A stretch of 64,000 bases of DNA. Source: Cyclobacterium sp. SYSU L10401 (lineage in GTDB: Bacteria; Bacteroidota; Bacteroidia; Cytophagales; Cyclobacteriaceae). Below the pieces are notes generated by a model that was not told the DNA's origin, made no database searches, and saw nothing but the letters and a program-made list of their open reading frames with translations. Positions 1-64,000 of this stretch are shown one piece after another. The first letter of the stretch is position 1. Each line of letters starts with the position of its first letter. A program made the position numbers and the translations under genes. The stretch spans positions 310,001 to 374,000 of the forward strand of contig NZ_WOFO01000003.1 in the NCBI RefSeq assembly GCF_010993705.1, given 5' to 3'.

Positions 1-627
1 CAAGGTTTCCGTTAGTCTTCCGGTAACTTCAGCATTGATTTTACCTCTTTCTCGAAAAATAGGCCTGATCCTCCCAAAAGCCTTAAGTGAAATAAATCCG
101 AAAATGGCCACAGGGACCAGTACGTAGAGGGTCATGGTAGGGCTGATATAAATCAAAAGGACCAGGCTGATAATGGAAGTTAAAACCCCACCTACCATTT
201 GGGCCAAACCGGTTCCTACAAGGTTTCTGACGCCTTCTACATCCGTCATTACCCTGGATACCAGCTCACCCGTTTTGGCATTATCAAAAAAGCGGATGGG
301 CAGGCGGATGATATGGGCCTGAACCTGAGACCTGAGTTTGGCAATGAGGTTCTGTGCCTCCACACTTAATATCTGGGTAAGGGCGTAGGACGTAACTGCC
401 TGTAGTGTTACGGCTATGCCTACCGCCAGCAGCAACCATTTAAGTAAATCAAAATCATTAGAAGGAATGACTTCATCTACCAGGTATTTGCTTGCATAAG
501 GAAGGACCAAACCGGAAAGTCTGCTGATAATGATCAATATCAGGCCTATAATAACATACTTGCGGCGGGGCCAGATGATGTTTTTGAAAACGTTTTTTAA
601 ACTGACATTTCCTGTTGGTTTTTTCAT
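1..627 (-). CDS. ABC transporter ATP-binding/permease protein, N-terminal part (cut by window edge)
   Basis: I translated this from the sequence. The reading frame starts at ATG 627 and runs off the left edge after 209 codons. It begins MKKPTGNVSLKNVF and carries hydrophobic stretches around residues 23-45, 57-75 and 135-170, with the cytoplasmic-loop sequence FFDNAKTGELVSRVMTDVE between them. That loop is typical of the fused exporter permease domain (ABC_membrane, MsbA/LmrA type), whose ATPase domain would lie outside the window. It should be an inner-membrane exporter, probably for a lipid or drug. The substrate cannot be told from this part. Confidence 0.9.
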   Translation of the reverse strand, partial: MKKPTGNVSLKNVFKNIIWPRRKYVIIGLILIIISRLSGLVLPYASKYLVDEVIPSNDFDLLKWLLLAVGIAVTLQAVTSYALTQILSVEAQNLIAKLRSQVQAHIIRLPIRFFDNAKTGELVSRVMTDVEGVRNLVGTGLAQMVGGVLTSIISLVLLIYISPTMTLYVLVPVAIFGFISLKAFGRIRPIFRERGKINAEVTGRLTETL

Positions 628-1086
628 AGCTTGGTTTCCAATAAGTCCGAAATTTAGTGATTTATTCTCCCAATTTGGTCGATATGATTAAAATTCAGGT
701 TGAAAAGGACGCTGAGATCTAAGGTTTCCGACTACCAATAAAGGAATTGGCTGTTGATTGGAATTAGGCTGTTTTAATATAAAATTAAATTCAATTTTAC
801 TAGTATATTTTATTATTGCTAATAAAAATTGTAAAATAAATTAATTTTATACCATTAAATAGTAAATCTATAAATGGCTTGGCAGGATGTTTGATATTGA
901 AAATAATGCCAGCTAATTGTTGAATATTGATCACAAGATCGGATATAATCACTTTTAATCTGGAGCCTCACCAAAAAAACCAAGACCAATCTAGGAAACT
1001 AGAACCATTGAAAATAGGCACTGCTGATACAAACTTGGCCCTATTCTAAAAGCAAGAAAGACAATTAACCTAAACCATAATACCCT
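628..1086. other. Intergenic region between divergent ABC exporter and catalase genes
   Basis: The 459 bases between the two divergent starts are strongly AT-rich, especially 770-870. They must hold both promoters. I found no clear TAnnTTTG element, no open frame that resembles a protein, and no RNA gene. The catalase leader therefore stays undefined. Confidence 0.5.
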
Positions 1087-3216
1087 ATGAAAGATTCTAA
1101 AAATCAACCCAACCAGAAACTCGGAGATTTAGAGAAAAACACCTTAAAGAATGAAAATAAAGCCATGACTACCGATCAGGGGCTGAAGATTAATGACGAT
1201 CAAAATAGTTTGAAGGCTGGAGAACGGGGACCCTCTCTGCTGGAGGATTTCATTTTGAGGGAAAAAATCACCCATTTTGACCACGAGCGAATTCCAGAGC
1301 GCATTGTCCATGCCAGAGGCTCGGGAGCACATGGGGTATTCAAATTACATACTTCCCTGAGTAAATATACCAAGGCAAAAATCTTTACAGAGGTAGGTAA
1401 GGAGACGCCGGTTTTTACAAGGTTCTCTACCGTAGCAGGGTCTAAGGGTAGTACTGATTTGGCCAGGGATGTCCGGGGCTTTGCGGTAAAATTCTATACA
1501 GATGAGGGGAATTATGATCTGGTGGGTAATAATATGCCCGTTTTTTTTATACAGGATGCCATGAAATTCCCCGATCTGGTGCATGCCGTCAAACCGGAAC
1601 CACATAACGAAGTGCCGCAAGCCGCCTCAGCTCACGATACTTTTTGGGATTTTATATCCTTAATGCCGGAATCGCTACACATGACCATGTGGGCCATGAG
1701 CGATCGTGCCATTCCCCGTAGCTTACGCATGATGGAAGGTTTCGGCGTCCATACCTTCAGATTGGTCAATGAAGAAAACGAGTCTACTTTTGTGAAATTT
1801 CACTGGAAACCAAAGTTGGGTGTGCACTCGGTTCTATGGGATGAGGCTCAGAAAATTTCAGGAAAAGACAGTGATTTTCACAAAAAGGACTTGTGGAATG
1901 CCATAGAAGAGGGTGATTTTCCAGAATGGGATCTTGGCGTTCAATTGATTCCGGAAGAAGACGAACATAAGTTTGATTTTGATCTGTTGGATGCAACTAA
2001 ACTGGTTCCTGAATCAGAGGTGCCTGTTCAGTTGGTAGGGACCATGACACTCAATCGAAATCCCGCAAACTTTTTTGCCGAAACAGAGCAGGTTGCTTTT
2101 CATCCCGGACACCTGATACCCGGGATTGATTTCACCAATGACCCCTTGTTGCAGGGCAGGTTATTTAGCTATACAGATACACAGCTTAGTCGGTTGGGAA
2201 GTCCCAATTTTCATGAAATCCCTATCAACAGGTCCATCAATCCTGTCAGAAATAACCAAAGGGATGGCCACATGCGGCAACAAATCAATGAAGGTGCCTC
2301 CAGCTATCACCCCAATACCATAGCTGATGGATGTCCATTTCAGGCCATGATGAAGGATGGTGGATTCCATAGTCATGAGGAACGTATAGATGGAAATAAA
2401 ATCCGTACCAGAAGCAGGTCTTTTATGGACCACTTCAGCCAGGCAAGGCTTTTCTTTAACAGTCAGACCAAAACCGAGCAGCAGCATATCATTAATGCCC
2501 TGCAGTTTGAGCTTTCAAAAGTGACACGTCCACATATCAGAGAAAATATGGTCAACCAATTGACCCATATTGATAGGAAAATGGCACAGGAGGTGGCAGA
2601 AGTTATTGGGGTTGATCTTCCTGAAAAAGGGACTGAACCGGTGAATGAAGGAAAACCCGCTGACGCGGATCAGGAACATTATGCCTCCATCGTGAAGGAT
2701 CCGAAAACCAGATCAGACGATGCGCTAAGTATTATCAAAAATCTAAAGAACGCCGTTAAGACCAGAAAGATTGCCTATATATCCATGGGTAATCATCCCG
2801 CTGAAGAATTTAATGATTTGGATCAGAAATTGAAAGCAGCCGGAGCAAAATTGAAGGTTGTTTCTTCCAAACTCGGAAAGATCAAAGATGATGCTGGAAA
2901 TGAAATGGAAATTTCAGAAACGCTATTTAACACGGATGCTGTACTCTATGATGGCTTGATCTTAGCATCAGGTAAAATGAATGGTACTGAACTATTGTCT
3001 CATGGAAAAGTGAAGGCTTTTGTCATGGAAACATTCAATCACTGTAAGCCTATGCTTGTCTTGTCTGATGCGGATACCTTTATTGAGGAACTAGGATTGC
3101 CTTGTTGTAAAAAGAAGAGAAAAACCCTTTCAGAATTATTTATCGATAATACTGGGGATGGTTTCCTGTCATCCCTTTCCAAACACAGACATTGGGAAAG
3201 AGAAAAACTTCTATAG
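1087..3216 (+). CDS. katE: Large-subunit (clade 2) monofunctional catalase, HPII type
   Basis: This 709-residue protein should break down hydrogen peroxide in the cytoplasm using heme. The distal histidine lies in RIVHARGSGAHG (His75), the active-site asparagine in LVGNNMPVFF (Asn148/149), and the proximal heme-ligand tyrosine in RLFSYTDTQLSRLG (Tyr362). The length, and a C-terminal flavodoxin/GATase-like domain from about residue 555, place it with the large HPII catalases and not the ~480-residue small ones. The first 45 residues are a polar, low-complexity extension, as in HPII. It stands alone, is followed by a strong terminator, and an apparent transporter-gene remnant begins just downstream. 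Confidence 0.97.
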   Translation: MKDSKNQPNQKLGDLEKNTLKNENKAMTTDQGLKINDDQNSLKAGERGPSLLEDFILREKITHFDHERIPERIVHARGSGAHGVFKLHTSLSKYTKAKIFTEVGKETPVFTRFSTVAGSKGSTDLARDVRGFAVKFYTDEGNYDLVGNNMPVFFIQDAMKFPDLVHAVKPEPHNEVPQAASAHDTFWDFISLMPESLHMTMWAMSDRAIPRSLRMMEGFGVHTFRLVNEENESTFVKFHWKPKLGVHSVLWDEAQKISGKDSDFHKKDLWNAIEEGDFPEWDLGVQLIPEEDEHKFDFDLLDATKLVPESEVPVQLVGTMTLNRNPANFFAETEQVAFHPGHLIPGIDFTNDPLLQGRLFSYTDTQLSRLGSPNFHEIPINRSINPVRNNQRDGHMRQQINEGASSYHPNTIADGCPFQAMMKDGGFHSHEERIDGNKIRTRSRSFMDHFSQARLFFNSQTKTEQQHIINALQFELSKVTRPHIRENMVNQLTHIDRKMAQEVAEVIGVDLPEKGTEPVNEGKPADADQEHYASIVKDPKTRSDDALSIIKNLKNAVKTRKIAYISMGNHPAEEFNDLDQKLKAAGAKLKVVSSKLGKIKDDAGNEMEISETLFNTDAVLYDGLILASGKMNGTELLSHGKVKAFVMETFNHCKPMLVLSDADTFIEELGLPCCKKKRKTLSELFIDNTGDGFLSSLSKHRHWEREKLL

Positions 3217-3225
3217 AAACGATCA

Positions 3226-3253
3226 AACCGTGAATTAATTCACGGTTTTTTTT
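3226..3253 (+). terminator. Rho-independent terminator after katE
   Basis: A perfect 22-base palindrome (arms AACCGTGAATT and AATTCACGGTT) at 3226-3247 runs into eight T residues. It starts 9 bases after the katE stop codon. Confidence 0.88.
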
Positions 3254-3285
3254 ATTTTGACATATTAGAATGCAAAGACCGTCAA

Positions 3286-3444
3286 ATGCGGGCCATGGTA
3301 TCCTTGTTTCCCATTGCAGCCAATGTGACGGTCTCTGCTATTTTATTTCAATCGAAGGAAATAGAATCTGCGCTTTTGATAGTTTTATCGATGGCATTAT
3401 CGCTGATTGTCTTACCCATTTTTGCCATCTTATTAATAGCCTGA
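3286..3444 (+). pseudogene. 3' remnant of an AEC-family (auxin efflux carrier type) transporter gene
   Basis: From ATG 3286 a 52-codon frame reads MRAMVSLFPIAANV, then a polar turn, then SALLIVLSMALSLIVLPIFA before TGA. This order (a P-x-A-A-N membrane motif, a short hydrophilic loop with a Glu, then an LSxxxLP hydrophobic helix ending the protein) matches from memory the last two helices of AEC-family permeases, which are normally ~300 residues. The other eight or so helices are missing: the frame runs back only to the katE stop. The 3' end overlaps the end of the convergent gamma-glutamyltransferase gene by 12 bases. I infer a decayed gene truncated when the katE side was joined. A genuine small membrane peptide is the alternative. 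Confidence 0.5.
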
Positions 3445-5130
3445 TGCCGCATCCATGCCCCTGGGATCTGCACCACCCTCCAGTATTCCATCCTCCAGTA
3501 CCAGGATAGCGTCCACTCTACCGATTCCATTTCTCTCGCTCAACTCGTGCCCCTTTTTGCGAAGGGTCTCCAGAACATCCTCCCTTTCAAAATCTTTTTC
3601 AAAGCTGATTTGATCAGGTTTCCATTGACTGTGAAACCGTTTTTCATTGATGGCTTCCTGCATTCCCATATCAAATTCAATGACATTGACGACGGCCTGA
3701 AAGACGGAGGTGGGAATCGTGGATCCTCCCGGTGTACCTACTACCATGAACAATTCGTTGTTCTTTTCCATAATGGTTGGTGTCATGGAGCTCAGCATTC
3801 TTTTTTCCGGCTCAATTTTATTGGCTTCTCCTCCCAGTACCCCAAACATATTGGGGAATCCCGGTTTGATGGAAAAATCATCCATCTCATTGTTTAGAAG
3901 AAAACCAGCACCAGCTACCATTACTTTCGACCCCATACCACCGTTGAGTGTGGTGGTGCAGGAAACTGCATTGCCTTTTTTGTCTACAATGGAAAAGTGA
4001 GTCGTTTCCTCACTCATGGATAATATATTTCCCTCTCTGATCAGGTCTGAAGGTGTAGCCGATTGAGGATCAAAATTACTAAACCTTTGAGATAGGTACT
4101 CCTCAGCCAGAAGCTCGTCTACAGGTACGGGATAGAAATCTGCGTCGGCCATAAAGGCCGCCCTGTCGGCAAAAATTCTTCTTTCCATTTCAGTCTTTAA
4201 ATGAAGGTAATCGGCATAAGCCTGCCCCTGATTGGATACCTGATATTTTTCCATGATACCCAACATTTGCAATAAAATCAATCCGCCACTACTGGGTGGA
4301 CCCATGGTAATGATGGTATAATCTTTATAATTGCCGGTCAATGGATTACGCCAGGTACTTTCGTATTTTTCCAGATCTTCAAGGCTGATGATGCCACCGC
4401 CACGTTCCATTTCAGCTACAATATAATCGGCTACTTCTCCACTATAAAATCCGGCTCTCCCTTTGTCTCTGATAAGTTTTAATGTATGGGATAATTGTGT
4501 CTGTATGAAAATATCTCCCACCTTCCAGGCCTTTCCCGTAAATTGAACAGGATCCACAGATGAATACTTCTTGAGGTTTTCCGAAGCCCTTGTAAAATAG
4601 GCAGCCTCATCTTCACTGAGTTCAAACCCTTCTTCGGCAAGCTTTATGGCAGGATCGATCAATTTTGACCAGTCCATGGACCCCAATTTCTCATGTACCT
4701 TGACCATACCGTCAACAGATCCGGGTACACCGGAGGCCAAATGTCCGTTCTGGCTTTTCTCGGGTAGGGCATCCCCTTTATCATCCAGGTACATGTCTCG
4801 GCTGGCAGCCAGAGGAGCTTTTTCCCTGTAATCCAAAGAATGGTATTGGCCGTCAGCTTCCCGGATTACCATAAATCCGCCACCGCCGATGTTACCTGCC
4901 TGGGGATAGACTACGGCAAGAGCCATTTGAACAGCAACAGCTGCATCGATGGCATTACCGCCTTGTTGAAGGATATCCTTACCCACCTTGGAGGTAAGAG
5001 GATGCGCAGATACTACCATGGCATTCTCTGCCAAAAGGCCTGTGGCTTTTTCCTCAGGTTGGCAAGAAAAACCTACGGTCAGTAGAAATAACAAAGCCGT
5101 GAGATGTTCTTTACAGAAGTAGTTTTTCAT
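3433..5130 (-). CDS. ggt: Gamma-glutamyltransferase (gamma-glutamyl transpeptidase), lipoprotein
   Basis: This 565-residue Ntn-hydrolase should cleave gamma-glutamyl bonds of glutathione and related peptides outside the inner membrane. The N-terminus is a lipoprotein signal with lipobox LTVGFSC (Cys near residue 23). Thr376 in EETTHFSIVD is the expected autocleavage point and nucleophile of the small subunit. The substrate-binding segment GNAVSCTTTLNGGMGS and the GxPGGSTIP motif follow. It is a single gene, convergent with katE and separated from it only by the transporter remnant. Note the gamma-glutamyl chemistry at 9807-13115, although the two are not linked by operon structure. Confidence 0.95.
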   Translation of the reverse strand: MKNYFCKEHLTALLFLLTVGFSCQPEEKATGLLAENAMVVSAHPLTSKVGKDILQQGGNAIDAAVAVQMALAVVYPQAGNIGGGGFMVIREADGQYHSLDYREKAPLAASRDMYLDDKGDALPEKSQNGHLASGVPGSVDGMVKVHEKLGSMDWSKLIDPAIKLAEEGFELSEDEAAYFTRASENLKKYSSVDPVQFTGKAWKVGDIFIQTQLSHTLKLIRDKGRAGFYSGEVADYIVAEMERGGGIISLEDLEKYESTWRNPLTGNYKDYTIITMGPPSSGGLILLQMLGIMEKYQVSNQGQAYADYLHLKTEMERRIFADRAAFMADADFYPVPVDELLAEEYLSQRFSNFDPQSATPSDLIREGNILSMSEETTHFSIVDKKGNAVSCTTTLNGGMGSKVMVAGAGFLLNNEMDDFSIKPGFPNMFGVLGGEANKIEPEKRMLSSMTPTIMEKNNELFMVVGTPGGSTIPTSVFQAVVNVIEFDMGMQEAINEKRFHSQWKPDQISFEKDFEREDVLETLRKKGHELSERNGIGRVDAILVLEDGILEGGADPRGMDAASGY

Positions 5131-5292
5131 GTTGATAAGTTAGTGGTGTTGGATATACTGCGAGAAAAAAAGATGATCCCACAATATTTTTTTAAGAGGG
5201 TACTTCGGGTAGAAATTTGGCCTAAATTATAAAAATCAACCTTTATATTTTTAAAATGACCTTATTTTTTCAACCAAAATTTAAAAAATAAT

Positions 5293-5631
5293 CTACTGAT
5301 GGATTTTTTTTAGAAAAGATTGTAGGTCGTCCTCCAATTCATGAAGTAATTGCAGCAATTCATCATAATACTTGGGAAACTGGTTTTTTATGTCTACTTC
5401 TATGGTTTCGATGAGCCGGTTGATCTCTGAGGCTCCTAAAAATCCAAAAACAGGCTTGGACTTATGGAATTTTTGTTTGATCGAAGGAATTTCCTCCAAT
5501 TGATACAAGGGCATTAAATTCTTTAAATCCTGTAAGTTAAGCTCCAATATCAATTCAATTATTTCATATATCAGTTCAATATCCTGATCAAAATAATGAT
5601 AGATCATGTCTGGTTTGATCTGCTTGTACAT
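5293..5631 (-). CDS. Orphan histidine phosphotransfer (HPt) domain protein
   Basis: The protein is 112 residues, nearly all predicted helix, and acidic. Its middle segment KFHKSKPVFGFLGA resembles the HPt signature (His, Lys, then a Gly-rich turn before the next helix), making His56 the candidate phosphoacceptor. HPt proteins relay phosphate between hybrid histidine kinases and response regulators. No kinase or regulator gene is nearby, so its partners must be elsewhere. Two features are unusual for HPt domains: Pro60 lies four residues after the histidine, and the C-terminal third is rich in Leu and Asp/Glu. Confidence 0.7.
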   Translation of the reverse strand: MYKQIKPDMIYHYFDQDIELIYEIIELILELNLQDLKNLMPLYQLEEIPSIKQKFHKSKPVFGFLGASEINRLIETIEVDIKNQFPKYYDELLQLLHELEDDLQSFLKKIHQ

Positions 5632-5855
5632 AAAGGATGATGTCTTAACTAACAGGTGATGTCTTTATTTCTCCTATTGCTATAACGCAATAATAAGGCC
5701 CAAAAGATGTAAATAGAAAAGAAATAAAAATAAATTTACTCATATTTCCTGAAAATTAAATAAATATAGTCTAGTAAATTGAAAACAATGGTGTTGTTGT
5801 ACCAGGGTTAAATAAAAAAATTGGTTGACGGGGAACTATTTTTTAGGTCACTGGT

Positions 5856-5863
5856 TAACTTTG
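5856..5863 (+). promoter_or_regulatory. Possible -7 promoter element for the 48-residue membrane peptide gene
   Basis: TAACTTTG matches the Bacteroidota -7 consensus TAnnTTTG and lies 22 bases before the ATG at 5885. A TTGAC upstream at 5825-5829 sits 26 bases away, farther than the usual spacing, so the -33 half is weak. Confidence 0.4.
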
Positions 5864-5884
5864 GGTAAAAGTTAGCTTAATATA

Positions 5885-6031
5885 ATGAATAAAAATAAGT
5901 GGCTATTTCTTGTTTTTGGTTTGCTGTTTTTGTTGGCCATGCTTTTGATTGGGCTGGACATGTCTTCCAGGACTACCTTTCCTGGGTCTAAACCAAATTT
6001 AAAAGAAAGGATCGAGCAAAATCAGCCTTGA
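5885..6031 (+). CDS. 48-residue single-pass membrane peptide
   Basis: The frame runs from ATG 5885 to TGA 6031. It encodes MNKNKWLFLVFGLLF, one hydrophobic helix (about residues 6-24), and a short polar tail with the segment SSRTTFPGSKPNLKERI. A positively charged start before the helix suggests that the N-terminus stays inside. A TAnnTTTG-like element lies just upstream, and the next gene starts 25 bases downstream. Those two facts, and the compact layout, support real coding. I do not recognise a named family. Small membrane subunits or regulators of larger complexes look like this, but no function can be assigned. Confidence 0.6.
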   Translation: MNKNKWLFLVFGLLFLLAMLLIGLDMSSRTTFPGSKPNLKERIEQNQP

Positions 6032-6055
6032 GTCTGGTTATTTTTAGTGTTTCCT

Positions 6056-6715
6056 ATGATTTCATCTTCCATGTATCAGCAAAAAATATCTCAAATAATT
6101 CATGCCCTGGACAGCCTGGAGGTAGATTTCGAACTGGATTATAATGTGCCTGTCAAGCACAGATTATTAGAAGGTAAAGGACGTGAATTGTTGCATGAAG
6201 CCTATAACGAACTTTGCGGAAAGGGAGATATTCCAACATTAAGGTCTTTAAAGATTCCTGTTAAAGTGGGAAAGCATTTGCTACTCTATGATGATCCGAA
6301 CCATTTTAACCGATACAGGTTGTCTACCTTAAAGACATCACTTTATCGGGTATTCAATTTCTCCTGGCATGCTGGTTATTTACGAATGTGCCGTTCTCAC
6401 GAAAGGGAATGTTTGCTTTCCGGCTTGCAGGACAGGGTATGGAATGGACCGCCCATCGCTTCCAGCTGTTTCGGGCATGGAGAGGAAGCGGGAGATTTGT
6501 CAGGAAATGGGGCACCGGGTTGGAAATTAAATGCCTACAATGATTTACAGTATGACCTGATTTCACGCTTGCATGGCTATAGGTTGCTGAGGATTCCGGC
6601 CTATGAAAACCTGATGATTGGAGGTCAGCTCCAGAGGATAGATAAGCTCTTACTTCAGCCAAACCCTGATCTGCTAAAATCAATAGGCAGTTGGTTAATC
6701 AGAAAAATGGAATAG
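6056..6715 (+). CDS. Unrecognised 219-residue protein
   Basis: I do not recognise this family. ATG 6056 is chosen over GTG 6047, which lies three codons upstream. The N-terminal half is helical and charged. The C-terminal half has CFGHGEEAGDLSGNGAPGWK, with a Cys, a His and several Gly that could form a binding loop, followed by a segment rich in Arg, Leu and Tyr. There is no signal peptide or membrane helix, so it is probably cytoplasmic. It follows the 48-residue membrane peptide gene by 25 bases and is convergent with the deoxynucleoside kinase gene, the two stop codons being adjacent. The unusual residue make-up around residues 105-145 could hide a sequencing shift, but the neighbouring frames also make no known protein. 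Confidence 0.6.
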   Translation: MISSSMYQQKISQIIHALDSLEVDFELDYNVPVKHRLLEGKGRELLHEAYNELCGKGDIPTLRSLKIPVKVGKHLLLYDDPNHFNRYRLSTLKTSLYRVFNFSWHAGYLRMCRSHERECLLSGLQDRVWNGPPIASSCFGHGEEAGDLSGNGAPGWKLNAYNDLQYDLISRLHGYRLLRIPAYENLMIGGQLQRIDKLLLQPNPDLLKSIGSWLIRKME

Positions 6716-7333
6716 TCAGGGAAATAAGCCAAAAATTTCCCGATCTATTTTGCCTACTATCTCAGAAAAGTGATCCGTGTTATCTACAAAATTCATTTCA
6801 TTGACATCAATCACCAATAATTTACCCTGCCTGTAACCGGCTATCCATTTTTGATAATGGTCATTCAGGCTTTTCAGGTAAGAAATCTGAATGGTCCTTT
6901 CGTATTGCCTGCCCCTTTTCTCTATTTGATCTACCAGTTTGGGGATATCGGCTTTCAAATAGACCAGCAAATCTGGTGGATTGACAAATTTTTCCATGGA
7001 CTGGTACAATTCAAGGTAATTTTTATAATCCCGTGAAGAGATCAATTTGGTTTCATACAGGTTGGCAGCAAAGATATGGGCATCTTCATAGATGGTCCTG
7101 TCCTGAATCGTGGAATTTGGACTGTTTTGAATTCTCCTGACCTGGTTAAATCTGCTGTGAAGAAAATAAACCTGCAAATGGAAAGACCACTTTCTCATGT
7201 TATCATAAAAATCTACGAGATAAGGATTTTCTTCCACAGATTCGAATTCTGCCTGCCAACCATAATGGTTAGCTAATTTTTTCACCAGCGTGGTCTTTCC
7301 ACTACCAATGTTTCCTGATACGGCAATGTGCAT
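6716..7333 (-). CDS. Deoxynucleoside kinase (dNK family)
   Basis: This 205-residue protein should phosphorylate deoxynucleosides for nucleotide salvage in the cytoplasm. It has the P-loop GNIGSGKTT at the N-terminus, the base-recognition segment ESVEENPYL, the DRTIYED motif (the family's DRS-like catalytic stretch) and an Arg-rich lid RGRQYERTI. The start is set at ATG 7333 (MHIAVSGN), not TTG 7345, because family members begin immediately before the first beta strand. The hbd gene ends 12 bases upstream on the same strand, so the two are probably cotranscribed. Whether it prefers deoxyadenosine, deoxyguanosine or another nucleoside cannot be told. Confidence 0.92.
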   Translation of the reverse strand: MHIAVSGNIGSGKTTLVKKLANHYGWQAEFESVEENPYLVDFYDNMRKWSFHLQVYFLHSRFNQVRRIQNSPNSTIQDRTIYEDAHIFAANLYETKLISSRDYKNYLELYQSMEKFVNPPDLLVYLKADIPKLVDQIEKRGRQYERTIQISYLKSLNDHYQKWIAGYRQGKLLVIDVNEMNFVDNTDHFSEIVGKIDREIFGLFP

Positions 7334-7345
7334 AAAATGTAACAA

Positions 7346-8248
7346 TTATTGATGATTGAAATAGCCTGCCACCTCCTTTTGTTTGGCCCCTGATTCATAT
7401 TGGTAAAAGCCTGCCCCACTTTTTTTCCCCAGGTATCCGGCGTTTACCAGTTTAACCAATAGTGGGCAGGGGGCATATTTATTGGATCCCAATCCTTCTT
7501 GCAGGACTTTAAGTATGGACAGGCAAACATCCAATCCTATGAAATCGGCAAGTTCCAAAGGCCCCATGGGGTGTGCCATACCCAAATGCATGATCTGGTC
7601 TATTTCTTTTACTCCGGCCACTCCTTCCTGAAGACTATAAATGGCTTCGTTTATCATGGGCATCAAAATCCTGTTGGCAATAAATCCGGGAAAATCTTGT
7701 ACCAAAACCGGGCTTTTATCCAGAGATTCAGCCAATGTCACGATGGTTTTTTTGGTTTCAGGGGAAGTATTGATTCCTGCAATAACTTCCACCAGTTTCA
7801 TTAGCGGAACAGGGTTCATAAAATGCATGCCGATGACCTTTTCCGGTCTTTTGGTACAGGAAGCAAGCTTTCCTATTGAAATAGAGGAAGTATTGCTGGA
7901 AAGGATACAGGTTTTCAGGCAAAACGTATCCAACTGCTCAAAAATTTCAGCTTTGGTATCAAAATCCTCAATTACGGCCTCTACTACCAGGTCTGCAGTC
8001 TCCACCCCTTTTTGTAAATGGCTTTCCGGTTGGATATTTTTAAGGGTTTCCCTAACTTTTTCTTTTTCAATAACCCCCTTATCCAACTGCCTTTGGAGGT
8101 TTTTTTCTATGGTTTCCAGGGCGTTTTCAAGTGCCTGAGGTTGTTTGTCAATCAATTGAACATCGAAACCATGCTGGGCAAAGGTATGAGCAATACCACT
8201 GCCCATGGTTCCTGCACCTATTATTGATATTTTTTTCATTTTTTCCAT
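7346..8248 (-). CDS. hbd: 3-hydroxybutyryl-CoA / 3-hydroxyacyl-CoA dehydrogenase
   Basis: This ~300-residue NAD-dependent dehydrogenase should oxidise 3-hydroxyacyl-CoA to 3-ketoacyl-CoA or catalyse the reverse. The Rossmann motif GAGTMGSGIAHTFAQ opens the protein. NTSSISI and GMHFMNPVPLMKLVEVI carry the catalytic serine, histidine and glutamate of the family. The C-terminal helical domain has the usual HPMGPLELADFIGLD. ATG 8248 or ATG 8239 (MKKISIIGAG) are both plausible starts. The frame also opens at TTG 8272, but that lies inside a strong hairpin. It leads an operon with the deoxynucleoside kinase and has a terminator-like hairpin directly before its start. Confidence 0.95.
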   Translation of the reverse strand: MEKMKKISIIGAGTMGSGIAHTFAQHGFDVQLIDKQPQALENALETIEKNLQRQLDKGVIEKEKVRETLKNIQPESHLQKGVETADLVVEAVIEDFDTKAEIFEQLDTFCLKTCILSSNTSSISIGKLASCTKRPEKVIGMHFMNPVPLMKLVEVIAGINTSPETKKTIVTLAESLDKSPVLVQDFPGFIANRILMPMINEAIYSLQEGVAGVKEIDQIMHLGMAHPMGPLELADFIGLDVCLSILKVLQEGLGSNKYAPCPLLVKLVNAGYLGKKSGAGFYQYESGAKQKEVAGYFNHQ

Positions 8249-8264
8249 TTCCGGGTTATAAAAA

Positions 8265-8319
8265 AAGGCCAACCAAGCCGATTTAAAGAAAATTGGTGTT
8301 CCTGGCCTTATTTTTTTTT
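8265..8319. terminator. Bidirectional terminator-like hairpin in the hbd leader
   Basis: The arms AAGGCCA (8265-8271) and TGGCCTT (8303-8309), with inner arms CCAA and TTGG, form a nested stem. A run of seven A precedes it on the + strand and a run of nine T follows, so transcripts in either direction end in U. It lies between two divergent genes, only 11-17 bases before the hbd start, where a plain terminator would make little sense. An attenuator for hbd is possible. Confidence 0.5.
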
Positions 8320-8360
8320 GCTTAATTGATCATCCAATAAATTTAAACCAAATTAATTTC

Positions 8361-8368
8361 TATTTTTG
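8361..8368 (+). promoter_or_regulatory. Candidate -7 element for the ethanolamine-type operon
   Basis: TATTTTTG fits TAnnTTTG and lies 106 bases before the permease start codon. I see no convincing -33 TTTG at the right distance. The palindrome at 8372-8388 would overlap the start site set by this element. Confidence 0.4.
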
Positions 8369-8371
8369 ATG

Positions 8372-8394
8372 GGGTCAGTTTATGACCCTTTTTT
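8372..8394 (+). promoter_or_regulatory. Palindrome with T-run: operator or attenuator ahead of the permease operon
   Basis: GGGTCA (8372-8377) and TGACCC (8383-8388) flank a five-base spacer and are followed by six T. As DNA it is a 17-base two-fold symmetric site overlapping the likely transcription start, which suits a repressor. As RNA it is a short terminator-like hairpin. The sequence does not decide between these. Confidence 0.45.
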
Positions 8395-8474
8395 CTAAGT
8401 ATAAATTTTCTTTCAAAAGCACTTTAGTTTTAATTTAAAATAGTCCATTTGTTCATTTGAAAAGTAAAAATAGC

Positions 8475-9800
8475 ATGAATCATACCAGTCCGGCTCAGGA
8501 TAGCCAATTAAAAAAGACCTTAGGACCTTTTATGTTGTGGGGATTGGGTGTGGGGTATGTCATATCCGGCAATTATTTTGGATGGAACCTGGGCCTGGCT
8601 GAGGGAGGAACCTGGGGAGCAGCGATTGCTATTTTTTTTATCATAATCATGTACATTACCTTTACTTTTAGCTATACAGAGATGGCTTGCGCTATCCCTA
8701 AAGCAGGTGGTGCTTTTTCTTATGCTGAAAGAGGTCTGGGCAAGCATTTAGGTTTTCTGGCAGGAATGTCCCAAAACATTGAATTTATTTTTGCCCCTCC
8801 GGCCATAGCCTCCGCTATCGGAGCATACTTTGGAATTTTTTTTCCGGAATGGGATATTTTATATATCGGGATAGCTGCCTACCTGATTTTTACAGGTTTG
8901 AATGTGGTCGGATTACAAGTGGCCGCTACCTTTGAACTTTTTATTACCATTGTTGCTGTCTTGGGTTTGCTGTTTTTTGTTGGGGTTACTTTGCCAGAAT
9001 TCCAGTTTGAAAATTTACAAATAAAAGGGTTTCATCAAGGATATGCGGGAATTGTAGCTGCTATTCCCTTTGCCATTTGGTTTTTTCTGGCCATAGAAGG
9101 GGTGGCCAATGTAGCAGAAGAGACCATTAATCCACAAAAAAACATTTTGAAAGGCTTTGGTTTTGCCCTGTTGACCCTGGTGATTTTATGTGTGCTGACT
9201 TTTATGTCTGCTGTGGGTGTAGGGGGCTGGGAAGCCATCGTGTATCCGGATGATTCAGGCATTGCCTCGGACTCTCCGCTGCCACTGGCCATGGGGCTGG
9301 TAGTAGGGGAGGGTCATTGGTATTATCAAATCCTCACTTTTATTGCCTTGTTTGGTTTGGTAGCTTCCTTTAACGGAATTATTTTGGCAGCGGGACGTAC
9401 GACCTTTGAATTTGGGAGGGTTGGTTATGCCCCGAGGGCCATAGGAAAAGTAAACAAACGATTTAAAACTCCCGGAAACGCCCTGTTGTTTAACATGGTC
9501 ATTGGGATCATTGCATTGCTGACTGGAAAGACCGGCGAAATTATTACCATTGCTGTATTTGGAGCCCTGGGACTTTATATTTTATCCATGGTTGCCTTTT
9601 TGTACCTCAGAAAAAAAGAGCCTCAGCTTGAAAGACCTTTTAAGGTACCGTTATATCCGCTTTTCCCTATACTTGCCCTTATCATTGCCAGTATTTCGAT
9701 GATTGCCATGATTATCTATAATTTTAACCTGGCCTTGTTGTTTTTTGCCATGCTCCTGGGTTCTTACCTGTTTTTCAAAGTATTTATTCACAAAGCCTGA
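8475..9800 (+). CDS. eat: APC-superfamily permease, ethanolamine-permease type
   Basis: This is a 441-residue inner-membrane transporter with about 12 hydrophobic segments. The family signature is near the start: LGPFMLWGLGVGYVISGNYF and LAEGGTWGA, followed by the EMACAIPKAGGAFSYAERG loop. The last two strongly recall ethanolamine permeases and related small-amine carriers. ATG 8475 is preferred to TTG 8457. It is the first gene of a five-gene cluster, only 6 bases before a gamma-glutamyl-amine ligase. This context supports import of an amino alcohol such as ethanolamine. The family assignment is firm; the substrate is inference. Confidence 0.85.
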   Translation: MNHTSPAQDSQLKKTLGPFMLWGLGVGYVISGNYFGWNLGLAEGGTWGAAIAIFFIIIMYITFTFSYTEMACAIPKAGGAFSYAERGLGKHLGFLAGMSQNIEFIFAPPAIASAIGAYFGIFFPEWDILYIGIAAYLIFTGLNVVGLQVAATFELFITIVAVLGLLFFVGVTLPEFQFENLQIKGFHQGYAGIVAAIPFAIWFFLAIEGVANVAEETINPQKNILKGFGFALLTLVILCVLTFMSAVGVGGWEAIVYPDDSGIASDSPLPLAMGLVVGEGHWYYQILTFIALFGLVASFNGIILAAGRTTFEFGRVGYAPRAIGKVNKRFKTPGNALLFNMVIGIIALLTGKTGEIITIAVFGALGLYILSMVAFLYLRKKEPQLERPFKVPLYPLFPILALIIASISMIAMIIYNFNLALLFFAMLLGSYLFFKVFIHKA

Positions 9801-9806
9801 TACCAA

Positions 9807-11171
9807 ATGAAAACAACGAAAGAAGCGCTCATTGAAAAACTGAAAAACAGTTCCTGTAACAAGGTTAAATTAGCTATCGTGGATATTGATGGGGTTTTAC
9901 GGGGAAAGGTAGTGTCGTTACAAAAATTTATTTCCATGCTTGATGGGGGACTTGGTTTTTGTGCGGTGGTTTTTGGTTGGGATATGGAAGACAAATCTTA
10001 TGATAATGTGTCTGTTACCGGCTGGCATACCGGATATCCGGATTTTCAGGCTCAAATAGACCTGGCCACCCAAAGACAAATTCCCTGGGATCAGGACATG
10101 CCCTTTTTCTTAGCTGACTTTGAGCAAGACAAGGAGCAGGGAGCCCTGGTATGTCCCCGTACACTCTTAAAACGCATCCGTCAAAGGGCAGTGGATGCAG
10201 GGTTTATGCCTCAATTTTCCCAGGAGTTTGAATGGTTTAACTTTGAAGTTACCCCGGAAGGGTTTTGTCGTGCAGAACCGGAGGTAGCCAAACCCATGAC
10301 ACCTGGTATGTTTGGCTATTCCATATTGAGAGCTTCCCTGAAAAGCGAATTTTTTAATGACCTTTTTGACCTGTGCCATAAATTCGGAATACCCCTGGAG
10401 GGATTACATACGGAAACAGGCCCCGGGGTTTATGAAGCAGCCATCCAATATAGCGAAATACTACTAGCTGCAGACCGTGCGGTTCTGTTCAAGACCAGCG
10501 TAAAAGAAATCGCCTATAAGCATGGGTTGATGGCTACCTTTATGGCCAAATGGTCCGAATCACTTCCCGGAAACGGAGGCCATGTTCACCAAAGCCTATG
10601 GGACAATAAGTTGGAAAACAACCTTTTTTATGATCCGGAGGGAAAATGGCAAATGAGCCAAATGATGCAGCAGTACATTGCCGGGCAACTTCACTGCCTG
10701 CCATATATACTACCCATGTTTGCCCCTACCATCAACAGTTATAAAAGACTGGTGGAAGGGGCATGGGCACCTACCACGCTGACCTGGGCAAGGGATAACA
10801 GAACGACTGCCCTGCGGGTACTTTCCGGTGGGAAAAAATCCACTCGTCTGGAAACCCGGGTAATCGGATCGGATGTAAATCCCTATCTGGCCATGGCCGC
10901 TTGTTTGGCGGCTGGCTTGTATGGCATAGAACAGCAGTTGGACCTGAAGAACCCTGCTACCCTTGGTAACGGTTATGAGGATTTTTCAAATGGTACCCTC
11001 CCCAGTTCACTCAAGGAAGCTACCAGACTCATGAAGGATTCGGAGCTGGCCAATTCCCTCTTTGGAGAGCCGTTTGTTCAGCATTTTTGTAAAACTAGAG
11101 AGTGGGAGTGCCGGGAATTTGACGCCCGGGTTACCGATTGGGAAAGAAAAAGATATTTTGAGATCATTTGA
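9807..11171 (+). CDS. Glutamine-synthetase-like gamma-glutamyl-amine ligase
   Basis: This 454-residue protein belongs to the glutamine synthetase fold but is probably not the nitrogen-assimilating enzyme. It should join glutamate to an amine with ATP. Family motifs visible are PGNGGHVHQSLW (the metal/glutamate loop), APTTLTWARDNRTTALRVL (nucleotide and phosphate contacts) and ETRVIGSDVNPYLAMAA. The N-terminus VKLAIVDIDGVLRGK is the form seen in PuuA and GlnA4-type ligases. Its neighbours are a permease, an alcohol dehydrogenase, a gamma-glutamyl hydrolase and an aldehyde dehydrogenase, which argues for gamma-glutamylation of an imported amine, probably ethanolamine. A polyamine ligase is the main alternative. 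Confidence 0.85.
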   Translation: MKTTKEALIEKLKNSSCNKVKLAIVDIDGVLRGKVVSLQKFISMLDGGLGFCAVVFGWDMEDKSYDNVSVTGWHTGYPDFQAQIDLATQRQIPWDQDMPFFLADFEQDKEQGALVCPRTLLKRIRQRAVDAGFMPQFSQEFEWFNFEVTPEGFCRAEPEVAKPMTPGMFGYSILRASLKSEFFNDLFDLCHKFGIPLEGLHTETGPGVYEAAIQYSEILLAADRAVLFKTSVKEIAYKHGLMATFMAKWSESLPGNGGHVHQSLWDNKLENNLFYDPEGKWQMSQMMQQYIAGQLHCLPYILPMFAPTINSYKRLVEGAWAPTTLTWARDNRTTALRVLSGGKKSTRLETRVIGSDVNPYLAMAACLAAGLYGIEQQLDLKNPATLGNGYEDFSNGTLPSSLKEATRLMKDSELANSLFGEPFVQHFCKTREWECREFDARVTDWERKRYFEII

Positions 11172-11195
11172 CTTTTATTAAAACCACCCGTATTT

Positions 11196-12359
11196 ATGAC
11201 CCTATCCAAAATGGATTTAAGCGAAAAATTCAACTTTAATTTCCCCACCCAAATCCGATTTGGGGTGGGAGTTATCGAAGAACTGGCAGATTACTTAAAA
11301 GGACAGCAATTAAACCGGCCCCTACTGGTTACCGACCCAATGGTAAAAGAATTGGATTTTTTTAGAAAAATAACATCAAATCTATCCAGGCAGGGCATAT
11401 CGGTAGAAGTGTTTTCTGACGTACATAAAAATCCAGTCAAAACAGATGTAGTCAAGGGAAAAGAACAGTATCAATCCACCCAAAGGGATGCTATTGTAGG
11501 TATTGGGGGAGGTGTAGCCTTGGATGTAGCCCGGGCCATAGCCTTAAGTATCAATCATCATCGGGATTTATTTGTTTATGATGATTTGATCGGAGGGGAT
11601 CAATTTGTGACCGAACCCATTCCCCATTTTGTCACGGTGCCTACCACGGCAGGTACCGGAAGTGAGGTAGGTAGGAGCGCCATCATTTCAGAAGATGAAA
11701 GTAAGAAAAAGCGCATCCTTTTTGCCCCCTCTTTGATGGCAAAAATGGTGCTTGCTGACCCACAATTGACCATGGAATTGCCGCCATTTATTACAGCGGC
11801 AACAGGTATGGATGCGCTTACCCACAATATCGAGGCTTATTTGTCCAAAAACTGGCACCCTATGTGCAGTGGAATTGCTTTGGAGGGAATTCAATTGATC
11901 GGAGAATCCCTGGAGAAGGCTACCCTGCACCCTGACCTGCGCTCCAGGAGCAAAATGCTGATGGCCTCCATGATGGGTGCCATTGCCTTTCAAAAGGGGC
12001 TGGGTATAGTACACAGCCTGGCGCACCCTTTATCCAGTTTGCTGGATACCCACCATGGACTCGCCAACGCAGTCAATTTGCCTTTCGGTCTGGATTTCAA
12101 TTATGAAGTAGCTGAGGATAAATTCGATCAAATGGCACTCATGTTGGGTTTAAACAGGAAGGAAGGGCGAAATCTTATCGCTTTTGTTCATGAACTGAAT
12201 GTCAAATTGGGTTTGCCTACCAGGTTATCAGAGATCGGGGTTAAGCATTCCCATATACCGACCCTTTCTGCATTGGCCTTTGCAGATTTTTGCCATCCCA
12301 ATAACCCCAGGCCCGTTACACGAAAGGATTTTGAAACGCTTTATCAGGCAGCACTGTAA
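11196..12359 (+). CDS. Iron-containing alcohol dehydrogenase
   Basis: This 387-residue protein of the Fe-ADH family should oxidise an alcohol to an aldehyde with NAD(P). The metal ligands are visible as Asp206 and His210 in GMDALTHNIEAY, and as His273 and His287 in GIVHSLAHPL ... DTHHGLANA. The His273-His287 spacing of 14 matches characterised members. The dinucleotide loop GIGGGVALDVARAIA and VPTTAGTGSEVG are also present. In this cluster it would oxidise the hydroxyl of a gamma-glutamylated amino alcohol. A diamine route would instead need an amine oxidase or aminotransferase here, and none is present. Confidence 0.93.
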   Translation: MTLSKMDLSEKFNFNFPTQIRFGVGVIEELADYLKGQQLNRPLLVTDPMVKELDFFRKITSNLSRQGISVEVFSDVHKNPVKTDVVKGKEQYQSTQRDAIVGIGGGVALDVARAIALSINHHRDLFVYDDLIGGDQFVTEPIPHFVTVPTTAGTGSEVGRSAIISEDESKKKRILFAPSLMAKMVLADPQLTMELPPFITAATGMDALTHNIEAYLSKNWHPMCSGIALEGIQLIGESLEKATLHPDLRSRSKMLMASMMGAIAFQKGLGIVHSLAHPLSSLLDTHHGLANAVNLPFGLDFNYEVAEDKFDQMALMLGLNRKEGRNLIAFVHELNVKLGLPTRLSEIGVKHSHIPTLSALAFADFCHPNNPRPVTRKDFETLYQAAL

Positions 12360-12362
12360 ATT

Positions 12363-13115
12363 ATGTTGAAAATTGGTATCAGTTCCTGCTTTATGTATCC
12401 GGATCCTTCCAGGCTGGTATTTGGACCTAAAAACCTGGCCTATGTGGAGTCCGACATGTTTCGTTACGTAGCCCAAAACGGAGTCCTTCCCGTATTGATT
12501 CCAGACCTTGGTTCTGATGGGTTGGAACAAATACTCAAAGCGTTGGATGGTTTTGTATTTCAGGGGGGGACAGATCTTGCACCCCAAACCTATGGAGAGG
12601 AGCCCATAAAAGATGGAAGGTGGCTTGGCGACCCCTATCGGGACAGCTATGAAATGGAAATAATGGATTTTGCTGTCCGACAAAAGAAGCCCATTCTTGC
12701 TATCTGTAGGGGCGTGCAGTTATTGAACGTATATTATGGGGGAACCTTGTATCAGGATATTGCCACCCAACTGCCGCATTCGATTACACACAGGGATGCA
12801 GAAAAGTACGATAACCTTGTTCATCAGCTTAGTTTTGAAACAGGTAAAACATTGGAAAAAATATATGGAAATATTGAAAATCCGACCGTAAACTCTGTGC
12901 ACCATCAGGGAATCAAGACGCTTGGAAAAGGCCTGGAAACCCTGGCACGGTGTCTGGAAGATGGCATGATAGAAGCCGTAGAAGTCAAAATGGCACCCAA
13001 TAAAAACATCATTGGCGTTCAGTGGCATCCCGAGTTTTCTGTCGGTAAAGGTGAACCCTTGCTCGATCCCTTGAAGTTGTATAACTATTTCATAGAAAAA
13101 GTAAAAAACCAATAA
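12363..13115 (+). CDS. Gamma-glutamyl hydrolase, peptidase C26 / PuuD type
   Basis: This 250-residue class-I glutamine-amidotransferase-like hydrolase should release glutamate from a gamma-glutamyl amide. The nucleophile Cys115 is in ILAICRGVQLLN. His222 and Glu224 are in GVQWHPEF. The oxyanion-side segment GFVFQGGTDL precedes them. It starts 3 bases after the alcohol dehydrogenase stop and ends 3 bases before the aldehyde dehydrogenase start, so coupled translation is likely. In the proposed route it frees glycine and glutamate from gamma-glutamylglycine. PuuD, its best-known relative, acts on gamma-glutamyl-GABA. Confidence 0.9.
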   Translation: MLKIGISSCFMYPDPSRLVFGPKNLAYVESDMFRYVAQNGVLPVLIPDLGSDGLEQILKALDGFVFQGGTDLAPQTYGEEPIKDGRWLGDPYRDSYEMEIMDFAVRQKKPILAICRGVQLLNVYYGGTLYQDIATQLPHSITHRDAEKYDNLVHQLSFETGKTLEKIYGNIENPTVNSVHHQGIKTLGKGLETLARCLEDGMIEAVEVKMAPNKNIIGVQWHPEFSVGKGEPLLDPLKLYNYFIEKVKNQ

Positions 13116-13118
13116 ATC

Positions 13119-14483
13119 ATGGATATCATCAACCCTGCCACAGGTCAAGTCATTGATTCAATACCTTCGGATAATGCAGCAAGTGTAACTGAAAAAATCA
13201 AGAAATTACAATCTGGGCAGCCTGGCTGGTTCAAAGTTCCTTTAGCTGAAAGGATTTCCATCATTGGTAATTTTGGTGCCCTGGTTAGGGAAAACCTGGA
13301 TAACCTGGCTCTGATTCTCACGCGTGAAACAGGTAAGCCACTTCAGCAAGCAAAAAATGAAATTTCCGGTGCCCATAACCGCATTACCCATATAGAAACA
13401 GCAGCTGCCAAATGGCTGTCCCCGGAGCTTCTGACGGCAGATGGTCCCACAAGGGAGGAAATTGTTTACGAACCATTGGGCGTTATTGCCAATATATCAG
13501 CCTGGAATTTCCCGTATAATGTGGGGTACAATGTGTTTTTATATGCCCTGGTAGCTGGAAATTCCGTAGCTTATAAGCCCTCTGAATATGCCAGCCTGAC
13601 AGGATTAAAATTCAGGGAATTACTTTGGAAAGCAGGGGTGCCTGAGGATGTTTTTGAGTGTTTTACAGGCGGTCCCGATGTGGGCGAACTGCTGTTGGAA
13701 GCTGATTTGGATGGCTACTTTTTTACCGGATCCTACCGGACCGGGAAGTATATAGCAAAGAAAGTAGCCGAAAAACTGGTTCCGGTACAATTGGAGCTTG
13801 GAGGGAAAGATCCGCTGTATGTGATGGATGATGTGGCTGATGTCAGGCAGGCGGCTATCAATGCAGCTGAAGGTGCATTTTACAACAATGGTCAGAGCTG
13901 CTGTGCCGTAGAGAGAATATACGTGCATGAGGGAATTTTTGAGGAGTTTGTGGAAGCCTTTGTATCTGAAGTGAATACTTACAGAATTGGTGATCCCTTG
14001 GATCCAGAAACATATATTGGTCCTCTAACCAGAAAAGAACAGCTTGAAATCATTCTGAATCAAATAAAGGATGCCATCAACCTGGGTGCCCGGTTGGAAA
14101 CGGGAGGAAAGCGATGGGGAGAAAAGGGAAATTATCTTTTGCCTACCGTACTCACAGGTGTCAATCAGCAGATGGCTGTGATGAAGGAAGAGTCCTTTGG
14201 GCCTGTGATTGGAATTCAGTCCGTTGCGGATGATAAGGAAGCCCTTGCCCTAATGAAAGATACGGATTATGGTTTGACGGCAGCTGTTTTTTCTTCCGAT
14301 GAAGACCGGGCAAAAGATCTGTTGGAACAATTGCCCACAGGTACTGCTTACTGGAACTGCTGTGACAGGGTAAGTCCTGTTTTGCCCTGGACGGGAAGAA
14401 AAAACTCCGGTTTGGGTGTTACCTTATCCCATTTAGGGATCAGGGCATTTACGCAACCCAAAGCCTACCACCTTAGGAAATAA
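13119..14483 (+). CDS. NAD(P)-dependent aldehyde dehydrogenase
   Basis: This 454-residue member of the ALDH superfamily should oxidise an aldehyde to the acid. Visible motifs are NISAWNFPYNVGYN and KPSEYA (coenzyme binding), VQLELGGKDPLYV with the general-base Glu, and NNGQSCCAVERIYV with the nucleophile at Cys261. It is the last gene of the cluster, 3 bases after the hydrolase. The substrate in this setting would be gamma-glutamyl-aminoacetaldehyde made by the neighbouring alcohol dehydrogenase. No other clue to specificity is visible. Confidence 0.94.
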   Translation: MDIINPATGQVIDSIPSDNAASVTEKIKKLQSGQPGWFKVPLAERISIIGNFGALVRENLDNLALILTRETGKPLQQAKNEISGAHNRITHIETAAAKWLSPELLTADGPTREEIVYEPLGVIANISAWNFPYNVGYNVFLYALVAGNSVAYKPSEYASLTGLKFRELLWKAGVPEDVFECFTGGPDVGELLLEADLDGYFFTGSYRTGKYIAKKVAEKLVPVQLELGGKDPLYVMDDVADVRQAAINAAEGAFYNNGQSCCAVERIYVHEGIFEEFVEAFVSEVNTYRIGDPLDPETYIGPLTRKEQLEIILNQIKDAINLGARLETGGKRWGEKGNYLLPTVLTGVNQQMAVMKEESFGPVIGIQSVADDKEALALMKDTDYGLTAAVFSSDEDRAKDLLEQLPTGTAYWNCCDRVSPVLPWTGRKNSGLGVTLSHLGIRAFTQPKAYHLRK

Positions 14484-14822
14484 TCTATTAAGTAGTCAAT
14501 GTGGTCTTTATTTTAATTTTTAATTAATTTTTTAGCATTTTGTTTATAATTAAATAAACTCTCTGAGATAATTTAAAATTTTTATTTTATCATTTTTGTG
14601 TAAGTATTTAATTTAAATATTATTTATATTTAGAATTAAATAACAGGAATCTCCCTTGCAGAAAGCTTTTGTAAAGGTATATTAGACTTTATCAGAATTT
14701 TCTGTTCAGGTATTCCAGTGTTTACTATTGCCCTATTAACCTACCCTAATTTTAAAGGGAAGCTTGTTCACCAATGCTTCCTTGACCTTTTTTATTAACC
14801 AATATCTTAAACGCTCAGTATC
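14484..14822 (+). other. AT-rich region before susC
   Basis: These 339 bases between the aldehyde dehydrogenase and SusC genes are extremely AT-rich from 14510 to 14645. They probably hold the promoter of the SusC/D/phospholipase genes. I found no exact TTTG/TAnnTTTG pair. The only clear element is the hairpin at 14758-14793. Confidence 0.45.
14758..14793 (+). terminator. Terminator-like hairpin in the susC leader
   Basis: GGAAGC (14758-14763) and GCTTCC (14776-14781) form a stem with a 12-base loop, and six T residues follow at 14788. It lies 30 bases before the susC start and 275 bases after the upstream gene. It could be a distant terminator of the upstream cluster or an attenuator of susC. 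The stem is short, so this is tentative. Confidence 0.35.
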
Positions 14823-17800
14823 ATGATGAAATTATTACCTTTTGTTAAGGGGTATTTTCCCAGTGCTTATAAATGCCTGGGAATACTATTCCTGCTATTG
14901 TTTTTAGCAAATAGCAAAGCTTTATGGGCCCAATCAAGGACAGTGACGGGCCTGGTCACGGAAAGCTCCAGCTCGGAACCGGTATTGGGAGCTTCGGTTT
15001 TGATCCAGGGGACCAGCAGGGGCACAGTGACGGACCTGGATGGTAGATTTGAGTTGGAGGTACCTTCGGATGAAACCACGCTCGTATTTTCTTACATCGG
15101 TTTTCAGTCTCAGGAAGTGCTGGTGGGCAACCGGTCCACCATCAATGTAATTTTGGAATATTCTTCCGAAGAATTGAGTGAAGTAGTAGTGACTGCACTG
15201 GGGGTGGAAAGGGAAACCAAGGCACTGGGTTATTCGGTGCAGGCCGTAGAGGGGGACCGTTTTACTGAAGCCAGGGAAACCAATGTGATGAACTCCCTAA
15301 GCGGCAGGGTAGCAGGTGTACAGATTACCAATTCCAGCAGTGGGGTTGGGGGTTCTTCCAGGGTAACCATCAGGGGGGAGTCTTCCCTGAATATCAATGC
15401 CAACCAGCCATTGTTTGTAGTGGACGGCGTTCCGATCAGCAATAATATTGTAGGATCATCCGGATCAGGAAATCAGGAAGTGGATTATGGCAACCCGGCA
15501 GGGGAGATCAATCCGGATGACATTGAATCCATGAGTATTTTGAAAGGTCCTGCTGCTGCTGCTCTTTATGGCTCCAGAGCTGCCAACGGCGCCATATTGA
15601 TCACGACAAAATCCGGAAAAAATAGAAAAGGTTTGGGTGTAAGCATCAATTCCAATACTACTTTTGATAGCCCATTGGTATTACCTGATTGGCAGGATAA
15701 ATATGGGCAGGGAAACAATGGGTTATTCTCCTTTGTCAATGGGGCAGGAGCAGGAATAGCGGACGGTGTGGATGAAAGTTGGGGGCCTGCAATGGATCAG
15801 GGAGCTACCATACCTCAGTTTGATTCTCCCAGAAATGTAGCTGGCTTCAGAGGCGGTGACTTGAATGCCCCGGAGGGAAGTACCATAACGCCAACGCCCT
15901 GGGTTTCACAGCCCAATAATATCAATGACTTTTTTCAGACTGGGGTTACCTTATCCAATAATGTTTCTATTGCCTCCGGCAATGAAAAGTCAAATTTCCG
16001 GTTTTCCTGGACCAATCTGGATCAAAAAGGAACCATTCCCAATACTGACCTCAATAGGAATACCCTGGCCTTTAACGGAATGAGTCAGATTACCGACCGA
16101 TTGACCCTTACTACAGCGATCAACTACCAAAAAACCAATAGTGGAAACCGGCCTAGCATCAGTTATGGAACAGAAAGCCTGATGTACCTGTGGATCTGGT
16201 ATGGCAGACAGATCAATACTGCTAATCTCCGAAACTATTGGATGCCGGGTTTGGAAGGCAGGCAGCAGTTCAATTATAACTACAATTACCATGACAATCC
16301 CTATTTCAATGTTTTTGAAAATACCAACGGGCAATCCAAGGACAGGATATTTGGTAATGTAGTGGCCAATTACAAAATCATGGATAAGTTGAACTTAATG
16401 GTAAGGACAGGTTTGGACATGTACAATGACCTGAGGGACCGAAAAAGAGCCTTTAGTACCATGAGGTTTCCCCTGGGTAGTTACAGGGAGGATGCGGTGT
16501 ATTTCAGTGAAAGAAATACAGACTTTCTCCTGACATATTCCGAGACTGAAAATGTAAAGTGGTCCTATTCCGTGTCCCTGGGAGGCAATCAGATGGTGCA
16601 GGAAAACAGGTTTACCCGTACAATGGCTCCGCAATTGCTGATACCTGAGATCTATAATTTCACCAACACCGCAGTAAATCTTCAGATAGACCACATGGTT
16701 TCTGGAAAAAGAATCAATTCTATTTATGGTTTTAGCCAGATAGGTTATAACAATATCCTATTTCTGGATATCACCGGTAGGAATGACTGGTCGAGTACTT
16801 TGCCGGTAGGTAATAACAGTTATTTTTACCCTTCGGCTACCATGAGTGGGATCATTTCTGACATGATTACCCTGCCCGAATCAATTTCTTTTTTCAAAGT
16901 TAGAGCTGCTTATGCCGAAGTAGGAAATGATACCAACCCCTACAGCCTTACCAATGTGTTCAATCCGGCAACTGCCTGGGGTTCTATTCAAAGCAAAAGT
17001 GAATCCAATCGCCTGGCCAACGCAGAATTAAAACCTGAAAGAACAGGTTCACTTGAACTTGGGGCCGACCTTAGACTTCTGAAGGGCAGGTTAGGGCTGG
17101 ACTTCACCTATTACGACAACCGGACCAGAAATCAGATCATACCCATAGAGCTGGATATATCCACTGGATATGCGAGTAGGATTATCAATGCCGGAGAAAT
17201 CCAAAACAACGGTATTGAACTGGTTTTATCAGGTAGTCCCATTCAGAAAGTCAATGGATTGAATTGGAATATTATGGCCAATTTTACCCGAAACAGAAGT
17301 AAAGTACTGGAATTGACCGATGATCTGGATACTTATTCCATGGTAGGGAGAAATGGAGCTACCATTCAGGCCCGGATAGGGGAAAGAATGGGAAATATCT
17401 ATGGTCGGGGATTTGCGCGGGTGACAGACGCCAATAGCCCGTATTTTGGACAAATCATACACAATACCTCAGGTACACCCCTGACAGCCACAGAATTGGT
17501 ATTACAAGGTAATTACAATCCCGATTGGATGCTGGGCATCCAAAATAATTTCAACTATAAAAGATTGTCTTTCGGTTTTTTGTTTGATATCCGCTATGGT
17601 GGCATAGTGGTCTCCAGAACCAAAACCATTGGCAGCACCTCAGGCCAACTGGAGGAGACCCTACTGGGGCGGGAAAATGGCTATGATCTATCTGTGGATG
17701 GAAACGGTATCATCAGCCCGGGTGTGATCCAGGGAGCGGATGGAAGTTTTGTTCCCAATGACAGAAAAATCAGCTCCAGGGATTGGCACAACAGGTATTA

Positions 17801-18080
17801 TGAAAGAAGCAATGTGGAAGCGGCCAAGTACGATGCTTCTTTTGTGAAATTAAGGGAAATTACCCTGGGATATAACCTGCCAGGTGCAGCTATGGGTAAA
17901 TTGCCCTTTCAGGAAGCAAGATTTTCCCTTGTAGCGAGAAACCTGGCGCTCTGGACAGAAAACCCACATTTTGACCCGGAAACCATGTCTATGAGTGGTG
18001 GTACCCTTATTCCCGGAGTAGAGGATATGGCTTACCCTTCCAGCAGAAGCGTAGGTTTTAACCTTAGCCTTAAATTTTAA
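14823..18080 (+). CDS. susC: SusC/RagA-family TonB-dependent outer-membrane transporter
   Basis: This 1085-residue outer-membrane protein should import a ligand together with its SusD partner, powered by TonB. A signal peptide (residues about 15-36) is followed by a carboxypeptidase-regulatory-like beta domain (about 39-110, with VTGLVTESSSSEPVLGASV). The plug follows (VVVTALGVERETKALGYSV, RVTIRGESS, PLFVVDGVPIS, GPAAAALYGSRAANGAILI). A beta barrel makes up the rest. ATG 14823 and 14826 are equivalent starts. It stands upstream of a SusD-like lipoprotein and a phospholipase C, so a lipid-derived ligand is plausible. SusC/D pairs are usually glycan or peptide importers. Confidence 0.97.
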   Translation: MMKLLPFVKGYFPSAYKCLGILFLLLFLANSKALWAQSRTVTGLVTESSSSEPVLGASVLIQGTSRGTVTDLDGRFELEVPSDETTLVFSYIGFQSQEVLVGNRSTINVILEYSSEELSEVVVTALGVERETKALGYSVQAVEGDRFTEARETNVMNSLSGRVAGVQITNSSSGVGGSSRVTIRGESSLNINANQPLFVVDGVPISNNIVGSSGSGNQEVDYGNPAGEINPDDIESMSILKGPAAAALYGSRAANGAILITTKSGKNRKGLGVSINSNTTFDSPLVLPDWQDKYGQGNNGLFSFVNGAGAGIADGVDESWGPAMDQGATIPQFDSPRNVAGFRGGDLNAPEGSTITPTPWVSQPNNINDFFQTGVTLSNNVSIASGNEKSNFRFSWTNLDQKGTIPNTDLNRNTLAFNGMSQITDRLTLTTAINYQKTNSGNRPSISYGTESLMYLWIWYGRQINTANLRNYWMPGLEGRQQFNYNYNYHDNPYFNVFENTNGQSKDRIFGNVVANYKIMDKLNLMVRTGLDMYNDLRDRKRAFSTMRFPLGSYREDAVYFSERNTDFLLTYSETENVKWSYSVSLGGNQMVQENRFTRTMAPQLLIPEIYNFTNTAVNLQIDHMVSGKRINSIYGFSQIGYNNILFLDITGRNDWSSTLPVGNNSYFYPSATMSGIISDMITLPESISFFKVRAAYAEVGNDTNPYSLTNVFNPATAWGSIQSKSESNRLANAELKPERTGSLELGADLRLLKGRLGLDFTYYDNRTRNQIIPIELDISTGYASRIINAGEIQNNGIELVLSGSPIQKVNGLNWNIMANFTRNRSKVLELTDDLDTYSMVGRNGATIQARIGERMGNIYGRGFARVTDANSPYFGQIIHNTSGTPLTATELVLQGNYNPDWMLGIQNNFNYKRLSFGFLFDIRYGGIVVSRTKTIGSTSGQLEETLLGRENGYDLSVDGNGIISPGVIQGADGSFVPNDRKISSRDWHNRYYERSNVEAAKYDASFVKLREITLGYNLPGAAMGKLPFQEARFSLVARNLALWTENPHFDPETMSMSGGTLIPGVEDMAYPSSRSVGFNLSLKF

Positions 18081-18100
18081 CGATAAAAAGTAAGACCAAT

Positions 18101-19654
18101 ATGAAAGCGACATATAAACATCTAATCAGCTCCCTGACCTTGCTGCTATTTTTGGGGATTTTGAGCTGCGACAAAAATTTTGAAGAAGTAAACAGAAATC
18201 CCAATAGTCCGGAGACCGTCTCCTCTTCCCTTCTATTGCCAAATATTATCAGAAATACGGCCAATGAAATCATAGGCAAAGGCTGGGGAATCGGAAATGT
18301 GGTCATGCAATACACCTCAAAAATTCAATTTACCAATGAAGACAGGTATAACTGGGGTCCTGAAGGAAATCCTTACAGCGTGTTCTACAATACCTTAAGG
18401 GATGTAAACAACATGGTTTTGATTTCAGGCGAATTGGGTGAAAGCAATTATGTGGGCGCAGCCCTGGTCATGAAATCATTGATGTTTGCTTTTATGACAG
18501 ATGCTTACGGAGACCTGCCCTATAGCGAGGCTACAGGTGCCAAGGAAGGGATCAATTATCCGAAGTTTGACCGGCAAGACTTGATCTATGACGGGATATT
18601 GGCAGACCTGGAACGAGCCAACCAACTTTTGGGAAGTACTACCGAAGGCCTGGACGGGGATATTTTATTTCAGGGTGATGTCACGAAATGGAAGAAATTA
18701 GCCAATTCACTGCGATTGAGGGCTTTGATGAGACTTTCCGACAGGGAAGATCCTTCTTCGGCCATGCAGGCCATAGTCAGCAATCCGGACCAATTTCCCT
18801 TGTTTGAGAGCAATGCAGACAATGCCGCCCTGCAGTATTTACAGGATGTTCCGAATCAGCATTACCTGTACACTACCAGATCCGGTTCCTTTGACGAATA
18901 TCGCCTGAGTACTACCATAGAAAGTTACCTGAAAGGAATGGAAGACCCGCGGTTATTTGCTTATTTTCAGCCTACCAATGACAGCGGAGCAGGGCTTATA
19001 GGAGACCCTGGGGATTATGCCGGTGTACCCAACGGGCTCGCCGATGAAAATGCCTATGGTTATTCCCCTTCAGGTGACCCCAATAAGGGGGGATCCAATT
19101 TTATTTCAAGGGTAGGCTTGCTGTTTTCATGTCTGACTTGTTCTGAATATGCTTCTCCAGTGGGCTTTCAAACCATATTGATGGGCTATCCGGAATTGCA
19201 GTTTATTCTGGCAGAGGCCAGAGAGAAAGGGTACATTACCGTAGGAGATGCCAGGACCTATTATGAAAGCGGGATGCGGGCCTCCTTTGATTATTATGAG
19301 GAACGCTTGAGGGTAGCCAATTTGAATGTACTGGCCGATGCCGTGCAACCTGCTCCAAGCTATTTTACACAAGATCAAGTCGCTTATATGGGTAGTGAGG
19401 AGGAAAAATTGATCAAAATCGGTACCCAAAAGTGGTTGGCCTTGTTTTTCAATGGTTTGGAAGGCTGGTTTGATTGGAGGAGAACCGGGATTCCAGAAAT
19501 TCAGCCGGGCCCGGCAGCATACATCGACTCTGTACCGGTTAGGTTTATGTACCCGACCAGTGTTCAAGCTCTAAATAGGGAAAATTACATAGAAGCTGTA
19601 GGGGTTCAGGGAGAAGATAGAATTACTACCCGTGTTTGGTGGGATGTAGAATAA
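18101..19654 (+). CDS. SusD/RagB-like outer-membrane lipoprotein (SusD-like_2 type)
   Basis: This 517-residue protein should be the surface lid of the upstream SusC transporter. A lipoprotein signal with lipobox FLGILSC puts the lipidated Cys near residue 23, followed by the acidic DKNFEEVNRNPNSPETV typical of the SusD-like_2 group. The helical segments include ATGAKEGINYPKFDRQ and KWKKLANSLRLRALMRLSD, which are recurrent in this family. It begins 20 bases after susC and is followed by a hairpin before the phospholipase gene. Confidence 0.95.
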   Translation: MKATYKHLISSLTLLLFLGILSCDKNFEEVNRNPNSPETVSSSLLLPNIIRNTANEIIGKGWGIGNVVMQYTSKIQFTNEDRYNWGPEGNPYSVFYNTLRDVNNMVLISGELGESNYVGAALVMKSLMFAFMTDAYGDLPYSEATGAKEGINYPKFDRQDLIYDGILADLERANQLLGSTTEGLDGDILFQGDVTKWKKLANSLRLRALMRLSDREDPSSAMQAIVSNPDQFPLFESNADNAALQYLQDVPNQHYLYTTRSGSFDEYRLSTTIESYLKGMEDPRLFAYFQPTNDSGAGLIGDPGDYAGVPNGLADENAYGYSPSGDPNKGGSNFISRVGLLFSCLTCSEYASPVGFQTILMGYPELQFILAEAREKGYITVGDARTYYESGMRASFDYYEERLRVANLNVLADAVQPAPSYFTQDQVAYMGSEEEKLIKIGTQKWLALFFNGLEGWFDWRRTGIPEIQPGPAAYIDSVPVRFMYPTSVQALNRENYIEAVGVQGEDRITTRVWWDVE

Positions 19655-19670
19655 ACTAATGGGATAAAAA

Positions 19671-19701
19671 GCCGGATGGAAAGTCAGGCATTCCATCCGG
19701 C
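19671..19701 (+). terminator. Strong intercistronic hairpin between susD-like and phospholipase genes
   Basis: GCCGGATGGAA (19671-19681) pairs perfectly with TTCCATCCGGC (19691-19701) around a 9-base loop. It lies 17 bases after the SusD stop. No T-run follows, so it is more likely an RNA-stability or partial-termination element than a full terminator. Confidence 0.5.
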
Positions 19702-19763
19702 ATTCGGTACGTCAATTGAAATTACCCTGAATAGATAGATTGCAAATAATTGAGCAAATAACT

Positions 19764-22322
19764 ATGGATGAAAAAAGAAGAGATTTTTTAAAAAAAGCGG
19801 CCCTTTTTACAGGAGGAGCTGGTCTTTGGGGGACTTTACCTTCCACCATTCAAAAAGCAATGGCCATCAATCCGGAAGTAGGAACCTCTTTCCTGGATGC
19901 AGCACATGTGGTGATTCTGATGCAGGAAAACCGATCATTTGATCATTGTTTTGGCAAATTAAAGGGCGTAAGGGGTTATAATGATCCCAGGGCGATCCGC
20001 TTACCTGACAAAAATCTGGTATGGCTCCAAAAGGATAAGCAAGGCCAGACTTTTGCCCCGTTCAGGTTGAATATCAAAGATACCAAAGCCACCTGGATGA
20101 GTGCAATCCCACATTCCTGGGAAAATCAGGTAGATGCCAGAAATGGGGGAAAATATGATGGCTGGATTGAGGCAAAAAGGCCGGGAAGAAAAGCATTCAG
20201 TCATGTTCCCATGACCATGGGCTTTTATGACAGGGAGGATATACCTTTTTATTATGCGTTCGCTGATGCATTTACCGTTTGTGACCAGCATTTTTGCGCA
20301 TCACTCACCGGCACAACAACTAATAGAAACTACCTTTGGGCAGGTAAATCCGTTGGAAAACCTGGAGAAAAACCCTTGGTACGGAACGGAGAACACACTT
20401 ATGGAAAGGAAGTGGACTGGAATACTTTTCCCGACCTGCTTCAGGACAATGGTATATCCTGGAAGGTTTATCAGAATGAAGTAAGTGTAAATACCTTGCT
20501 GGAAGGGGAAGATGAATCCTGGTTGGCCAATTTCACTGACAATAACCTGGAATGGTTCAGGCAATTTGGGGTCCGTTTTACTCCTGGCCATTATGCCTAC
20601 CTGCAGCGACAGCAAAACAACCTGCAGCAGGAAATCGGTAAGCTGGAAGCTTCCCTAAAAAAGGCATCGGAAGCCGATAAAGCAGGTATTCAAAAGGAAC
20701 TGGATGCGAAAAAAGAAGCACTAGGCTTGGTGGCAGAAACCATTGCTACCTATAACCCCGAAGCTTTTGCCAGGCTTGACCCAAAAGAAAAAGAACTTCA
20801 TCAAAGGGCCTTTACCACCAATATTGATGATCCCCATTACCACCAGACCGAGTTGTTGAATTTCATGGATGGAGACCAGGAGCGGTCTACAAAAGTCCCT
20901 AAAGGAGATATCTTTCACCAATTCAGGAAAGACGTGGAGCAGGGGGATTTACCTACTGTTTCCTATTTGGTTGCACCAAAAAATTTCTCTGATCATCCCA
21001 GTGCCCCCTGGTATGGTGCCTGGTATGTTTCCGAAGCTTTAGATATTTTGACCAAGGATCCTGAGGTATGGAAGAAAACCATTTTCATCCTCAATTATGA
21101 TGAAAATGACGGCTATTTCGACCATGTGCCTCCTTTTGTTCCTCCGAAACCAGGGGATGAATCGTCTGGCAAGATGTCCGAAGGATTGGATGCAAGAGGG
21201 GAGTTTGTCACCCTGGAGCAAGAATTGAATTATCCGGGAATCAGGGCCGAGGATGCCAGAGAAAGCCCTGTTGGCCTGGGATACCGGGTGCCCTTAATTG
21301 TGGCTTCACCATGGAGTCGGGGAGGCTGGGTGAATTCCGAGGTCTGTGACATTACTTCCACCATCCTGTTTTTGGAGAAATTTTTATCACATAAAACAGG
21401 CAAACTGATCCGGGAAGATAACATCAGTACCTGGAGAAGAAACATTTGTGGAGATCTCACTTCGGTTTTCAGACCCTACAATGGAGAGCAAGTTGATTTG
21501 CCTGAATCGGTCAATCTGGAAAGTCATGTAAAAAACATTTACAATGCGGGCTTTAAGGATTTACCAGATAATTTTAAGGCCCTTGAAGTGCGTGAAATCA
21601 ATCAGGCAAATCTGAATCCGGAGCAGTCCCCCTGGATTCCCAAACAAGAAGCAGGCACCAAGCCTTCCAATGCATTGGCTTACGAATTGTATGTGGATGG
21701 ACATGTAGACCCTGATGGAATGGGTATGGAAATTAGTTTTCATGCCTCTGACCGCAGGTTTGGAAAAAAAGCCCTTGGCGCTCCTTTCCTGGTTTATGCC
21801 CCGGGTCAATATACAGATCCCCATACCGGGGAGGTAAGCTCCTTCAGATCCTGGTCATTTGCTGTCAAATCCGGTGATCAATTTTCATACAATTGGCCTT
21901 TAGAAGCTTTTCACGGAGGCCAATACCATTTGTTGGTGTATGGTCCCAATGGCTTTTTCAGAGAATTTAAAGGTAATAAAAACACAAAGGGCCTGACCAC
22001 AAAAAACTCCTACAAATCGGAAGATGCGGTATCGGGGACAGGACATTTTCGAATGGTGCTGGAAAACCATTTTGATAAGTCCATTTCAATTGGTGTAATG
22101 GACCATGCCTACAATCAAGGTAAAAAATGGATCACTTTAAAATCCGGCCAGAGAAAGCCAGTAATCATATCCACAGCCTCCAGCCATGGATGGTATGATT
22201 TCAGCTTGCAAATGGCTGAAAGTGATTCATTCCTGAAACGGTATAGTGGCCGGTTGGAATTTGGCAAACACAGCACATCGGATCCCTATATGGGAAGAGA
22301 AATGTCTATAAAATTAAGTTGA
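19764..22322 (+). CDS. Phospholipase C, phosphocholine-specific family, Tat-exported
   Basis: This 852-residue enzyme should hydrolyse phospholipids to diacylglycerol and a phospho-head group outside the inner membrane. A Tat signal KRRDFLKKAALFTGG starts the protein. The phosphoesterase motifs ENRSFDHCFG, SLTGTTTNRNYLWAG and NYDENDGYFDHVPPF follow, then two C-terminal DUF756-type domains (from about residue 620). It is longer than the ~700-residue Pseudomonas enzymes. Much of the difference is a charged, helical insertion around residues 285-345. ATG 19764 is chosen over TTG 19740, because the Tat motif then sits at the start. The ethanolamine-type cluster upstream suggests its product feeds head-group use. 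Confidence 0.95.
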   Translation: MDEKRRDFLKKAALFTGGAGLWGTLPSTIQKAMAINPEVGTSFLDAAHVVILMQENRSFDHCFGKLKGVRGYNDPRAIRLPDKNLVWLQKDKQGQTFAPFRLNIKDTKATWMSAIPHSWENQVDARNGGKYDGWIEAKRPGRKAFSHVPMTMGFYDREDIPFYYAFADAFTVCDQHFCASLTGTTTNRNYLWAGKSVGKPGEKPLVRNGEHTYGKEVDWNTFPDLLQDNGISWKVYQNEVSVNTLLEGEDESWLANFTDNNLEWFRQFGVRFTPGHYAYLQRQQNNLQQEIGKLEASLKKASEADKAGIQKELDAKKEALGLVAETIATYNPEAFARLDPKEKELHQRAFTTNIDDPHYHQTELLNFMDGDQERSTKVPKGDIFHQFRKDVEQGDLPTVSYLVAPKNFSDHPSAPWYGAWYVSEALDILTKDPEVWKKTIFILNYDENDGYFDHVPPFVPPKPGDESSGKMSEGLDARGEFVTLEQELNYPGIRAEDARESPVGLGYRVPLIVASPWSRGGWVNSEVCDITSTILFLEKFLSHKTGKLIREDNISTWRRNICGDLTSVFRPYNGEQVDLPESVNLESHVKNIYNAGFKDLPDNFKALEVREINQANLNPEQSPWIPKQEAGTKPSNALAYELYVDGHVDPDGMGMEISFHASDRRFGKKALGAPFLVYAPGQYTDPHTGEVSSFRSWSFAVKSGDQFSYNWPLEAFHGGQYHLLVYGPNGFFREFKGNKNTKGLTTKNSYKSEDAVSGTGHFRMVLENHFDKSISIGVMDHAYNQGKKWITLKSGQRKPVIISTASSHGWYDFSLQMAESDSFLKRYSGRLEFGKHSTSDPYMGREMSIKLS

Positions 22323-22344
22323 TCGATGAATTGGTTGAATGGTT

Positions 22345-22383
22345 CAGGGAACTTTTTTTCAATAGAGGTTCCCTGCCTTTTTT
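22345..22383 (+). terminator. Terminator after the phospholipase C gene
   Basis: CAGGGAAC (22345-22352) and GTTCCCTG (22368-22375) form an 8-bp stem with a 15-base loop, followed by CC and a T-run from 22378. It lies 22 bases after the stop codon. Confidence 0.65.
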
Positions 22384-22595
22384 CAGATTCACTTTTTTAA
22401 CATCCATAAAAAAAATGGATGGTATTTTGAATTTTTAAGGGTTTAATTAAAGGCGGGAATTTCGACTCTGCTATAATTATTTTGAAATTTGAATAGTTTT
22501 TGCATCGTTTTTCCTAATTTCAAACATTCAAATACAAAGACATTAGTTTTAAATAATTGATGACTTGACAAAAACCCAATAAACCGCATGGTATA

Positions 22596-23591
22596 ATGAA
22601 GCAATTTTTAAGCTGTGACTGGGGGACCAGTTCCTTCAGGCTTCGGTTGGTCAATAGGATTGACGCTGAAATTCTGGGGGAGTATACTTCCGCCGATGGG
22701 GTTCAAGTAATCAATAAGGCCTATTTGCAGGAAGCTCCCTCCCTGGAAAGAAGCACTTATTACTTTCAGTTTTTAAGCCAATGTATAAAGGCTTTTTCCC
22801 GACAGTTGCATCTCGATCTGGAGGGGTTATTGGTTGTTTGTTCGGGCATGGCATCCTCCACCATTGGATTGAAACCCTTGCCCTATGCCAGACTGCCTTT
22901 TGATATTGACGGCAAGACCATGAATACCCATTTTTTTGAGCCTTCGGCCTCATTGGGGCACCCTTTTCTGTTACTTTCCGGGATTCGTGCAGCGATGGAT
23001 GTGATGCGTGGGGAAGAGACCCAGTTGCTGGGTGTTATCAGACAAATGGAAAATTTCAATGGCAAAGGAACATTTATTTTTCCAGGAACGCATTCCAAGC
23101 ATTTGCTGGTATCCCATCAAAAAATTCATGATTTTCAGACCTTTATGACTGGAGAGGTTTTCCACCTGATGTCTCATTCCAGTATACTATCCAAAAGCGT
23201 TGAAATACCTGTTAAGAAATCAACTGGAATGGAAAAAGCGTTTGAGCATGGGGTAATGGACGGAGCGGAGAATAATTTATTGGCAGCACTATTTAAAGTA
23301 AGAGCCAATGATTTATTTGATAAACTAGATAAATTTGAGAATTTACATTATTTAAGCGGTTTGTTGATTGGTAACGAACTCAGTAATTTAGCTGGCAACA
23401 TGGAAAGTAAGGTATACCTGTGTTCGGAAGAAAAGCTTTATTGGAGTTATTCAAAAGCATTGGAAGTGATGGGGATACCTTCGGAAGTCTTAACCCCGGA
23501 AAAGGTAAGGAAGGCTGTGATATATGCGCAAATTGAAATAATAAACCGAATAGAAAAACATGAGAAAGACATTTTCCTGGGAAGCTTTTGA
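22596..23591 (+). CDS. dgoK: 2-dehydro-3-deoxygalactonokinase
   Basis: This 331-residue cytoplasmic kinase should phosphorylate 2-keto-3-deoxygalactonate with ATP. The N-terminal phosphate-binding segment LSCDWGTSSFRLRLV, the middle VVCSGMASSTIGLKPLPYARLP and the FIFPGTHSKHLLV strand match the DgoK family and its usual length of ~290-330 residues. Its 3' end overlaps the aldolase gene by 32 bases. Together the two make the last two steps of a De Ley-Doudoroff type route to pyruvate and glyceraldehyde 3-phosphate. The 273-base gap upstream should hold the operon promoter. Confidence 0.9.
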   Translation: MKQFLSCDWGTSSFRLRLVNRIDAEILGEYTSADGVQVINKAYLQEAPSLERSTYYFQFLSQCIKAFSRQLHLDLEGLLVVCSGMASSTIGLKPLPYARLPFDIDGKTMNTHFFEPSASLGHPFLLLSGIRAAMDVMRGEETQLLGVIRQMENFNGKGTFIFPGTHSKHLLVSHQKIHDFQTFMTGEVFHLMSHSSILSKSVEIPVKKSTGMEKAFEHGVMDGAENNLLAALFKVRANDLFDKLDKFENLHYLSGLLIGNELSNLAGNMESKVYLCSEEKLYWSYSKALEVMGIPSEVLTPEKVRKAVIYAQIEIINRIEKHEKDIFLGSF

Positions 23592-24216
23592 AAGAGCGCC
23601 CATTGTATCCATTTTCAGGAACTTCGATAGCGATGATTTGATGCATGTGGCCTCCAGTTTCCAGGCCGCAGGACTTTCTACCATGGAGATTACCTTAAAT
23701 TCCCCCCATGCGACGGCCGATATTGCACGTTTGGTGGATGCTTTTGGGGATGAATTAAATATTGGAGCAGGAACTGTTTGTGACCTGAATGGGATGCATG
23801 AAGCCCTGGATGCAGGGGCACAATTTATAGTGACGCCCATATCAGACATAGACGTCATTAATTTTTGTGTAGCCCAGAAAATTCCCGTTTTTCCCGGAGC
23901 CTTTTCTCCTACCGAAATCTACAAATCCTGGCAAATGGGAGCCACCATGGTAAAAGTCTTTCCGGCAGGACCCATGGGACCCGGATATATCAAAGATATT
24001 AAGGCTCCACTGAATGAAATACAGCTCATGCCAACCGGTGGTGTCAATCAGGACAACATCCGGGAGTATTTTGAAGCAGGAGCTCAGGCAGTAGGAGTAG
24101 GGAGTGCCCTGGTTCCCAAAAGTTTTCTGCAAAAAAAAGATTGGGAGGGTTTGACCAAACACCTGAAAGCATTTTTTGCAGCCTACCAGGAATTTGCAGC
24201 TAGTTCAAGAGTATAA
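23560..24216 (+). CDS. 2-dehydro-3-deoxy-6-phosphogalactonate / KDPG aldolase
   Basis: This 218-residue class-I aldolase should split 2-keto-3-deoxy-6-phospho-aldonate into pyruvate and glyceraldehyde 3-phosphate. Lys132 in MVKVFPAGPMGPGYI is the Schiff-base lysine and Glu43 in STMEITLNSP the catalytic glutamate. GAGTV and MPTGGV are the phosphate-site loops. The start at ATG 23560 lies inside the kinase gene, which implies translational coupling. With a DgoK-type kinase upstream, a galactonate-type substrate is favoured, but KDPG cannot be excluded. Confidence 0.92.
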   Translation: MRKTFSWEAFERAPIVSIFRNFDSDDLMHVASSFQAAGLSTMEITLNSPHATADIARLVDAFGDELNIGAGTVCDLNGMHEALDAGAQFIVTPISDIDVINFCVAQKIPVFPGAFSPTEIYKSWQMGATMVKVFPAGPMGPGYIKDIKAPLNEIQLMPTGGVNQDNIREYFEAGAQAVGVGSALVPKSFLQKKDWEGLTKHLKAFFAAYQEFAASSRV

Positions 24217-24265
24217 ATGACATTTCAATAAATCTTTTTCCAACACCTATTTACCCAAAATACCC

Positions 24266-25630
24266 ATGGATCAGACCATTTACCTTTTGATCATTACCAT
24301 TTTATCGATTCTACTTTTATTGGTTTTGGTGATGAGGTTAAAAGTACATGCTTTCATTTCATTGCTTCTGGCCAGTGTCTTTGTTGGACTGGCTGCGGGA
24401 ATGCCGTTCATGGAATTGATTGGCAGCCTTCAAAAGGGAATGGGAGATATACTTGGCTTTATTACCATTGTGGTAGGCCTTGGAGCAATTTTGGGGAAAT
24501 TGCTGGAGGTGTCTGGTGGGGCGCAGACCATGGCCCATTTTCTTATTCGGGGATTTGGGGAAAAGCGCACTTCCTGGGCTTTGATGCTTACAGGTTTTAT
24601 TGTATCCATTCCCGTGTTTTTGGATGTAGGCTTCATCATATTGATTCCTCTGGTTTATGCATTGGCTCATAAGGCGGGTAAATCCTTGTTGCATTTTGCC
24701 ATTCCACTTCTGGCAGGTATGGCCGTTACCCATGCCTTTATTCCCCCTACACCGGGTCCGGTAGCTGTTGCAGAAATCATCAATGCCCCTCTTGGATGGA
24801 TGATTTTATTTGGAGCATTGATCGGGCTGCCCTGTGCTATTTTAGCTGGTCCTGTTTTTGGATCTTACATTTCCAAAAGAATATTTGTACCGGTACCGCC
24901 ACATATAGAATTCAAGAATGAAAAGGAGAGCACAGCTTCCAGGGCCGATTTTTTTATGATTGCCTTTATTATCATACTTCCTTTATTTCTGATATTAATT
25001 GCAACCTCTTCCGATATGCTTATGGATATGGGGTACCTGGATCCACAAAATACCCTGGTTCAATTGGCCCAGTTTGTCGGACATCCCTTTATTGCATTGA
25101 CTATTGCCACCCTGATCGCCTCTTACTTTCTAGGATTCAAAAAAGGCTTCAAAGCCAAACAGCTACTGGAATTTTCTGATAAGGCCCTGGCTCCGGCGGG
25201 ATTGATTATTGTCATTACGGGTGCCGGAGGAATGTTTAAAGAGATTTTGGTACAAAGCGGTGCAGGAGAGGCTTTAGCCGAGGTTTTTATTGCTTATAAT
25301 GTGGCTCCGATAGTCATGGCCTATCTCATTGCAGTGATCATCCGAATTATTCAGGGTTCGGCTACCGTTGCCATGGTAACGGCTGCGGGTATGATCGCCC
25401 CCATAATCATCGACATGGATATTTCTGATCCGCAAAAAGCCTTGATAGGCATTGCCATAGCGGCAGGTTCTTGTATCCTTTCCCATGTGAATGACAGTGG
25501 CTTTTGGTTGGTAAAAAAATACCTGGATATTTCGGAAAAAGAAACCCTTCAAACCTGGACCGCACTGGAAACGATCATCTCACTGACTGGCTTTGTTTTG
25601 GTTTTGATCGTATCTTTGATGATACCTTGA
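24266..25630 (+). CDS. GntP-family gluconate/aldonate:H+ symporter
   Basis: This 454-residue inner-membrane carrier has about 12-14 hydrophobic segments. It shows the family features PVFLDVGFIILIPLVYALA, HAFIPPTPGPVAVAEII and GSATVAMVTAAGMIAP, plus the late SHVNDSGFWLVKKYLD. It probably brings in the aldonic acid consumed by the neighbouring kinase and aldolase. It begins 49 bases after the aldolase gene, in the same direction. Confidence 0.95.
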   Translation: MDQTIYLLIITILSILLLLVLVMRLKVHAFISLLLASVFVGLAAGMPFMELIGSLQKGMGDILGFITIVVGLGAILGKLLEVSGGAQTMAHFLIRGFGEKRTSWALMLTGFIVSIPVFLDVGFIILIPLVYALAHKAGKSLLHFAIPLLAGMAVTHAFIPPTPGPVAVAEIINAPLGWMILFGALIGLPCAILAGPVFGSYISKRIFVPVPPHIEFKNEKESTASRADFFMIAFIIILPLFLILIATSSDMLMDMGYLDPQNTLVQLAQFVGHPFIALTIATLIASYFLGFKKGFKAKQLLEFSDKALAPAGLIIVITGAGGMFKEILVQSGAGEALAEVFIAYNVAPIVMAYLIAVIIRIIQGSATVAMVTAAGMIAPIIIDMDISDPQKALIGIAIAAGSCILSHVNDSGFWLVKKYLDISEKETLQTWTALETIISLTGFVLVLIVSLMIP

Positions 25631-25663
25631 TATTTTTGGTTTAAAATAATTAAAGCCCGACAA

Positions 25664-26500
25664 ATGAAAATTTATAGAACTACCCAAGGGATTGTCATAG
25701 AAAGCTCCCATAAACTGTATACTTTAAAAAATCAAAATTGGGACAGCTTTATCAATGATGATCAGCTCCTGGAAGAAATAGAAAAAACCATAGCCGATTC
25801 AGATCCTTCGGAGGAAGCCCATGACTGGATATCCAATGGTTTACTTCCTCCCATTGAAAACCAGGAAGTATGGGCCAGCGGCGTCACCTATTACAGGAGT
25901 AAGCTAGGCAGGCAGGAGGAGTCCAAGGACAGCGGAGGAGGAACATTTTATGAAATGGTTTATCATGCCGAACGTCCTGAGTTATTCATGAAAGCTACGG
26001 GCCCACGGGTTAGGGGGCATTTGCAAACAGTCAGGATCAGAAAGGACTCTTCCTGGGATGTACCGGAACCTGAACTTACCCTGATGGTTTCATCTGCAGG
26101 AAAAATCATTGGCTATACCATAGGCAATGACATGAGTTCAAGGAGTATTGAAGGAGAGAATCCTTTGTACCTTCCACAGGCAAAGGTTTATGACGGTTGT
26201 GCGGCATTGGGTCCCTGCATTTATGTAACGGATAATGCACTACCGGGTACCTGCGAAATCAAATTGGAAATTATCAGGGAGAGTAATTTGGTTTTCAGTG
26301 ATACCATCACCATTGACCAGATCAAAAGAGATTTTAATCAACTGGTGGAGTTTCTTTACAGAGAATATTCCTTTCCCAAAGGTGCTTTTCTAATGACCGG
26401 AACAGGGATTGTCCCTGACCAGAGCTTTACCCTGCAATCGGCCGATGTAATCAAAATTCACATTGATCAGATCGGTACATTGATCAATACCGTAGAGTAG
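25664..26500 (+). CDS. Fumarylacetoacetate-hydrolase-family protein, 2-keto-3-deoxy-aldonate dehydratase-like
   Basis: This 278-residue protein has the FAH fold. Its metal-site motifs are [12 protein letters not shown] (the Glu-x-Glu pair) and [20 protein letters not shown], with [15 protein letters not shown] following. That long form resembles the 2-keto-3-deoxy-D-arabinonate dehydratase group more than fumarylacetoacetase itself. It is the last gene of the aldonate operon, 33 bases after the GntP permease. A dehydratase acting on a 2-keto-3-deoxy acid fits the context. A hydrolase of a diketo acid is the alternative. Confidence 0.78.
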
Positions 26501-26646
26501 GTATAATTTGTTCGGGGCTTCATCTGAGAAGGTAAACCTTTGCTATTGCGGCGGTTAAATCCTTTCGGATGCAGGTAGCACCTTTACCAGGGATTCAAGG
26601 CCAAAATTTTAAACCGTTTGGAGATAAGCAAGTCAATTATTTTACT

Positions 26647-26654
26647 TAATTTTG
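26647..26654 (+). promoter_or_regulatory. -7 promoter element for pyrG
   Basis: TAATTTTG matches TAnnTTTG and lies 42 bases before the pyrG start codon. A TTTG at 26617-26620 could be the -33 half, but at 26 bases the spacing is longer than usual. Confidence 0.5.
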
Positions 26655-26696
26655 AATCCCATAAGAATATAAACAAAATTTCATATAAGCGTTCTT

Positions 26697-28319
26697 ATGG
26701 GTTTATCTACTAAACACATCTTTATTACCGGAGGAGTTACATCCTCTCTTGGCAAGGGAATAATTGCTGCCTCCCTAGCCAAACTTTTGCAATCCAGAGG
26801 AATATCTGTAACCATTCAAAAGTTTGATCCATACCTCAATATAGATCCTGGTACTTTAAATCCTTATGAACACGGGGAGTGTTATGTGACAGAGGATGGG
26901 GCAGAAACAGACCTGGACCTGGGGCATTACGAGAGATTTTTGAATGCCACGACTTCTCAGGACAATAATGTAACTACCGGAAGGATTTATAATAATGTCA
27001 TCACAAAGGAAAGAAAAGGAGAATACCTGGGCAAAACAGTACAGGTAGTCCCGCATATAACAGATGAAATAAAGAATAATTTCTACAAACTGGGTCATGA
27101 CGGAAAGTATGATGTAATTATCACGGAAATTGGTGGCTGTGTAGGGGATATTGAATCCCTTCCTTTTGTAGAATCGGTGAGACAGGCACGATGGGATCTG
27201 GGTCCAAATAATATTCTGGTAATTCATTTGACACTAATTCCTTACCTTTCTGCAGCAAAGGAGCTGAAAACCAAGCCCACCCAACATTCCGTCAAGCAAT
27301 TATTGGAAGCGGGTGTTCAGCCGGATATTTTGGTTTGCAGGACAGAACACCACCTGCCGGCAGACGTTAAAAAGAAAATTGCCCTTTTCTGTAACGTTCA
27401 GCTGAACTGTGTCATTGAAGCCATGGATGCAGACTCTATTTATGATGTTCCCCTTCTGATGAAAAAGGAACGCCTGGATGAAAGGGTCATGAGTAAGCTG
27501 AAAATTACATCTAAATCCAATACCGAATTGGAACAATGGAAGGAGTTTTTGGGAAAGCTCAAAAATCCAACCATGGAGGTAGATGTAGCCCTGATAGGCA
27601 AATATGTATCCCTACCTGATGCCTATAAGTCTATCATTGAATCCTTTATCCATGCAGGAACTTCACTGGAGTGTAAAGTAAACCTGCACCTGGTTTCATC
27701 GGAAGAGGTGAATAAAGACAATGTGCATAAGAAAATGCAAGATATGGATGGAGTGCTGGTAGCTCCTGGATTTGGAATCAGGGGGCTGGAAGGAAAACTC
27801 GAAGCTGCCAAATTTGCCAGGATAAATGAAATCCCTTATTTCGGGATTTGTCTGGGTATGCAAATAGCGGTGATAGAATTTGCCAATAATGTCCTTGGAT
27901 TAAAGGAGGCCTCCTCAACAGAAATAAATCCGGATTGTAAGGATCCGGTAATATTTTTAATGGAGGGGCAAAAAGATATTACACAAATGGGAGGTACCAT
28001 GCGTCTGGGATCCTATCCTTGTGAATTGGTCAAAGGGACCCGTGCTTTTGCAGCCTATGGAAAGCAAAAGATTACAGAGCGCCACAGGCACAGGTATGAG
28101 TTCAATAATAAATACCTGAAGGATTTTGAAAAGCATGGCATGATCGCCTCCGGTAGGAATCCCGATAAAGGATTGGTAGAGATCATAGAAATCAAAGACC
28201 ATCCCTGGTTTGTCGGTACTCAGTTTCATCCGGAGTATAAAAGTACGGTATTAAATCCACATCCCTTGTTTGTTCGTTTCATCAAAGCGATGATCGATAA
28301 AAAACAAAATAAGTCATAA
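26697..28319 (+). CDS. pyrG: CTP synthase
   Basis: This 540-residue cytoplasmic enzyme makes CTP from UTP, ATP and glutamine. The synthetase domain begins [20 protein letters not shown]. The C-terminal amidotransferase domain has the nucleophile in [14 protein letters not shown] and the His/Glu pair in [10 protein letters not shown]. Length and motif order are those of canonical PyrG. It is followed 55 bases later by yidC in the same direction. Confidence 0.99.
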
Positions 28320-28374
28320 GAAAAATCAATAAGTATAGCAGGGTAAAGAGACCTGTTAAATAAACGATTATATC

Positions 28375-30195
28375 ATGGATAAAAATCAAGCGACAGGACT
28401 AATTCTTTTCGCAGCTGTCATTCTGGTTTACTCACTTTTTTTTGCTAGCGAGCCTGAGCAGATAACGGAACCACAGTCAACCAATACTACACAGGTTCAG
28501 TCTAAATCGAACGATGAGGAAGACCCGGATGAATTGGAGGTGGATGAGCAGAGGGACAGTTTGAAAAATATAGAAAGCCGGCAAAGGTTTGGAGATTTTT
28601 CCAGCTTGCTCGATGGTGTTGAGAAACCCGTCATTTTGGAAAACGAAAACCTCAAGGTAACCCTATCCAATAAAGGGGGAGAAATACAGCAGGTAGAAGT
28701 CAAAGGATTTAAAACTTTTGATCAGCAGCCCCTGATATTGTTTGACCAGGGTTCCGGTGATCTGGAATATGAAATCAATACCAGGCAAGGAAAAATCGGC
28801 TTAAATGAGCTTTTTTTCGAGGTAAGTGAGGCGACCACAGAAGTAGATGGTGTAGCGATCAATCAACTGATTTTCACTGCCAATGTAGGTACTGGTAGTT
28901 TAAAACGTATCTATGGCTTGCCTGCAAGCGGGTATGAAATAAGCCATTTGGTACAGGGTGATGGACTGGGTGCGCTGGTGTCTGATGACATGCTAACAGT
29001 AAACTGGAGTAGTAAACTTAAAAAGCTGGAGGAGGACATGGAGGAGTCCAGAAGGAAAACCTACATGAATTTTCTCACGCTGGAGGAGGATTATGATTAT
29101 TTGACTACCGGTGACTCAGAAGATGCACAGCAAGTGGGAGAGCCATTGAAATGGGTGGCATTCAAGCAGCGCTTTTTTACCGCAGGGATTATTGCGAAAA
29201 ATCAGTTTGCCGGGGCTAACCTGGCTCAGGAAACCCCTCTGGATGCTTCTTCTGTAAAAAACATGTACGCTACCCTGTCCATTCCTGTAAATGAGGAGGT
29301 AGCCTACTATTTTGGACCCAATAATTATAAAATCCTAAAGCAAGTTGCCCCTGATTTTGACTTAAACGTGGACATGGGTTATGTTTTCGTGAGTTGGGTA
29401 AATAAATACATCATTGTCAACCTTTTCCATTGGCTGGAAAACTTCTTTGATAATTATGGGGTGATCATCATATTGATCGTTTTTATCATCAAGTTGTTTC
29501 TTCTGCCATTGACCTACAAATCCTATATAGGGATGGCTAAGATGAGGGTTATCAAACCGGAGATTGATGAACTGAAGGAAAAATACGGTGATGACCAGAC
29601 CAAAATGCAGCAAGAGCAAATGAAACTCTTCTCCCAACTGGGGGTCAGTCCCATATCAGGATGCCTGCCCATGGTATTGCAAATGCCGTTTTTGCTGGCC
29701 ATGTTTTTCTTCTTTCCCAATTCCATAGAACTGAGGCAGGAATCTTTCCTTTGGGCACATGATCTTTCTACCTATGACTCAATTTTAAACCTTCCATTCA
29801 CCATTCCTTTTTATGGATCTCACGTCAGTTTGTTTACCCTGCTGATGACACTTTCTCAAATAGCCTATACCCACTTTAACAATCAACTGACGACAGCGCA
29901 GGGACCTATGAAAAACATTGGCTACATCATGCCAGTAGTTTTCATGTTTGTGTTAAACTCTTTCCCTGCCGCATTGAGTTTCTACTACTTTGTATCCAAT
30001 ATGGTGACCTTTGGTCAGCAGGCATTGATCAAGCAATTTGTTGATGACAGCAAAATCAGACAAAAAGTAGAAGAAAGCAAAGCCAAAAATGCCAACAAGA
30101 AAAAATCCAAGTTTCAGATGAGGATAGAGCAGGCCATGAAGGCGGCCGAAAGCAAAAAAGCTGAACCGAAAAAAAGAAAAGGAAAACAAAAATAG
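28375..30195 (+). CDS. yidC: Membrane protein insertase YidC
   Basis: This 606-residue inner-membrane insertase helps fold and integrate membrane proteins. It has an N-terminal helix, a large periplasmic beta domain (about 75-330), and then the conserved core. The core includes YGVIIILIVFIIKLFLLPLTYKS (written here in part), the cytoplasmic coiled coil with KMQQEQMKLFSQLGVSPISG, and CLPMVLQMPFLLAMFFFFPN. The C-terminal tail is strongly basic (KKKSKFQMR, KKAEPKKRKGKQK), as in Bacteroidota YidC, where it may touch the ribosome. Confidence 0.98.
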   Translation: MDKNQATGLILFAAVILVYSLFFASEPEQITEPQSTNTTQVQSKSNDEEDPDELEVDEQRDSLKNIESRQRFGDFSSLLDGVEKPVILENENLKVTLSNKGGEIQQVEVKGFKTFDQQPLILFDQGSGDLEYEINTRQGKIGLNELFFEVSEATTEVDGVAINQLIFTANVGTGSLKRIYGLPASGYEISHLVQGDGLGALVSDDMLTVNWSSKLKKLEEDMEESRRKTYMNFLTLEEDYDYLTTGDSEDAQQVGEPLKWVAFKQRFFTAGIIAKNQFAGANLAQETPLDASSVKNMYATLSIPVNEEVAYYFGPNNYKILKQVAPDFDLNVDMGYVFVSWVNKYIIVNLFHWLENFFDNYGVIIILIVFIIKLFLLPLTYKSYIGMAKMRVIKPEIDELKEKYGDDQTKMQQEQMKLFSQLGVSPISGCLPMVLQMPFLLAMFFFFPNSIELRQESFLWAHDLSTYDSILNLPFTIPFYGSHVSLFTLLMTLSQIAYTHFNNQLTTAQGPMKNIGYIMPVVFMFVLNSFPAALSFYYFVSNMVTFGQQALIKQFVDDSKIRQKVEESKAKNANKKKSKFQMRIEQAMKAAESKKAEPKKRKGKQK

Positions 30196-30572
30196 GAGGC
30201 TTATTTCCCTTTTAATAATGCGATTGGTTTTATCGGTATATACCTTTCTTTTATCGGACAAATGTCTGTTTCGATGTTGAATCGGGAGAATATCGCATGT
30301 TTCTCCCCGTTTGTTATCCGGGCAATAAAGCATTATTTTATGTGGCGCGTGTGTTTTGCCTGCCTGCGGAAGTCAGACTCGATTCATGCTTTTATTTAGG
30401 GGGCGCAGTTCCGATGCAATCTGGTCTGCCAGAGCCATTAGGGGCAAGTTGATCGACTTATCAATAAATAATGAAGGGTTTTCCACCGTTGGATGTGGAA
30501 AAGTAGCTGTCCATAGTTCCGATTTAAATGATATATTTGTGAAGCGATCAGGAAACGGAAATCAAACTTCAT
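30196..30572. other. Intergenic region between yidC and the UPF0173 gene
   Basis: This stretch of 377 bases is less AT-rich than the other gaps. It holds a small hairpin with arms GGGAGAA (30284-30290) and TTCTCCC (30301-30307) but no T-run, and a TATATTTG at 30532-30539 that fits the -7 promoter consensus 33 bases before the next gene. A 64-codon frame from 30386 matches nothing I know. No tRNA-like structure was found. Confidence 0.4.
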
Positions 30573-31256
30573 ATGATTGAACTCAGGTATTTTGGTCATT
30601 CGACCTTCTTGACCAGGATTAAAGGCATTGAAATATTGTTTGATCCATTTATTTCTCCCAATACACTGGCTTCGGCTATTGATATCGATGAAATAAATCC
30701 GGACTATATTTTGATCACCCATGGACATGAGGACCATGTAGCTGATGTGGAAAGAATTGCAAAAAATAGTTCGGCCATGTTGGTGTCCAATTTTGAAATT
30801 ATCAGTTGGTTTGAGGGAAAGGGATTCGAAAAGGTACATCCCATGAATCATGGAGGAAACAAGCTGTTTGATTTTGGAAAGGTAAAATATGTGTCTGCCA
30901 TTCACAGCAGTACCCTACCGGATGGGTCCGCTGGTGGAAACCCCGGAGGTTTTGTGATTTCGTCCGAAGAGGGGAATTTTTACTTTGCCGGAGATACGGC
31001 CCTTACCTACGATATGAAATTAATCGGAGATTCCTATGACATTGATTTTGCTGTATTGCCTATAGGAGATAACTTTACGATGGACATAAATGATGCCATT
31101 AAGGCAGCGGATTTTGTGGGAACGGATAAAATCATAGGAATGCATTATGACACCTTCCCATATATCAAAATCAATAAATCAGAAGCAAAGCATTTGGCTG
31201 AAAAAGCCGGTAAAGATTTGTATTTGCTTGACATAGGGGAAAGTATTACGCTATAA
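30573..31256 (+). CDS. UPF0173 metal-dependent hydrolase (metallo-beta-lactamase fold)
   Basis: This 227-residue protein has the metallo-beta-lactamase fold. The zinc motif is ILITHGHEDHVADV. Downstream metal ligands are in NFYFAGDTALTYDM and GMHYDTFPYI. The length and the start IELRYFGHSTFLTRI match the UPF0173 group, whose substrate is unknown. It lies 6 bases before parA and appears to be the first gene of the parA-parB-lepB run. Confidence 0.92.
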   Translation: MIELRYFGHSTFLTRIKGIEILFDPFISPNTLASAIDIDEINPDYILITHGHEDHVADVERIAKNSSAMLVSNFEIISWFEGKGFEKVHPMNHGGNKLFDFGKVKYVSAIHSSTLPDGSAGGNPGGFVISSEEGNFYFAGDTALTYDMKLIGDSYDIDFAVLPIGDNFTMDINDAIKAADFVGTDKIIGMHYDTFPYIKINKSEAKHLAEKAGKDLYLLDIGESITL

Positions 31257-31262
31257 TAAATA

Positions 31263-32042
31263 ATGGGAAAAGTAATAGCTATTGCCAATCAAAAAGGAGG
31301 GGTGGGAAAAACCACCACGGCCATGAATCTGGCGGCCAGTTTGGCTGTTTTGGAATACAAAACACTGGTGATCGATGCAGATCCTCAAGCCAATACCACT
31401 TCGGGTTTAGGGTATGATCCTAAAAGCATTGATACCAGCATCTACGAATGCATGGTAAATGAAAATGATATCCGGGAGATCATCATTTCTACCGAAATAG
31501 ATAACCTGGATTTGGTACCCTCTCACATTGATTTGGTTGGCGCAGAAGTGGAAATGGTTAACCTGGAAAACAGGGAAGAAAAAATGAGAGCTGTCATCAG
31601 TGAGGTAAGGGAAGAGTATGATTTTATCATCATCGACTGTTCTCCTTCACTCGGCTTGATTACGATCAATGCCCTCACGGCTGCCAATTCGGTTATTATT
31701 CCGGTCCAATGTGAATATTTTGCGTTGGAGGGTTTGGGGAAATTGCTGAATACCATCAAGATCATTCAAACCAGACTTAACCAGGACCTGGAAATAGAAG
31801 GTATTCTCCTGACCATGTATGATGTCAGGTTAAGGCTTTCCAATCAAGTGGTGGATGAAGTAAAAATGCATTTTAAAAACATGACTTTTGAAACCATCAT
31901 ACCCAGAAACGTTAAATTAAGTGAATCTCCCAGTTTTGGTATGCCGGTTGTGGCTTTCGATGCCACTGGAAAAGGTGCAGTGGCTTACCTTAACCTGGCC
32001 AATGAAATTGCCACAAAAAATGGAATGGCTAAGGTTAATTGA
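31263..32042 (+). CDS. parA: Chromosome-partitioning ATPase ParA/Soj
   Basis: This 259-residue ATPase works with ParB to move chromosome origins apart. The deviant Walker A motif KGGVGKTTTAMNLAASLA lies at the N-terminus. The IDADPQANTT and IIDCSPSLGLITINAL motifs carry the Walker A' and B aspartates. There is no N-terminal DNA-binding extension, which is the chromosomal Soj form. parB follows after 14 bases. Confidence 0.97.
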   Translation: MGKVIAIANQKGGVGKTTTAMNLAASLAVLEYKTLVIDADPQANTTSGLGYDPKSIDTSIYECMVNENDIREIIISTEIDNLDLVPSHIDLVGAEVEMVNLENREEKMRAVISEVREEYDFIIIDCSPSLGLITINALTAANSVIIPVQCEYFALEGLGKLLNTIKIIQTRLNQDLEIEGILLTMYDVRLRLSNQVVDEVKMHFKNMTFETIIPRNVKLSESPSFGMPVVAFDATGKGAVAYLNLANEIATKNGMAKVN

Positions 32043-32056
32043 ATATAACATTAAAA

Positions 32057-32968
32057 ATGGCTGTCAGTAAAACAAATAAAAAGAGAGGGGCATTGGGAAA
32101 GGGATTGGGTGCCTTATTGCAAGATTCTCCCCAAAAGAATAGTGAAGGAGGCGAAAACCATCCCATAGCGGGTATTTTCGAGATTCCCCTGGAGCAGATA
32201 CAGGTTAACCCTTTTCAGCCCAGGACCCATTTTGATAAAACAGCACTTGAGGAGCTGGCGGAGTCCATTACCGTTCAGGGCATTATACAGCCGATTACGG
32301 TTAGAAAACTAGCAGACAAGGAGTACCAGCTCATATCTGGGGAAAGGCGGTACCAGGCCTCAAAAATGGCGGGGCTGGATAAAATTCCGGCTTATGTGCG
32401 GCTGGCCAATGACCAGCAAATGCTGGAAATGGCCCTGATTGAAAACATTCAGAGAGAAAACCTTAATGCGCTGGAAATAGCCCATTCCTATCAGAGACTT
32501 TTATCAGAATGTGATCTTAAGCAAGAGCAGCTTGGAGACAGGGTGGGTAAAAACCGGACCACTGTAAACAATTACCTCAGGTTGCTAAAATTGCCGCCAG
32601 ATATCCAGGCGGGAATACGGGATCAGAAGATTAGCATGGGGCATGCCAGGGCGTTGATCAACATCGAAGATGTGGACAAGCAACTCGCTATTTTCAATAG
32701 GATGATTACGGAGGAATTGAGCGTCCGGAAAGTAGAGGCCCTGGTTAAAGATTTGAGTGAAGGAAAAGAAAAGAAAGAAGCATCATCCCAATCCAAAACT
32801 GATCCGGTAAAAAAATATGAGATCAATAAATTACAACAAAAACTAGCCTCTCATTTTGGTACCAAGGTCTCATTAAAGGCAGATCAGAAGGATAAAGGGG
32901 AAATCAAAATTCCATTTCACTCCACCAGCGATCTAAACAGGATTTTGGAAATTCTAGATTTGATCTAA
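32057..32968 (+). CDS. parB: Chromosome-partitioning protein ParB/Spo0J
   Basis: This 303-residue CTP-dependent DNA clamp loads at parS sites. It begins KRGALGKGLGALL, the segment expected to stimulate ParA, followed by box I (QVNPFQPRTHFD), box II (LISGERRYQASKMAG) and the helix-turn-helix LGDRVGKNRTTVNNYLRLL. The C-terminal dimer domain ends the protein. ATG 32057 is preferred over TTG 32039, which would overlap parA. I saw no parS consensus in the window. Confidence 0.97.
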   Translation: MAVSKTNKKRGALGKGLGALLQDSPQKNSEGGENHPIAGIFEIPLEQIQVNPFQPRTHFDKTALEELAESITVQGIIQPITVRKLADKEYQLISGERRYQASKMAGLDKIPAYVRLANDQQMLEMALIENIQRENLNALEIAHSYQRLLSECDLKQEQLGDRVGKNRTTVNNYLRLLKLPPDIQAGIRDQKISMGHARALINIEDVDKQLAIFNRMITEELSVRKVEALVKDLSEGKEKKEASSQSKTDPVKKYEINKLQQKLASHFGTKVSLKADQKDKGEIKIPFHSTSDLNRILEILDLI

Positions 32969-33580
32969 GTGAATTGTCTGATTCCTGAAATCCAGCCTAA
33001 ATCATGGGGTAAAATTCTCCTTGCCTGTTGTTTATTCATTCCTTTTTGGTCTTTTCAGACACAAAATGTGAATGCTCAGGAAATGGATACCCTGCGGTTG
33101 GATCAGGATACAATTCAGATAGAAGGTGCCCCACAAAATGTTAAAGATCCTAAAAAAGCCCTGATATTGTCCTTGATTTTGCCTGGAGCAGGGCAGGTTT
33201 ATAATGAAAAAGTCTGGAAATTGCCTTTACTTTACGGTGGAGTAACTACAGCTGTGTATTTTTTGGGATTCAATAACCGGAGGTACCAGGAGTTTTTGGT
33301 TGCTTTGGAGATCGTTCGGGAAGGAACAGAACCCAGTCCTTTTCCCAACCTGAACGAAGATGGGATCATTAGGAATGTAAATTATTGGCGCAGAAACAGG
33401 GATGCCATGTACATGGTGTTTGGTGCCATTTATGCTTTGGGAGCAGTAGATGCATTTGTGGATGCACACCTTTCAAGTTTTGATATCAGTGAAGATTTAA
33501 GTTTAAAGTTTGAACCCTCAATAGAACCGCTGCTGGCGAATAACAGTAGCATAGGGGTTTCTATAAAATTAAGATTTTAA
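32969..33580 (+). CDS. DUF5683-domain membrane protein
   Basis: This is a 203-residue protein of unknown role, widespread in Bacteroidota. A signal peptide (about residues 14-36) leads to the DUF5683 domain: DPKKALILSLILPGAGQVYN, then a hydrophobic segment with LLYGGVTTAVYFLGF, then YWRRNRDAMYMVFGAIYAL. No ATG lies before the signal peptide, so GTG 32969, directly after the parB stop, is the likely start and implies coupled translation. dapB starts at the base after its stop codon. Confidence 0.85.
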   Translation: MNCLIPEIQPKSWGKILLACCLFIPFWSFQTQNVNAQEMDTLRLDQDTIQIEGAPQNVKDPKKALILSLILPGAGQVYNEKVWKLPLLYGGVTTAVYFLGFNNRRYQEFLVALEIVREGTEPSPFPNLNEDGIIRNVNYWRRNRDAMYMVFGAIYALGAVDAFVDAHLSSFDISEDLSLKFEPSIEPLLANNSSIGVSIKLRF

Positions 33581-34303
33581 ATGAATATATTGATTTTAGG
33601 TTATGGCAAAATGGGTAAAATAATTTCCCGTATTGCAGGGGATAGGGGTCATCAGATTGCGGCCAGGATAAACATAGATAATGTGTCTGACCTGGAAACT
33701 TTGGATACAAGCCAAATAGATGTAGCCATTGAATTTAGTCAGCCAGATGCTGCCGTACCAAATATCAAATGGTGTATGGAAAATGGGGTGCCTGTAGTGG
33801 TAGGCACTACTGGCTGGCAGGAGCAAAAAGAAAAGGTTGCTGAATGGTGTCAGGAAAAAAACGGATCACTATTTTATGCTTCCAATTTTAGTATAGGTGT
33901 AAATATATTTTTTAAAGTCAATGAGTTTTTGGCCAGACTGATGCAGGATCAGAATGGATACCAGGCCTCGGTAGAAGAAATACATCATACAGAAAAAAGG
34001 GACGCTCCCAGCGGGACAGCGATTTCTCTGGCGGAAGGTTTAATCCAAAATAACAACAAATACAAGGATTGGAAATTGCAGGATGCAGAAGCGATTGAAG
34101 CGGGAATTTTACCCATTACCTCGAAACGTATCGATCCTGCACCGGGTACCCATACTGTACACTATGCATCAGCAATAGATGATATCACCATTCAGCATAC
34201 GGCCCATAGCAGAGAAGGCTTTGCCCTGGGAGCGGTTTTGGTAGCTGAATGGTTGCCCGATAAAAAGGGTATTTTAACAATGAAGGATTTTTTGGACTTT
34301 TAA
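33581..34303 (+). CDS. dapB: 4-hydroxy-tetrahydrodipicolinate reductase
   Basis: This 240-residue enzyme reduces the cyclic precursor of lysine and meso-diaminopimelate with NAD(P)H. The Rossmann loop ILGYGKMGKIISRIA opens the protein. VVGTTGW and FYASNFSIGVNIFFKV follow. The catalytic and substrate segment is EEIHHTEKRDAPSGTA. It sits between the DUF5683 gene and lepB with almost no gaps, so the run parA to lepB is probably one transcript. Confidence 0.97.
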   Translation: MNILILGYGKMGKIISRIAGDRGHQIAARINIDNVSDLETLDTSQIDVAIEFSQPDAAVPNIKWCMENGVPVVVGTTGWQEQKEKVAEWCQEKNGSLFYASNFSIGVNIFFKVNEFLARLMQDQNGYQASVEEIHHTEKRDAPSGTAISLAEGLIQNNNKYKDWKLQDAEAIEAGILPITSKRIDPAPGTHTVHYASAIDDITIQHTAHSREGFALGAVLVAEWLPDKKGILTMKDFLDF

Positions 34304-34314
34304 CCAAATAAAAA

Positions 34315-35391
34315 ATGAGTCAGGAAAAAAAGAAAAAATCAGCTGCCAGAGAATGGGCAGATGCCTTGCTATTTGCTGTTATTGCAGCAAGTCTTATTCG
34401 TTGGTTACTTTTAGAACCATTTACCATTCCAACAGCATCCATGGAGAAATCCTTGCTGGTTGGGGATTTTTTATTCGTTAGCAAAATGCACTACGGAACC
34501 AGGATTCCCAAAACGATCCTTCAGGTTCCTCTTACACATCAGAAAGTATGGGGGACAAATATCCCATCTTACTCCGAGGCAGTGCAGCTTCCATATTACA
34601 GGTTGCCAGGTTTTACTTCGATCAAAAGAAATGATGTCGTGGTATTCAACTATCCGGAGGAATTTCAATACCCGGTAGATTTGAAAACCAATTATATCAA
34701 AAGGGCCGTGGCGGTGCCAGGAGATGTTATTGAAATCAGGGAAGCCGCAATTTTCGTCAATGGAGAAGCAGCAGAAACACCTGAAGAAATGCAATTCTCC
34801 TATGATGTCATGACCAACAGGCCGTTGAATGCAGAATTCTTTGATCGTTATGGCATTAATCCAGACAGCTATTATCCATTTTCGGACAATTCAGGCTATT
34901 TTATATTTGCTACGGACGAAATGATTGCAGAACTGGAGAAATCTCCGGCAATCGCTTCTGTAAAGAAAAGATTAAACAAACCCGGGCAGGGAGACCCGAA
35001 TATATTTCCGGATGGAGCTTACTATAATTGGAACAAAGATAATTTTGGTCCCCTGGAAATTCCTGCCGAAGGTCAGACCATTGCGCTGAATGAGGACAAT
35101 GTGAGGCGATATGGGTATACCATAGAGATGTTTGAAGGGCACGAAGATATCAATATTGACGGCAATGAACTCTTTATCAATGGGGAAAAGCAGGAAAGTT
35201 ATACTTTTAAACAAAACTATTATTTCATGATGGGAGATAACCGGCACGATTCACTGGACTCTCGTTTTTGGGGATTTGTTCCGGAAGATCATGTGGTAGG
35301 AAAGGCCTGGTTTCTATGGCTTTCTCTGGAAAAACACAAATCCATGTTTAATAAAATCAGGTGGAGCCGTTTCTTCAAATCCATTCATTGA
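34315..35391 (+). CDS. lepB: Signal peptidase I
   Basis: This 358-residue inner-membrane serine protease removes signal peptides. One N-terminal helix (about 15-33) is followed by the nucleophile Ser42 in PTASMEKSLLVGD and the general-base Lys129 in NYIKRAVAVPGD. Late box MGDNRHDSLDSRFWGFVPED completes the catalytic core. The protein is longer than many bacterial homologues because of a ~150-residue insert (about 150-290), which is usual for Bacteroidota LepB. It ends the operon at a strong terminator. Confidence 0.97.
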   Translation: MSQEKKKKSAAREWADALLFAVIAASLIRWLLLEPFTIPTASMEKSLLVGDFLFVSKMHYGTRIPKTILQVPLTHQKVWGTNIPSYSEAVQLPYYRLPGFTSIKRNDVVVFNYPEEFQYPVDLKTNYIKRAVAVPGDVIEIREAAIFVNGEAAETPEEMQFSYDVMTNRPLNAEFFDRYGINPDSYYPFSDNSGYFIFATDEMIAELEKSPAIASVKKRLNKPGQGDPNIFPDGAYYNWNKDNFGPLEIPAEGQTIALNEDNVRRYGYTIEMFEGHEDINIDGNELFINGEKQESYTFKQNYYFMMGDNRHDSLDSRFWGFVPEDHVVGKAWFLWLSLEKHKSMFNKIRWSRFFKSIH

Positions 35392-35406
35392 AATAAGAGG
35401 GTGTTG

Positions 35407-35441
35407 AATAAAACCTTTGGCTTGGAGCCAAAGGTTTTATT
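35407..35441. terminator. Bidirectional terminator between lepB and ung
   Basis: A perfect 15-base-pair stem (35407-35421 with 35427-35441) closes a five-base loop. Its outer arms AATAAAACC and GGTTTTATT supply U-rich tails in both directions. It ends exactly where the ung stop codon begins on the other strand. Confidence 0.9.
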
Positions 35442-36104
35442 TTACCAAACAATAGGCGATAGGCCATTTTTAAGCAGGTAATCGTTGGTTTTACTGAAAT
35501 GCTTGCAACCCAAAAAACCCCTGTGAGCAGATAAAGGACTGGGGTGGGGGGCGTAGAGTTTAAGGTGTTTGCTATCGGAGATAATTCCGGCCTTTTTCCG
35601 GGCATAGGCTCCCCATAGCATAAATACCAAATGCTCTTTTTGATCGGCCAGTTTTTTTACCACTGCATCTGTAAACTCTTCCCAACCTTTTTTTTGATGG
35701 CTTCCTGCATTATAGGCTTCTACTGTTAGGGTAGCGTTGAGCAATAATACGCCCTGGCGGGCCCATTTCTCAAGGTTACCATGGGAAGGTACAGGTACAT
35801 CCAGGTCGCTTTTGAGCTCTTTGAAAATATTCAGCAAAGAAGGAGGGAAGGGCAGTCCCTCTTGAACCGAAAATGACAATCCATGAGCTTGTCCCGGTCC
35901 GTGGTAAGGATCCTGACCAAGTATGACGACCTTGACCTGATCTACAGGGCACAAGTCAAAGGCCTTGAAAATATTTTCCCCTTTGGGATAAATGGTTTTG
36001 GTTTGGTAGGCGTTTTTGACGAATTGGACCAGCTCCTTAAAATAGGGATTTGAAAATTCATCCTCCAGCAGTTGTTTCCAACTATTTTCAATTTTGACGT
36101 TCAT
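35442..36104 (-). CDS. ung: Uracil-DNA glycosylase
   Basis: This 220-residue enzyme removes uracil from DNA. The catalytic Asp is in VVILGQDPYHGPGQAHGL. The uracil pocket VLLLNATLTV and the His loop HPSPLSAHRGFLGCKHF follow. All five family-1 motifs are present and the length is standard. It is a single gene, divergent from apaG and convergent with lepB. Confidence 0.99.
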   Translation of the reverse strand: MNVKIENSWKQLLEDEFSNPYFKELVQFVKNAYQTKTIYPKGENIFKAFDLCPVDQVKVVILGQDPYHGPGQAHGLSFSVQEGLPFPPSLLNIFKELKSDLDVPVPSHGNLEKWARQGVLLLNATLTVEAYNAGSHQKKGWEEFTDAVVKKLADQKEHLVFMLWGAYARKKAGIISDSKHLKLYAPHPSPLSAHRGFLGCKHFSKTNDYLLKNGLSPIVW

Positions 36105-36175
36105 TTATATGTTTTCTCTTGGTATATTTGTTTGATAGCTCAAATTTCGAATAAGTTTTGGTATAATAAAACAGC

Positions 36176-36562
36176 ATGGTAACTGCAATTACAGAGGGTG
36201 TCAAAGTAAGCGTTGAAGCAAATTACCAAAATGGTTTTTCCAATCCCGGACAACACCATTATGTTTTCACCTATAAAGTCACCATTGAAAATCACAGCAA
36301 CTTTACCTTGCAATTACTGAAAAGAAGATGGGAAGTTTATGATGCAGCCTCCGATTTAAAAATAATAGAAGGAGAGGGTGTGGTAGGGCAGCAACCTGTA
36401 CTGGAGCCTGGGGCAACCCATGCCTATATTTCAGGATGTAATCTCAGGTCAGGAATGGGTAAAATGACGGGGCAATATACCATGGAAAAGCAGGTAGATG
36501 GCAAGCTTTTGATGGTGGCTATTCCCGAATTTCAACTTATTGCCAATATTTTTGATAATTGA
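36176..36562 (+). CDS. apaG: ApaG-domain protein
   Basis: This 128-residue protein is made of one fibronectin-like ApaG domain. It has HHYVFTYKVTIENHS, LQLLKRRWEVYDA, IIEGEGVVGQQPVLEPG and FQLIANIF at the expected places. Its biochemical role is not settled: it has been linked to divalent-metal and Ap4A phenotypes, but the mechanism is unknown. A TATATTTG at 36123-36130 could be its -7 promoter element. The methyltransferase gene begins 10 bases after it. Confidence 0.96.
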   Translation: MVTAITEGVKVSVEANYQNGFSNPGQHHYVFTYKVTIENHSNFTLQLLKRRWEVYDAASDLKIIEGEGVVGQQPVLEPGATHAYISGCNLRSGMGKMTGQYTMEKQVDGKLLMVAIPEFQLIANIFDN

Positions 36563-36572
36563 AACATCAACC

Positions 36573-37340
36573 ATGCTGTTCCATTTCTGGGAATATCTAC
36601 TTTATTTTTTAAGGAAGGAAAACAGCCACAGTCTACATTCCCCTTTCTATTTTAGTTTGTACCGGAATTTGAAAATCTACCTCAAAAAGGGTGGAAATGA
36701 TCAGATTGAAGCCATCAGAAAAGATTTTCTTGGTTCAAATTATAAAATAAGCAGTACCGATTTTGGAGCCGGATCCAGGTGGTTTGGAAAAGGTAAAAGG
36801 TCCATTTCTGCCATCATGAAAAGGGCGGGTTCTCCGGTTAAATGCTCTTTGATTTATAGCTTTCTTTGTAAACAAACCCCCGCAGAAACGGTATTGGACC
36901 TGGGTACTTCTCTGGGGGTAAATACGGCCTACCTGATGCGGGAAGTAAAGGGGACGCTGTACTCCTTTGAGGGTGATCCTGAATTATTAGCCTTGGCTGA
37001 AAAGCATCTCAGACCAAACCCAGAGCTTTACCTAATTGAAGGAGACTTGAAACTTTCCTTACCAAAGGTATTGGAAAGCTTGTCTACCATAGATTTTGTT
37101 TTGATAGATGCCAACCATAGATATGCGCCTACCCTTGCTTATTTCAATGCTATTTCACCCAAATTGCATAAAAAAAGCATCGTAGTAATTGCTGATATAC
37201 ATTGGTCAGGAGAGATGAAATCGGCATGGGAAGAAATAAAAATACGGTCAGATGTTGGTTCTAGTATCGATTTTTTTGACTTCGGTGTGCTATTTTTCCA
37301 TCCTTCAGCATTCAAAAACCATTTTGTATTGGAAATATAA
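36573..37340 (+). CDS. Class I SAM-dependent methyltransferase (O-methyltransferase-like)
   Basis: This 255-residue protein has a methyltransferase core. The SAM-binding loop is VLDLGTSLGVNTAYLM, the acidic strand end is LYSFEGDPELL, and the metal-type motif FVLIDANHRYAPTLAYF follows. ATG 36573 (MLFHFWEYLLYF) is preferred to TTG 36540, which lies inside apaG. The N-terminal ~25 residues are aromatic-rich and may lie on the membrane. Catechol O-methyltransferase-like enzymes are the closest in motif style. The substrate is unknown. Confidence 0.85.
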   Translation: MLFHFWEYLLYFLRKENSHSLHSPFYFSLYRNLKIYLKKGGNDQIEAIRKDFLGSNYKISSTDFGAGSRWFGKGKRSISAIMKRAGSPVKCSLIYSFLCKQTPAETVLDLGTSLGVNTAYLMREVKGTLYSFEGDPELLALAEKHLRPNPELYLIEGDLKLSLPKVLESLSTIDFVLIDANHRYAPTLAYFNAISPKLHKKSIVVIADIHWSGEMKSAWEEIKIRSDVGSSIDFFDFGVLFFHPSAFKNHFVLEI

Positions 37341-37359
37341 ATATTTTATGATCTGGCAT

Positions 37360-37389
37360 TTTGACTACTTGCTACAATTCATAAATTTG
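37360..37389 (+). promoter_or_regulatory. Bacteroidota-type promoter for the coiled-coil membrane protein
   Basis: TTTG (37360-37363) and TAAATTTG (37382-37389) are separated by 18 bases, close to the ideal -33/-7 layout. Transcription would begin near 37396 and leave a leader of about 115 bases before ATG 37511. Confidence 0.65.
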
Positions 37390-37510
37390 CCAAAAGATAT
37401 ATATTAAACCTATTCAATGAATTGGTCTGATAATTGATGCATCTTCTGTTTGGCAGATCAAAACCCCAAAAGATACAGGTAGAATTTTACATGTTTGATT
37501 TCCAATAGCT

Positions 37511-38434
37511 ATGACAAAGGAGGAGCAGCCTGAAAATAATCAAAACGGTACGGAAAAAGGAAAAAATATTCTGATCATTGTGCTGGTCATTTTGGTGGTG
37601 CTTAGTGGCTGGAGGCTTTGGAATGACCACCGAGAAAAATCGCAAAAGAATGAAGAAATATTAATTTTAACGGAAGAAAACAGCGATTTGAACATGCGGC
37701 TGGATTCCATGACTTTTCAGTTGGATTTGAGAATCCAGGAGATTGAAAATCTGGGTGGGGATGTTGATTCCTTGTTGAAGATCAAAGATCAATTGGTAAG
37801 GGAAAGGCAATTGGAGCGAAGCAGATCAGCAGCTGAAATCGAACAGCTAAATTCCAGGATAGACTCCTATGGCAAAATATTGAGTGAAAAAGATGCAGAT
37901 ATCGTCAGGTTGAGAGAACAAAACGTACAATTGTTTTCAGAGAATGAAGAGTTGAAGACCGACAAAGCAGAGATAGCGGAAGAAGTGGCCAAGCTTAATA
38001 TTAAAAAGGAAGAACTAGAGGAAAAAGTTACGATTGCTTCAAAATTAAAGGCTGAAAATATCATCGTTTCAGCGGTTAATTCCAGAGGTAGGGAGCGGGA
38101 AGATGAATTCCGTAACCGGCAGTTGACCAAACTAAAAATTTCCTTTAATATCGCTGAAAATTCCGTGGCACCGGAAGGTATCCGGGATGTTTATGTTCAG
38201 GTTCTCGCCCCAAATGGCCAGGTAATTTTTGATATAGCCAAGGGATCCGGGACCTTTCAATTGTATGGAAAAGAAGAGTTCTACACGTCCAAGCAGGATT
38301 TTTTATTTAATAATACCCGGCAGCAATTGACTTATTATTATGAGAAAGGTTCCGATTATGCGAAAGGGACCTATGCTGTAAAGGTATTTTCTGAAGGTTC
38401 AGAGATAGGGCAGGGGACTTTTGAGATAAAATAA
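37511..38434 (+). CDS. Membrane-anchored coiled-coil protein with C-terminal beta domain
   Basis: This 307-residue protein has one N-terminal membrane helix (about residues 19-36, NILIIVLVILVVLSGW). A long coiled coil rich in Glu, Lys and Leu heptads follows (about 45-185). A C-terminal globular part of roughly 110 residues ends in beta-strand-like sequence, with VYVQVLAPNGQVIFDIA. The layout puts the coiled coil and globular domain outside the inner membrane, if the charged N-terminus is inside. I recognise it as a conserved Bacteroidota type without known function. It sits between a perfect-spacing promoter and the ribosomal-protein operon promoter. Confidence 0.8.
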   Translation: MTKEEQPENNQNGTEKGKNILIIVLVILVVLSGWRLWNDHREKSQKNEEILILTEENSDLNMRLDSMTFQLDLRIQEIENLGGDVDSLLKIKDQLVRERQLERSRSAAEIEQLNSRIDSYGKILSEKDADIVRLREQNVQLFSENEELKTDKAEIAEEVAKLNIKKEELEEKVTIASKLKAENIIVSAVNSRGREREDEFRNRQLTKLKISFNIAENSVAPEGIRDVYVQVLAPNGQVIFDIAKGSGTFQLYGKEEFYTSKQDFLFNNTRQQLTYYYEKGSDYAKGTYAVKVFSEGSEIGQGTFEIK

Positions 38435-38445
38435 ACCCTTTAATT

Positions 38446-38476
38446 TTTGTTTATTAGCCTATATGCTTTAATTTTG
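38446..38476 (+). promoter_or_regulatory. Bacteroidota-type promoter of the rpsF-rpsR-rplI operon
   Basis: TTTG (38446-38449), a 19-base spacer and TAATTTTG (38469-38476) match the consensus exactly. The start site should be near 38483, giving a short, A-rich leader of about 30 bases before rpsF. This is the best promoter in the window. Confidence 0.8.
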
Positions 38477-38513
38477 CAAACTGTTTTAAAATAATAAACA
38501 AAAATTTAAAAGA

Positions 38514-38885
38514 ATGTTCCAAAAAAATTATGAAACGGTATTCATCCTTACTCCCGTTTTGTCTGAAGTTCAGATGAAGGATACCGTTGACAAGTATGTA
38601 GGCTTGTTAAAAGAATTGGGAGCAGAAATTATCAATGTGGAGAATTGGGGCCTGAAAAAATTGGCATACCCTATTCAGAAGAAAACCACTGGTTTTTATG
38701 TATTGGTTGAATACAAGGCTGATCCTACTGCCATCAAGAAATTTGAGCTTGGTTTCAGAAGAGACGAAACCGTTTTACGCTTTCTAACAACGGTCATGGA
38801 TAAACATGGCATTGTTTACGCAGAAAGAAGAAGAAAAGGTGAATTCAATAAAAAATCTGAAGCTAAGGAGGAGCCAGCGAAATGA
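38514..38885 (+). CDS. rpsF: 30S ribosomal protein S6
   Basis: This 123-residue S6 protein of the small-subunit platform binds as a dimer with S18. It has the family pattern [30 protein letters not shown] and [12 protein letters not shown]. The C-terminal tail is acidic and basic ([11 protein letters not shown]). The rpsR start overlaps its stop codon by four bases, so the two partners are translationally coupled. No ssb gene lies between them, as is usual in this phylum. Confidence 0.98.
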
Positions 38886-39133
38886 CATTAAAAAACGAAC
38901 CAATCAACAGGGAACAAAACAGGAAAAAATACTGTAGATTTAAGAAATTAGGTATCAAATACATTGATTACAAAGACCCTAATTTTTTGTTGAAATTTGT
39001 AAACGAACAAGGTAAGATCCTTCCCAGAAGACTCACAGGCAATTCCGCAAAATTCCAGAGGAAGGTCGCACAGGCAATTAAAAAAGCCCGTCATTTGGCC
39101 TTATTGCCTTACGTAGCAGATGGCTTGAAATAA
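38882..39133 (+). CDS. rpsR: 30S ribosomal protein S18
   Basis: This 83-residue S18 protein is the partner of S6. It has [26 protein letters not shown] and [20 protein letters not shown], which is the complete conserved core. It starts inside the rpsF stop region and is followed 39 bases later by rplI. Confidence 0.98.
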
Positions 39134-39172
39134 AGCCTGATGTATCCTTCACCTAATTAAATTATTACAATA

Positions 39173-39616
39173 ATGGAAGTTATCTTAAAAACAGATATAA
39201 AAGGACTTGGGTATAAAAATGACCTGGTGGCTGTAAAGCCCGGATATGGACGTAATTATCTGATACCACAAGGATTTGCGGTTTTAGCTACTTCTTCCAA
39301 TAGGAAGATTCTGGAAGAAAATATCAAGCAGGCAGCCCATAAAGCTGAGAAAATAAAAACAGAAGCTGAGGCAATCGCTGCAAAATTAGAAAGCCTTACC
39401 CTGGAAATCAAAGCTAAAATCGGCGATTCAGGTAAGATTTTCGGAAAAGTAACCACTTTGCAGCTTTCTGATGCACTGGCAGAAAAAGGTATTGACATTG
39501 ATAGGAAAAAAATATCTATCAATCAGCCGGTTTCAACTGCAGGTGAATATGAAGCGGAAGTTGACCTTCACAGAGAGGTTAAAACCAATGTTAAATTTGA
39601 AGTAGTTGCTGAATAA
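39173..39616 (+). CDS. rplI: 50S ribosomal protein L9
   Basis: This 147-residue L9 protein has the N-terminal rRNA-binding domain with VKPGYGRNYLIPQGFAV, the long connecting helix and the C-terminal domain (GKIFGKVTTLQLSDALAEKG). The length is standard. It is the last gene of the ribosomal operon and is followed by a terminator. Confidence 0.98.
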   Translation: MEVILKTDIKGLGYKNDLVAVKPGYGRNYLIPQGFAVLATSSNRKILEENIKQAAHKAEKIKTEAEAIAAKLESLTLEIKAKIGDSGKIFGKVTTLQLSDALAEKGIDIDRKKISINQPVSTAGEYEAEVDLHREVKTNVKFEVVAE

Positions 39617-39640
39617 CATCAGACAGCCACAAAATAATAA

Positions 39641-39670
39641 AAAAAAGCCGGGTTCTACCTGGCTTTTTTT
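39641..39670 (+). terminator. Terminator after rplI
   Basis: AAAAAAGCCGGGT and ACCTGGCTTTTTT pair with one G-T wobble around a three-base loop, ending in seven T. It begins 24 bases after the rplI stop. Confidence 0.85.
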
Positions 39671-39735
39671 GTATAACAATTTTTTCAAATCAATCCTCAT
39701 TCAATGGATCAAGCACTCCAACTGAAAAAATTTTG

Positions 39736-39761
39736 CTCCTGAAGGGTAAAACCTTCAGGAG
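39736..39761. repeat. Perfect 10-bp inverted repeat in the rplI-GSCFA gap
   Basis: CTCCTGAAGG (39736-39745) and CCTTCAGGAG (39752-39761) flank a six-base loop. There is no T-run, so it is not a standard terminator. It may be a protein-binding site or a structured RNA element. The rest of the 265-base gap before the GSCFA gene shows nothing else clear. Confidence 0.5.
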
Positions 39762-39935
39762 ATTATACATGTTGGGATATTTTATGGATATGATGATTCA
39801 AAAGCCTGGGTTTAGCTAATTTAATAAGTAGTTGGCTTTTTATTTCCTGTTCAGACGGCGATTGGAATTCTTTTCTTTATCAGCCGCTTTTCTTCCTCCC
39901 CGTCATTGATTAATTTGCTATTAATTAAAGCAACA

Positions 39936-40967
39936 ATGAAAAGTTTCAGAACTGAGTTTAAAATTCATCCCAGTCCGAAAAGTATTGATCATTCGCGGAA
40001 GCTGCTTACCATAGGGTCCTGCTTTTCTGAGGTGATGGGCGAAAAGTTAACCCACAATAAATTCAATGTTCTGGTCAATCCTTTCGGGATAATCTTTAAC
40101 CCCGTTTCAATTTTTGAATTGCTGTCCCTTTGCCTACAACAACAAAAACCCCAGGACGATTTATACCTGAACCGGCACCATAAGTATTATCATTTTCAAT
40201 TTCATTCCAGGGTCAATGCAGGTTCTAAAAAGGAACTGGAAGCGCTATTGCATGAAAAGCTTCAACAGGTAAATGATGGTATCGGAAACAGCAGTCATAT
40301 TCTGATCACGCTGGGAACGGCATTTGTTTTCAGGCATTTAGCAACCGGTAAAATTGTGGCCAACTGCCACAAACAACCGGAAAAGGAATTTAAGAAGGAA
40401 CTTCTAGGCTTAGACGATATGAAGCGGGCATTTGAAGGGTTTTATGAACGGCTGAAAGATCACAATCCCAAGGTTCAAATGGTACTCACAGTCAGCCCGG
40501 TGCGGCATGTTAAAGATGGAATACCGGAAAACCAGGTAAGCAAGGGTTTACTCAGGGTGTTTTGTGATCAGTTGGAAAAGCAATACCAGGACATTTATTA
40601 CTTCCCCGCCTATGAGCTTCAGATGGATGACCTCAGGGATTATAGGTTTTACAAAGATGACCTGATCCATCCCAATGCTACAGCTGAAAATTATATTTGG
40701 GAAAAATTTAAAAAGTCATTTTTTCAACCCGATACTTTAGACATATTGAACGCTGTAGATCAGGTTCAAAAAAACTTAAATCACAGGCCCTTTGAACCCT
40801 TTTCCGGAGGCCATTTTGATTTTTTAAATCAATTGCTTCAGAAGATATCACGTATGCCGTCCAATCTTGATTTCACAGAGGAGAAAAAACGTATTGTGGA
40901 GCAATTAAAACAAATTGAAGCTTACCAACAAAATGAAAAACCGAAACCAGGAGATGAAAGCAAATAA
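39936..40967 (+). CDS. GSCFA-domain protein
   Basis: This 343-residue protein contains the GSCFA domain: [16 protein letters not shown] at the N-terminus (giving the family its name), [33 protein letters not shown] and the late [18 protein letters not shown]. The Gly-Ser-Cys block and the D-x-x-H-P ending resemble SGNH-type hydrolases, but the activity is not established. ATG 39936 is chosen over TTG 39906, where the first residues would be unlike the family. Its last 14 bases overlap the next gene. Confidence 0.9.
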
Positions 40968-42972
40968 ATTAATCGATAGCAAAAGCCTTTATTTACTACA
41001 ACATGCCCATAACCCGGTTGATTGGTATCCCTGGGGAGAAGAGGCCTTGCAAAAAGCCAAACTGGAGCACAAACCTTTGCTGGTAAGCATAGGGTACTCG
41101 GCATGTCATTGGTGCCATGTTATGGAAAAAGAATCTTTTGAGAATCAGGAGGTAGCTGATTTGATGAATGCAAATTTTGTCTGCATTAAAATTGACAGGG
41201 AGGAACGTCCCGATCTGGATAATATCTACATGGAGGCCATTCAGGTAATGGGATTACAGGGTGGTTGGCCATTGAACGTATTTTTAATGCCTGATCAAAA
41301 GCCCTTTTATGGTGGTACCTACTTTCCAAGAGAACAATGGATGAAAGTTTTATCCGGTATTTCCACGGCTTTTACAAATCAATATGAAGAGCTGCAACAA
41401 AGTGCCCTGGGTTTTGGTGATAGCCTTAACAGGACTTTGGTAGAAAAGTATGGGCTAAAGGCCAATAAGTCCCCATTTGAGGCTAAAGAAGTGATTCAAA
41501 TATCCCGGAAGTTAATGGAAGGATTTGACCGGCAGTGGGGTGGGATGAACCGGGTGCCCAAATTTCCCATGCCGGCTATTTGGGATTTTTTACTGGACAT
41601 GGCCATATTAAGCCAGCAGAAAGATCTGGGAGAAGATGTTTGCTTTACTTTGAGAAAGATTGGTATGGGAGGAATTTATGACCAGCTGGGAGGTGGTTTT
41701 TGCAGGTACAGTGTGGATGGAGAATGGTTTGCGCCTCACTTTGAAAAAATGCTTTATGATAATGGTCAGTTATTAAGCTTATATGCCAAAGCCTTTCAAT
41801 ACAGCCAGGACCCATTTTTCAAAGAAAAGGGTGAAGAAACGATCGCATGGCTTGAGAATGAAATGTTGGATAAGGAAGGAGCTTTTTATGCTGCCCTGGA
41901 TGCTGACAGCGAAGGCAGGGAAGGAAAATATTATACCTGGACCTTTAATGAACTTCAATCTTTGCTGGCCGATGATTTTGATTGGTTTGCCAGACTATAT
42001 GGGGTCAAAGCAGGTGGAAACTGGGAATCCGGTGAAAATATACTTTTTCAAAAACCGGAATATGGTGAACTGGCTCAATCTCTGGGATTATCGGAAGCAG
42101 ATTTTATACTTAAGCTAAAGGAAGTCAAACGAAAATTACTTGAATTCCGGAATCGCAGGGAAAGGCCTGGACTGGATGATAAAATCATCAGCGGATGGAA
42201 TGGATGGGTCATAGACGGGTTAAGTCAGGCTTTTCATGCGTTTGGAAATACTGCCATTAAGGATCGGGCAATCAAGGCAGGAGAATTTATTTGGCAGCAA
42301 ATGGTACAGGAGGGAGAATTGTTCAGGAATTTTAAAAACGGGGAAGCCTATACATCGGCATTCCTGGAAGATTATGCTGCGGTCATTAAGGCCTATATTT
42401 CATTGTATACCATTTCTTTTGATTCCAAATGGCTATACAGGGCAGATCAATTGGCGGAAAGGGTATTGGATAGGTTTCTGGATAAATCAGATGGATTGTT
42501 TTATTTCAATGATCCTGCCAGGGAAAAACTGATAGCAGATAAGAAAGAGGTCTTTGACAATGTCATTCCTGCATCCAATTCTGTAATGGCCCGCAATTTA
42601 CACCAGTTAGGCTTGTATTTTTACAAGGAAAATTACTTGAGCCAAGCTGAAAAAATGTTACAAATGGTTCAGGATTTGCTTCACCAGGAGCCGTCATTTT
42701 TAGCCAACTGGGCAAATTTTTACCTGGAAAAAGCAACTCCTACTGCCGAAATTGCGGTGACAGGTCCTGAGGCCCAGGAAAAAGCATTGACATTTCTGAA
42801 TACTTACCGGCCCAACCTGGTCCTTTCTGCATCAAAAGGTGCGATCAATTTGCCCCTATTGCTTGATAAACCCCCGGAGAAAGACCTGTTTTATGTATGC
42901 TTTAATAAATCCTGCAAACAGCCTGTATCAGGGGTGACGGATGCCTTGAATCAACTCCCATTTTTAACCTGA
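40954..42972 (+). CDS. Thioredoxin-domain protein of the DUF255 / YyaL (SPATA20-like) family
   Basis: This 672-residue protein has an N-terminal thioredoxin-like domain with [16 protein letters not shown], followed by an (alpha/alpha)6-like domain with [41 protein letters not shown] and [18 protein letters not shown] 40954 ([18 protein letters not shown]) is preferred because most members begin just this way. It overlaps the GSCFA gene by 14 bases. Members are sometimes called glycosidase- or epimerase-like, but no activity is settled. Confidence 0.93.
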
Positions 42973-42991
42973 ACTGTTAAATCCTTTTGTT

Positions 42992-45508
42992 TTGGAAGAT
43001 CTTTTTGCTCATCAATATCCATCCGCTAGTTCAAAAAACCTGTATGCGGATATCATATTGCCCGTACCCATTCCCAAGTGGTTTACCTACAGCATTGGGG
43101 TAGACATACAGGATCAAATAGGTATTGGTTTCAGGGTAATGGTGCAGTTTGGCAAAAAAAAGATCTTGACAGGAATTGTCGCCAGGGTTCATCAAAAAGC
43201 CCCTGAAGTATATCAGGCAAAACCCATATTGGACCTGTTGGATGATTATCCGGTAGTTAATGCCTTACAAATTAAATTTTGGAGTTGGATGGCTTCGTAT
43301 TATTGTTGCCATATAGGGGAAGTGATGAATGCTGCCCTCCCCAGTGGGTTGAAACTTTCCACAGAAAGCAGGGTGCAGGTCCATCCTGATTTTGATTTGG
43401 ATGATCCTGGTTTTCCCATGGATGAGCGGGAATTGCTGTTATTGGACACGCTCAGTAAGCATGATGAAATGAATGTGGAACAGGTTGACCAGCTGCTGCC
43501 GGGAAAAACAAGCCATAAAATCATCAAAAGTTTACTGGCGAAGGGGGCCATTTTGGTGTATGAATCCGTTAAGGAAAAATATAGTCCCAAAACAGAACAC
43601 CGGATAAGATTAGCACCAAAATATGCAGCGCAGAAAAGCTCATTGGAGGCCTTGTTTGAAGCATTGAAAGGTAAGGAAAAACAGGAGGAAGTTTTACTCA
43701 AATACCTCCAGCAGGTTTCCGTTTTTCAACGACCCGAAGATAATGCGCAGGGTCTCCCCAAAAATGTTTTGACAGATCATGGCTGTTCGCCAAGTTCTAT
43801 TGACACCCTGGTTAAAAAGGGAGTTTTGGAATCATTCAAAGTACTTGTCAGTCGTTTCGAAACCCAGCCCGTGTCTGATAAAGAGATTGAACTTTCGGCT
43901 GTTCAGACCGAAGCCCTTCAAAGTATTCACCAGCAGTTTGAAGAGAAAAATACCGTATTGTTGCAGGGGATTACAGGATCAGGTAAGACGGAAATTTATG
44001 CGCAATTGATTAAGGATGTTCTCCAAAGTGGCTCCCAGGTTTTGTTGCTTTTACCCGAAATAGCTTTGACTACCCACCTGGTTTATCGGCTGCAAAAAAT
44101 ATTTGGCGATAAAATGGGTGTTTTTCATTCCAAGTACTCGGATAATGAAAGGGTTGAAGTATGGCAGGGCGTGCTGAAAGGAAAATACAATTTCATCATC
44201 GGTGTGAGGTCTTCTTTATTCCTTCCCTTTGACAGTTTGGGACTTGTCATTGTGGATGAGGAACATGAAAGTTCCTACAAGCAATTTGACCCTGCTCCCC
44301 GATTTCAGGCCAGAGATGCCGCCATCATGTTGTCCTGGATGCACCAGGCAAAGACCCTTTTAGGGACTGCCACGCCGGCCTTTGAGTCCTATTACAATGC
44401 CCAAAATGGTAAATATGGATTTGTAAAAATCGATAAGCGCTATGGGAATGCGGAGCTTCCCCACTTTTTTTTAGCTGATATGCTCAGTGACAAGAAGAAA
44501 AATCTATTGAAATTGGATTTTACCCGTTTATTGAGAGAGAAAATTCAGGATACACTGAATCGACAGGAACAAGTATTGATTTTTCAAAACAGGAGAGGGT
44601 ATGCGCCCTATATTTCCTGCGATGAATGCGGATGGATACCTGAATGCGAGCATTGCGACGTAAGCCTTACCTACCACCAATATCAGGAGGAGTTGAGGTG
44701 TCATTATTGCGGATTTAAAGAAAAAATCCCGGTATCCTGCCAGGCTTGCGGGAGCCAAAAGCTGACAACGGTGGGCACCGGCACCGAACGAATTGAAGAA
44801 AGTCTGGGCCTGTTGTTTCCTGAAGCAAGGATTGCCAGGATGGATTTGGATACCACCCGCAGCAAATATGGTTACCAAAGGATTTTGGAGGATTTTGGTG
44901 CAGGTAACGTGGATATCCTGGTAGGAACCCAAATGATTACCAAGGGACTGGACTTTGACAAAGTCTCTTTGGTGGGGATAGTGGATGCTGACCGCATACT
45001 TTTCTACCCGGATTTCAGGGCAGGAGAAAGGGCTTTCCAGCAAATCACCCAGGTGGCCGGTAGGGCCGGCCGGAGAGATAAAACCGGTGAGGTAATCATC
45101 CAAACCAGAAGACCGGATCAATTGATATTCAAGCAGATCATGTCCGGAAATTACAGTGATTTTTACCGGCAGGAGATGGGGGAGAGGAAGCAGTTTTTTT
45201 ATCCACCGTTTGTAAAAAACATCAAGGTCATCACCAAACACAAAGATTTCAAAACGGCTGAAAATGCCGCCAGAAACCTCAAAAATTTATTGACAGACAT
45301 TGAAGCAAAAAAGATCATATTGGGGCCTGAAAAATCCCTGATTGGAAAAATTAAAAACCTCTACCTGTTTGAAATATGGATCAAACTGGACAAGTCAGGA
45401 AATGTACAACAATTTTTCAAGCAACAACTCATGGATAGGATTGCGGAGCTTCAGGCGGATAAAAGGTTTCGTGCCGTGCGGTTTTTGATCGATGTGGATC
45501 CCTACTAA
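42992..45508 (+). CDS. priA: Primosomal protein N' (replication restart helicase)
   Basis: This 838-residue superfamily-2 helicase reloads the replisome at stalled forks. The N-terminal DNA-binding part (ADIILPVPIPKWFTYSIG) is followed by Walker A in LLQGITGSGKTEIY and the DEEH box in VIVDEEHESSYKQ. The zinc-binding cysteine cluster is SCDECGWIPECEHCD ... CHYCGFKE ... CQACG, and the late helicase motif is TQVAGRAGRRD. No in-frame ATG lies near the start, so TTG 42992 is the probable initiator. Confidence 0.97.
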   Translation: MEDLFAHQYPSASSKNLYADIILPVPIPKWFTYSIGVDIQDQIGIGFRVMVQFGKKKILTGIVARVHQKAPEVYQAKPILDLLDDYPVVNALQIKFWSWMASYYCCHIGEVMNAALPSGLKLSTESRVQVHPDFDLDDPGFPMDERELLLLDTLSKHDEMNVEQVDQLLPGKTSHKIIKSLLAKGAILVYESVKEKYSPKTEHRIRLAPKYAAQKSSLEALFEALKGKEKQEEVLLKYLQQVSVFQRPEDNAQGLPKNVLTDHGCSPSSIDTLVKKGVLESFKVLVSRFETQPVSDKEIELSAVQTEALQSIHQQFEEKNTVLLQGITGSGKTEIYAQLIKDVLQSGSQVLLLLPEIALTTHLVYRLQKIFGDKMGVFHSKYSDNERVEVWQGVLKGKYNFIIGVRSSLFLPFDSLGLVIVDEEHESSYKQFDPAPRFQARDAAIMLSWMHQAKTLLGTATPAFESYYNAQNGKYGFVKIDKRYGNAELPHFFLADMLSDKKKNLLKLDFTRLLREKIQDTLNRQEQVLIFQNRRGYAPYISCDECGWIPECEHCDVSLTYHQYQEELRCHYCGFKEKIPVSCQACGSQKLTTVGTGTERIEESLGLLFPEARIARMDLDTTRSKYGYQRILEDFGAGNVDILVGTQMITKGLDFDKVSLVGIVDADRILFYPDFRAGERAFQQITQVAGRAGRRDKTGEVIIQTRRPDQLIFKQIMSGNYSDFYRQEMGERKQFFYPPFVKNIKVITKHKDFKTAENAARNLKNLLTDIEAKKIILGPEKSLIGKIKNLYLFEIWIKLDKSGNVQQFFKQQLMDRIAELQADKRFRAVRFLIDVDPY

Positions 45509-45533
45509 ACCCAAACCATAGGATATCACCAAA

Positions 45534-46016
45534 TTATTCGTTGTCATTCCAAATATCATGGGTGGTTTTCCAGCTGCCATCTGCCTGCCTTTCCAGAATA
45601 TTTACATATTTGGAGCTGGAATTAAGGGTATCCCCGGTTGATTTTTCATACAAGGTGACCTTGGCAAAACCTCTTCCATAAGCCAGGTCTCCATCTACTT
45701 TAACCTCTTCATACCCGCTTTCCAGCCTGGTTTGGTAAGTGTCAAATATTTCCTGGTAATATGCCTCTACTGCCTCAGGCCCAATCTTTTTCGCTGCACC
45801 GGGAGCCATCAGAAAAGCCCCGTCGGTAAAATGCGCAGCTATGGCTGCTGCATCACCGGCATTGAAAGCTTCGGCCCGGGCATTACTCATGGCCTCTATG
45901 GCCCTGATGTCTTCTGCCTCAGTGCTATTTTCTGGTTGGAGGGGGAAGAATACAAAGATAGCGATAACGACCAGCACGCTAAGGACTATAAAGGGAAAGA
46001 AGGACTTCATAAGCAT
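45534..46016 (-). CDS. NTF2-like (SnoaL/DUF4440) membrane-anchored protein
   Basis: This 160-residue protein has an N-terminal membrane helix (about 5-24, FFPFIVLSVLVVIAIFVFF) and a DUF4440/SnoaL-type domain: IRAIEAMSNARAEAFNAGDA, AAHFTDGAFLMAPG, AVEAYYQEIFD and WKTTHDIWN. Such domains form a cone-shaped pocket and serve as isomerases, small-molecule binders or dimer domains. The substrate is unknown. It is convergent with priA, 25 bases away, and divergent from the lipid operon. Confidence 0.85.
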   Translation of the reverse strand: MLMKSFFPFIVLSVLVVIAIFVFFPLQPENSTEAEDIRAIEAMSNARAEAFNAGDAAAIAAHFTDGAFLMAPGAAKKIGPEAVEAYYQEIFDTYQTRLESGYEEVKVDGDLAYGRGFAKVTLYEKSTGDTLNSSSKYVNILERQADGSWKTTHDIWNDNE

Positions 46017-46163
46017 GGATTTTTATAAAGTAAAGGTAGGTTTTTTACCGATTATAGAAAATTTACCGAAATAAACTCGCAGGATAAATGTTAAAAATAC
46101 CCATTTATTTGTGTTTATTATTCATGATATTTTGTTAAATTAACCCAAATAAAAATTATTATA

Positions 46164-47177
46164 ATGAATCAGTATTTTGAGACCATAGAATTTGAAGCTT
46201 TGGATGGGTTTAAGTGTGATTTAAGACACCTGAAATCTGATAAGGCTACCAAAGGACCGGTCTTATTGGTTCATGGTGCCGGAGTAAGTAGCAACATTTT
46301 TAATCCACCCTCACAGAAAAATATCATCAACCAACTTGCGGAGCAGGGATATGATGTGTGGCTGGAAAACTGGAGGGGTAGCATACACCTGGAACCGAAC
46401 GAGTGGGACCTGGACCAGGTAGCACGCAATGACCATCCGGCTGCCGTGAAAAAAATTGTAGAAATCACCGGAGCCAAAGAAATAAAAGCCATCATCCATT
46501 GTCAGGGAAGTACCAGTTTTATGATATCAGCTGTAATGGGCCTGATTCCTGAAGTGAAACTGATTATCAGTAATGCAGTTTCCCTGCACCCGGTTGTACC
46601 CTTTTTCTCTAAATTCAAATTGAATGTATTGATGCCAGTTGTGAGCAGGTTTTTCAATTACCTGGACCCCCAATGGGGTCTCTATCCACCGGATTTTAAG
46701 TCAAGGATCATATTGAATCTGGTCAAGGCTACCCACTGGGAAAACGATACGAAAGTAGGTAAGATGGTCAGTTTCACCTATGGTTCCGGGTTTCCGGCCC
46801 TTTGGGAATTGGATAACCTGGATGAAAAAACCAAATCCTGGATTCAATATGAATTTGCCCATGTGCCGCTTTCTTTTTTCAGGCATATCAAAGAATGCAT
46901 TCAGCATGGTGCCTTAAAAAAGTTAAGAGATAATGGAACCGATTATGTATCGGATTCCCCAAAGACTGCAGCCAGATTTGTGCTGTTTGGGGGTAAAAAG
47001 AACAAATGTTTTTTACCCGAAAGTCAAGAGAAAACCTTTCATTATCTTGAACAGGTGAGACCGGGATTTCATAAACTATATCTCCTTGACGGGTATAGTC
47101 ATTTGGATGTATTCTTCGGTAAAAATGCACATGTAGATGTGTTTCCGAAAATGATCAGTGAATTGGAACAAGGTTAA
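46164..47177 (+). CDS. Alpha/beta hydrolase with Cys at the nucleophile position
   Basis: This 337-residue alpha/beta hydrolase resembles the lipase-like domain that in some bacteria accompanies GMC cholesterol-oxidase-like proteins. It has VLLVHGAGVSSNIF (oxyanion HG), VWLENWRGS and, at the nucleophile elbow, IIHCQGSTSF, which places Cys113 where lipases have the Ser of GHSQG. The acid and base are probably near LFGGKKNKCFLPES and DGYSHLDVFFG. No signal peptide was seen. It is the first gene of the operon ending with the GMC flavoprotein. Thiol esterase or acyl-transfer chemistry is possible. Confidence 0.85.
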   Translation: MNQYFETIEFEALDGFKCDLRHLKSDKATKGPVLLVHGAGVSSNIFNPPSQKNIINQLAEQGYDVWLENWRGSIHLEPNEWDLDQVARNDHPAAVKKIVEITGAKEIKAIIHCQGSTSFMISAVMGLIPEVKLIISNAVSLHPVVPFFSKFKLNVLMPVVSRFFNYLDPQWGLYPPDFKSRIILNLVKATHWENDTKVGKMVSFTYGSGFPALWELDNLDEKTKSWIQYEFAHVPLSFFRHIKECIQHGALKKLRDNGTDYVSDSPKTAARFVLFGGKKNKCFLPESQEKTFHYLEQVRPGFHKLYLLDGYSHLDVFFGKNAHVDVFPKMISELEQG

Positions 47178-47186
47178 ATTGAAGTT

Positions 47187-48071
47187 ATGCCTCCCAGAAG
47201 AATCAAGCGATATACCGGAAGATTTGCTCTCGTTGATGGCATCCCCTACCAAATGCCCGTCAGTTCTTCAGATTCCCCTGCGCTTATGGCAGGATTTTCC
47301 TGTGACTGGGAAAAAGCCAATGCCTTGCTTCCAGGAAATGAAATTCATGCCATGAAATTACCCAATGGGCGTGCTGCATTATTGATTACGGTAATCAACT
47401 ATTTGCATACCAGTATTGGCAAATACATAGAATACAGCATTGCCATAGCCTGTACCCATGGTTCAAAGCCTGCACCCAGGTTTTTGAATGCCTTATTGTT
47501 GGGCCATTATGGCACAGGACAGTATATACTGGATTTGCCGGTGAGTAGTGAAATATCGGTGAAAGGGGGAAAGGGGATTTGGGGTATGCCCAAGCACCAG
47601 GCCAACCTGGATTTCATTGAAACCTCCCAAACGGTAAGTAGCCAATATGAAAAGGATGGCAAATTTGCCTTTAGGATAGAAATAGCCAAGCCCAAATCTC
47701 CAACCATCAAGTTAAAAGTTGGCGCCACCAATTATTGCCGTTTCAGAAACATGCTGATGGCTTCCTATATTTACTTTGAAAGCAGGGCGGGAATCAATTT
47801 ATTTGGCAAAGCAAGGGGAAGCCTTTTTATTGGTGACCACCCCAATGTGGCTAAACTAAGAGATCTGGAAATCAATCCGGATCCATTTTTTACCACTTTT
47901 ATGCCAAAAACGAATGGCATTCTGGATGACCATTTTCAATGTTGGTTTATGACTTACGAGTCGGCTCCTCAAGAGATGCCTGAGGGACTGGAAACGGTTT
48001 ATCCCCTGGGCTATGGTGAGGAATGGCTGGCACCTCCAGCGTTTACTGATTACGAAAAATTCCGTATTTGA
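47187..48071 (+). CDS. Acetoacetate decarboxylase-family protein
   Basis: This 294-residue protein of the ADC superfamily starts 9 bases after the hydrolase. It shows the family segments VDGIPYQMPVSS, PGNEIHAMKLPNG and KGIWGMPKHQANL. The last aligns with the Schiff-base region of acetoacetate decarboxylase, where Lys115 is followed by Lys116. Here the first Lys is kept, but the second is His. That points to an aldolase/lyase-like or binding role instead of classic acetoacetate decarboxylation. It has no signal peptide. Confidence 0.83.
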   Translation: MPPRRIKRYTGRFALVDGIPYQMPVSSSDSPALMAGFSCDWEKANALLPGNEIHAMKLPNGRAALLITVINYLHTSIGKYIEYSIAIACTHGSKPAPRFLNALLLGHYGTGQYILDLPVSSEISVKGGKGIWGMPKHQANLDFIETSQTVSSQYEKDGKFAFRIEIAKPKSPTIKLKVGATNYCRFRNMLMASYIYFESRAGINLFGKARGSLFIGDHPNVAKLRDLEINPDPFFTTFMPKTNGILDDHFQCWFMTYESAPQEMPEGLETVYPLGYGEEWLAPPAFTDYEKFRI

Positions 48072-48093
48072 CCCTTAAACCTTTCAAAATGCC

Positions 48094-48600
48094 ATGAACC
48101 CGATAAAAAAGACATTAATCGACCTCAGTAATGCCTATATTTTTTTCTGTGCTTCCATGTACCTGGGCATGTTCTGGTCACTGCATTTTTTTTGGTTTCC
48201 CAATTACCCTAATACTTTAAACCTGGACAATTATTATGATGCCATCATTCCCCAGACGGATCTGGCAACCAATTTTTTCTTCATAACCATCCCCATTATG
48301 GCAGTGGCATTGGTAGTCATGTTGGTAACGGAGTGGAAAACAGGTTTGCGCTGGGTTCCTTTATCCTGGATTCCCGGGCTCCTGATACCTGTAATCGTCC
48401 AACAAAGGTATATCGAAGACGTAAACAATCAATTTAAGGCTGGTTTGCAGGATGAAGCAAGGCTTCAGGTCTTGCTGGAGGAGTGGATGTGGCTGAATGA
48501 TATAAGATGGATTATTTTAACCATCATGTGGGGAATCACCATGTACTTTTTTATCGCAAAAGCCAAACCAAAATATCAACAACTAAACCATGAAAAATAA
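48094..48600 (+). CDS. Four-helix membrane protein, unrecognised
   Basis: This 168-residue protein has three to four hydrophobic segments: about 14-33 (YIFFCASMYLGMFWSLHFFW), 62-82 (FFFITIPIMAVALVVMLVT), 92-108 and 138-158 (WIILTIMWGITMYFF). It has no known motif, but the outline recalls the small anthrone-oxygenase-like (DUF1772) proteins; this is only a loose resemblance. It begins 22 bases after the ADC-family gene, and its end overlaps the next membrane-protein gene by 11 bases, so it belongs to this operon. Confidence 0.7.
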   Translation: MNPIKKTLIDLSNAYIFFCASMYLGMFWSLHFFWFPNYPNTLNLDNYYDAIIPQTDLATNFFFITIPIMAVALVVMLVTEWKTGLRWVPLSWIPGLLIPVIVQQRYIEDVNNQFKAGLQDEARLQVLLEEWMWLNDIRWIILTIMWGITMYFFIAKAKPKYQQLNHEK

Positions 48601-49006
48601 CCAAATGATTTTCGGTATCTCTCCGCGATATGTGGAGTTGCTGGTGGTTTTAATTGCCTTCATTACCCTGATTTCGGGCTTGGTTCAACTCATAACCCCA
48701 TCTACGGTTCTGAACCTGATTGGCAAATCAGCCAATACCGAAGAGGCCATTCACTTCTTTGCGATAGTGGGTATGTTCATGGCCCTTTTTGGGGGGATGG
48801 TTGTGCATGCGGTTTACAGTGCGGTTACTAATAAACAGGTGATGCTCTGGACGGCATTTCAGAAGTTTGGTGCTTTTTTGGCAGTTTCTATAGGCGTGTT
48901 CAAAGGATTGTTTTCCTTATTGGCCTTGTCAGTAGCCCTCTTTGATTTGTTTTCCGGAATTGTTTTCTTGATGTATTTAAAAGTATTGAGCTCATGGGAA
49001 AATTGA
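48590..49006 (+). CDS. Small four-helix membrane protein, unrecognised
   Basis: This 138-residue protein has four hydrophobic segments (about 13-35, 50-72, 82-100 and 105-130). It has no charged catalytic-looking motif. I do not recognise the family; similar short four-helix proteins sit beside lipid- or quinone-related genes in many bacteria. ATG 48590 lies inside the previous gene, implying coupled translation. It may form a membrane unit with its neighbour. Confidence 0.7.
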   Translation: MKNNQMIFGISPRYVELLVVLIAFITLISGLVQLITPSTVLNLIGKSANTEEAIHFFAIVGMFMALFGGMVVHAVYSAVTNKQVMLWTAFQKFGAFLAVSIGVFKGLFSLLALSVALFDLFSGIVFLMYLKVLSSWEN

Positions 49007-49079
49007 GGGCCAAAATTTTTCTTAGGGAACCTGTTGGCTACGGCAATAGACCGTTAATTTATGCTTATATCCTACCTTC

Positions 49080-50522
49080 ATGCTGACCCATTTAGTCCAT
49101 AACGGACCTAAGAATCACCGATCGCTGATACTGGCAGGTGGAGGCATAAGGGTGGCTTATCAGGCAGGAATCCTTAAGGCCATGGAAGAGGAGGGATTGA
49201 CCTTTGACCATGTGGATGGTACCTCAGGGGGGATTTTCAATGCTGCCATGCTGGCATCAGGTCTTTCCGTAGACCAAATGATTGAAAAATGGAGGACGTT
49301 ACCTATCAGACATTTTGCCTCCTTAGCCAGGTTTCGGGATTATTTAAGGCCCTGGAAATTAAAGGGCCTGGGGGATGCCGACAATATTCAACAAAAAGTT
49401 TTGCCGCACTTTGGAGTGCAGTTGGACACCATTAAGGGTCTGGGTTTACCCATTACTTTTTCCTTGTGTAATTTTTCTAATAAAACCATTCAGGCCGTTT
49501 CTGCGAAAGAAGTTGATGAAAAACACCTATTAGCCGGCGTTTCCCTTCCTATACTCATGCCTGCCCTTAAAATAGGTAAAGACTGGTTCATAGATGCTGT
49601 TTGGATCAAGGATGCCAACCTGATGGAGGCAGTAAGGATGGGGGCGGAAGAAATCTGGCTGGCTTGGGGGATAGGCAACTACCCAACCTATTTTTCAGGT
49701 GCATTGCACCAATATGTCCACTCCATAGAAATGAGTGCCAATGGAGCCCTTTGGGAAGAATTTGAGCAAATCCAACTGATAAACAGGGCCATAGAAAGAG
49801 GGGATGCTGTATTTGGGCAACGGCAACCCATAAAAGTGTTCCTTATCAAACCCCATTTTCCCCTTCCCCTGGATCCGGAGCTTTTTTTAGAAACAATAAG
49901 CAACCGTGATTTGATCAACATGGGCTATCAGGATGCAAAAAACTATTTTTTAAAAGTATCAGATGCTGGTGAGAAACTGGATATCCTTGCAACCCAAACC
50001 AGGGATACGGGTGATTACCTGTGTTTCCGTCTTCGTTTTACAGGTGAGCTGGAATTCAAGAAGAAGTTGGATATAGTAAGATATTTTGTCTTTTTACGGT
50101 TTTCTTTTCTAGGTGATCAGCAGCAGTTGGAGGTATTTTCCAGTTTGTATTTAGGTCATTACCAAAAAGAGTTTTTAGCTGGGATACATGAGATTAAGGT
50201 AAAATACTTGGGCTCACTGACTCAGCTTGAAACAATTACCACCCTGACCATTGAGGGAAAAGAATGGCTGTTGATTGCCAAAATGAGTTGCAAAGGCCCC
50301 TGGTATTGGTTGGCGGGACTGGATTTTAAAGTTTCAGAAATTACTTTGCGACCCAAAAATGAAGCAGATTCTGAAATGGTACTGGAAGGCAGCCTCCAGC
50401 AATCCTTTGTGTCCAGGCTCCGTTGTACCTGGAAGGCTTTGGCTAAAAAGCAAAATGGAGGCAGGGGGGGCATGAGATTAAAATTTAACCTGATAAAAAA
50501 AATGATGCAACATGAAGTTTGA
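49080..50522 (+). CDS. Patatin-like phospholipase
   Basis: This 480-residue protein has the patatin fold. It shows the oxyanion loop ILAGGGIRVAYQAGILKA and the nucleophile motif DGTSGGIFNAAML (Gly-Thr-Ser-Gly-Gly). The aspartate of the Ser-Asp dyad lies in FIDAVWIKDANL, where the usual D-G-G/A is D-A-V. A second, unrelated C-terminal part (about 310-480) follows, perhaps a lipid- or membrane-binding domain. It should release fatty acids from lipids. It is followed by the phosphoesterase gene with an 11-base overlap. Confidence 0.88.
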   Translation: MLTHLVHNGPKNHRSLILAGGGIRVAYQAGILKAMEEEGLTFDHVDGTSGGIFNAAMLASGLSVDQMIEKWRTLPIRHFASLARFRDYLRPWKLKGLGDADNIQQKVLPHFGVQLDTIKGLGLPITFSLCNFSNKTIQAVSAKEVDEKHLLAGVSLPILMPALKIGKDWFIDAVWIKDANLMEAVRMGAEEIWLAWGIGNYPTYFSGALHQYVHSIEMSANGALWEEFEQIQLINRAIERGDAVFGQRQPIKVFLIKPHFPLPLDPELFLETISNRDLINMGYQDAKNYFLKVSDAGEKLDILATQTRDTGDYLCFRLRFTGELEFKKKLDIVRYFVFLRFSFLGDQQQLEVFSSLYLGHYQKEFLAGIHEIKVKYLGSLTQLETITTLTIEGKEWLLIAKMSCKGPWYWLAGLDFKVSEITLRPKNEADSEMVLEGSLQQSFVSRLRCTWKALAKKQNGGRGGMRLKFNLIKKMMQHEV

Positions 50523-52248
50523 AAAAAAGCCCATGGTCAATTGGTACGATCCAAAGCAATTGGCTTTCACGGCAGTTAAGACAGTTTTGTCATCTGTATT
50601 TGGGAATTTTGCCGACAGGAGGGAGCTGCAAGCTGCTTTGGATAAAGAAACCAAATTTTACGATTATTCTCACAAGGAGGAGTTGTGGGTAGACTTTATT
50701 TCTGACCTGGGAGATGGGTTTAACCCTACGTATACCCTGGCTGAACTCCTTTCCAGGGATGCCCTTACTTTGAGGGGAAAACGGTTAAAGCGAGGGGATG
50801 TATTGATTATGGGTGGAGATGAAGTTTATCCTACCCCTGAAAAAATTGAATACGATAACCGCCTGAGAGGCCCCTATATAGCTGCATTTCCCAAAATAGA
50901 AAATGATCCAGACCGTCCCGATGTTTTTGCTGTTCCGGGTAACCATGACTGGTACGACGGATTGACCAATTTTTTGAGGTTATTTACCCAAAAAAGGTCG
51001 TTTGGAAATTGGCAAACCCGGCAGAGCAGAAGTTATTTTGCTTTAAAATTACCCCATGATTATTGGATTATTGCCATTGACGTACAATTGAATGCAGACA
51101 TTGATTATCCTCAGATCTGTTACTTTAGAGAAATTGCCCAAAAACATTTAAATGAGAGGAGCAAAATCATATTATGCACTTCTGAGCCATCCTGGGTTTA
51201 CAAATCCTTTGACGCCAAAAATGAATCTTTTGACCGCCTGGAATTCTTTATCCAATGGGTCCTTTTTGGAAAGGGTGAAAAAAACTATGAAGAAAAGAAT
51301 AAAACCATCCAGATTAAGGCGGTGTTGACGGGGGATTTGCACCACTACGCCCGCTATGAATCAAAGGATAGCAAGGGTGAACCTTGTCAATTGATTACCG
51401 CAGGAGGAGGGGGAGCCTTCATGCATCCAACCCATACCCTGAAGCAGGAAATTTCTGGAATTGATGGGAAAACCCATGAATTGAAAAAGGTTTTTCCTTC
51501 AAAAAGCACCTCGGTAAATTTGAGTATGCTAAATTTACTTTTCCCTTATTTCAGCCTTACCATGCTTTCTTTCTTCGGCTTTTTTCATGTTTTCACTTCC
51601 TGGGTTTTACAAACCAAGGTTTACTCGGGAGCCTCGCTAATGGAAAAGATGAGTGAATTGAGTCTCTTTGATGGACAAGCTGCTGATTTTTTCTATTTGA
51701 TCATACAAGGCATAAGTCATCACCCGGGTGCATTGTTCTTGAATATTTTGCTCTTTGCAGGCATAGTGATATTTACGGACGTTAAGTCCGGAGGTAAAAA
51801 CTGGAATTACCTGGCAGGGCTGATCCACGGGATGCTTCATTTGGTCAATTTTTATTTTCTACTTTGGCTTTTTTCCTATATTAACCTTAACCAATTGGGT
51901 CTTGGGATAAATGAACCCCGGCAAGTAATCCTATTTACTGCTGAAATGGTCCTTGCGGGAGGGATTATAAGTGCGGTTTTGTTTGGGTTTTACCTGACTT
52001 TCAGTGTAGTGATATTAAAAAACCATATTACAGAAGCCTCTTCTTCCTACCGCTGGGAGGGATATAAGAATTTCCTCCGGTTTTCAGTGAATAGCGAAGG
52101 AATCACCATTTTTCCGGTAGGCGTAAAAAAGGTAGTAAGCAATTGGGAAAATGTAGGAACAGCTGAAAAGCCCCGCTTTGAAGGAGGGGATATAAATTAT
52201 GATTTGATTGAGGACCCTATATACATCAAAAATGAAAAAGTTAGCTAA
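50512..52248 (+). CDS. Membrane-bound metallophosphoesterase (calcineurin-like)
   Basis: This 578-residue protein has an N-terminal calcineurin-like phosphoesterase domain: FISDLGDGFNPT, IMGGDEVYPTPEKIEY, VPGNHDWYDGL and VLTGDLHHYARYE. About five hydrophobic helices follow in the C-terminal half (from about residue 345), so it is an integral membrane protein. It could remove phosphate from a lipid product. The gene overlaps the patatin gene by 11 bases and the GMC oxidoreductase gene by 17 bases, so all three are translated together. Confidence 0.88.
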   Translation: MKFEKKPMVNWYDPKQLAFTAVKTVLSSVFGNFADRRELQAALDKETKFYDYSHKEELWVDFISDLGDGFNPTYTLAELLSRDALTLRGKRLKRGDVLIMGGDEVYPTPEKIEYDNRLRGPYIAAFPKIENDPDRPDVFAVPGNHDWYDGLTNFLRLFTQKRSFGNWQTRQSRSYFALKLPHDYWIIAIDVQLNADIDYPQICYFREIAQKHLNERSKIILCTSEPSWVYKSFDAKNESFDRLEFFIQWVLFGKGEKNYEEKNKTIQIKAVLTGDLHHYARYESKDSKGEPCQLITAGGGGAFMHPTHTLKQEISGIDGKTHELKKVFPSKSTSVNLSMLNLLFPYFSLTMLSFFGFFHVFTSWVLQTKVYSGASLMEKMSELSLFDGQAADFFYLIIQGISHHPGALFLNILLFAGIVIFTDVKSGGKNWNYLAGLIHGMLHLVNFYFLLWLFSYINLNQLGLGINEPRQVILFTAEMVLAGGIISAVLFGFYLTFSVVILKNHITEASSSYRWEGYKNFLRFSVNSEGITIFPVGVKKVVSNWENVGTAEKPRFEGGDINYDLIEDPIYIKNEKVS

Positions 52249-54577
52249 ACCTTTGACTTCCATTAAACCCTATTATGACTATGTGGTAATAGGTTCTGGG
52301 TATGGCGGTAGCATTGCCGCTTCGAGGATGTCCCGGTGTGGGCAGTCTGTCTGCCTCCTGGAAAAAGGAAAGGAATTTTTACCGGGTGAATTTCCACAAA
52401 CATTGTTTCAGGCATCGAAAGAGATGAATTTTGTAGGTGGAAAGACTGTCAATCTGGAAAAGAACGGCCTGTACGAATTTACCATGGGAAGTGGTATCAA
52501 TGTGTTCAAAGGTTGTGGCTTGGGAGGTACTTCCCTTGTGAATGCCAACGTTTCTATTGAACCTGAACCCAGGGTAATGGAAGACCCCGCCTGGCCCAAT
52601 GCACTGAGAACAGACATGCCTTCTTTTGAATTGGGGATAAAACGGGCCTGGGCAATGTTAAAGCCCAATCCCTATCCTGAGAATAAAAATGGATATCCGA
52701 AATTGCAAAAAACGGAAGCCATGCGTAAATCTGCAGCCCACATGTCTGCCCCCTTTCGCCTATTGGATATCAATGTAAATTTCGAGGATCAGACCAACCA
52801 TGTTGGGATCAGGCAGGCCAAATGTACCAATTGTGGAGATTGCGTTACCGGTTGCAATATTGGGGCGAAAAATACCACCGCCATGAATTATTTACCGGAT
52901 GCCTATAATCATGGAGCAGAAATTTTTACTGAAATCAATGTCCGGTACATAAAGAAAAAGGGAGCCTTCTGGCAAGTATATTATCATCCCATTGGTATCG
53001 GGAGAGATCATTTCGATGCCCCTTTGTTGTTTGTACAGGCCAAAAATGTAATACTGGGAGCTGGTTCCCTCGGTTCCACTGAAATTCTCCTCAGATCCGC
53101 AAAAATGGGACTGGAGGTTTCTAAGAAATTAGGCCAAAGATTTACCGGAAATGGCGACGTGTTGGGATTTGGGTATAACAATGAGCACCGCATCAACGGC
53201 ATTGGCCTCGGGAAAAAAGGTACGGAAAGCATTGCCGACGTGGGTCCCTGCATTACCAGCGTCATAGATTTGAGGGAAAGGGAGGATTTGGAAGCTGGCA
53301 TGACACTGGAGGAAGGGACCATACCTGGTCCCATCAGGGGAATCATGCCAAAAGCACTTATTGCTTTTTCCAGACTTGCCGGTAAAGACACAGATCGGGG
53401 CATCATGGATTACCTGAAGGAAAAATGGCGGGAAATCCGAAGCTTGTTTTTGGGTCCCTTTCATGGAGCGCTTGCCAGGACACAAGTTTACCTGGTGATG
53501 ACCCATGATGATGGAAATGGGGTCCTGAAAATGGATGAAACGGACAAATTAAACATCAGTTGGCAGGGAGTAGGGAAGCAAGAGATTTTTAAAAAGGTAA
53601 ATGGTGAAATGTACAGTGCCACTGAAGCGCTTGGCGGGACAAAGATTCCCAATCCCACCTGGAATGAGTTGATGAACTATGATTTGGTAACGGTGCATCC
53701 CCTGGGTGGATGTGGTATGGCAGACCATGCAGCCTTGGGGGTGGTAGACCACAAAGGACAGGTTTTTGCCGGACAGGAGGGAGAAGAACTGCATGAAGGA
53801 TTGTATGTCATGGATGGGGCGGTCATTCCCCGGCCGGTGGGCACCAATCCCTTGCTCACCATAAGTGCCCTGGCGGAAAGGAGCTGCCAGTTGATTGCTG
53901 ATGAAAAAGGATATCAGCTGGATGATGGCTTTTCAAATGTGCCAGAAGGTCCTGACAACCCTCCTTCGCTGGAAACAGGCGTACAATTTACCGAATCAAT
54001 GAAAGGTTTCTTTGGTATGGGGGAAACGGAAGACTTTGAATCCGGATTTTCCAGGGGTAAGAAAGATAATTCTCCCTTCGAATTTACCCTGACCATTCAG
54101 ACAGAAGACATTCAGGAATTTGTACAGCAGGAGAATCATCCGGGCAAAATGATTGGGACCATGCTGGCACCTGCCCTTTCTGAAAAACCAATGAGTGCCT
54201 ATAATGGTGTTTTCAATCTTTTTATCATTGATAAATCCGATGACTCCAGAAAGAAAATGAATTATACTGCTGAATTGTTGAGTGAAGAAGGGAAAAGCTA
54301 TTACTTTGAAGGATTTAAGGATGTATTTAATGACCATGTGGTGGATGCCTGGAAGGATACTACAACGCTGTTTATCTCAGTATATGAAGGAAAGAACTCC
54401 CAAGGACCATTGTTAGGAAAAGGAAAATTAGTGATCAAAGTGGCTGATTTATTGCGGCAATTGCGAACCGTAAAAGCCATCCATCCCAAAAGCAAAGGTG
54501 ATGGAATCTCGGCCATAGCTACCTTCGGTAAATTCTTTGCTGGGAATGTTTATGAAACCTACTTTAGTTTTAAGTAA
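52232..54577 (+). CDS. GMC oxidoreductase, cholesterol oxidase-like, with Cys cluster
   Basis: This 781-residue flavoprotein has the FAD-binding motif VVIGSGYGGSIAASRM (Gly21-Gly26). Its GMC features include GLGGTSLVNANVS, HPLGGCGMADHAALG and TNPLLTISALAERS. Between residues 198 and 208 a cysteine cluster (CTNCGDCVTGC) resembles a [4Fe-4S] ligand set. A similar motif occurs in mycobacterial cholesterol-oxidase-like proteins. A C-terminal domain of about 150 residues (from about 630) lies beyond the GMC core. ATG 52232 is used; TTG 52208 is farther upstream inside the phosphoesterase gene. The substrate is probably a sterol or long-chain alcohol. Confidence 0.88.
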   Translation: MKKLAKPLTSIKPYYDYVVIGSGYGGSIAASRMSRCGQSVCLLEKGKEFLPGEFPQTLFQASKEMNFVGGKTVNLEKNGLYEFTMGSGINVFKGCGLGGTSLVNANVSIEPEPRVMEDPAWPNALRTDMPSFELGIKRAWAMLKPNPYPENKNGYPKLQKTEAMRKSAAHMSAPFRLLDINVNFEDQTNHVGIRQAKCTNCGDCVTGCNIGAKNTTAMNYLPDAYNHGAEIFTEINVRYIKKKGAFWQVYYHPIGIGRDHFDAPLLFVQAKNVILGAGSLGSTEILLRSAKMGLEVSKKLGQRFTGNGDVLGFGYNNEHRINGIGLGKKGTESIADVGPCITSVIDLREREDLEAGMTLEEGTIPGPIRGIMPKALIAFSRLAGKDTDRGIMDYLKEKWREIRSLFLGPFHGALARTQVYLVMTHDDGNGVLKMDETDKLNISWQGVGKQEIFKKVNGEMYSATEALGGTKIPNPTWNELMNYDLVTVHPLGGCGMADHAALGVVDHKGQVFAGQEGEELHEGLYVMDGAVIPRPVGTNPLLTISALAERSCQLIADEKGYQLDDGFSNVPEGPDNPPSLETGVQFTESMKGFFGMGETEDFESGFSRGKKDNSPFEFTLTIQTEDIQEFVQQENHPGKMIGTMLAPALSEKPMSAYNGVFNLFIIDKSDDSRKKMNYTAELLSEEGKSYYFEGFKDVFNDHVVDAWKDTTTLFISVYEGKNSQGPLLGKGKLVIKVADLLRQLRTVKAIHPKSKGDGISAIATFGKFFAGNVYETYFSFK

Positions 54578-54591
54578 AAGAAGGCATCAGG

Positions 54592-56691
54592 TTATTGAAA
54601 TTTCTCCGTCAGGCTGGATTTACTTTCCCATTTTTCCGCAAACCAGGACTTGGTTTTGGTTAAAAAATCTCTTCCATGATAGGTTTTGTGGGAGGAATAG
54701 AGCGTACTGAGGTACTGTTTCAGCATTTCTTTCTGATCCTGGCTTAGATTTGAGGAGGAGCTGGGATTGTTCCGTAAAGCAGGGAAATCATTGGTGGATT
54801 TAAAAATTACCATGCTATCCAGGGATAGCTGTGACCCTTCGGGCAATGCATCATTGGCAAATATATCCGGTAGGGTAACCTGATCCAAAGGAACATTGAT
54901 TTTAAAAAGTCCCTCGTTTTTCCTGGTATCTAAAAGCCAAAACCCTTCCGGATCAGCAGACAGACTTTGAACAGTATCCATCTGCCCAATGGTTTCTATG
55001 GTGTTTTTCTGAGAGATCCATTGCTCAAATTTTACCGGATTGTACCTCAGCGGACTCATGAGTTGGTACAAGCTGTCCCTTAAGTCTGGCTGAGGCTGAA
55101 AATACTCAAAAACCACTCCTTCCCGATGAAAAGAAACATTTTTGATCCGATTGAGAGGTTTTTCCATACTTTTCCATGCTTCCAGGGAAGTGGAATCTAC
55201 TGAAAATGAGCCTATGGGTATGTTCTCCTTAAACAACTGGTATAAACCTTCGCTATATAATGCCTGAAACCACAGGCTGTCATTTTTTGACCAAAGTTGT
55301 ATGGATTGGTTATCTATTAACTCAGGGCGGGCATGTTTTTTTATGTCCCTCCACTCCGTTGAATCAATCAATGAATCCCTGGTGATCTTGTACCAAAAGG
55401 TAGAATAAAAATTATAGGGCAAGGCATGGGCTTCAAACTCCAATTGCTGTACCTGCGCTATCATTTGTATAAGGGTATTCCATTTATTTTCGGCCAGGTT
55501 CCTGTTGTTGTACCGGTCCTCGGACGCAGCCCTCAGGGAGTCGATGGAAGTCAGCTCCTGTTTAATCGTTTTTTCAAATTGTACGGCCTCCTCGTAACTG
55601 ATGTATCGGTCCGCGTTAATTTCTTTGGTTAATTGAATGATTTTGTCATGGTGGAAAATGACCTTTTTTATTTCTTTACCGGTCAGCAATGAAAATAGAC
55701 GACTTAGGGTTTCAGCCCCATTTTTTTCAGCCTGCTCAATTATCCCGGCATTGCGGGCATTGGTTTTTAGCTTTTGAACAGCATAAATTTTTACTTTTCT
55801 ACTGTCTTTAAAATCAACCTTGCCATTGTAGGTCAGGATATCAAACCCGGGGATTCCCTTTTCCGGAATAAACCAGGGATTGATATCTGAATTGAGGACC
55901 TGTGGTGCCAGTCCAAAAAAATGGAGTTCGCCCATATCCTCATTGAAATGATACATGCTTTGATCCAAATCGTTAAAATCAAACCCTGCCTTGACGGTTC
56001 CCCGACCAATGATGGCCAGCTTTTTCCTGGACTCCCTTCGTGATAAGTTTGATAGTCTGTTTTCAAAAAAATCAGTGACAAATCCATCAGGTTGCCACCA
56101 ATCGTTTTCAGGCCTTTCGTACCATCCCATGAGGACTTGTCTGGCTTGCTTATCGGAAATGGAGTTGCCGGAACGGATGATCCCAGCTTCCAGGCCGATG
56201 AAATGAAACACCTCATCATACAAGGCCATTTGACTGGTATTGGCCCAATCTTCCAGGAAATAGAGTTTTTCAAGTATATTTTTCTGATTGACTGGATCGA
56301 TAAGTAACCTTTTTCTTTCCCTGCGATTGAGACTATTGTCTTCATTTCCAATGGATAGCCTGTTTTCAGCTGAAAGTGTGTGAAAGTTTCTCAGGTTTTC
56401 CAGAGCAGTTTTTATATCCTGATACATGTATTCTGCCTGGGATCTGATATCTTCTTCCTCCAGCAGATTGATTTGGGCCTCATCTATGGATGCCAGCACT
56501 TCCCCATAGTACTCCGCGGTAATCATTTCACCAACTTCACGGATTTCAGAAACAATGTTTGCTGTAGGCTGTAGTTCAGGTTTTCCTCCGAAAATATGCA
56601 GTGGGTTCCACCAAAAAAGCAACACAACCAATGCTCCCACCAAAAGGATTTCCAAAATAAACCGGCCGCTATGGAGGATTTGCCTAATCAT
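54592..56691 (-). CDS. Large membrane protein with split DUF4230-like core
   Basis: This 699-residue protein has a single N-terminal helix (about 12-28). Residues 43-67 read like the start of a DUF4230 domain (IVSEIREVGEMITAEYYGE). The matching second half begins at about 223 (KKLAIIGRGTVKAGFDFNDL) and reaches about 345 (FSLLTGKEIKKV). An insertion of about 155 residues separates them, and a ~350-residue C-terminal part of unknown fold follows. Four bases overlap the smaller DUF4230 gene upstream, so it is the last gene of this minus-strand operon. The function is unknown. Confidence 0.7.
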   Translation of the reverse strand: MIRQILHSGRFILEILLVGALVVLLFWWNPLHIFGGKPELQPTANIVSEIREVGEMITAEYYGEVLASIDEAQINLLEEEDIRSQAEYMYQDIKTALENLRNFHTLSAENRLSIGNEDNSLNRRERKRLLIDPVNQKNILEKLYFLEDWANTSQMALYDEVFHFIGLEAGIIRSGNSISDKQARQVLMGWYERPENDWWQPDGFVTDFFENRLSNLSRRESRKKLAIIGRGTVKAGFDFNDLDQSMYHFNEDMGELHFFGLAPQVLNSDINPWFIPEKGIPGFDILTYNGKVDFKDSRKVKIYAVQKLKTNARNAGIIEQAEKNGAETLSRLFSLLTGKEIKKVIFHHDKIIQLTKEINADRYISYEEAVQFEKTIKQELTSIDSLRAASEDRYNNRNLAENKWNTLIQMIAQVQQLEFEAHALPYNFYSTFWYKITRDSLIDSTEWRDIKKHARPELIDNQSIQLWSKNDSLWFQALYSEGLYQLFKENIPIGSFSVDSTSLEAWKSMEKPLNRIKNVSFHREGVVFEYFQPQPDLRDSLYQLMSPLRYNPVKFEQWISQKNTIETIGQMDTVQSLSADPEGFWLLDTRKNEGLFKINVPLDQVTLPDIFANDALPEGSQLSLDSMVIFKSTNDFPALRNNPSSSSNLSQDQKEMLKQYLSTLYSSHKTYHGRDFLTKTKSWFAEKWESKSSLTEKFQ

Positions 56692-57305
56692 GGGTTCATC
56701 AGGTTATCGGGACTGTTTACTTGACGGATTAAAAGGGAATCATTTTCAAATTGGATATAGATTTCTTCAAACTCAAAACTTTTAAGAACCATTTGAATGA
56801 GTTCGCGGGCATGGTTTTGACTGGTGCTTACCAATCCCATATAAGGCAGGTTATCCCTGATATCCATTTCAGCCATTCTAAAGAAGGTTTCCTGATCTTC
56901 CAGGTTGATTTCATTAAGAAACCGCTCAGGGTTGGAAATCAAAGTGTCTTCAACAAAGTCTTCGGGTGGATAGGAAAAATTAAGCACTTCAATGGGAGGT
57001 AATTTCAAGGTTATTTTCTTACCCTGTATAAGGATGTCCTCTTCGCTGATCTTATCCAGGTTAATGCCGGTTTTTATCTTTGCCCTGGAATAGGCCAGGA
57101 AGGAGGCTTCATTAAGCGGAATGAATAAGATGTTTTTCGTTTTTTTTCCAAAAACAACTTTATCCACCACGAATTCGGAAACCACCAAATCACTTGCCTG
57201 TTGAATTTTCCCTATGACCAGGCCTCTTTCATCCTTTTCACAAGCAGTAAAAGAAAGGATTAGAAGGCAGCCAATTGCTATAACTTTCCATTTCAAGTCA
57301 ACCAT
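56688..57305 (-). CDS. DUF4230-domain lipoprotein
   Basis: This 205-residue protein has a lipoprotein signal with lipobox LILSFTAC and a single DUF4230 domain (about 30-185): LVVSEFVVDKVVFGKK, FLAYSRAKIKTGINLDK, then KKITLKLPPIEVLNF. DUF4230 proteins are widespread, and their function is unknown. It overlaps the muramidase gene before it by 13 bases and the split DUF4230 gene after it by 4. Having two DUF4230 proteins next to each other suggests a heteromeric envelope complex. Confidence 0.85.
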   Translation of the reverse strand: MVDLKWKVIAIGCLLILSFTACEKDERGLVIGKIQQASDLVVSEFVVDKVVFGKKTKNILFIPLNEASFLAYSRAKIKTGINLDKISEEDILIQGKKITLKLPPIEVLNFSYPPEDFVEDTLISNPERFLNEINLEDQETFFRMAEMDIRDNLPYMGLVSTSQNHARELIQMVLKSFEFEEIYIQFENDSLLIRQVNSPDNLMNP

Positions 57306-59017
57306 GTGCCTTCTTTTTTGAATTTTTCGTAGTGATTTTTCATTTTGATATGGTATTGATTGACTTTATATCCGCTCCCGTTGTATCCATATGCGAAAGA
57401 CTCCCAGTCGTAATTGTCCTGCACTTCTTCGGATATATAATCTATCAATGCCTTTCCCCGGACTTTCTTGGATTTAATGAACTCCAGAAAATCCAAAAAA
57501 TGAAAATATTCTGATTCATGTTGGCGTTCCTCAAATTCAGCCGGACTTTTGTACTTTCTACCCTTGATGTGATGTTCCAGGTTTTCTCCCAGAATCTGAA
57601 AAAGGCCCCAGGAAGTAGCATAAATCGCTGCTTTGGGATCAATATTCCTGGCTTCATTCAGGCGGTCATATTCACCGGCACCTACCCGGTAATGCTTTCT
57701 CGTCCACTTTTTATAAATAATGTGTTCTTTTCCCTGGCTCAAGGTTTTGGGATCTTTGCCGAATTTTTCCAGCCAATACCAAAACTTATGCCCTTCAAAG
57801 AGGATTTTCGCCCTGCCATCATGAAGGTGACCCCTTCCGGCTGATTCTACGGTTACGATGGCCTTGATTACTGGCAGGCTGATTTTGATTTTATCCCGCT
57901 GCTCCAATTCATCCAAAGCAAGCCGGATATCCATATCACTTAAAATTTTACTGTTGACATTGTCTTTGATTTGCACGTATTCCTCCCTATACATCAAATC
58001 TTCCTGCTTATTATCAAATGAGGTGGATAAAGATATCCGTTGGTCAGTCAATTCACTTTTGGATGTTTCCTCCTTTTGCTCAAAGCCTGCATCCTCCATT
58101 GAAAAAAGACTATTGTCCATATCCAAACTACTTAATGGGTGGGCTGGTGCATCGCTTTTGGTAGTAGCAGTAGTACGTGGAGATTTGCTTTCCTCCCCTT
58201 CATTTTCTTCAGGACGATCTCTTGGCACCCACCTGTTTTGCAAGTATTTGAGTGATTTATCCCCAAAATAAAAGGCAATCATCATTAGAAAAGCTGTTTC
58301 AAAGAATTCAAATTGCTGACTCAGCAAGGCGGCATCCACTCCCGTATATTGGGTTCCAAAGCTTACGATCAGTAATGCCATGCCGCCCATTAACAAAGTA
58401 AATGCGATCATTCCCCGCACCGTTCCGGGAGGAAGCCCAAAGGTCTGGCTCCGATAGGGATTGTGATCAGGCATGGACATTTCAGAAGCCTTTACAGGCA
58501 AACCCTGACTGTACCGGTCCTTTGCATCGTATATCCGCTGCCAATCCTGGTCTGTCAGTCCATAATTGATGTTGTAATGGTAAACAGACCACATAAAATA
58601 AATCAGGAATAAAGCGATCCATACAACAGAGGTGGCCAAGCCCACTGCCTGGAAAAGATTATCATACTCCACATAGACGAAAAAGGCTCCCAGGATACCA
58701 AAAATCACTAAAACGGAGGATAATATGACGGTACCTTTAAAAAAGAAAGTATGGTACGGGTTGAAATTTGGATTTCTGTCCTTTGTTTTTGGACCAAAAT
58801 ACCTGGCCAATAGGCCATAAATAAATATTAATGCAGTCACAATTACCAATCCCGAACCCAGTAATTGATTGGTTGTTTCCATACCAGGGACAATAAATAG
58901 GAGTACTGCCAACATGATAAGTAGTATTGACCCAATATGGATGTACAAATATTTTCTTTCTGAAATACCTTTGTTTTTTTCCAGGGGACCCTTATTGTTT
59001 TCTTTATCCGTTTCCAT
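57293..59017 (-). CDS. Membrane-anchored N-acetylmuramidase (PF11860/DUF3380 type)
   Basis: This 574-residue protein has about six membrane helices in the first ~260 residues (for example LLIMLAVLLFIVPG and GMIAFTLLMGGMALLIV). A charged linker (about 265-380) leads to a C-terminal N-acetylmuramidase domain (about 380-565). Glu391 in AIVTVESAGRGHL is the likely catalytic residue, followed by RAKILFEGHKFWYWL and ATSWGLFQILGEN. This domain is best known from phage endolysins, but here it is tied to the membrane. The gene starts 32 bases after the DUF5675 gene. Confidence 0.88.
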   Translation of the reverse strand: METDKENNKGPLEKNKGISERKYLYIHIGSILLIMLAVLLFIVPGMETTNQLLGSGLVIVTALIFIYGLLARYFGPKTKDRNPNFNPYHTFFFKGTVILSSVLVIFGILGAFFVYVEYDNLFQAVGLATSVVWIALFLIYFMWSVYHYNINYGLTDQDWQRIYDAKDRYSQGLPVKASEMSMPDHNPYRSQTFGLPPGTVRGMIAFTLLMGGMALLIVSFGTQYTGVDAALLSQQFEFFETAFLMMIAFYFGDKSLKYLQNRWVPRDRPEENEGEESKSPRTTATTKSDAPAHPLSSLDMDNSLFSMEDAGFEQKEETSKSELTDQRISLSTSFDNKQEDLMYREEYVQIKDNVNSKILSDMDIRLALDELEQRDKIKISLPVIKAIVTVESAGRGHLHDGRAKILFEGHKFWYWLEKFGKDPKTLSQGKEHIIYKKWTRKHYRVGAGEYDRLNEARNIDPKAAIYATSWGLFQILGENLEHHIKGRKYKSPAEFEERQHESEYFHFLDFLEFIKSKKVRGKALIDYISEEVQDNYDWESFAYGYNGSGYKVNQYHIKMKNHYEKFKKEGTWLT

Positions 59018-59049
59018 AGTTACTGTCAGTGTCTGTAAAATGAATTTAT

Positions 59050-59877
59050 TCAGGTCTGGGGGACAGCCTGTAAATGTTTTGTTTTTATGGTAGCCCTTTT
59101 CACCCAGCTTTCATCTAAAATCTGGATGCTGAGGGGTGTATTGGAACTTACTCTTGGATATATGGCTTGATAAAACCGTTCGTAGGCCTTTTGGGAATGA
59201 GTCACCATTTTTTCTTTAGATGCTGTATTGACTCCGTCAGCCAATAATATACATCCCCGGGTATCCTGATGCGTATTGCCAATATGAATGTAAACCAGGT
59301 CATAGTTCGGGATATTTTTAATTTCAATGTGGTATTCAAACCAGGGGAATCGCTTGCGGTATCTTTGGGTTAATTCGGTTAAATTCTGGTTATAGGACAA
59401 GGGGTACCTGCCTTCGGGAATTCGGGTATTGCCGGAAATCTTTTCATCCCTGTGGGTATCCTCCAGGGTATAGGCAAAAAAGCGCCCATCAATAAACAGC
59501 AAGCCCAGTGTGGTGAGTCCGTCATCCAGGTACCTCAATACGGTAAGGTCTGATTGAGAAAGACCTTCTTCCTCATGCTGAACTTTACTGAGCAATCTCT
59601 CCAGGCTGGAAATATCAGGTTCTTTCTGATTCAGCTGCGTTAGGGGAACCCCGGTCTGGGTTGCCTTTTTTTCTTCAAGGACTACTGACCGGGAAGGGCC
59701 TTGCCCGCTAAATAATTCTTTTATGGATTGGGCACCTTTTCTTAGGAAATAAATCACATAACCTATAAATCCAACCACCCACATCCAAATATTTTCCAAA
59801 GACCGGGGATTGTATATAAAGAAAGCAATGACCAGAACCACCAAACCTAGCAGCAGAAGTCCTAAAAACCTGTTCAT
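59050..59877 (-). CDS. DUF5675-domain membrane protein
   Basis: This 275-residue protein has two N-terminal hydrophobic segments (about 3-21 and 28-44), a charged linker, and a DUF5675 domain from about residue 125: LLFIDGRFFAYTLED, GNTRIPEGRYPLSY and YIHIGNTHQDTRGCILLADG. The DUF5675 fold resembles cell-wall-active L,D-transpeptidase-like proteins and occurs in phage and secretion loci; its activity is unproven. ATG 59877 (MNRFLGLLLLG) is used in preference to an upstream TTG at 59934. It is the first gene of the minus-strand operon. Confidence 0.82.
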   Translation of the reverse strand: MNRFLGLLLLGLVVLVIAFFIYNPRSLENIWMWVVGFIGYVIYFLRKGAQSIKELFSGQGPSRSVVLEEKKATQTGVPLTQLNQKEPDISSLERLLSKVQHEEEGLSQSDLTVLRYLDDGLTTLGLLFIDGRFFAYTLEDTHRDEKISGNTRIPEGRYPLSYNQNLTELTQRYRKRFPWFEYHIEIKNIPNYDLVYIHIGNTHQDTRGCILLADGVNTASKEKMVTHSQKAYERFYQAIYPRVSSNTPLSIQILDESWVKRATIKTKHLQAVPQT

Positions 59878-59934
59878 TTGGCATATTTTAGTTATAGGGC
59901 AAAAGAAAAATAATGTTGGTTTTATTGGTATCAA

Positions 59935-60284
59935 AATTTAATTATTAAAAATAGAAGTTCAAAAAAATTATTTGCCTTTTTTTAAAAAAAATATGCCGCT
60001 GGGAATAAATAGATTTTTGGGTTTTGGGCTTTGGTAAATTAGATCAATTATAGATAACTGTTTTTCAGGCTTCATTTTGCATCATTTCTATATTTGCCAT
60101 TAAATTTTCTCTGATTTTTATTAAATTCCAACCAAAATTAAAAGCTATAGTCTTTGATAACTGTCTATCAATTAAAGATTTCTAAAATCCTGGCAAGTTA
60201 TCCCAGCATATAACCATTGAAATAGCAATCAATTGAATTACAACTGATAAAACTTTAAATTCAAAAATTAACATTAAGAAAAAA
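59935..60284. other. Promoter region between divergent DUF5675 and IorA genes
   Basis: These 350 bases are very AT-rich and must carry two divergent promoters. A TATATTTG at 60089-60096 fits the -7 consensus for the + strand, with no well-spaced -33 half. I see no open frame or RNA gene. Confidence 0.45.
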
Positions 60285-60746
60285 ATGGCTAACTACAAAC
60301 TTCAAATCAACGGAAAAAGCTATGAGGTGGATGTCGATGAAGACACCCCTTTATTGTGGGTTCTCCGTGACAACCTCGGGCTGGTCGGGACCAAGTATTC
60401 CTGTGGCATTGCCCAATGTGGTGCTTGTACCGTGCATATCAATGATGAAGCAGTAAGGTCTTGTGTCTTACCCATTTCTGCCGTAAAGGATGATAAGGTG
60501 ACTACCATAGAGGGGTTGTCAGAAAAGGGAGATCATCCGGTGCAACAGGCATGGGAAGAGGTGGATGTGGCACAGTGTGGCTACTGTCAGGCAGGTCAGA
60601 TCATGACTGCTGCGGCACTACTCAAAAAGAATGCGGCACCTAGTGATGAAGAAATTGTGGAAGGTATGAATGCCAATATTTGCAGGTGCGGTACCTATCA
60701 CAGAATCAAAGAGGCAGTAAAGTTGGCATCAGCTAAAACCAAATAA
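60285..60746 (+). CDS. iorA: [2Fe-2S] small subunit of an isoquinoline 1-oxidoreductase-type hydroxylase
   Basis: This 153-residue electron-transfer subunit has two [2Fe-2S] clusters: [14 protein letters not shown] with an earlier Cys, and [10 protein letters not shown] followed by CRCGTYHRI. It passes electrons from the molybdenum subunit, whose gene starts two bases after its stop. It has no signal sequence of its own and is probably carried across by the Tat-exported partner. Length and motif spacing match IorA-type subunits. Confidence 0.96.
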
Positions 60747-60748
60747 CC

Positions 60749-62905
60749 ATGGAAAAAGGATTGAAAACAAATAGAAGAGATTTCTTGAAAATTGCTGCCA
60801 CTGCAGGCGGTGGACTTTTGATTGGGTTTAACTGGTCTGGTTGTGATTCCCCTAAAATGAAGGTGGTCAGTGATGAGGAAGTGTTGAACAGTGCCTTGAA
60901 TTTCAATAGTTATTTATCTATTTCACCTACAGATCATGTGGTTATATATTCGCCCAACCCAGAGCTGGGTCAGAATATCAAAACTTCATTTCCGATGATC
61001 GTAGCCGAAGAACTGGATGTTGACTGGTCTAAGGTAAGGGTGCAACAAGCTTTCCTGGATACTGAAAAATATGATCGTCAGGTGACGGGAGGCTCAGGAG
61101 CCATGCCACACTCCTGGGAAAGATTACGAACTGCCGGAGCTACGGCAAGGCAAATGCTGATGGAAGCGGCTGCCAAACGGCTGGGGGTTTCCATAGACGA
61201 TTTGAAAACGGAAAATGGGCAGGTAATTCATGGGTCGAAAAAATTAACCTATGGAGAATTGGCAAATGAAGCTGCACTTGGTCCGGTTCCGGAAAATGTA
61301 AAACTGAAAAACATCAATGATTTTAAAATCATTGGTACGCCGGTAAAAAATGTGGACAACAAGGCCATGTTTACCGGGCAGCCGTTGTATGGCCTGGACA
61401 TTTACCGGGAGGGAATGGTACATGCCATGATTCAGCGTCCTCCTTTTGGCATGAAGCTAAAATCAGTAGATGCTGAGGCCGCCAAAAAAATCAAAGGCGT
61501 GAAAGATGTGGTTACCTTTAAGGAAAACGTAGCCATTATTGGGGAAGCTACCTGGCCTTTGATGAAAGCCAGGAAGCAGTTAAAAGTACAATATGAACCT
61601 GTAGACGGTAAACTCGAATCCACTGCCTACCACAACCAGGTATTTGATGACATGTTGAATACTGGAAAAGGAGACATCAAGCGACAGGATGGGGATGTAA
61701 ATGCGGCTTTTAGTACCGCTGCCAAGGTGGTAAAAAGTGAGTATCAATGTCCGTTTTTATCCCATAGTCCGATGGAACCCATGAACTTTTTTGCCCATGT
61801 AAAAGCCGATGGGGTAGAATTGGTAGGTCCTACACAAACCCCGGACCGGGCAAGAAATGCAGCGGCTGAGATCTGCGGTGTTTCACCAGACAAGGTGACT
61901 GTGGAGATGACCCGTTTGGGAGGCGGATTTGGTAGAAGACTTAGGGCCGATTTTGTTGAAGAAGCGGTAGAATTATCAAAAATGCTCAATGCACCAGTGA
62001 AATTGACCTGGTCCAGAGAAGATGATATTACCGGTGGTGCCTATCGTCCTGCCGTGAAATACAGGTTTGAAGCAGCTCTGGATAGCGATAACAAGCTGGT
62101 TGGGTACAAATTGAGAGGTGTTGGGATCAATGCTGGCAATTGTACCCGGGAGAATAACTTTCCTTCAGGATCGGTAGAGAACCTTTTGATAGAGTCACTG
62201 GAGTATAAATCTCCGATTACTACCAATGCCTGGCGGGCACCCATCACCAACTTCCTCGCTTTTGCGGAGCAGTCCTTCTTAGACGAAGTAGCTGAAGCTG
62301 CCGGAAAAGACCCGGTGGCATTCCGGTTAGAATTATTGGATAGAGCAAAATCCAACCCTGTAGGAGAGATCCATTACGACATAGACAGGATGAAGAAAGT
62401 AGTAGAAACTGTGGCGGAAAAATCCGGATGGGGTAAAAAGCAGGGTGTTTCCCAAGGTATTAGTGTGTATTTTTCCCACAGATCTTATGTTGGCCAGGTG
62501 GCCGAGGCCAGAATGGTCAACGGAGCACCTGTTTTGGATAAAATATATGCTGTGACCGATTGTGGCATAGTGGTCAATCCTACGGGAGCTGATCAGCAGG
62601 TAAGAGGGGGAATGGTAGATGGAATGGGACATGCCATGTTTACCAACATGACCTTTACCGATGGCATTTCAGACCAGAAAAACTTTGATTCTTACCGATT
62701 GATCAAAATGAAGGAGATTCCTGAAATAGAAACCCATTTTATCAAAAATGGAATAGATCCTACAGGGCTGGGAGAGCCGGCATTGCCACCTACGGGCGGA
62801 GCCATAGCCAATGCCATTTACAAGGCCTCCGGAAAAAGGGTAAGGAATCAGCCTTTTATGGAGCAGGAAGAAATGAAAAATGTCAAATTGGGCGATCCTG
62901 CCTGA
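60749..62905 (+). CDS. iorB: Molybdopterin-binding subunit of an isoquinoline 1-oxidoreductase-type aldehyde/heterocycle oxidase
   Basis: This 718-residue molybdenum enzyme subunit has a Tat signal TNRRDFLKIAATAGGG. It then shows two tandem xanthine-oxidase-family halves, with GGGFGRRLRADFVEEAV around the cofactor and GLGEPALPPTGGAIANAI with the conserved catalytic Glu late in the protein. It acts on aldehydes or N-heterocycles in the periplasm. No FAD subunit, cytochrome c subunit or cofactor-insertion factor is next to it, so the electron acceptor is unknown. A strong terminator follows. Confidence 0.95.
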   Translation: MEKGLKTNRRDFLKIAATAGGGLLIGFNWSGCDSPKMKVVSDEEVLNSALNFNSYLSISPTDHVVIYSPNPELGQNIKTSFPMIVAEELDVDWSKVRVQQAFLDTEKYDRQVTGGSGAMPHSWERLRTAGATARQMLMEAAAKRLGVSIDDLKTENGQVIHGSKKLTYGELANEAALGPVPENVKLKNINDFKIIGTPVKNVDNKAMFTGQPLYGLDIYREGMVHAMIQRPPFGMKLKSVDAEAAKKIKGVKDVVTFKENVAIIGEATWPLMKARKQLKVQYEPVDGKLESTAYHNQVFDDMLNTGKGDIKRQDGDVNAAFSTAAKVVKSEYQCPFLSHSPMEPMNFFAHVKADGVELVGPTQTPDRARNAAAEICGVSPDKVTVEMTRLGGGFGRRLRADFVEEAVELSKMLNAPVKLTWSREDDITGGAYRPAVKYRFEAALDSDNKLVGYKLRGVGINAGNCTRENNFPSGSVENLLIESLEYKSPITTNAWRAPITNFLAFAEQSFLDEVAEAAGKDPVAFRLELLDRAKSNPVGEIHYDIDRMKKVVETVAEKSGWGKKQGVSQGISVYFSHRSYVGQVAEARMVNGAPVLDKIYAVTDCGIVVNPTGADQQVRGGMVDGMGHAMFTNMTFTDGISDQKNFDSYRLIKMKEIPEIETHFIKNGIDPTGLGEPALPPTGGAIANAIYKASGKRVRNQPFMEQEEMKNVKLGDPA

Positions 62906-62929
62906 AAGTAAGTGTTTTATTAGAATATC

Positions 62930-62962
62930 AAAGGCGAAAACAGGGTGTTTTCGCCTTTTTTT
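62930..62962 (+). terminator. Terminator after iorB
   Basis: AAAGGCGAAAAC (62930-62941) pairs perfectly with GTTTTCGCCTTT (62947-62958) around a five-base loop. The T-run 62956-62962 completes it. Confidence 0.9.
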
Positions 62963-62963
62963 C

Positions 62964-63362
62964 TCATTGCATAGGCAAGCCGGAATCTCTGTCATCACCT
63001 ACTTCCAAAACCTCGGTGACCACATATTCACTTGCCCCTCTCCAGGGGATGGGGTTTAGATATTCCTTATACCTGAGCTCTACAAATTTTCCTCCTGACC
63101 TTTCCAGTATCATAGATACGGAATCACCTTCAATTGCACTAAACCTGAATTCATTGCTTTGCAAGGCACCGGGGTTTGGGCTTTGAAACCCATCCTGAAC
63201 CAGACGGCCTTCCCAGGTCTTGAAAATAAATCCCTTTTTTTCAAAATAATTCAAATTACCGGCTTTTACTCCTTCGGCAAAAACGAAATAGTACCTCCAC
63301 CAAAAAACTCCGGCAAGGATAATGACCAGCAGAACGATTCCAGGGCCGATAAATTTTTTCAT
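62964..63362 (-). CDS. Small single-pass membrane protein, uncharacterised
   Basis: This protein is about 132 residues. It has a membrane helix near the start (about 5-23, IGPGIVLLVIILAGVFWW) and a periplasmic beta-rich domain with KTWEGRLVQDGF, NEFRFSAIEGD and WRGASEYVVTEV. ATG 63362 (MKKFIGPG) is preferred to ATG 63389. Similar proteins occur beside lemA in Bacteroidota and carry the misleading database label 6-phosphogluconate dehydrogenase. They have no dehydrogenase motif. It is divergent from lemA. Confidence 0.8.
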   Translation of the reverse strand: MKKFIGPGIVLLVIILAGVFWWRYYFVFAEGVKAGNLNYFEKKGFIFKTWEGRLVQDGFQSPNPGALQSNEFRFSAIEGDSVSMILERSGGKFVELRYKEYLNPIPWRGASEYVVTEVLEVGDDRDSGLPMQ

Positions 63363-63451
63363 AAGCTTAAAATTGAAGTTATAAGGCATTAAATATAAGA
63401 ATAAATCCCAATTTTTGTATATTCAGACTTTATTGGATAAAACCCCAGACT

Positions 63452-64000
63452 ATGAGTACTACACTAATTATCGTTATTGTTGCCGTACTAATCGGTATTT
63501 TCATTGTTTCACTTTATAATAAACTGGTTGCTTATAAGAATAACCGGGAAAATGCCTTTGCTGACATTGATGTGCAACTCAAACAAAGACATGACCTTAT
63601 TCCACAGTTGGTGAGCAGTGTAAAAGGATACATGGAACATGAAGCAGGGGTCCTGACCCGGGTTACCGAAGCAAGGTCCAGGGCAATGAAAGCTTCTACC
63701 ATTGATGGTAAAATCGCCGCAGAACAGGAATTAGGTGCCGCCCTGCAAGGATTACAGATCCAGGTGGAGGCCTATCCGGATCTAAAAGCCAACACCAACT
63801 TTTTACAACTCCAAAATGAGATATCTGATGTGGAGAATAAACTGGCCGCCGCCAGGAGGTATTTTAACTCGGCTACCAAGGAATACAATGTTGCCGTGCA
63901 AAGCTTTCCTTCCAACCTGATCGCCGGCATGTTTGGTTTTCATACCGAAACGATGTTTGATGTAGGAAATGCGGAAAGAGAAAGATTGGACCAGGCGCCT
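63452..64000 (+). CDS. lemA: LemA-family protein (cut by window edge)
   Basis: I translated this from ATG 63452 to the right edge: 183 codons with no stop. An N-terminal helix (about 4-20) is followed by the LemA domain: ENAFADIDVQLKQRHDLIP, LVSSVKGYMEHEAGVLTRV, ARRYFNSATKEYNVAVQSFP. LemA proteins are membrane-anchored helical bundles of unclear role. Little of the family's ~190 residues is missing. Confidence 0.95.
   Translation, partial: MSTTLIIVIVAVLIGIFIVSLYNKLVAYKNNRENAFADIDVQLKQRHDLIPQLVSSVKGYMEHEAGVLTRVTEARSRAMKASTIDGKIAAEQELGAALQGLQIQVEAYPDLKANTNFLQLQNEISDVENKLAAARRYFNSATKEYNVAVQSFPSNLIAGMFGFHTETMFDVGNAERERLDQAP

Follow-up and report, generated by a model that had tools for sequence, protein, structure and literature searches.

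The window analysed here, a 64,000-nucleotide stretch of DNA from Cyclobacterium, contains a run of seven same-strand genes, designated A–G (Table 1). Based on the ORF coordinates, intergenic gaps separate A–B (9 bases), B–C (22 bases), and D–E (73 bases), and the remaining neighbors overlap (C/D, 11 bases; E/F, 11 bases; F/G, 17 bases). The original prediction of a seven-gene unit with overlaps of 11, 11, and 17 bases agrees with both these coordinates and the synteny described below. For G, the ORF tool selects a TTG start at 52208, while the length used here is counted from the ATG. A promoter and terminator scan of the window returned fewer sites than were found in shuffled sequence.

Table 1. 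Coordinates of the gene cluster (46164–54577) within the window.
Feature	Position	Strand	Length
A (Abhydrolase)	46164–47177	+	337 aa
B (ADC family)	47187–48071	+	294 aa
C (small membrane protein)	48094–48600	+	168 aa
D (small membrane protein)	48590–49006	+	138 aa
E (patatin)	49080–50522	+	480 aa
F (calcineurin-like phosphoesterase + hydrophobic segments)	50512–52248	+	578 aa
G (GMC oxidoreductase)	52232–54577	+	781 aa (from ATG)
Unnamed C-terminal domain of G	53930–54577	+	~residues 571–781

The complete set A–G was kept in all Cyclobacterium genomes drawn (n = 12). Gene B, the most cluster-specific marker, was present in 29 records (28 Bacteroidota genomes and one Arthrobacter plasmid); A adjoined B in every one of these records and G was within the cluster in 28. 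Using ORFs of at least 150 aa and E ≤ 1e-15, which left D too short for inclusion, A, B, and G were recovered in 14 of 14 stretches from relatives outside the genus, and C, E, and F in 13. None of the six upstream ORFs of at least 150 aa in the window (36540–46016) recurred in these relatives and, as such, the upstream edge of the cluster is sharp; the downstream pair (54592–57305) recurred in six. Confinement of the neighborhood to a single strain, named in the original prediction as the outcome that would count against it, is not what was observed. The recurrence exceeds what chance would give, A–G are confirmed as a real, sharply bounded unit, and the synteny supports a functional one.

Overall, the distribution was patchy, with 12 of 390 genomes from the order carrying B and the cluster scattered and reshuffled across members of two bacterial phyla. 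The Arthrobacter plasmid possesses all seven genes in the order G-F-A-B-C-D-E, G898 has the module A–E on one contig without G and F, F is absent from the 20 kb read in G216, and the cluster in G012 lacks C, D, and E. F was beside a GMC gene in Azospirillum, Cupriavidus, Arthrobacter, and the Bacteroidota genome G129; F-like genes occurred apart from GMC genes in Mesorhizobium, R. phaseoli, G307, and G342. Pairwise identities, with kinship ignored, were correlated for F–G (0.94), A–F (0.91), and A–G (0.88). Outside of the Bacteroidota, the search covered plasmid records, for which the surroundings were read for 10 of 27 GMC matches, 5 of 9 F matches, 10 of 15 A matches, and the only B match. 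One scan of genome contigs identified four close Cyclobacterium loci and nothing else, and viral contigs contained one relative of F and none of G or B.

Five of the genes could be assigned to families above curated Pfam cut-offs. A matched Abhydrolase_1 (34.7 bits; cut-off, 25.8) and has Cys113 as the nucleophile in H-C-Q-G, together with Asn280 and His313; the H-C-x-G, Asn, and His were invariant in all 18 aligned sequences. When its profile was run against the PDB, the matches included PHA synthase and the gastric and lysosomal acid lipases, and we presume that the Cys nucleophile is comparable to that of the PHA synthases. B matched ADC PF06314 (51.9 bits; cut-off, 29.8) and keeps Lys136 in W-G-x-P-K, which we take to be the Schiff-base Lys of the acetoacetate decarboxylase family, and Glu82 in G-x-Y-x-E. 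Both columns were kept in 17 of 17 rows of an alignment composed of eight B sequences and nine other ADC relatives, the remaining five of the 14 other ADC relatives (L088, L090, L093, L094, and L101) having been missed by the B profile. E matched Patatin PF01734 (70.5 bits; cut-off, 27.7), with GGGIR, G-T-S-G-G, and Asp172 invariant in eight of eight sequences, presumably the GGGxR, GxSxG, and Asp dyad motifs of patatin catalysis. F matched Metallophos PF00149 (27.6 bits; cut-off, 21.5), and hydropathy places hydrophobic segments downstream of the calcineurin-like phosphoesterase domain. These results bear out the original assignments of a Cys nucleophile to A, an ADC-like protein to B, and a patatin with a membrane phosphoesterase to E and F. 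Canonical calcineurin-like enzymes possess the metal motifs D-x-H, GD, GNH, H, and GHxH; in a 16-member alignment, F kept GD and GNHD and a GDxH-like motif 5, but motifs 1 and 4 contain no histidine, and its activity is uncertain because these histidines are absent. Profiles of B and F identified no credible relative among solved structures. A structure model of F had a mean pLDDT of 39.8 and was set aside.

Neither C nor D had a Pfam match at E 0.01. All eight relatives of C matched the anthrone oxygenase family PF08592 at E ≤ 1 (best, 3.7e-6), with the window copy at 13.7 bits (E = 0.074), below the curated cut-off of 27.3, and by its sequence C appears to be a small membrane protein that is distantly anthrone-oxygenase-like. 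D has four hydrophobic segments (hydropathy), no consistent Pfam match, and no family. Many relatives of the cluster carry an additional DUF4345 protein.

G matched both halves of the GMC oxidoreductases (GMC_oxred_N PF00732, 53.0 bits, cut-off 23; GMC_oxred_C PF05199, 44.9 bits, cut-off 24.6). A Cys4 motif (CxxCxxCxxxC, residues 198–208), a putative iron-sulfur-type centre, and two presumed catalytic residues were invariant in all 13 sequences (Cys198, Cys201, Cys204, Cys208, His489, and Asn539). The C-terminal domain had no Pfam match below E 0.1 among 12 members. Amongst relatives it occurs on the GMC enzyme, on the patatin, on both, as a stand-alone protein, or between GMC and hydrolase; in L023, L111, and L118, it is on the patatin and the GMC enzyme is without it. 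The best of five models of the domain (mean pLDDT, 63.5; the other four, 35–42) has eight strands, and a calycin/avidin-like beta-barrel was weighed as a candidate fold. This low-confidence model had no significant Foldseek match and the domain profile had no credible relative among solved structures, where fold families absent from the searches are not counted as excluded. The C-terminal part of E was not found to be related to the domain (hhalign probability, 0.3 percent). Nor did the domain profile recover the C-terminal region of the patatin from Arthrobacter, which had not been used to build it.

As had been anticipated, GMC and alpha/beta hydrolase partners occur fused in some bacteria. 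Through the unnamed domain, the family of A is joined to the family of G in Leptospira, Azospirillum, Rhizobium, Bernardetia, Persicobacter, Variovorax, and the Bacteroidota genome G129, and one Ensifer chain consists of GMC, Abhydrolase_1, and a PhoD-type phosphatase, a phosphatase family other than that of F. The fusion proteins are annotated merely as ‘alpha/beta fold hydrolase’ or ‘GMC oxidoreductase’. The domain and Cys4 motif of G, the DUF4345 protein of relatives, and the family of C are additions to the original prediction. It is very unlikely that the genes serve unrelated processes and simply travel together through mobile or selfish clustering; the patchy distribution, the plasmid location in Arthrobacter, and the separable modules would suit such an origin, but the fusions of A with the family of G and of GMC, hydrolase, and phosphatase, the shared domain, and the co-retention throughout the Cyclobacterium genomes drawn argue against it.

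The known enzyme nearest to G is cholesterol oxidase, and the original prediction had placed sterols among the possible substrates. This part was not upheld: G scored 158.4 bits against the cholesterol oxidase equivalog NF058674, below the curated cut-off of 850, and neither hopene cyclase nor KshA_C (the KshA C-terminal domain) was over cut-off in any of 34 genomes, of which 17 were cluster-positive. Five sub-threshold hopene cyclase matches included one in the cluster-positive G002. These two negatives are weak because neither search gave a match over cut-off in its 14 control genomes. On these weak negatives, ring degradation (KshA_C) was rejected, as was a substrate made by the cell (hopene cyclase); a sterol or hopanoid of the cell's own making is probably not what the enzymes act on. 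The cluster could instead perform the first steps in the use of external sterols or steryl esters, with A or E splitting the ester, G oxidizing the 3-hydroxyl, and B acting later. The proximity of G to cholesterol oxidase and the match of the A profile to lysosomal acid lipase/cholesteryl ester hydrolase (3.4e-11) are consistent with such a role, but we consider it quite unlikely given the score of G, the KshA_C result, a phosphoesterase without an obvious place, and a Cys4 motif missing from the aligned cholesterol oxidase.

Two further candidates were rejected. Polyhydroxyalkanoate turnover, with A as synthase or depolymerase and the patatin and ADC-like protein handling hydroxybutyrate, would account for the weak PHA synthase matches of A, but A reached only 27 bits against TIGR01838/PHA_synth_I (curated cut-off, 622.65) and PhaC_N was found in none of 18 cluster-positive genomes, with the Caulobacter control over cut-off, making this role extremely improbable. 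That the operon serves in antiphage defence, with the patatin as its effector, is scarcely credible: E matched three PADLOC phospholipase effector models (21–24 bits, residues 11–73 at most), but it fell below the NCBIfam cut-offs for antiphage patatins (NF053870, 23.4 bits, cut-off 400; NF041079, 18.4 bits, cut-off 200) as well as those of PADLOC, no other gene of A–G matched PADLOC, and the partners are metabolic.

Tentatively, and with somewhat less than even confidence, we propose that the enzymes of A–G work as a single set, associated with the membrane, on a lipid-like substrate bearing ester and phosphoester groups. The order of reactions set out in the original prediction is plausible. 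In the order and direction of steps that we infer, F would remove phosphate or cleave a phosphoester at the membrane, E and A (possibly an acyltransferase) would remove or move an acyl group, and G would oxidize the released alcohol, giving a ketone or an aldehyde, with its Cys4 centre passing electrons to a carrier and not straight to oxygen. The Lys of B could then form a Schiff base with the carbonyl product, leading to decarboxylation or to a C–C bond being made or broken. C and D, along with the DUF4345 protein present in relatives, may hold the set at the membrane or act in redox, and the extra domain of G may hold or present the greasy substrate. The sharp block in the 14 relatives and in Cyclobacterium, the Arthrobacter seven-gene set, the A–G family fusions and the Ensifer chain, the F genes adjoining GMC genes, the domain swap to patatin, the identity correlations, and the candidate catalytic residues kept in A, B, E, and G all point to such lipid processing. 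Set against it are the missing motif-1 and motif-4 histidines of F, the modules that separate (G898, G216, and G012), the F-like genes located away from GMC genes, and the poorly modelled domain without a Foldseek match.

The same enzymes may run in the opposite direction, towards biosynthesis, with A as an acyltransferase making a specialized lipid or polyketide-like product and G and B as tailoring enzymes. A Cys nucleophile in A, as in the PHA synthases, and a patchy distribution typical of specialized metabolism would fit, as would a Rhodococcus relative of A whose neighbors are a type I PKS and a thioester reductase, the latter with a partial match to the domain in the one record scanned (21.7 bits, E = 1.2e-5). 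Biosynthesis is nonetheless on the unlikely side, as A–G include no carrier protein, ligase, or synthase, and patatins and phosphoesterases are usually degradative. Returning to lipid processing at the membrane, a search of literature listings found no account of the A–G gene set. It is possible, if doubtful, that the cluster represents a membrane lipid pathway that has spread horizontally and escaped description, in which A, G with its Fe-S-type Cys4, F, E, and B work as one complex held by a barrel-like domain that swaps between oxidase and patatin, and which makes or breaks a lipid new to bacteria. If true, the generic name that every gene bears has so far concealed a lipid route common to scattered Bacteroidota and to at least one actinobacterium. 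The cluster provides a defined, deletable gene set with B as a marker to track it, the unnamed domain links two lipid enzyme families, and both the Cys4-bearing GMC family and the Cys-hydrolase family have a chemistry that is directly testable.

Among known systems, cholesterol oxidase (PDB 3cnj and 1b4v) shares the GMC fold with G, and the HPLGGC and NPLLTI (NP..TI) segments align, but G differs in its Cys4 motif and an extra domain of 210 aa, and no sterol context was found for it. A has the alpha/beta hydrolase fold and an alignable nucleophile region in common with gastric and lysosomal acid lipases and PHA synthase, but carries Cys where the lipases have their nucleophile and Asn at the acid position, and belongs to its own family tied to GMC enzymes. 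B is like the acetoacetate decarboxylase family in its PF06314 score and in its W-G-x-P-K Lys and G-x-Y-x-E Glu; it differs in forming a separate, strongly conserved subfamily (~295 aa) found beside A in all 29 records. F differs from canonical calcineurin-like enzymes by two metal-ligand histidines. The fusion proteins of Leptospira (1134 aa) and Azospirillum (~1140 aa) have GMC, domain, and hydrolase in one chain, parts in common with A and G, but are not accompanied by B–E in the stretches read.

All seven genes of the cluster were found on the plus strand at the positions originally predicted, separated by gaps of 9, 22 and 73 bases or overlapping by 11, 11 and 17. The families proposed for the Cys-nucleophile hydrolase (A), ADC-like protein (B), patatin (E), calcineurin-like membrane phosphoesterase (F) and GMC oxidoreductase (G) were recovered by Pfam matches above the respective cut-offs. 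Neither small membrane protein (C and D) has a Pfam match at E 0.01; C is near the anthrone oxygenase family and D possesses four hydrophobic segments. Among named loci, the four closest to G come from Cyclobacterium sp. Bin_11, C. plantarum, C. salsum and C. roseum.

Full-length G was present in all Cyclobacterium genomes drawn (12/12; the other 11 at 76–88% identity) and in two further genera of the family (66% and 57% identity). Matches of any kind occurred in 25 of 39 genomes, those not yet mentioned being weak GMC paralogues or genome G024. The order A-B-C-D-E-F-G was kept in all 12 Cyclobacterium genomes, each with its surroundings read (the window and loci L025–L031, L034, L035, L082 and L083). 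The most specific marker, B, was chosen for a wider search and occurred in 12 of 390 genomes of the window's order (9/129 genera), in 2/128, 3/114 and 1/201 genomes of the orders of genomes G302, G216 and G159, respectively, and in one of 72,556 plasmid records (Arthrobacter). A single draw from the phylum held F in 6 and the unnamed C-terminal domain of G in 5 of 395 genomes. The distribution is genuine yet patchy; a neighbourhood confined to this strain would have refuted the original prediction, and this is not the case.

The surroundings of B were read in all 29 records carrying it: the Arthrobacter plasmid and 28 Bacteroidota genomes (12 Cyclobacterium, G012, G023, G159, G216, G302, G443, G480, G592, G615, G656, G684, G701, G745, G790, G882 and G898). 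A adjoins B in 29/29 records and G lies within the cluster in 28/29, truncated by the contig end in G443, broken into two ORFs in G882 and missing from the G898 contig. Because the G882 contig stops soon after the start of B, the other genes were judged in 28 records: F in 26 (all except G216 and G898), E and D each in 27 (G012 has neither), C in 26 (missing in G012 and G443), and an extra gene for a small DUF4345-family membrane protein in 11 (a 68-aa piece in G443), none of them Cyclobacterium clusters. Gene order varies while the gene set is constant: A-B-C-D-(DUF4345)-E-F-G in most other members of the family, F-G-A-B-C-(DUF4345)-D-E in G302 and G790, F-G-A-B-C-D-E in G480, G-F-A-B-C-D-E in Arthrobacter, G-A-B-C-D-E in G216, A-B-C-D-E alone in G898, and A-B-F-G in G012. 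G024 has a related trio (a GMC gene, a domain-bearing patatin and F), with no A or B within the 18 kb read. A–E and F–G therefore behave as two modules.

For a control, all ORFs of at least 150 aa in the window were matched at E ≤ 1e-15 against stretches from 14 non-Cyclobacterium relatives. The six ORFs upstream of the cluster had no match in any of them, the downstream DUF4230 pair recurred in 6/14, and the next two genes in 2/14 and 1/14. Cluster genes were found in 13 or 14 of the 14 (D was too short for comparison), though the counts for B, F and the domain are not independent, since the loci were picked for carrying these, while the flank counts are independent. The DUF4230 genes may be an extra partner in the family containing the window; at locus L078 they directly precede A, with which they share a strand. 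Pairwise identities, with species kinship not removed, were correlated for F-G (0.94), A-F (0.91), A-G (0.88), B-G (0.82), B-F (0.81) and A-B (0.80; all 13 loci), and for E versus the others (0.62–0.80; 12 loci).

Coordinates of the cluster, its flanks and related genes in other stretches
Stretch	Coordinates	Strand	Feature
Window	36540-46016		Six upstream ORFs
Window	45534-46016	-	Small SnoaL/DUF4440-like gene, divergent from A; kept in only part of the genus
Window	46164-54577	+	A–G
Window	54592-57305	-	Two DUF4230 genes, convergent to G
Window	57293-59017		Next gene
L041, Leptospira borgpetersenii plasmid lbp2	9105-10523		Second GMC ORF (472 aa) after GMC-hydrolase fusion; missing from the plasmid's incomplete gene table
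L044, Ensifer sp. PDNC004	8809-14535		1908-aa chain
L054, Rhodococcus pyridinivorans plasmid	7665-11029		A relative adjoining type I PKS and thioester reductase, the latter partially matching the C-terminal domain of G
L059	10084-11862		F relative, no GMC nearby; preceded by RuvB, DNA glycosylase, ABC ATPase and an unnamed 643-aa protein
L060	8941-10731		F relative in a second genome, no GMC nearby
L084, IMG/VR contig	7920-9629		F-type phosphoesterase in viral collection; neighbouring ORF resembles site-specific recombinase (by eye only)

Fusions of GMC and alpha/beta hydrolase partners had been claimed, and single chains (1134–1251 aa) do join a G relative, the C-terminal domain and an A relative, on plasmids of Leptospira, Persicobacter, Rhizobium, Azospirillum, Bernardetia and Variovorax and in the Bacteroidota genome G129. 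An F relative is the gene next to the fusion in Azospirillum and G129, and lies upstream of a GMC gene without the domain in Cupriavidus. In Pseudonocardia the domain is a separate gene directly after the GMC gene, with an adjacent, divergent A relative. The Ensifer chain, with GMC_oxred_N/C, Abhydrolase_1 and a PhoD-like phosphatase, is predicted to combine the same three activities using a phosphatase from another family. F relatives without a nearby GMC gene (Mesorhizobium, R. phaseoli, G307 and G342) count against a strict F–GMC link.

Putative catalytic residues were conserved in A (H-C-x-G, Asn at the acid position and His; 18/18 sequences, fused and unfused alike), B (Lys136 and Glu82 columns; 17/17 rows, nine being other ADC relatives, with five more excluded), E (GGG, GxSGG and Asp172; 8/8), F (Asp61, Asp65, Asp103, Asn144, His145 and His277; 16/16) and G (Cys198, 201, 204 and 208, His489 and Asn539; 13/13). 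In the 16 aligned sequences of F, however, motifs 1 and 4 are without the histidines that canonical calcineurin-like phosphoesterases carry there. Four cysteines at the spacing in G are typical of a ferredoxin-type cluster, and two Fer4 models match weakly, below cut-off.

Beyond the parts list, conservation, fusions and residues, we infer that F would dephosphorylate a substrate, E and A would remove or transfer an acyl group, G would oxidise an alcohol, and B would act on the carbonyl by Schiff-base chemistry, with C, D and F placing the whole reaction set at the membrane. The main rival is that the same chemistry runs in the biosynthetic direction. A–G is rated a lipid-enzyme cluster. Hopene cyclase (0/34 genomes, 17 with the cluster) and the KshA C-terminal domain (0/34) were not above cut-off in any genome, controls included, and PhaC_N was absent from 18 genomes, with one control above cut-off. 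These absences speak against hopanoids or sterols made by the cell itself, against classical sterol ring degradation and against PHA.

No account of the A–G gene set was found in the literature searched, in which the combination appears to be undescribed. Every family except D and the C-terminal domain of G has a named relative.
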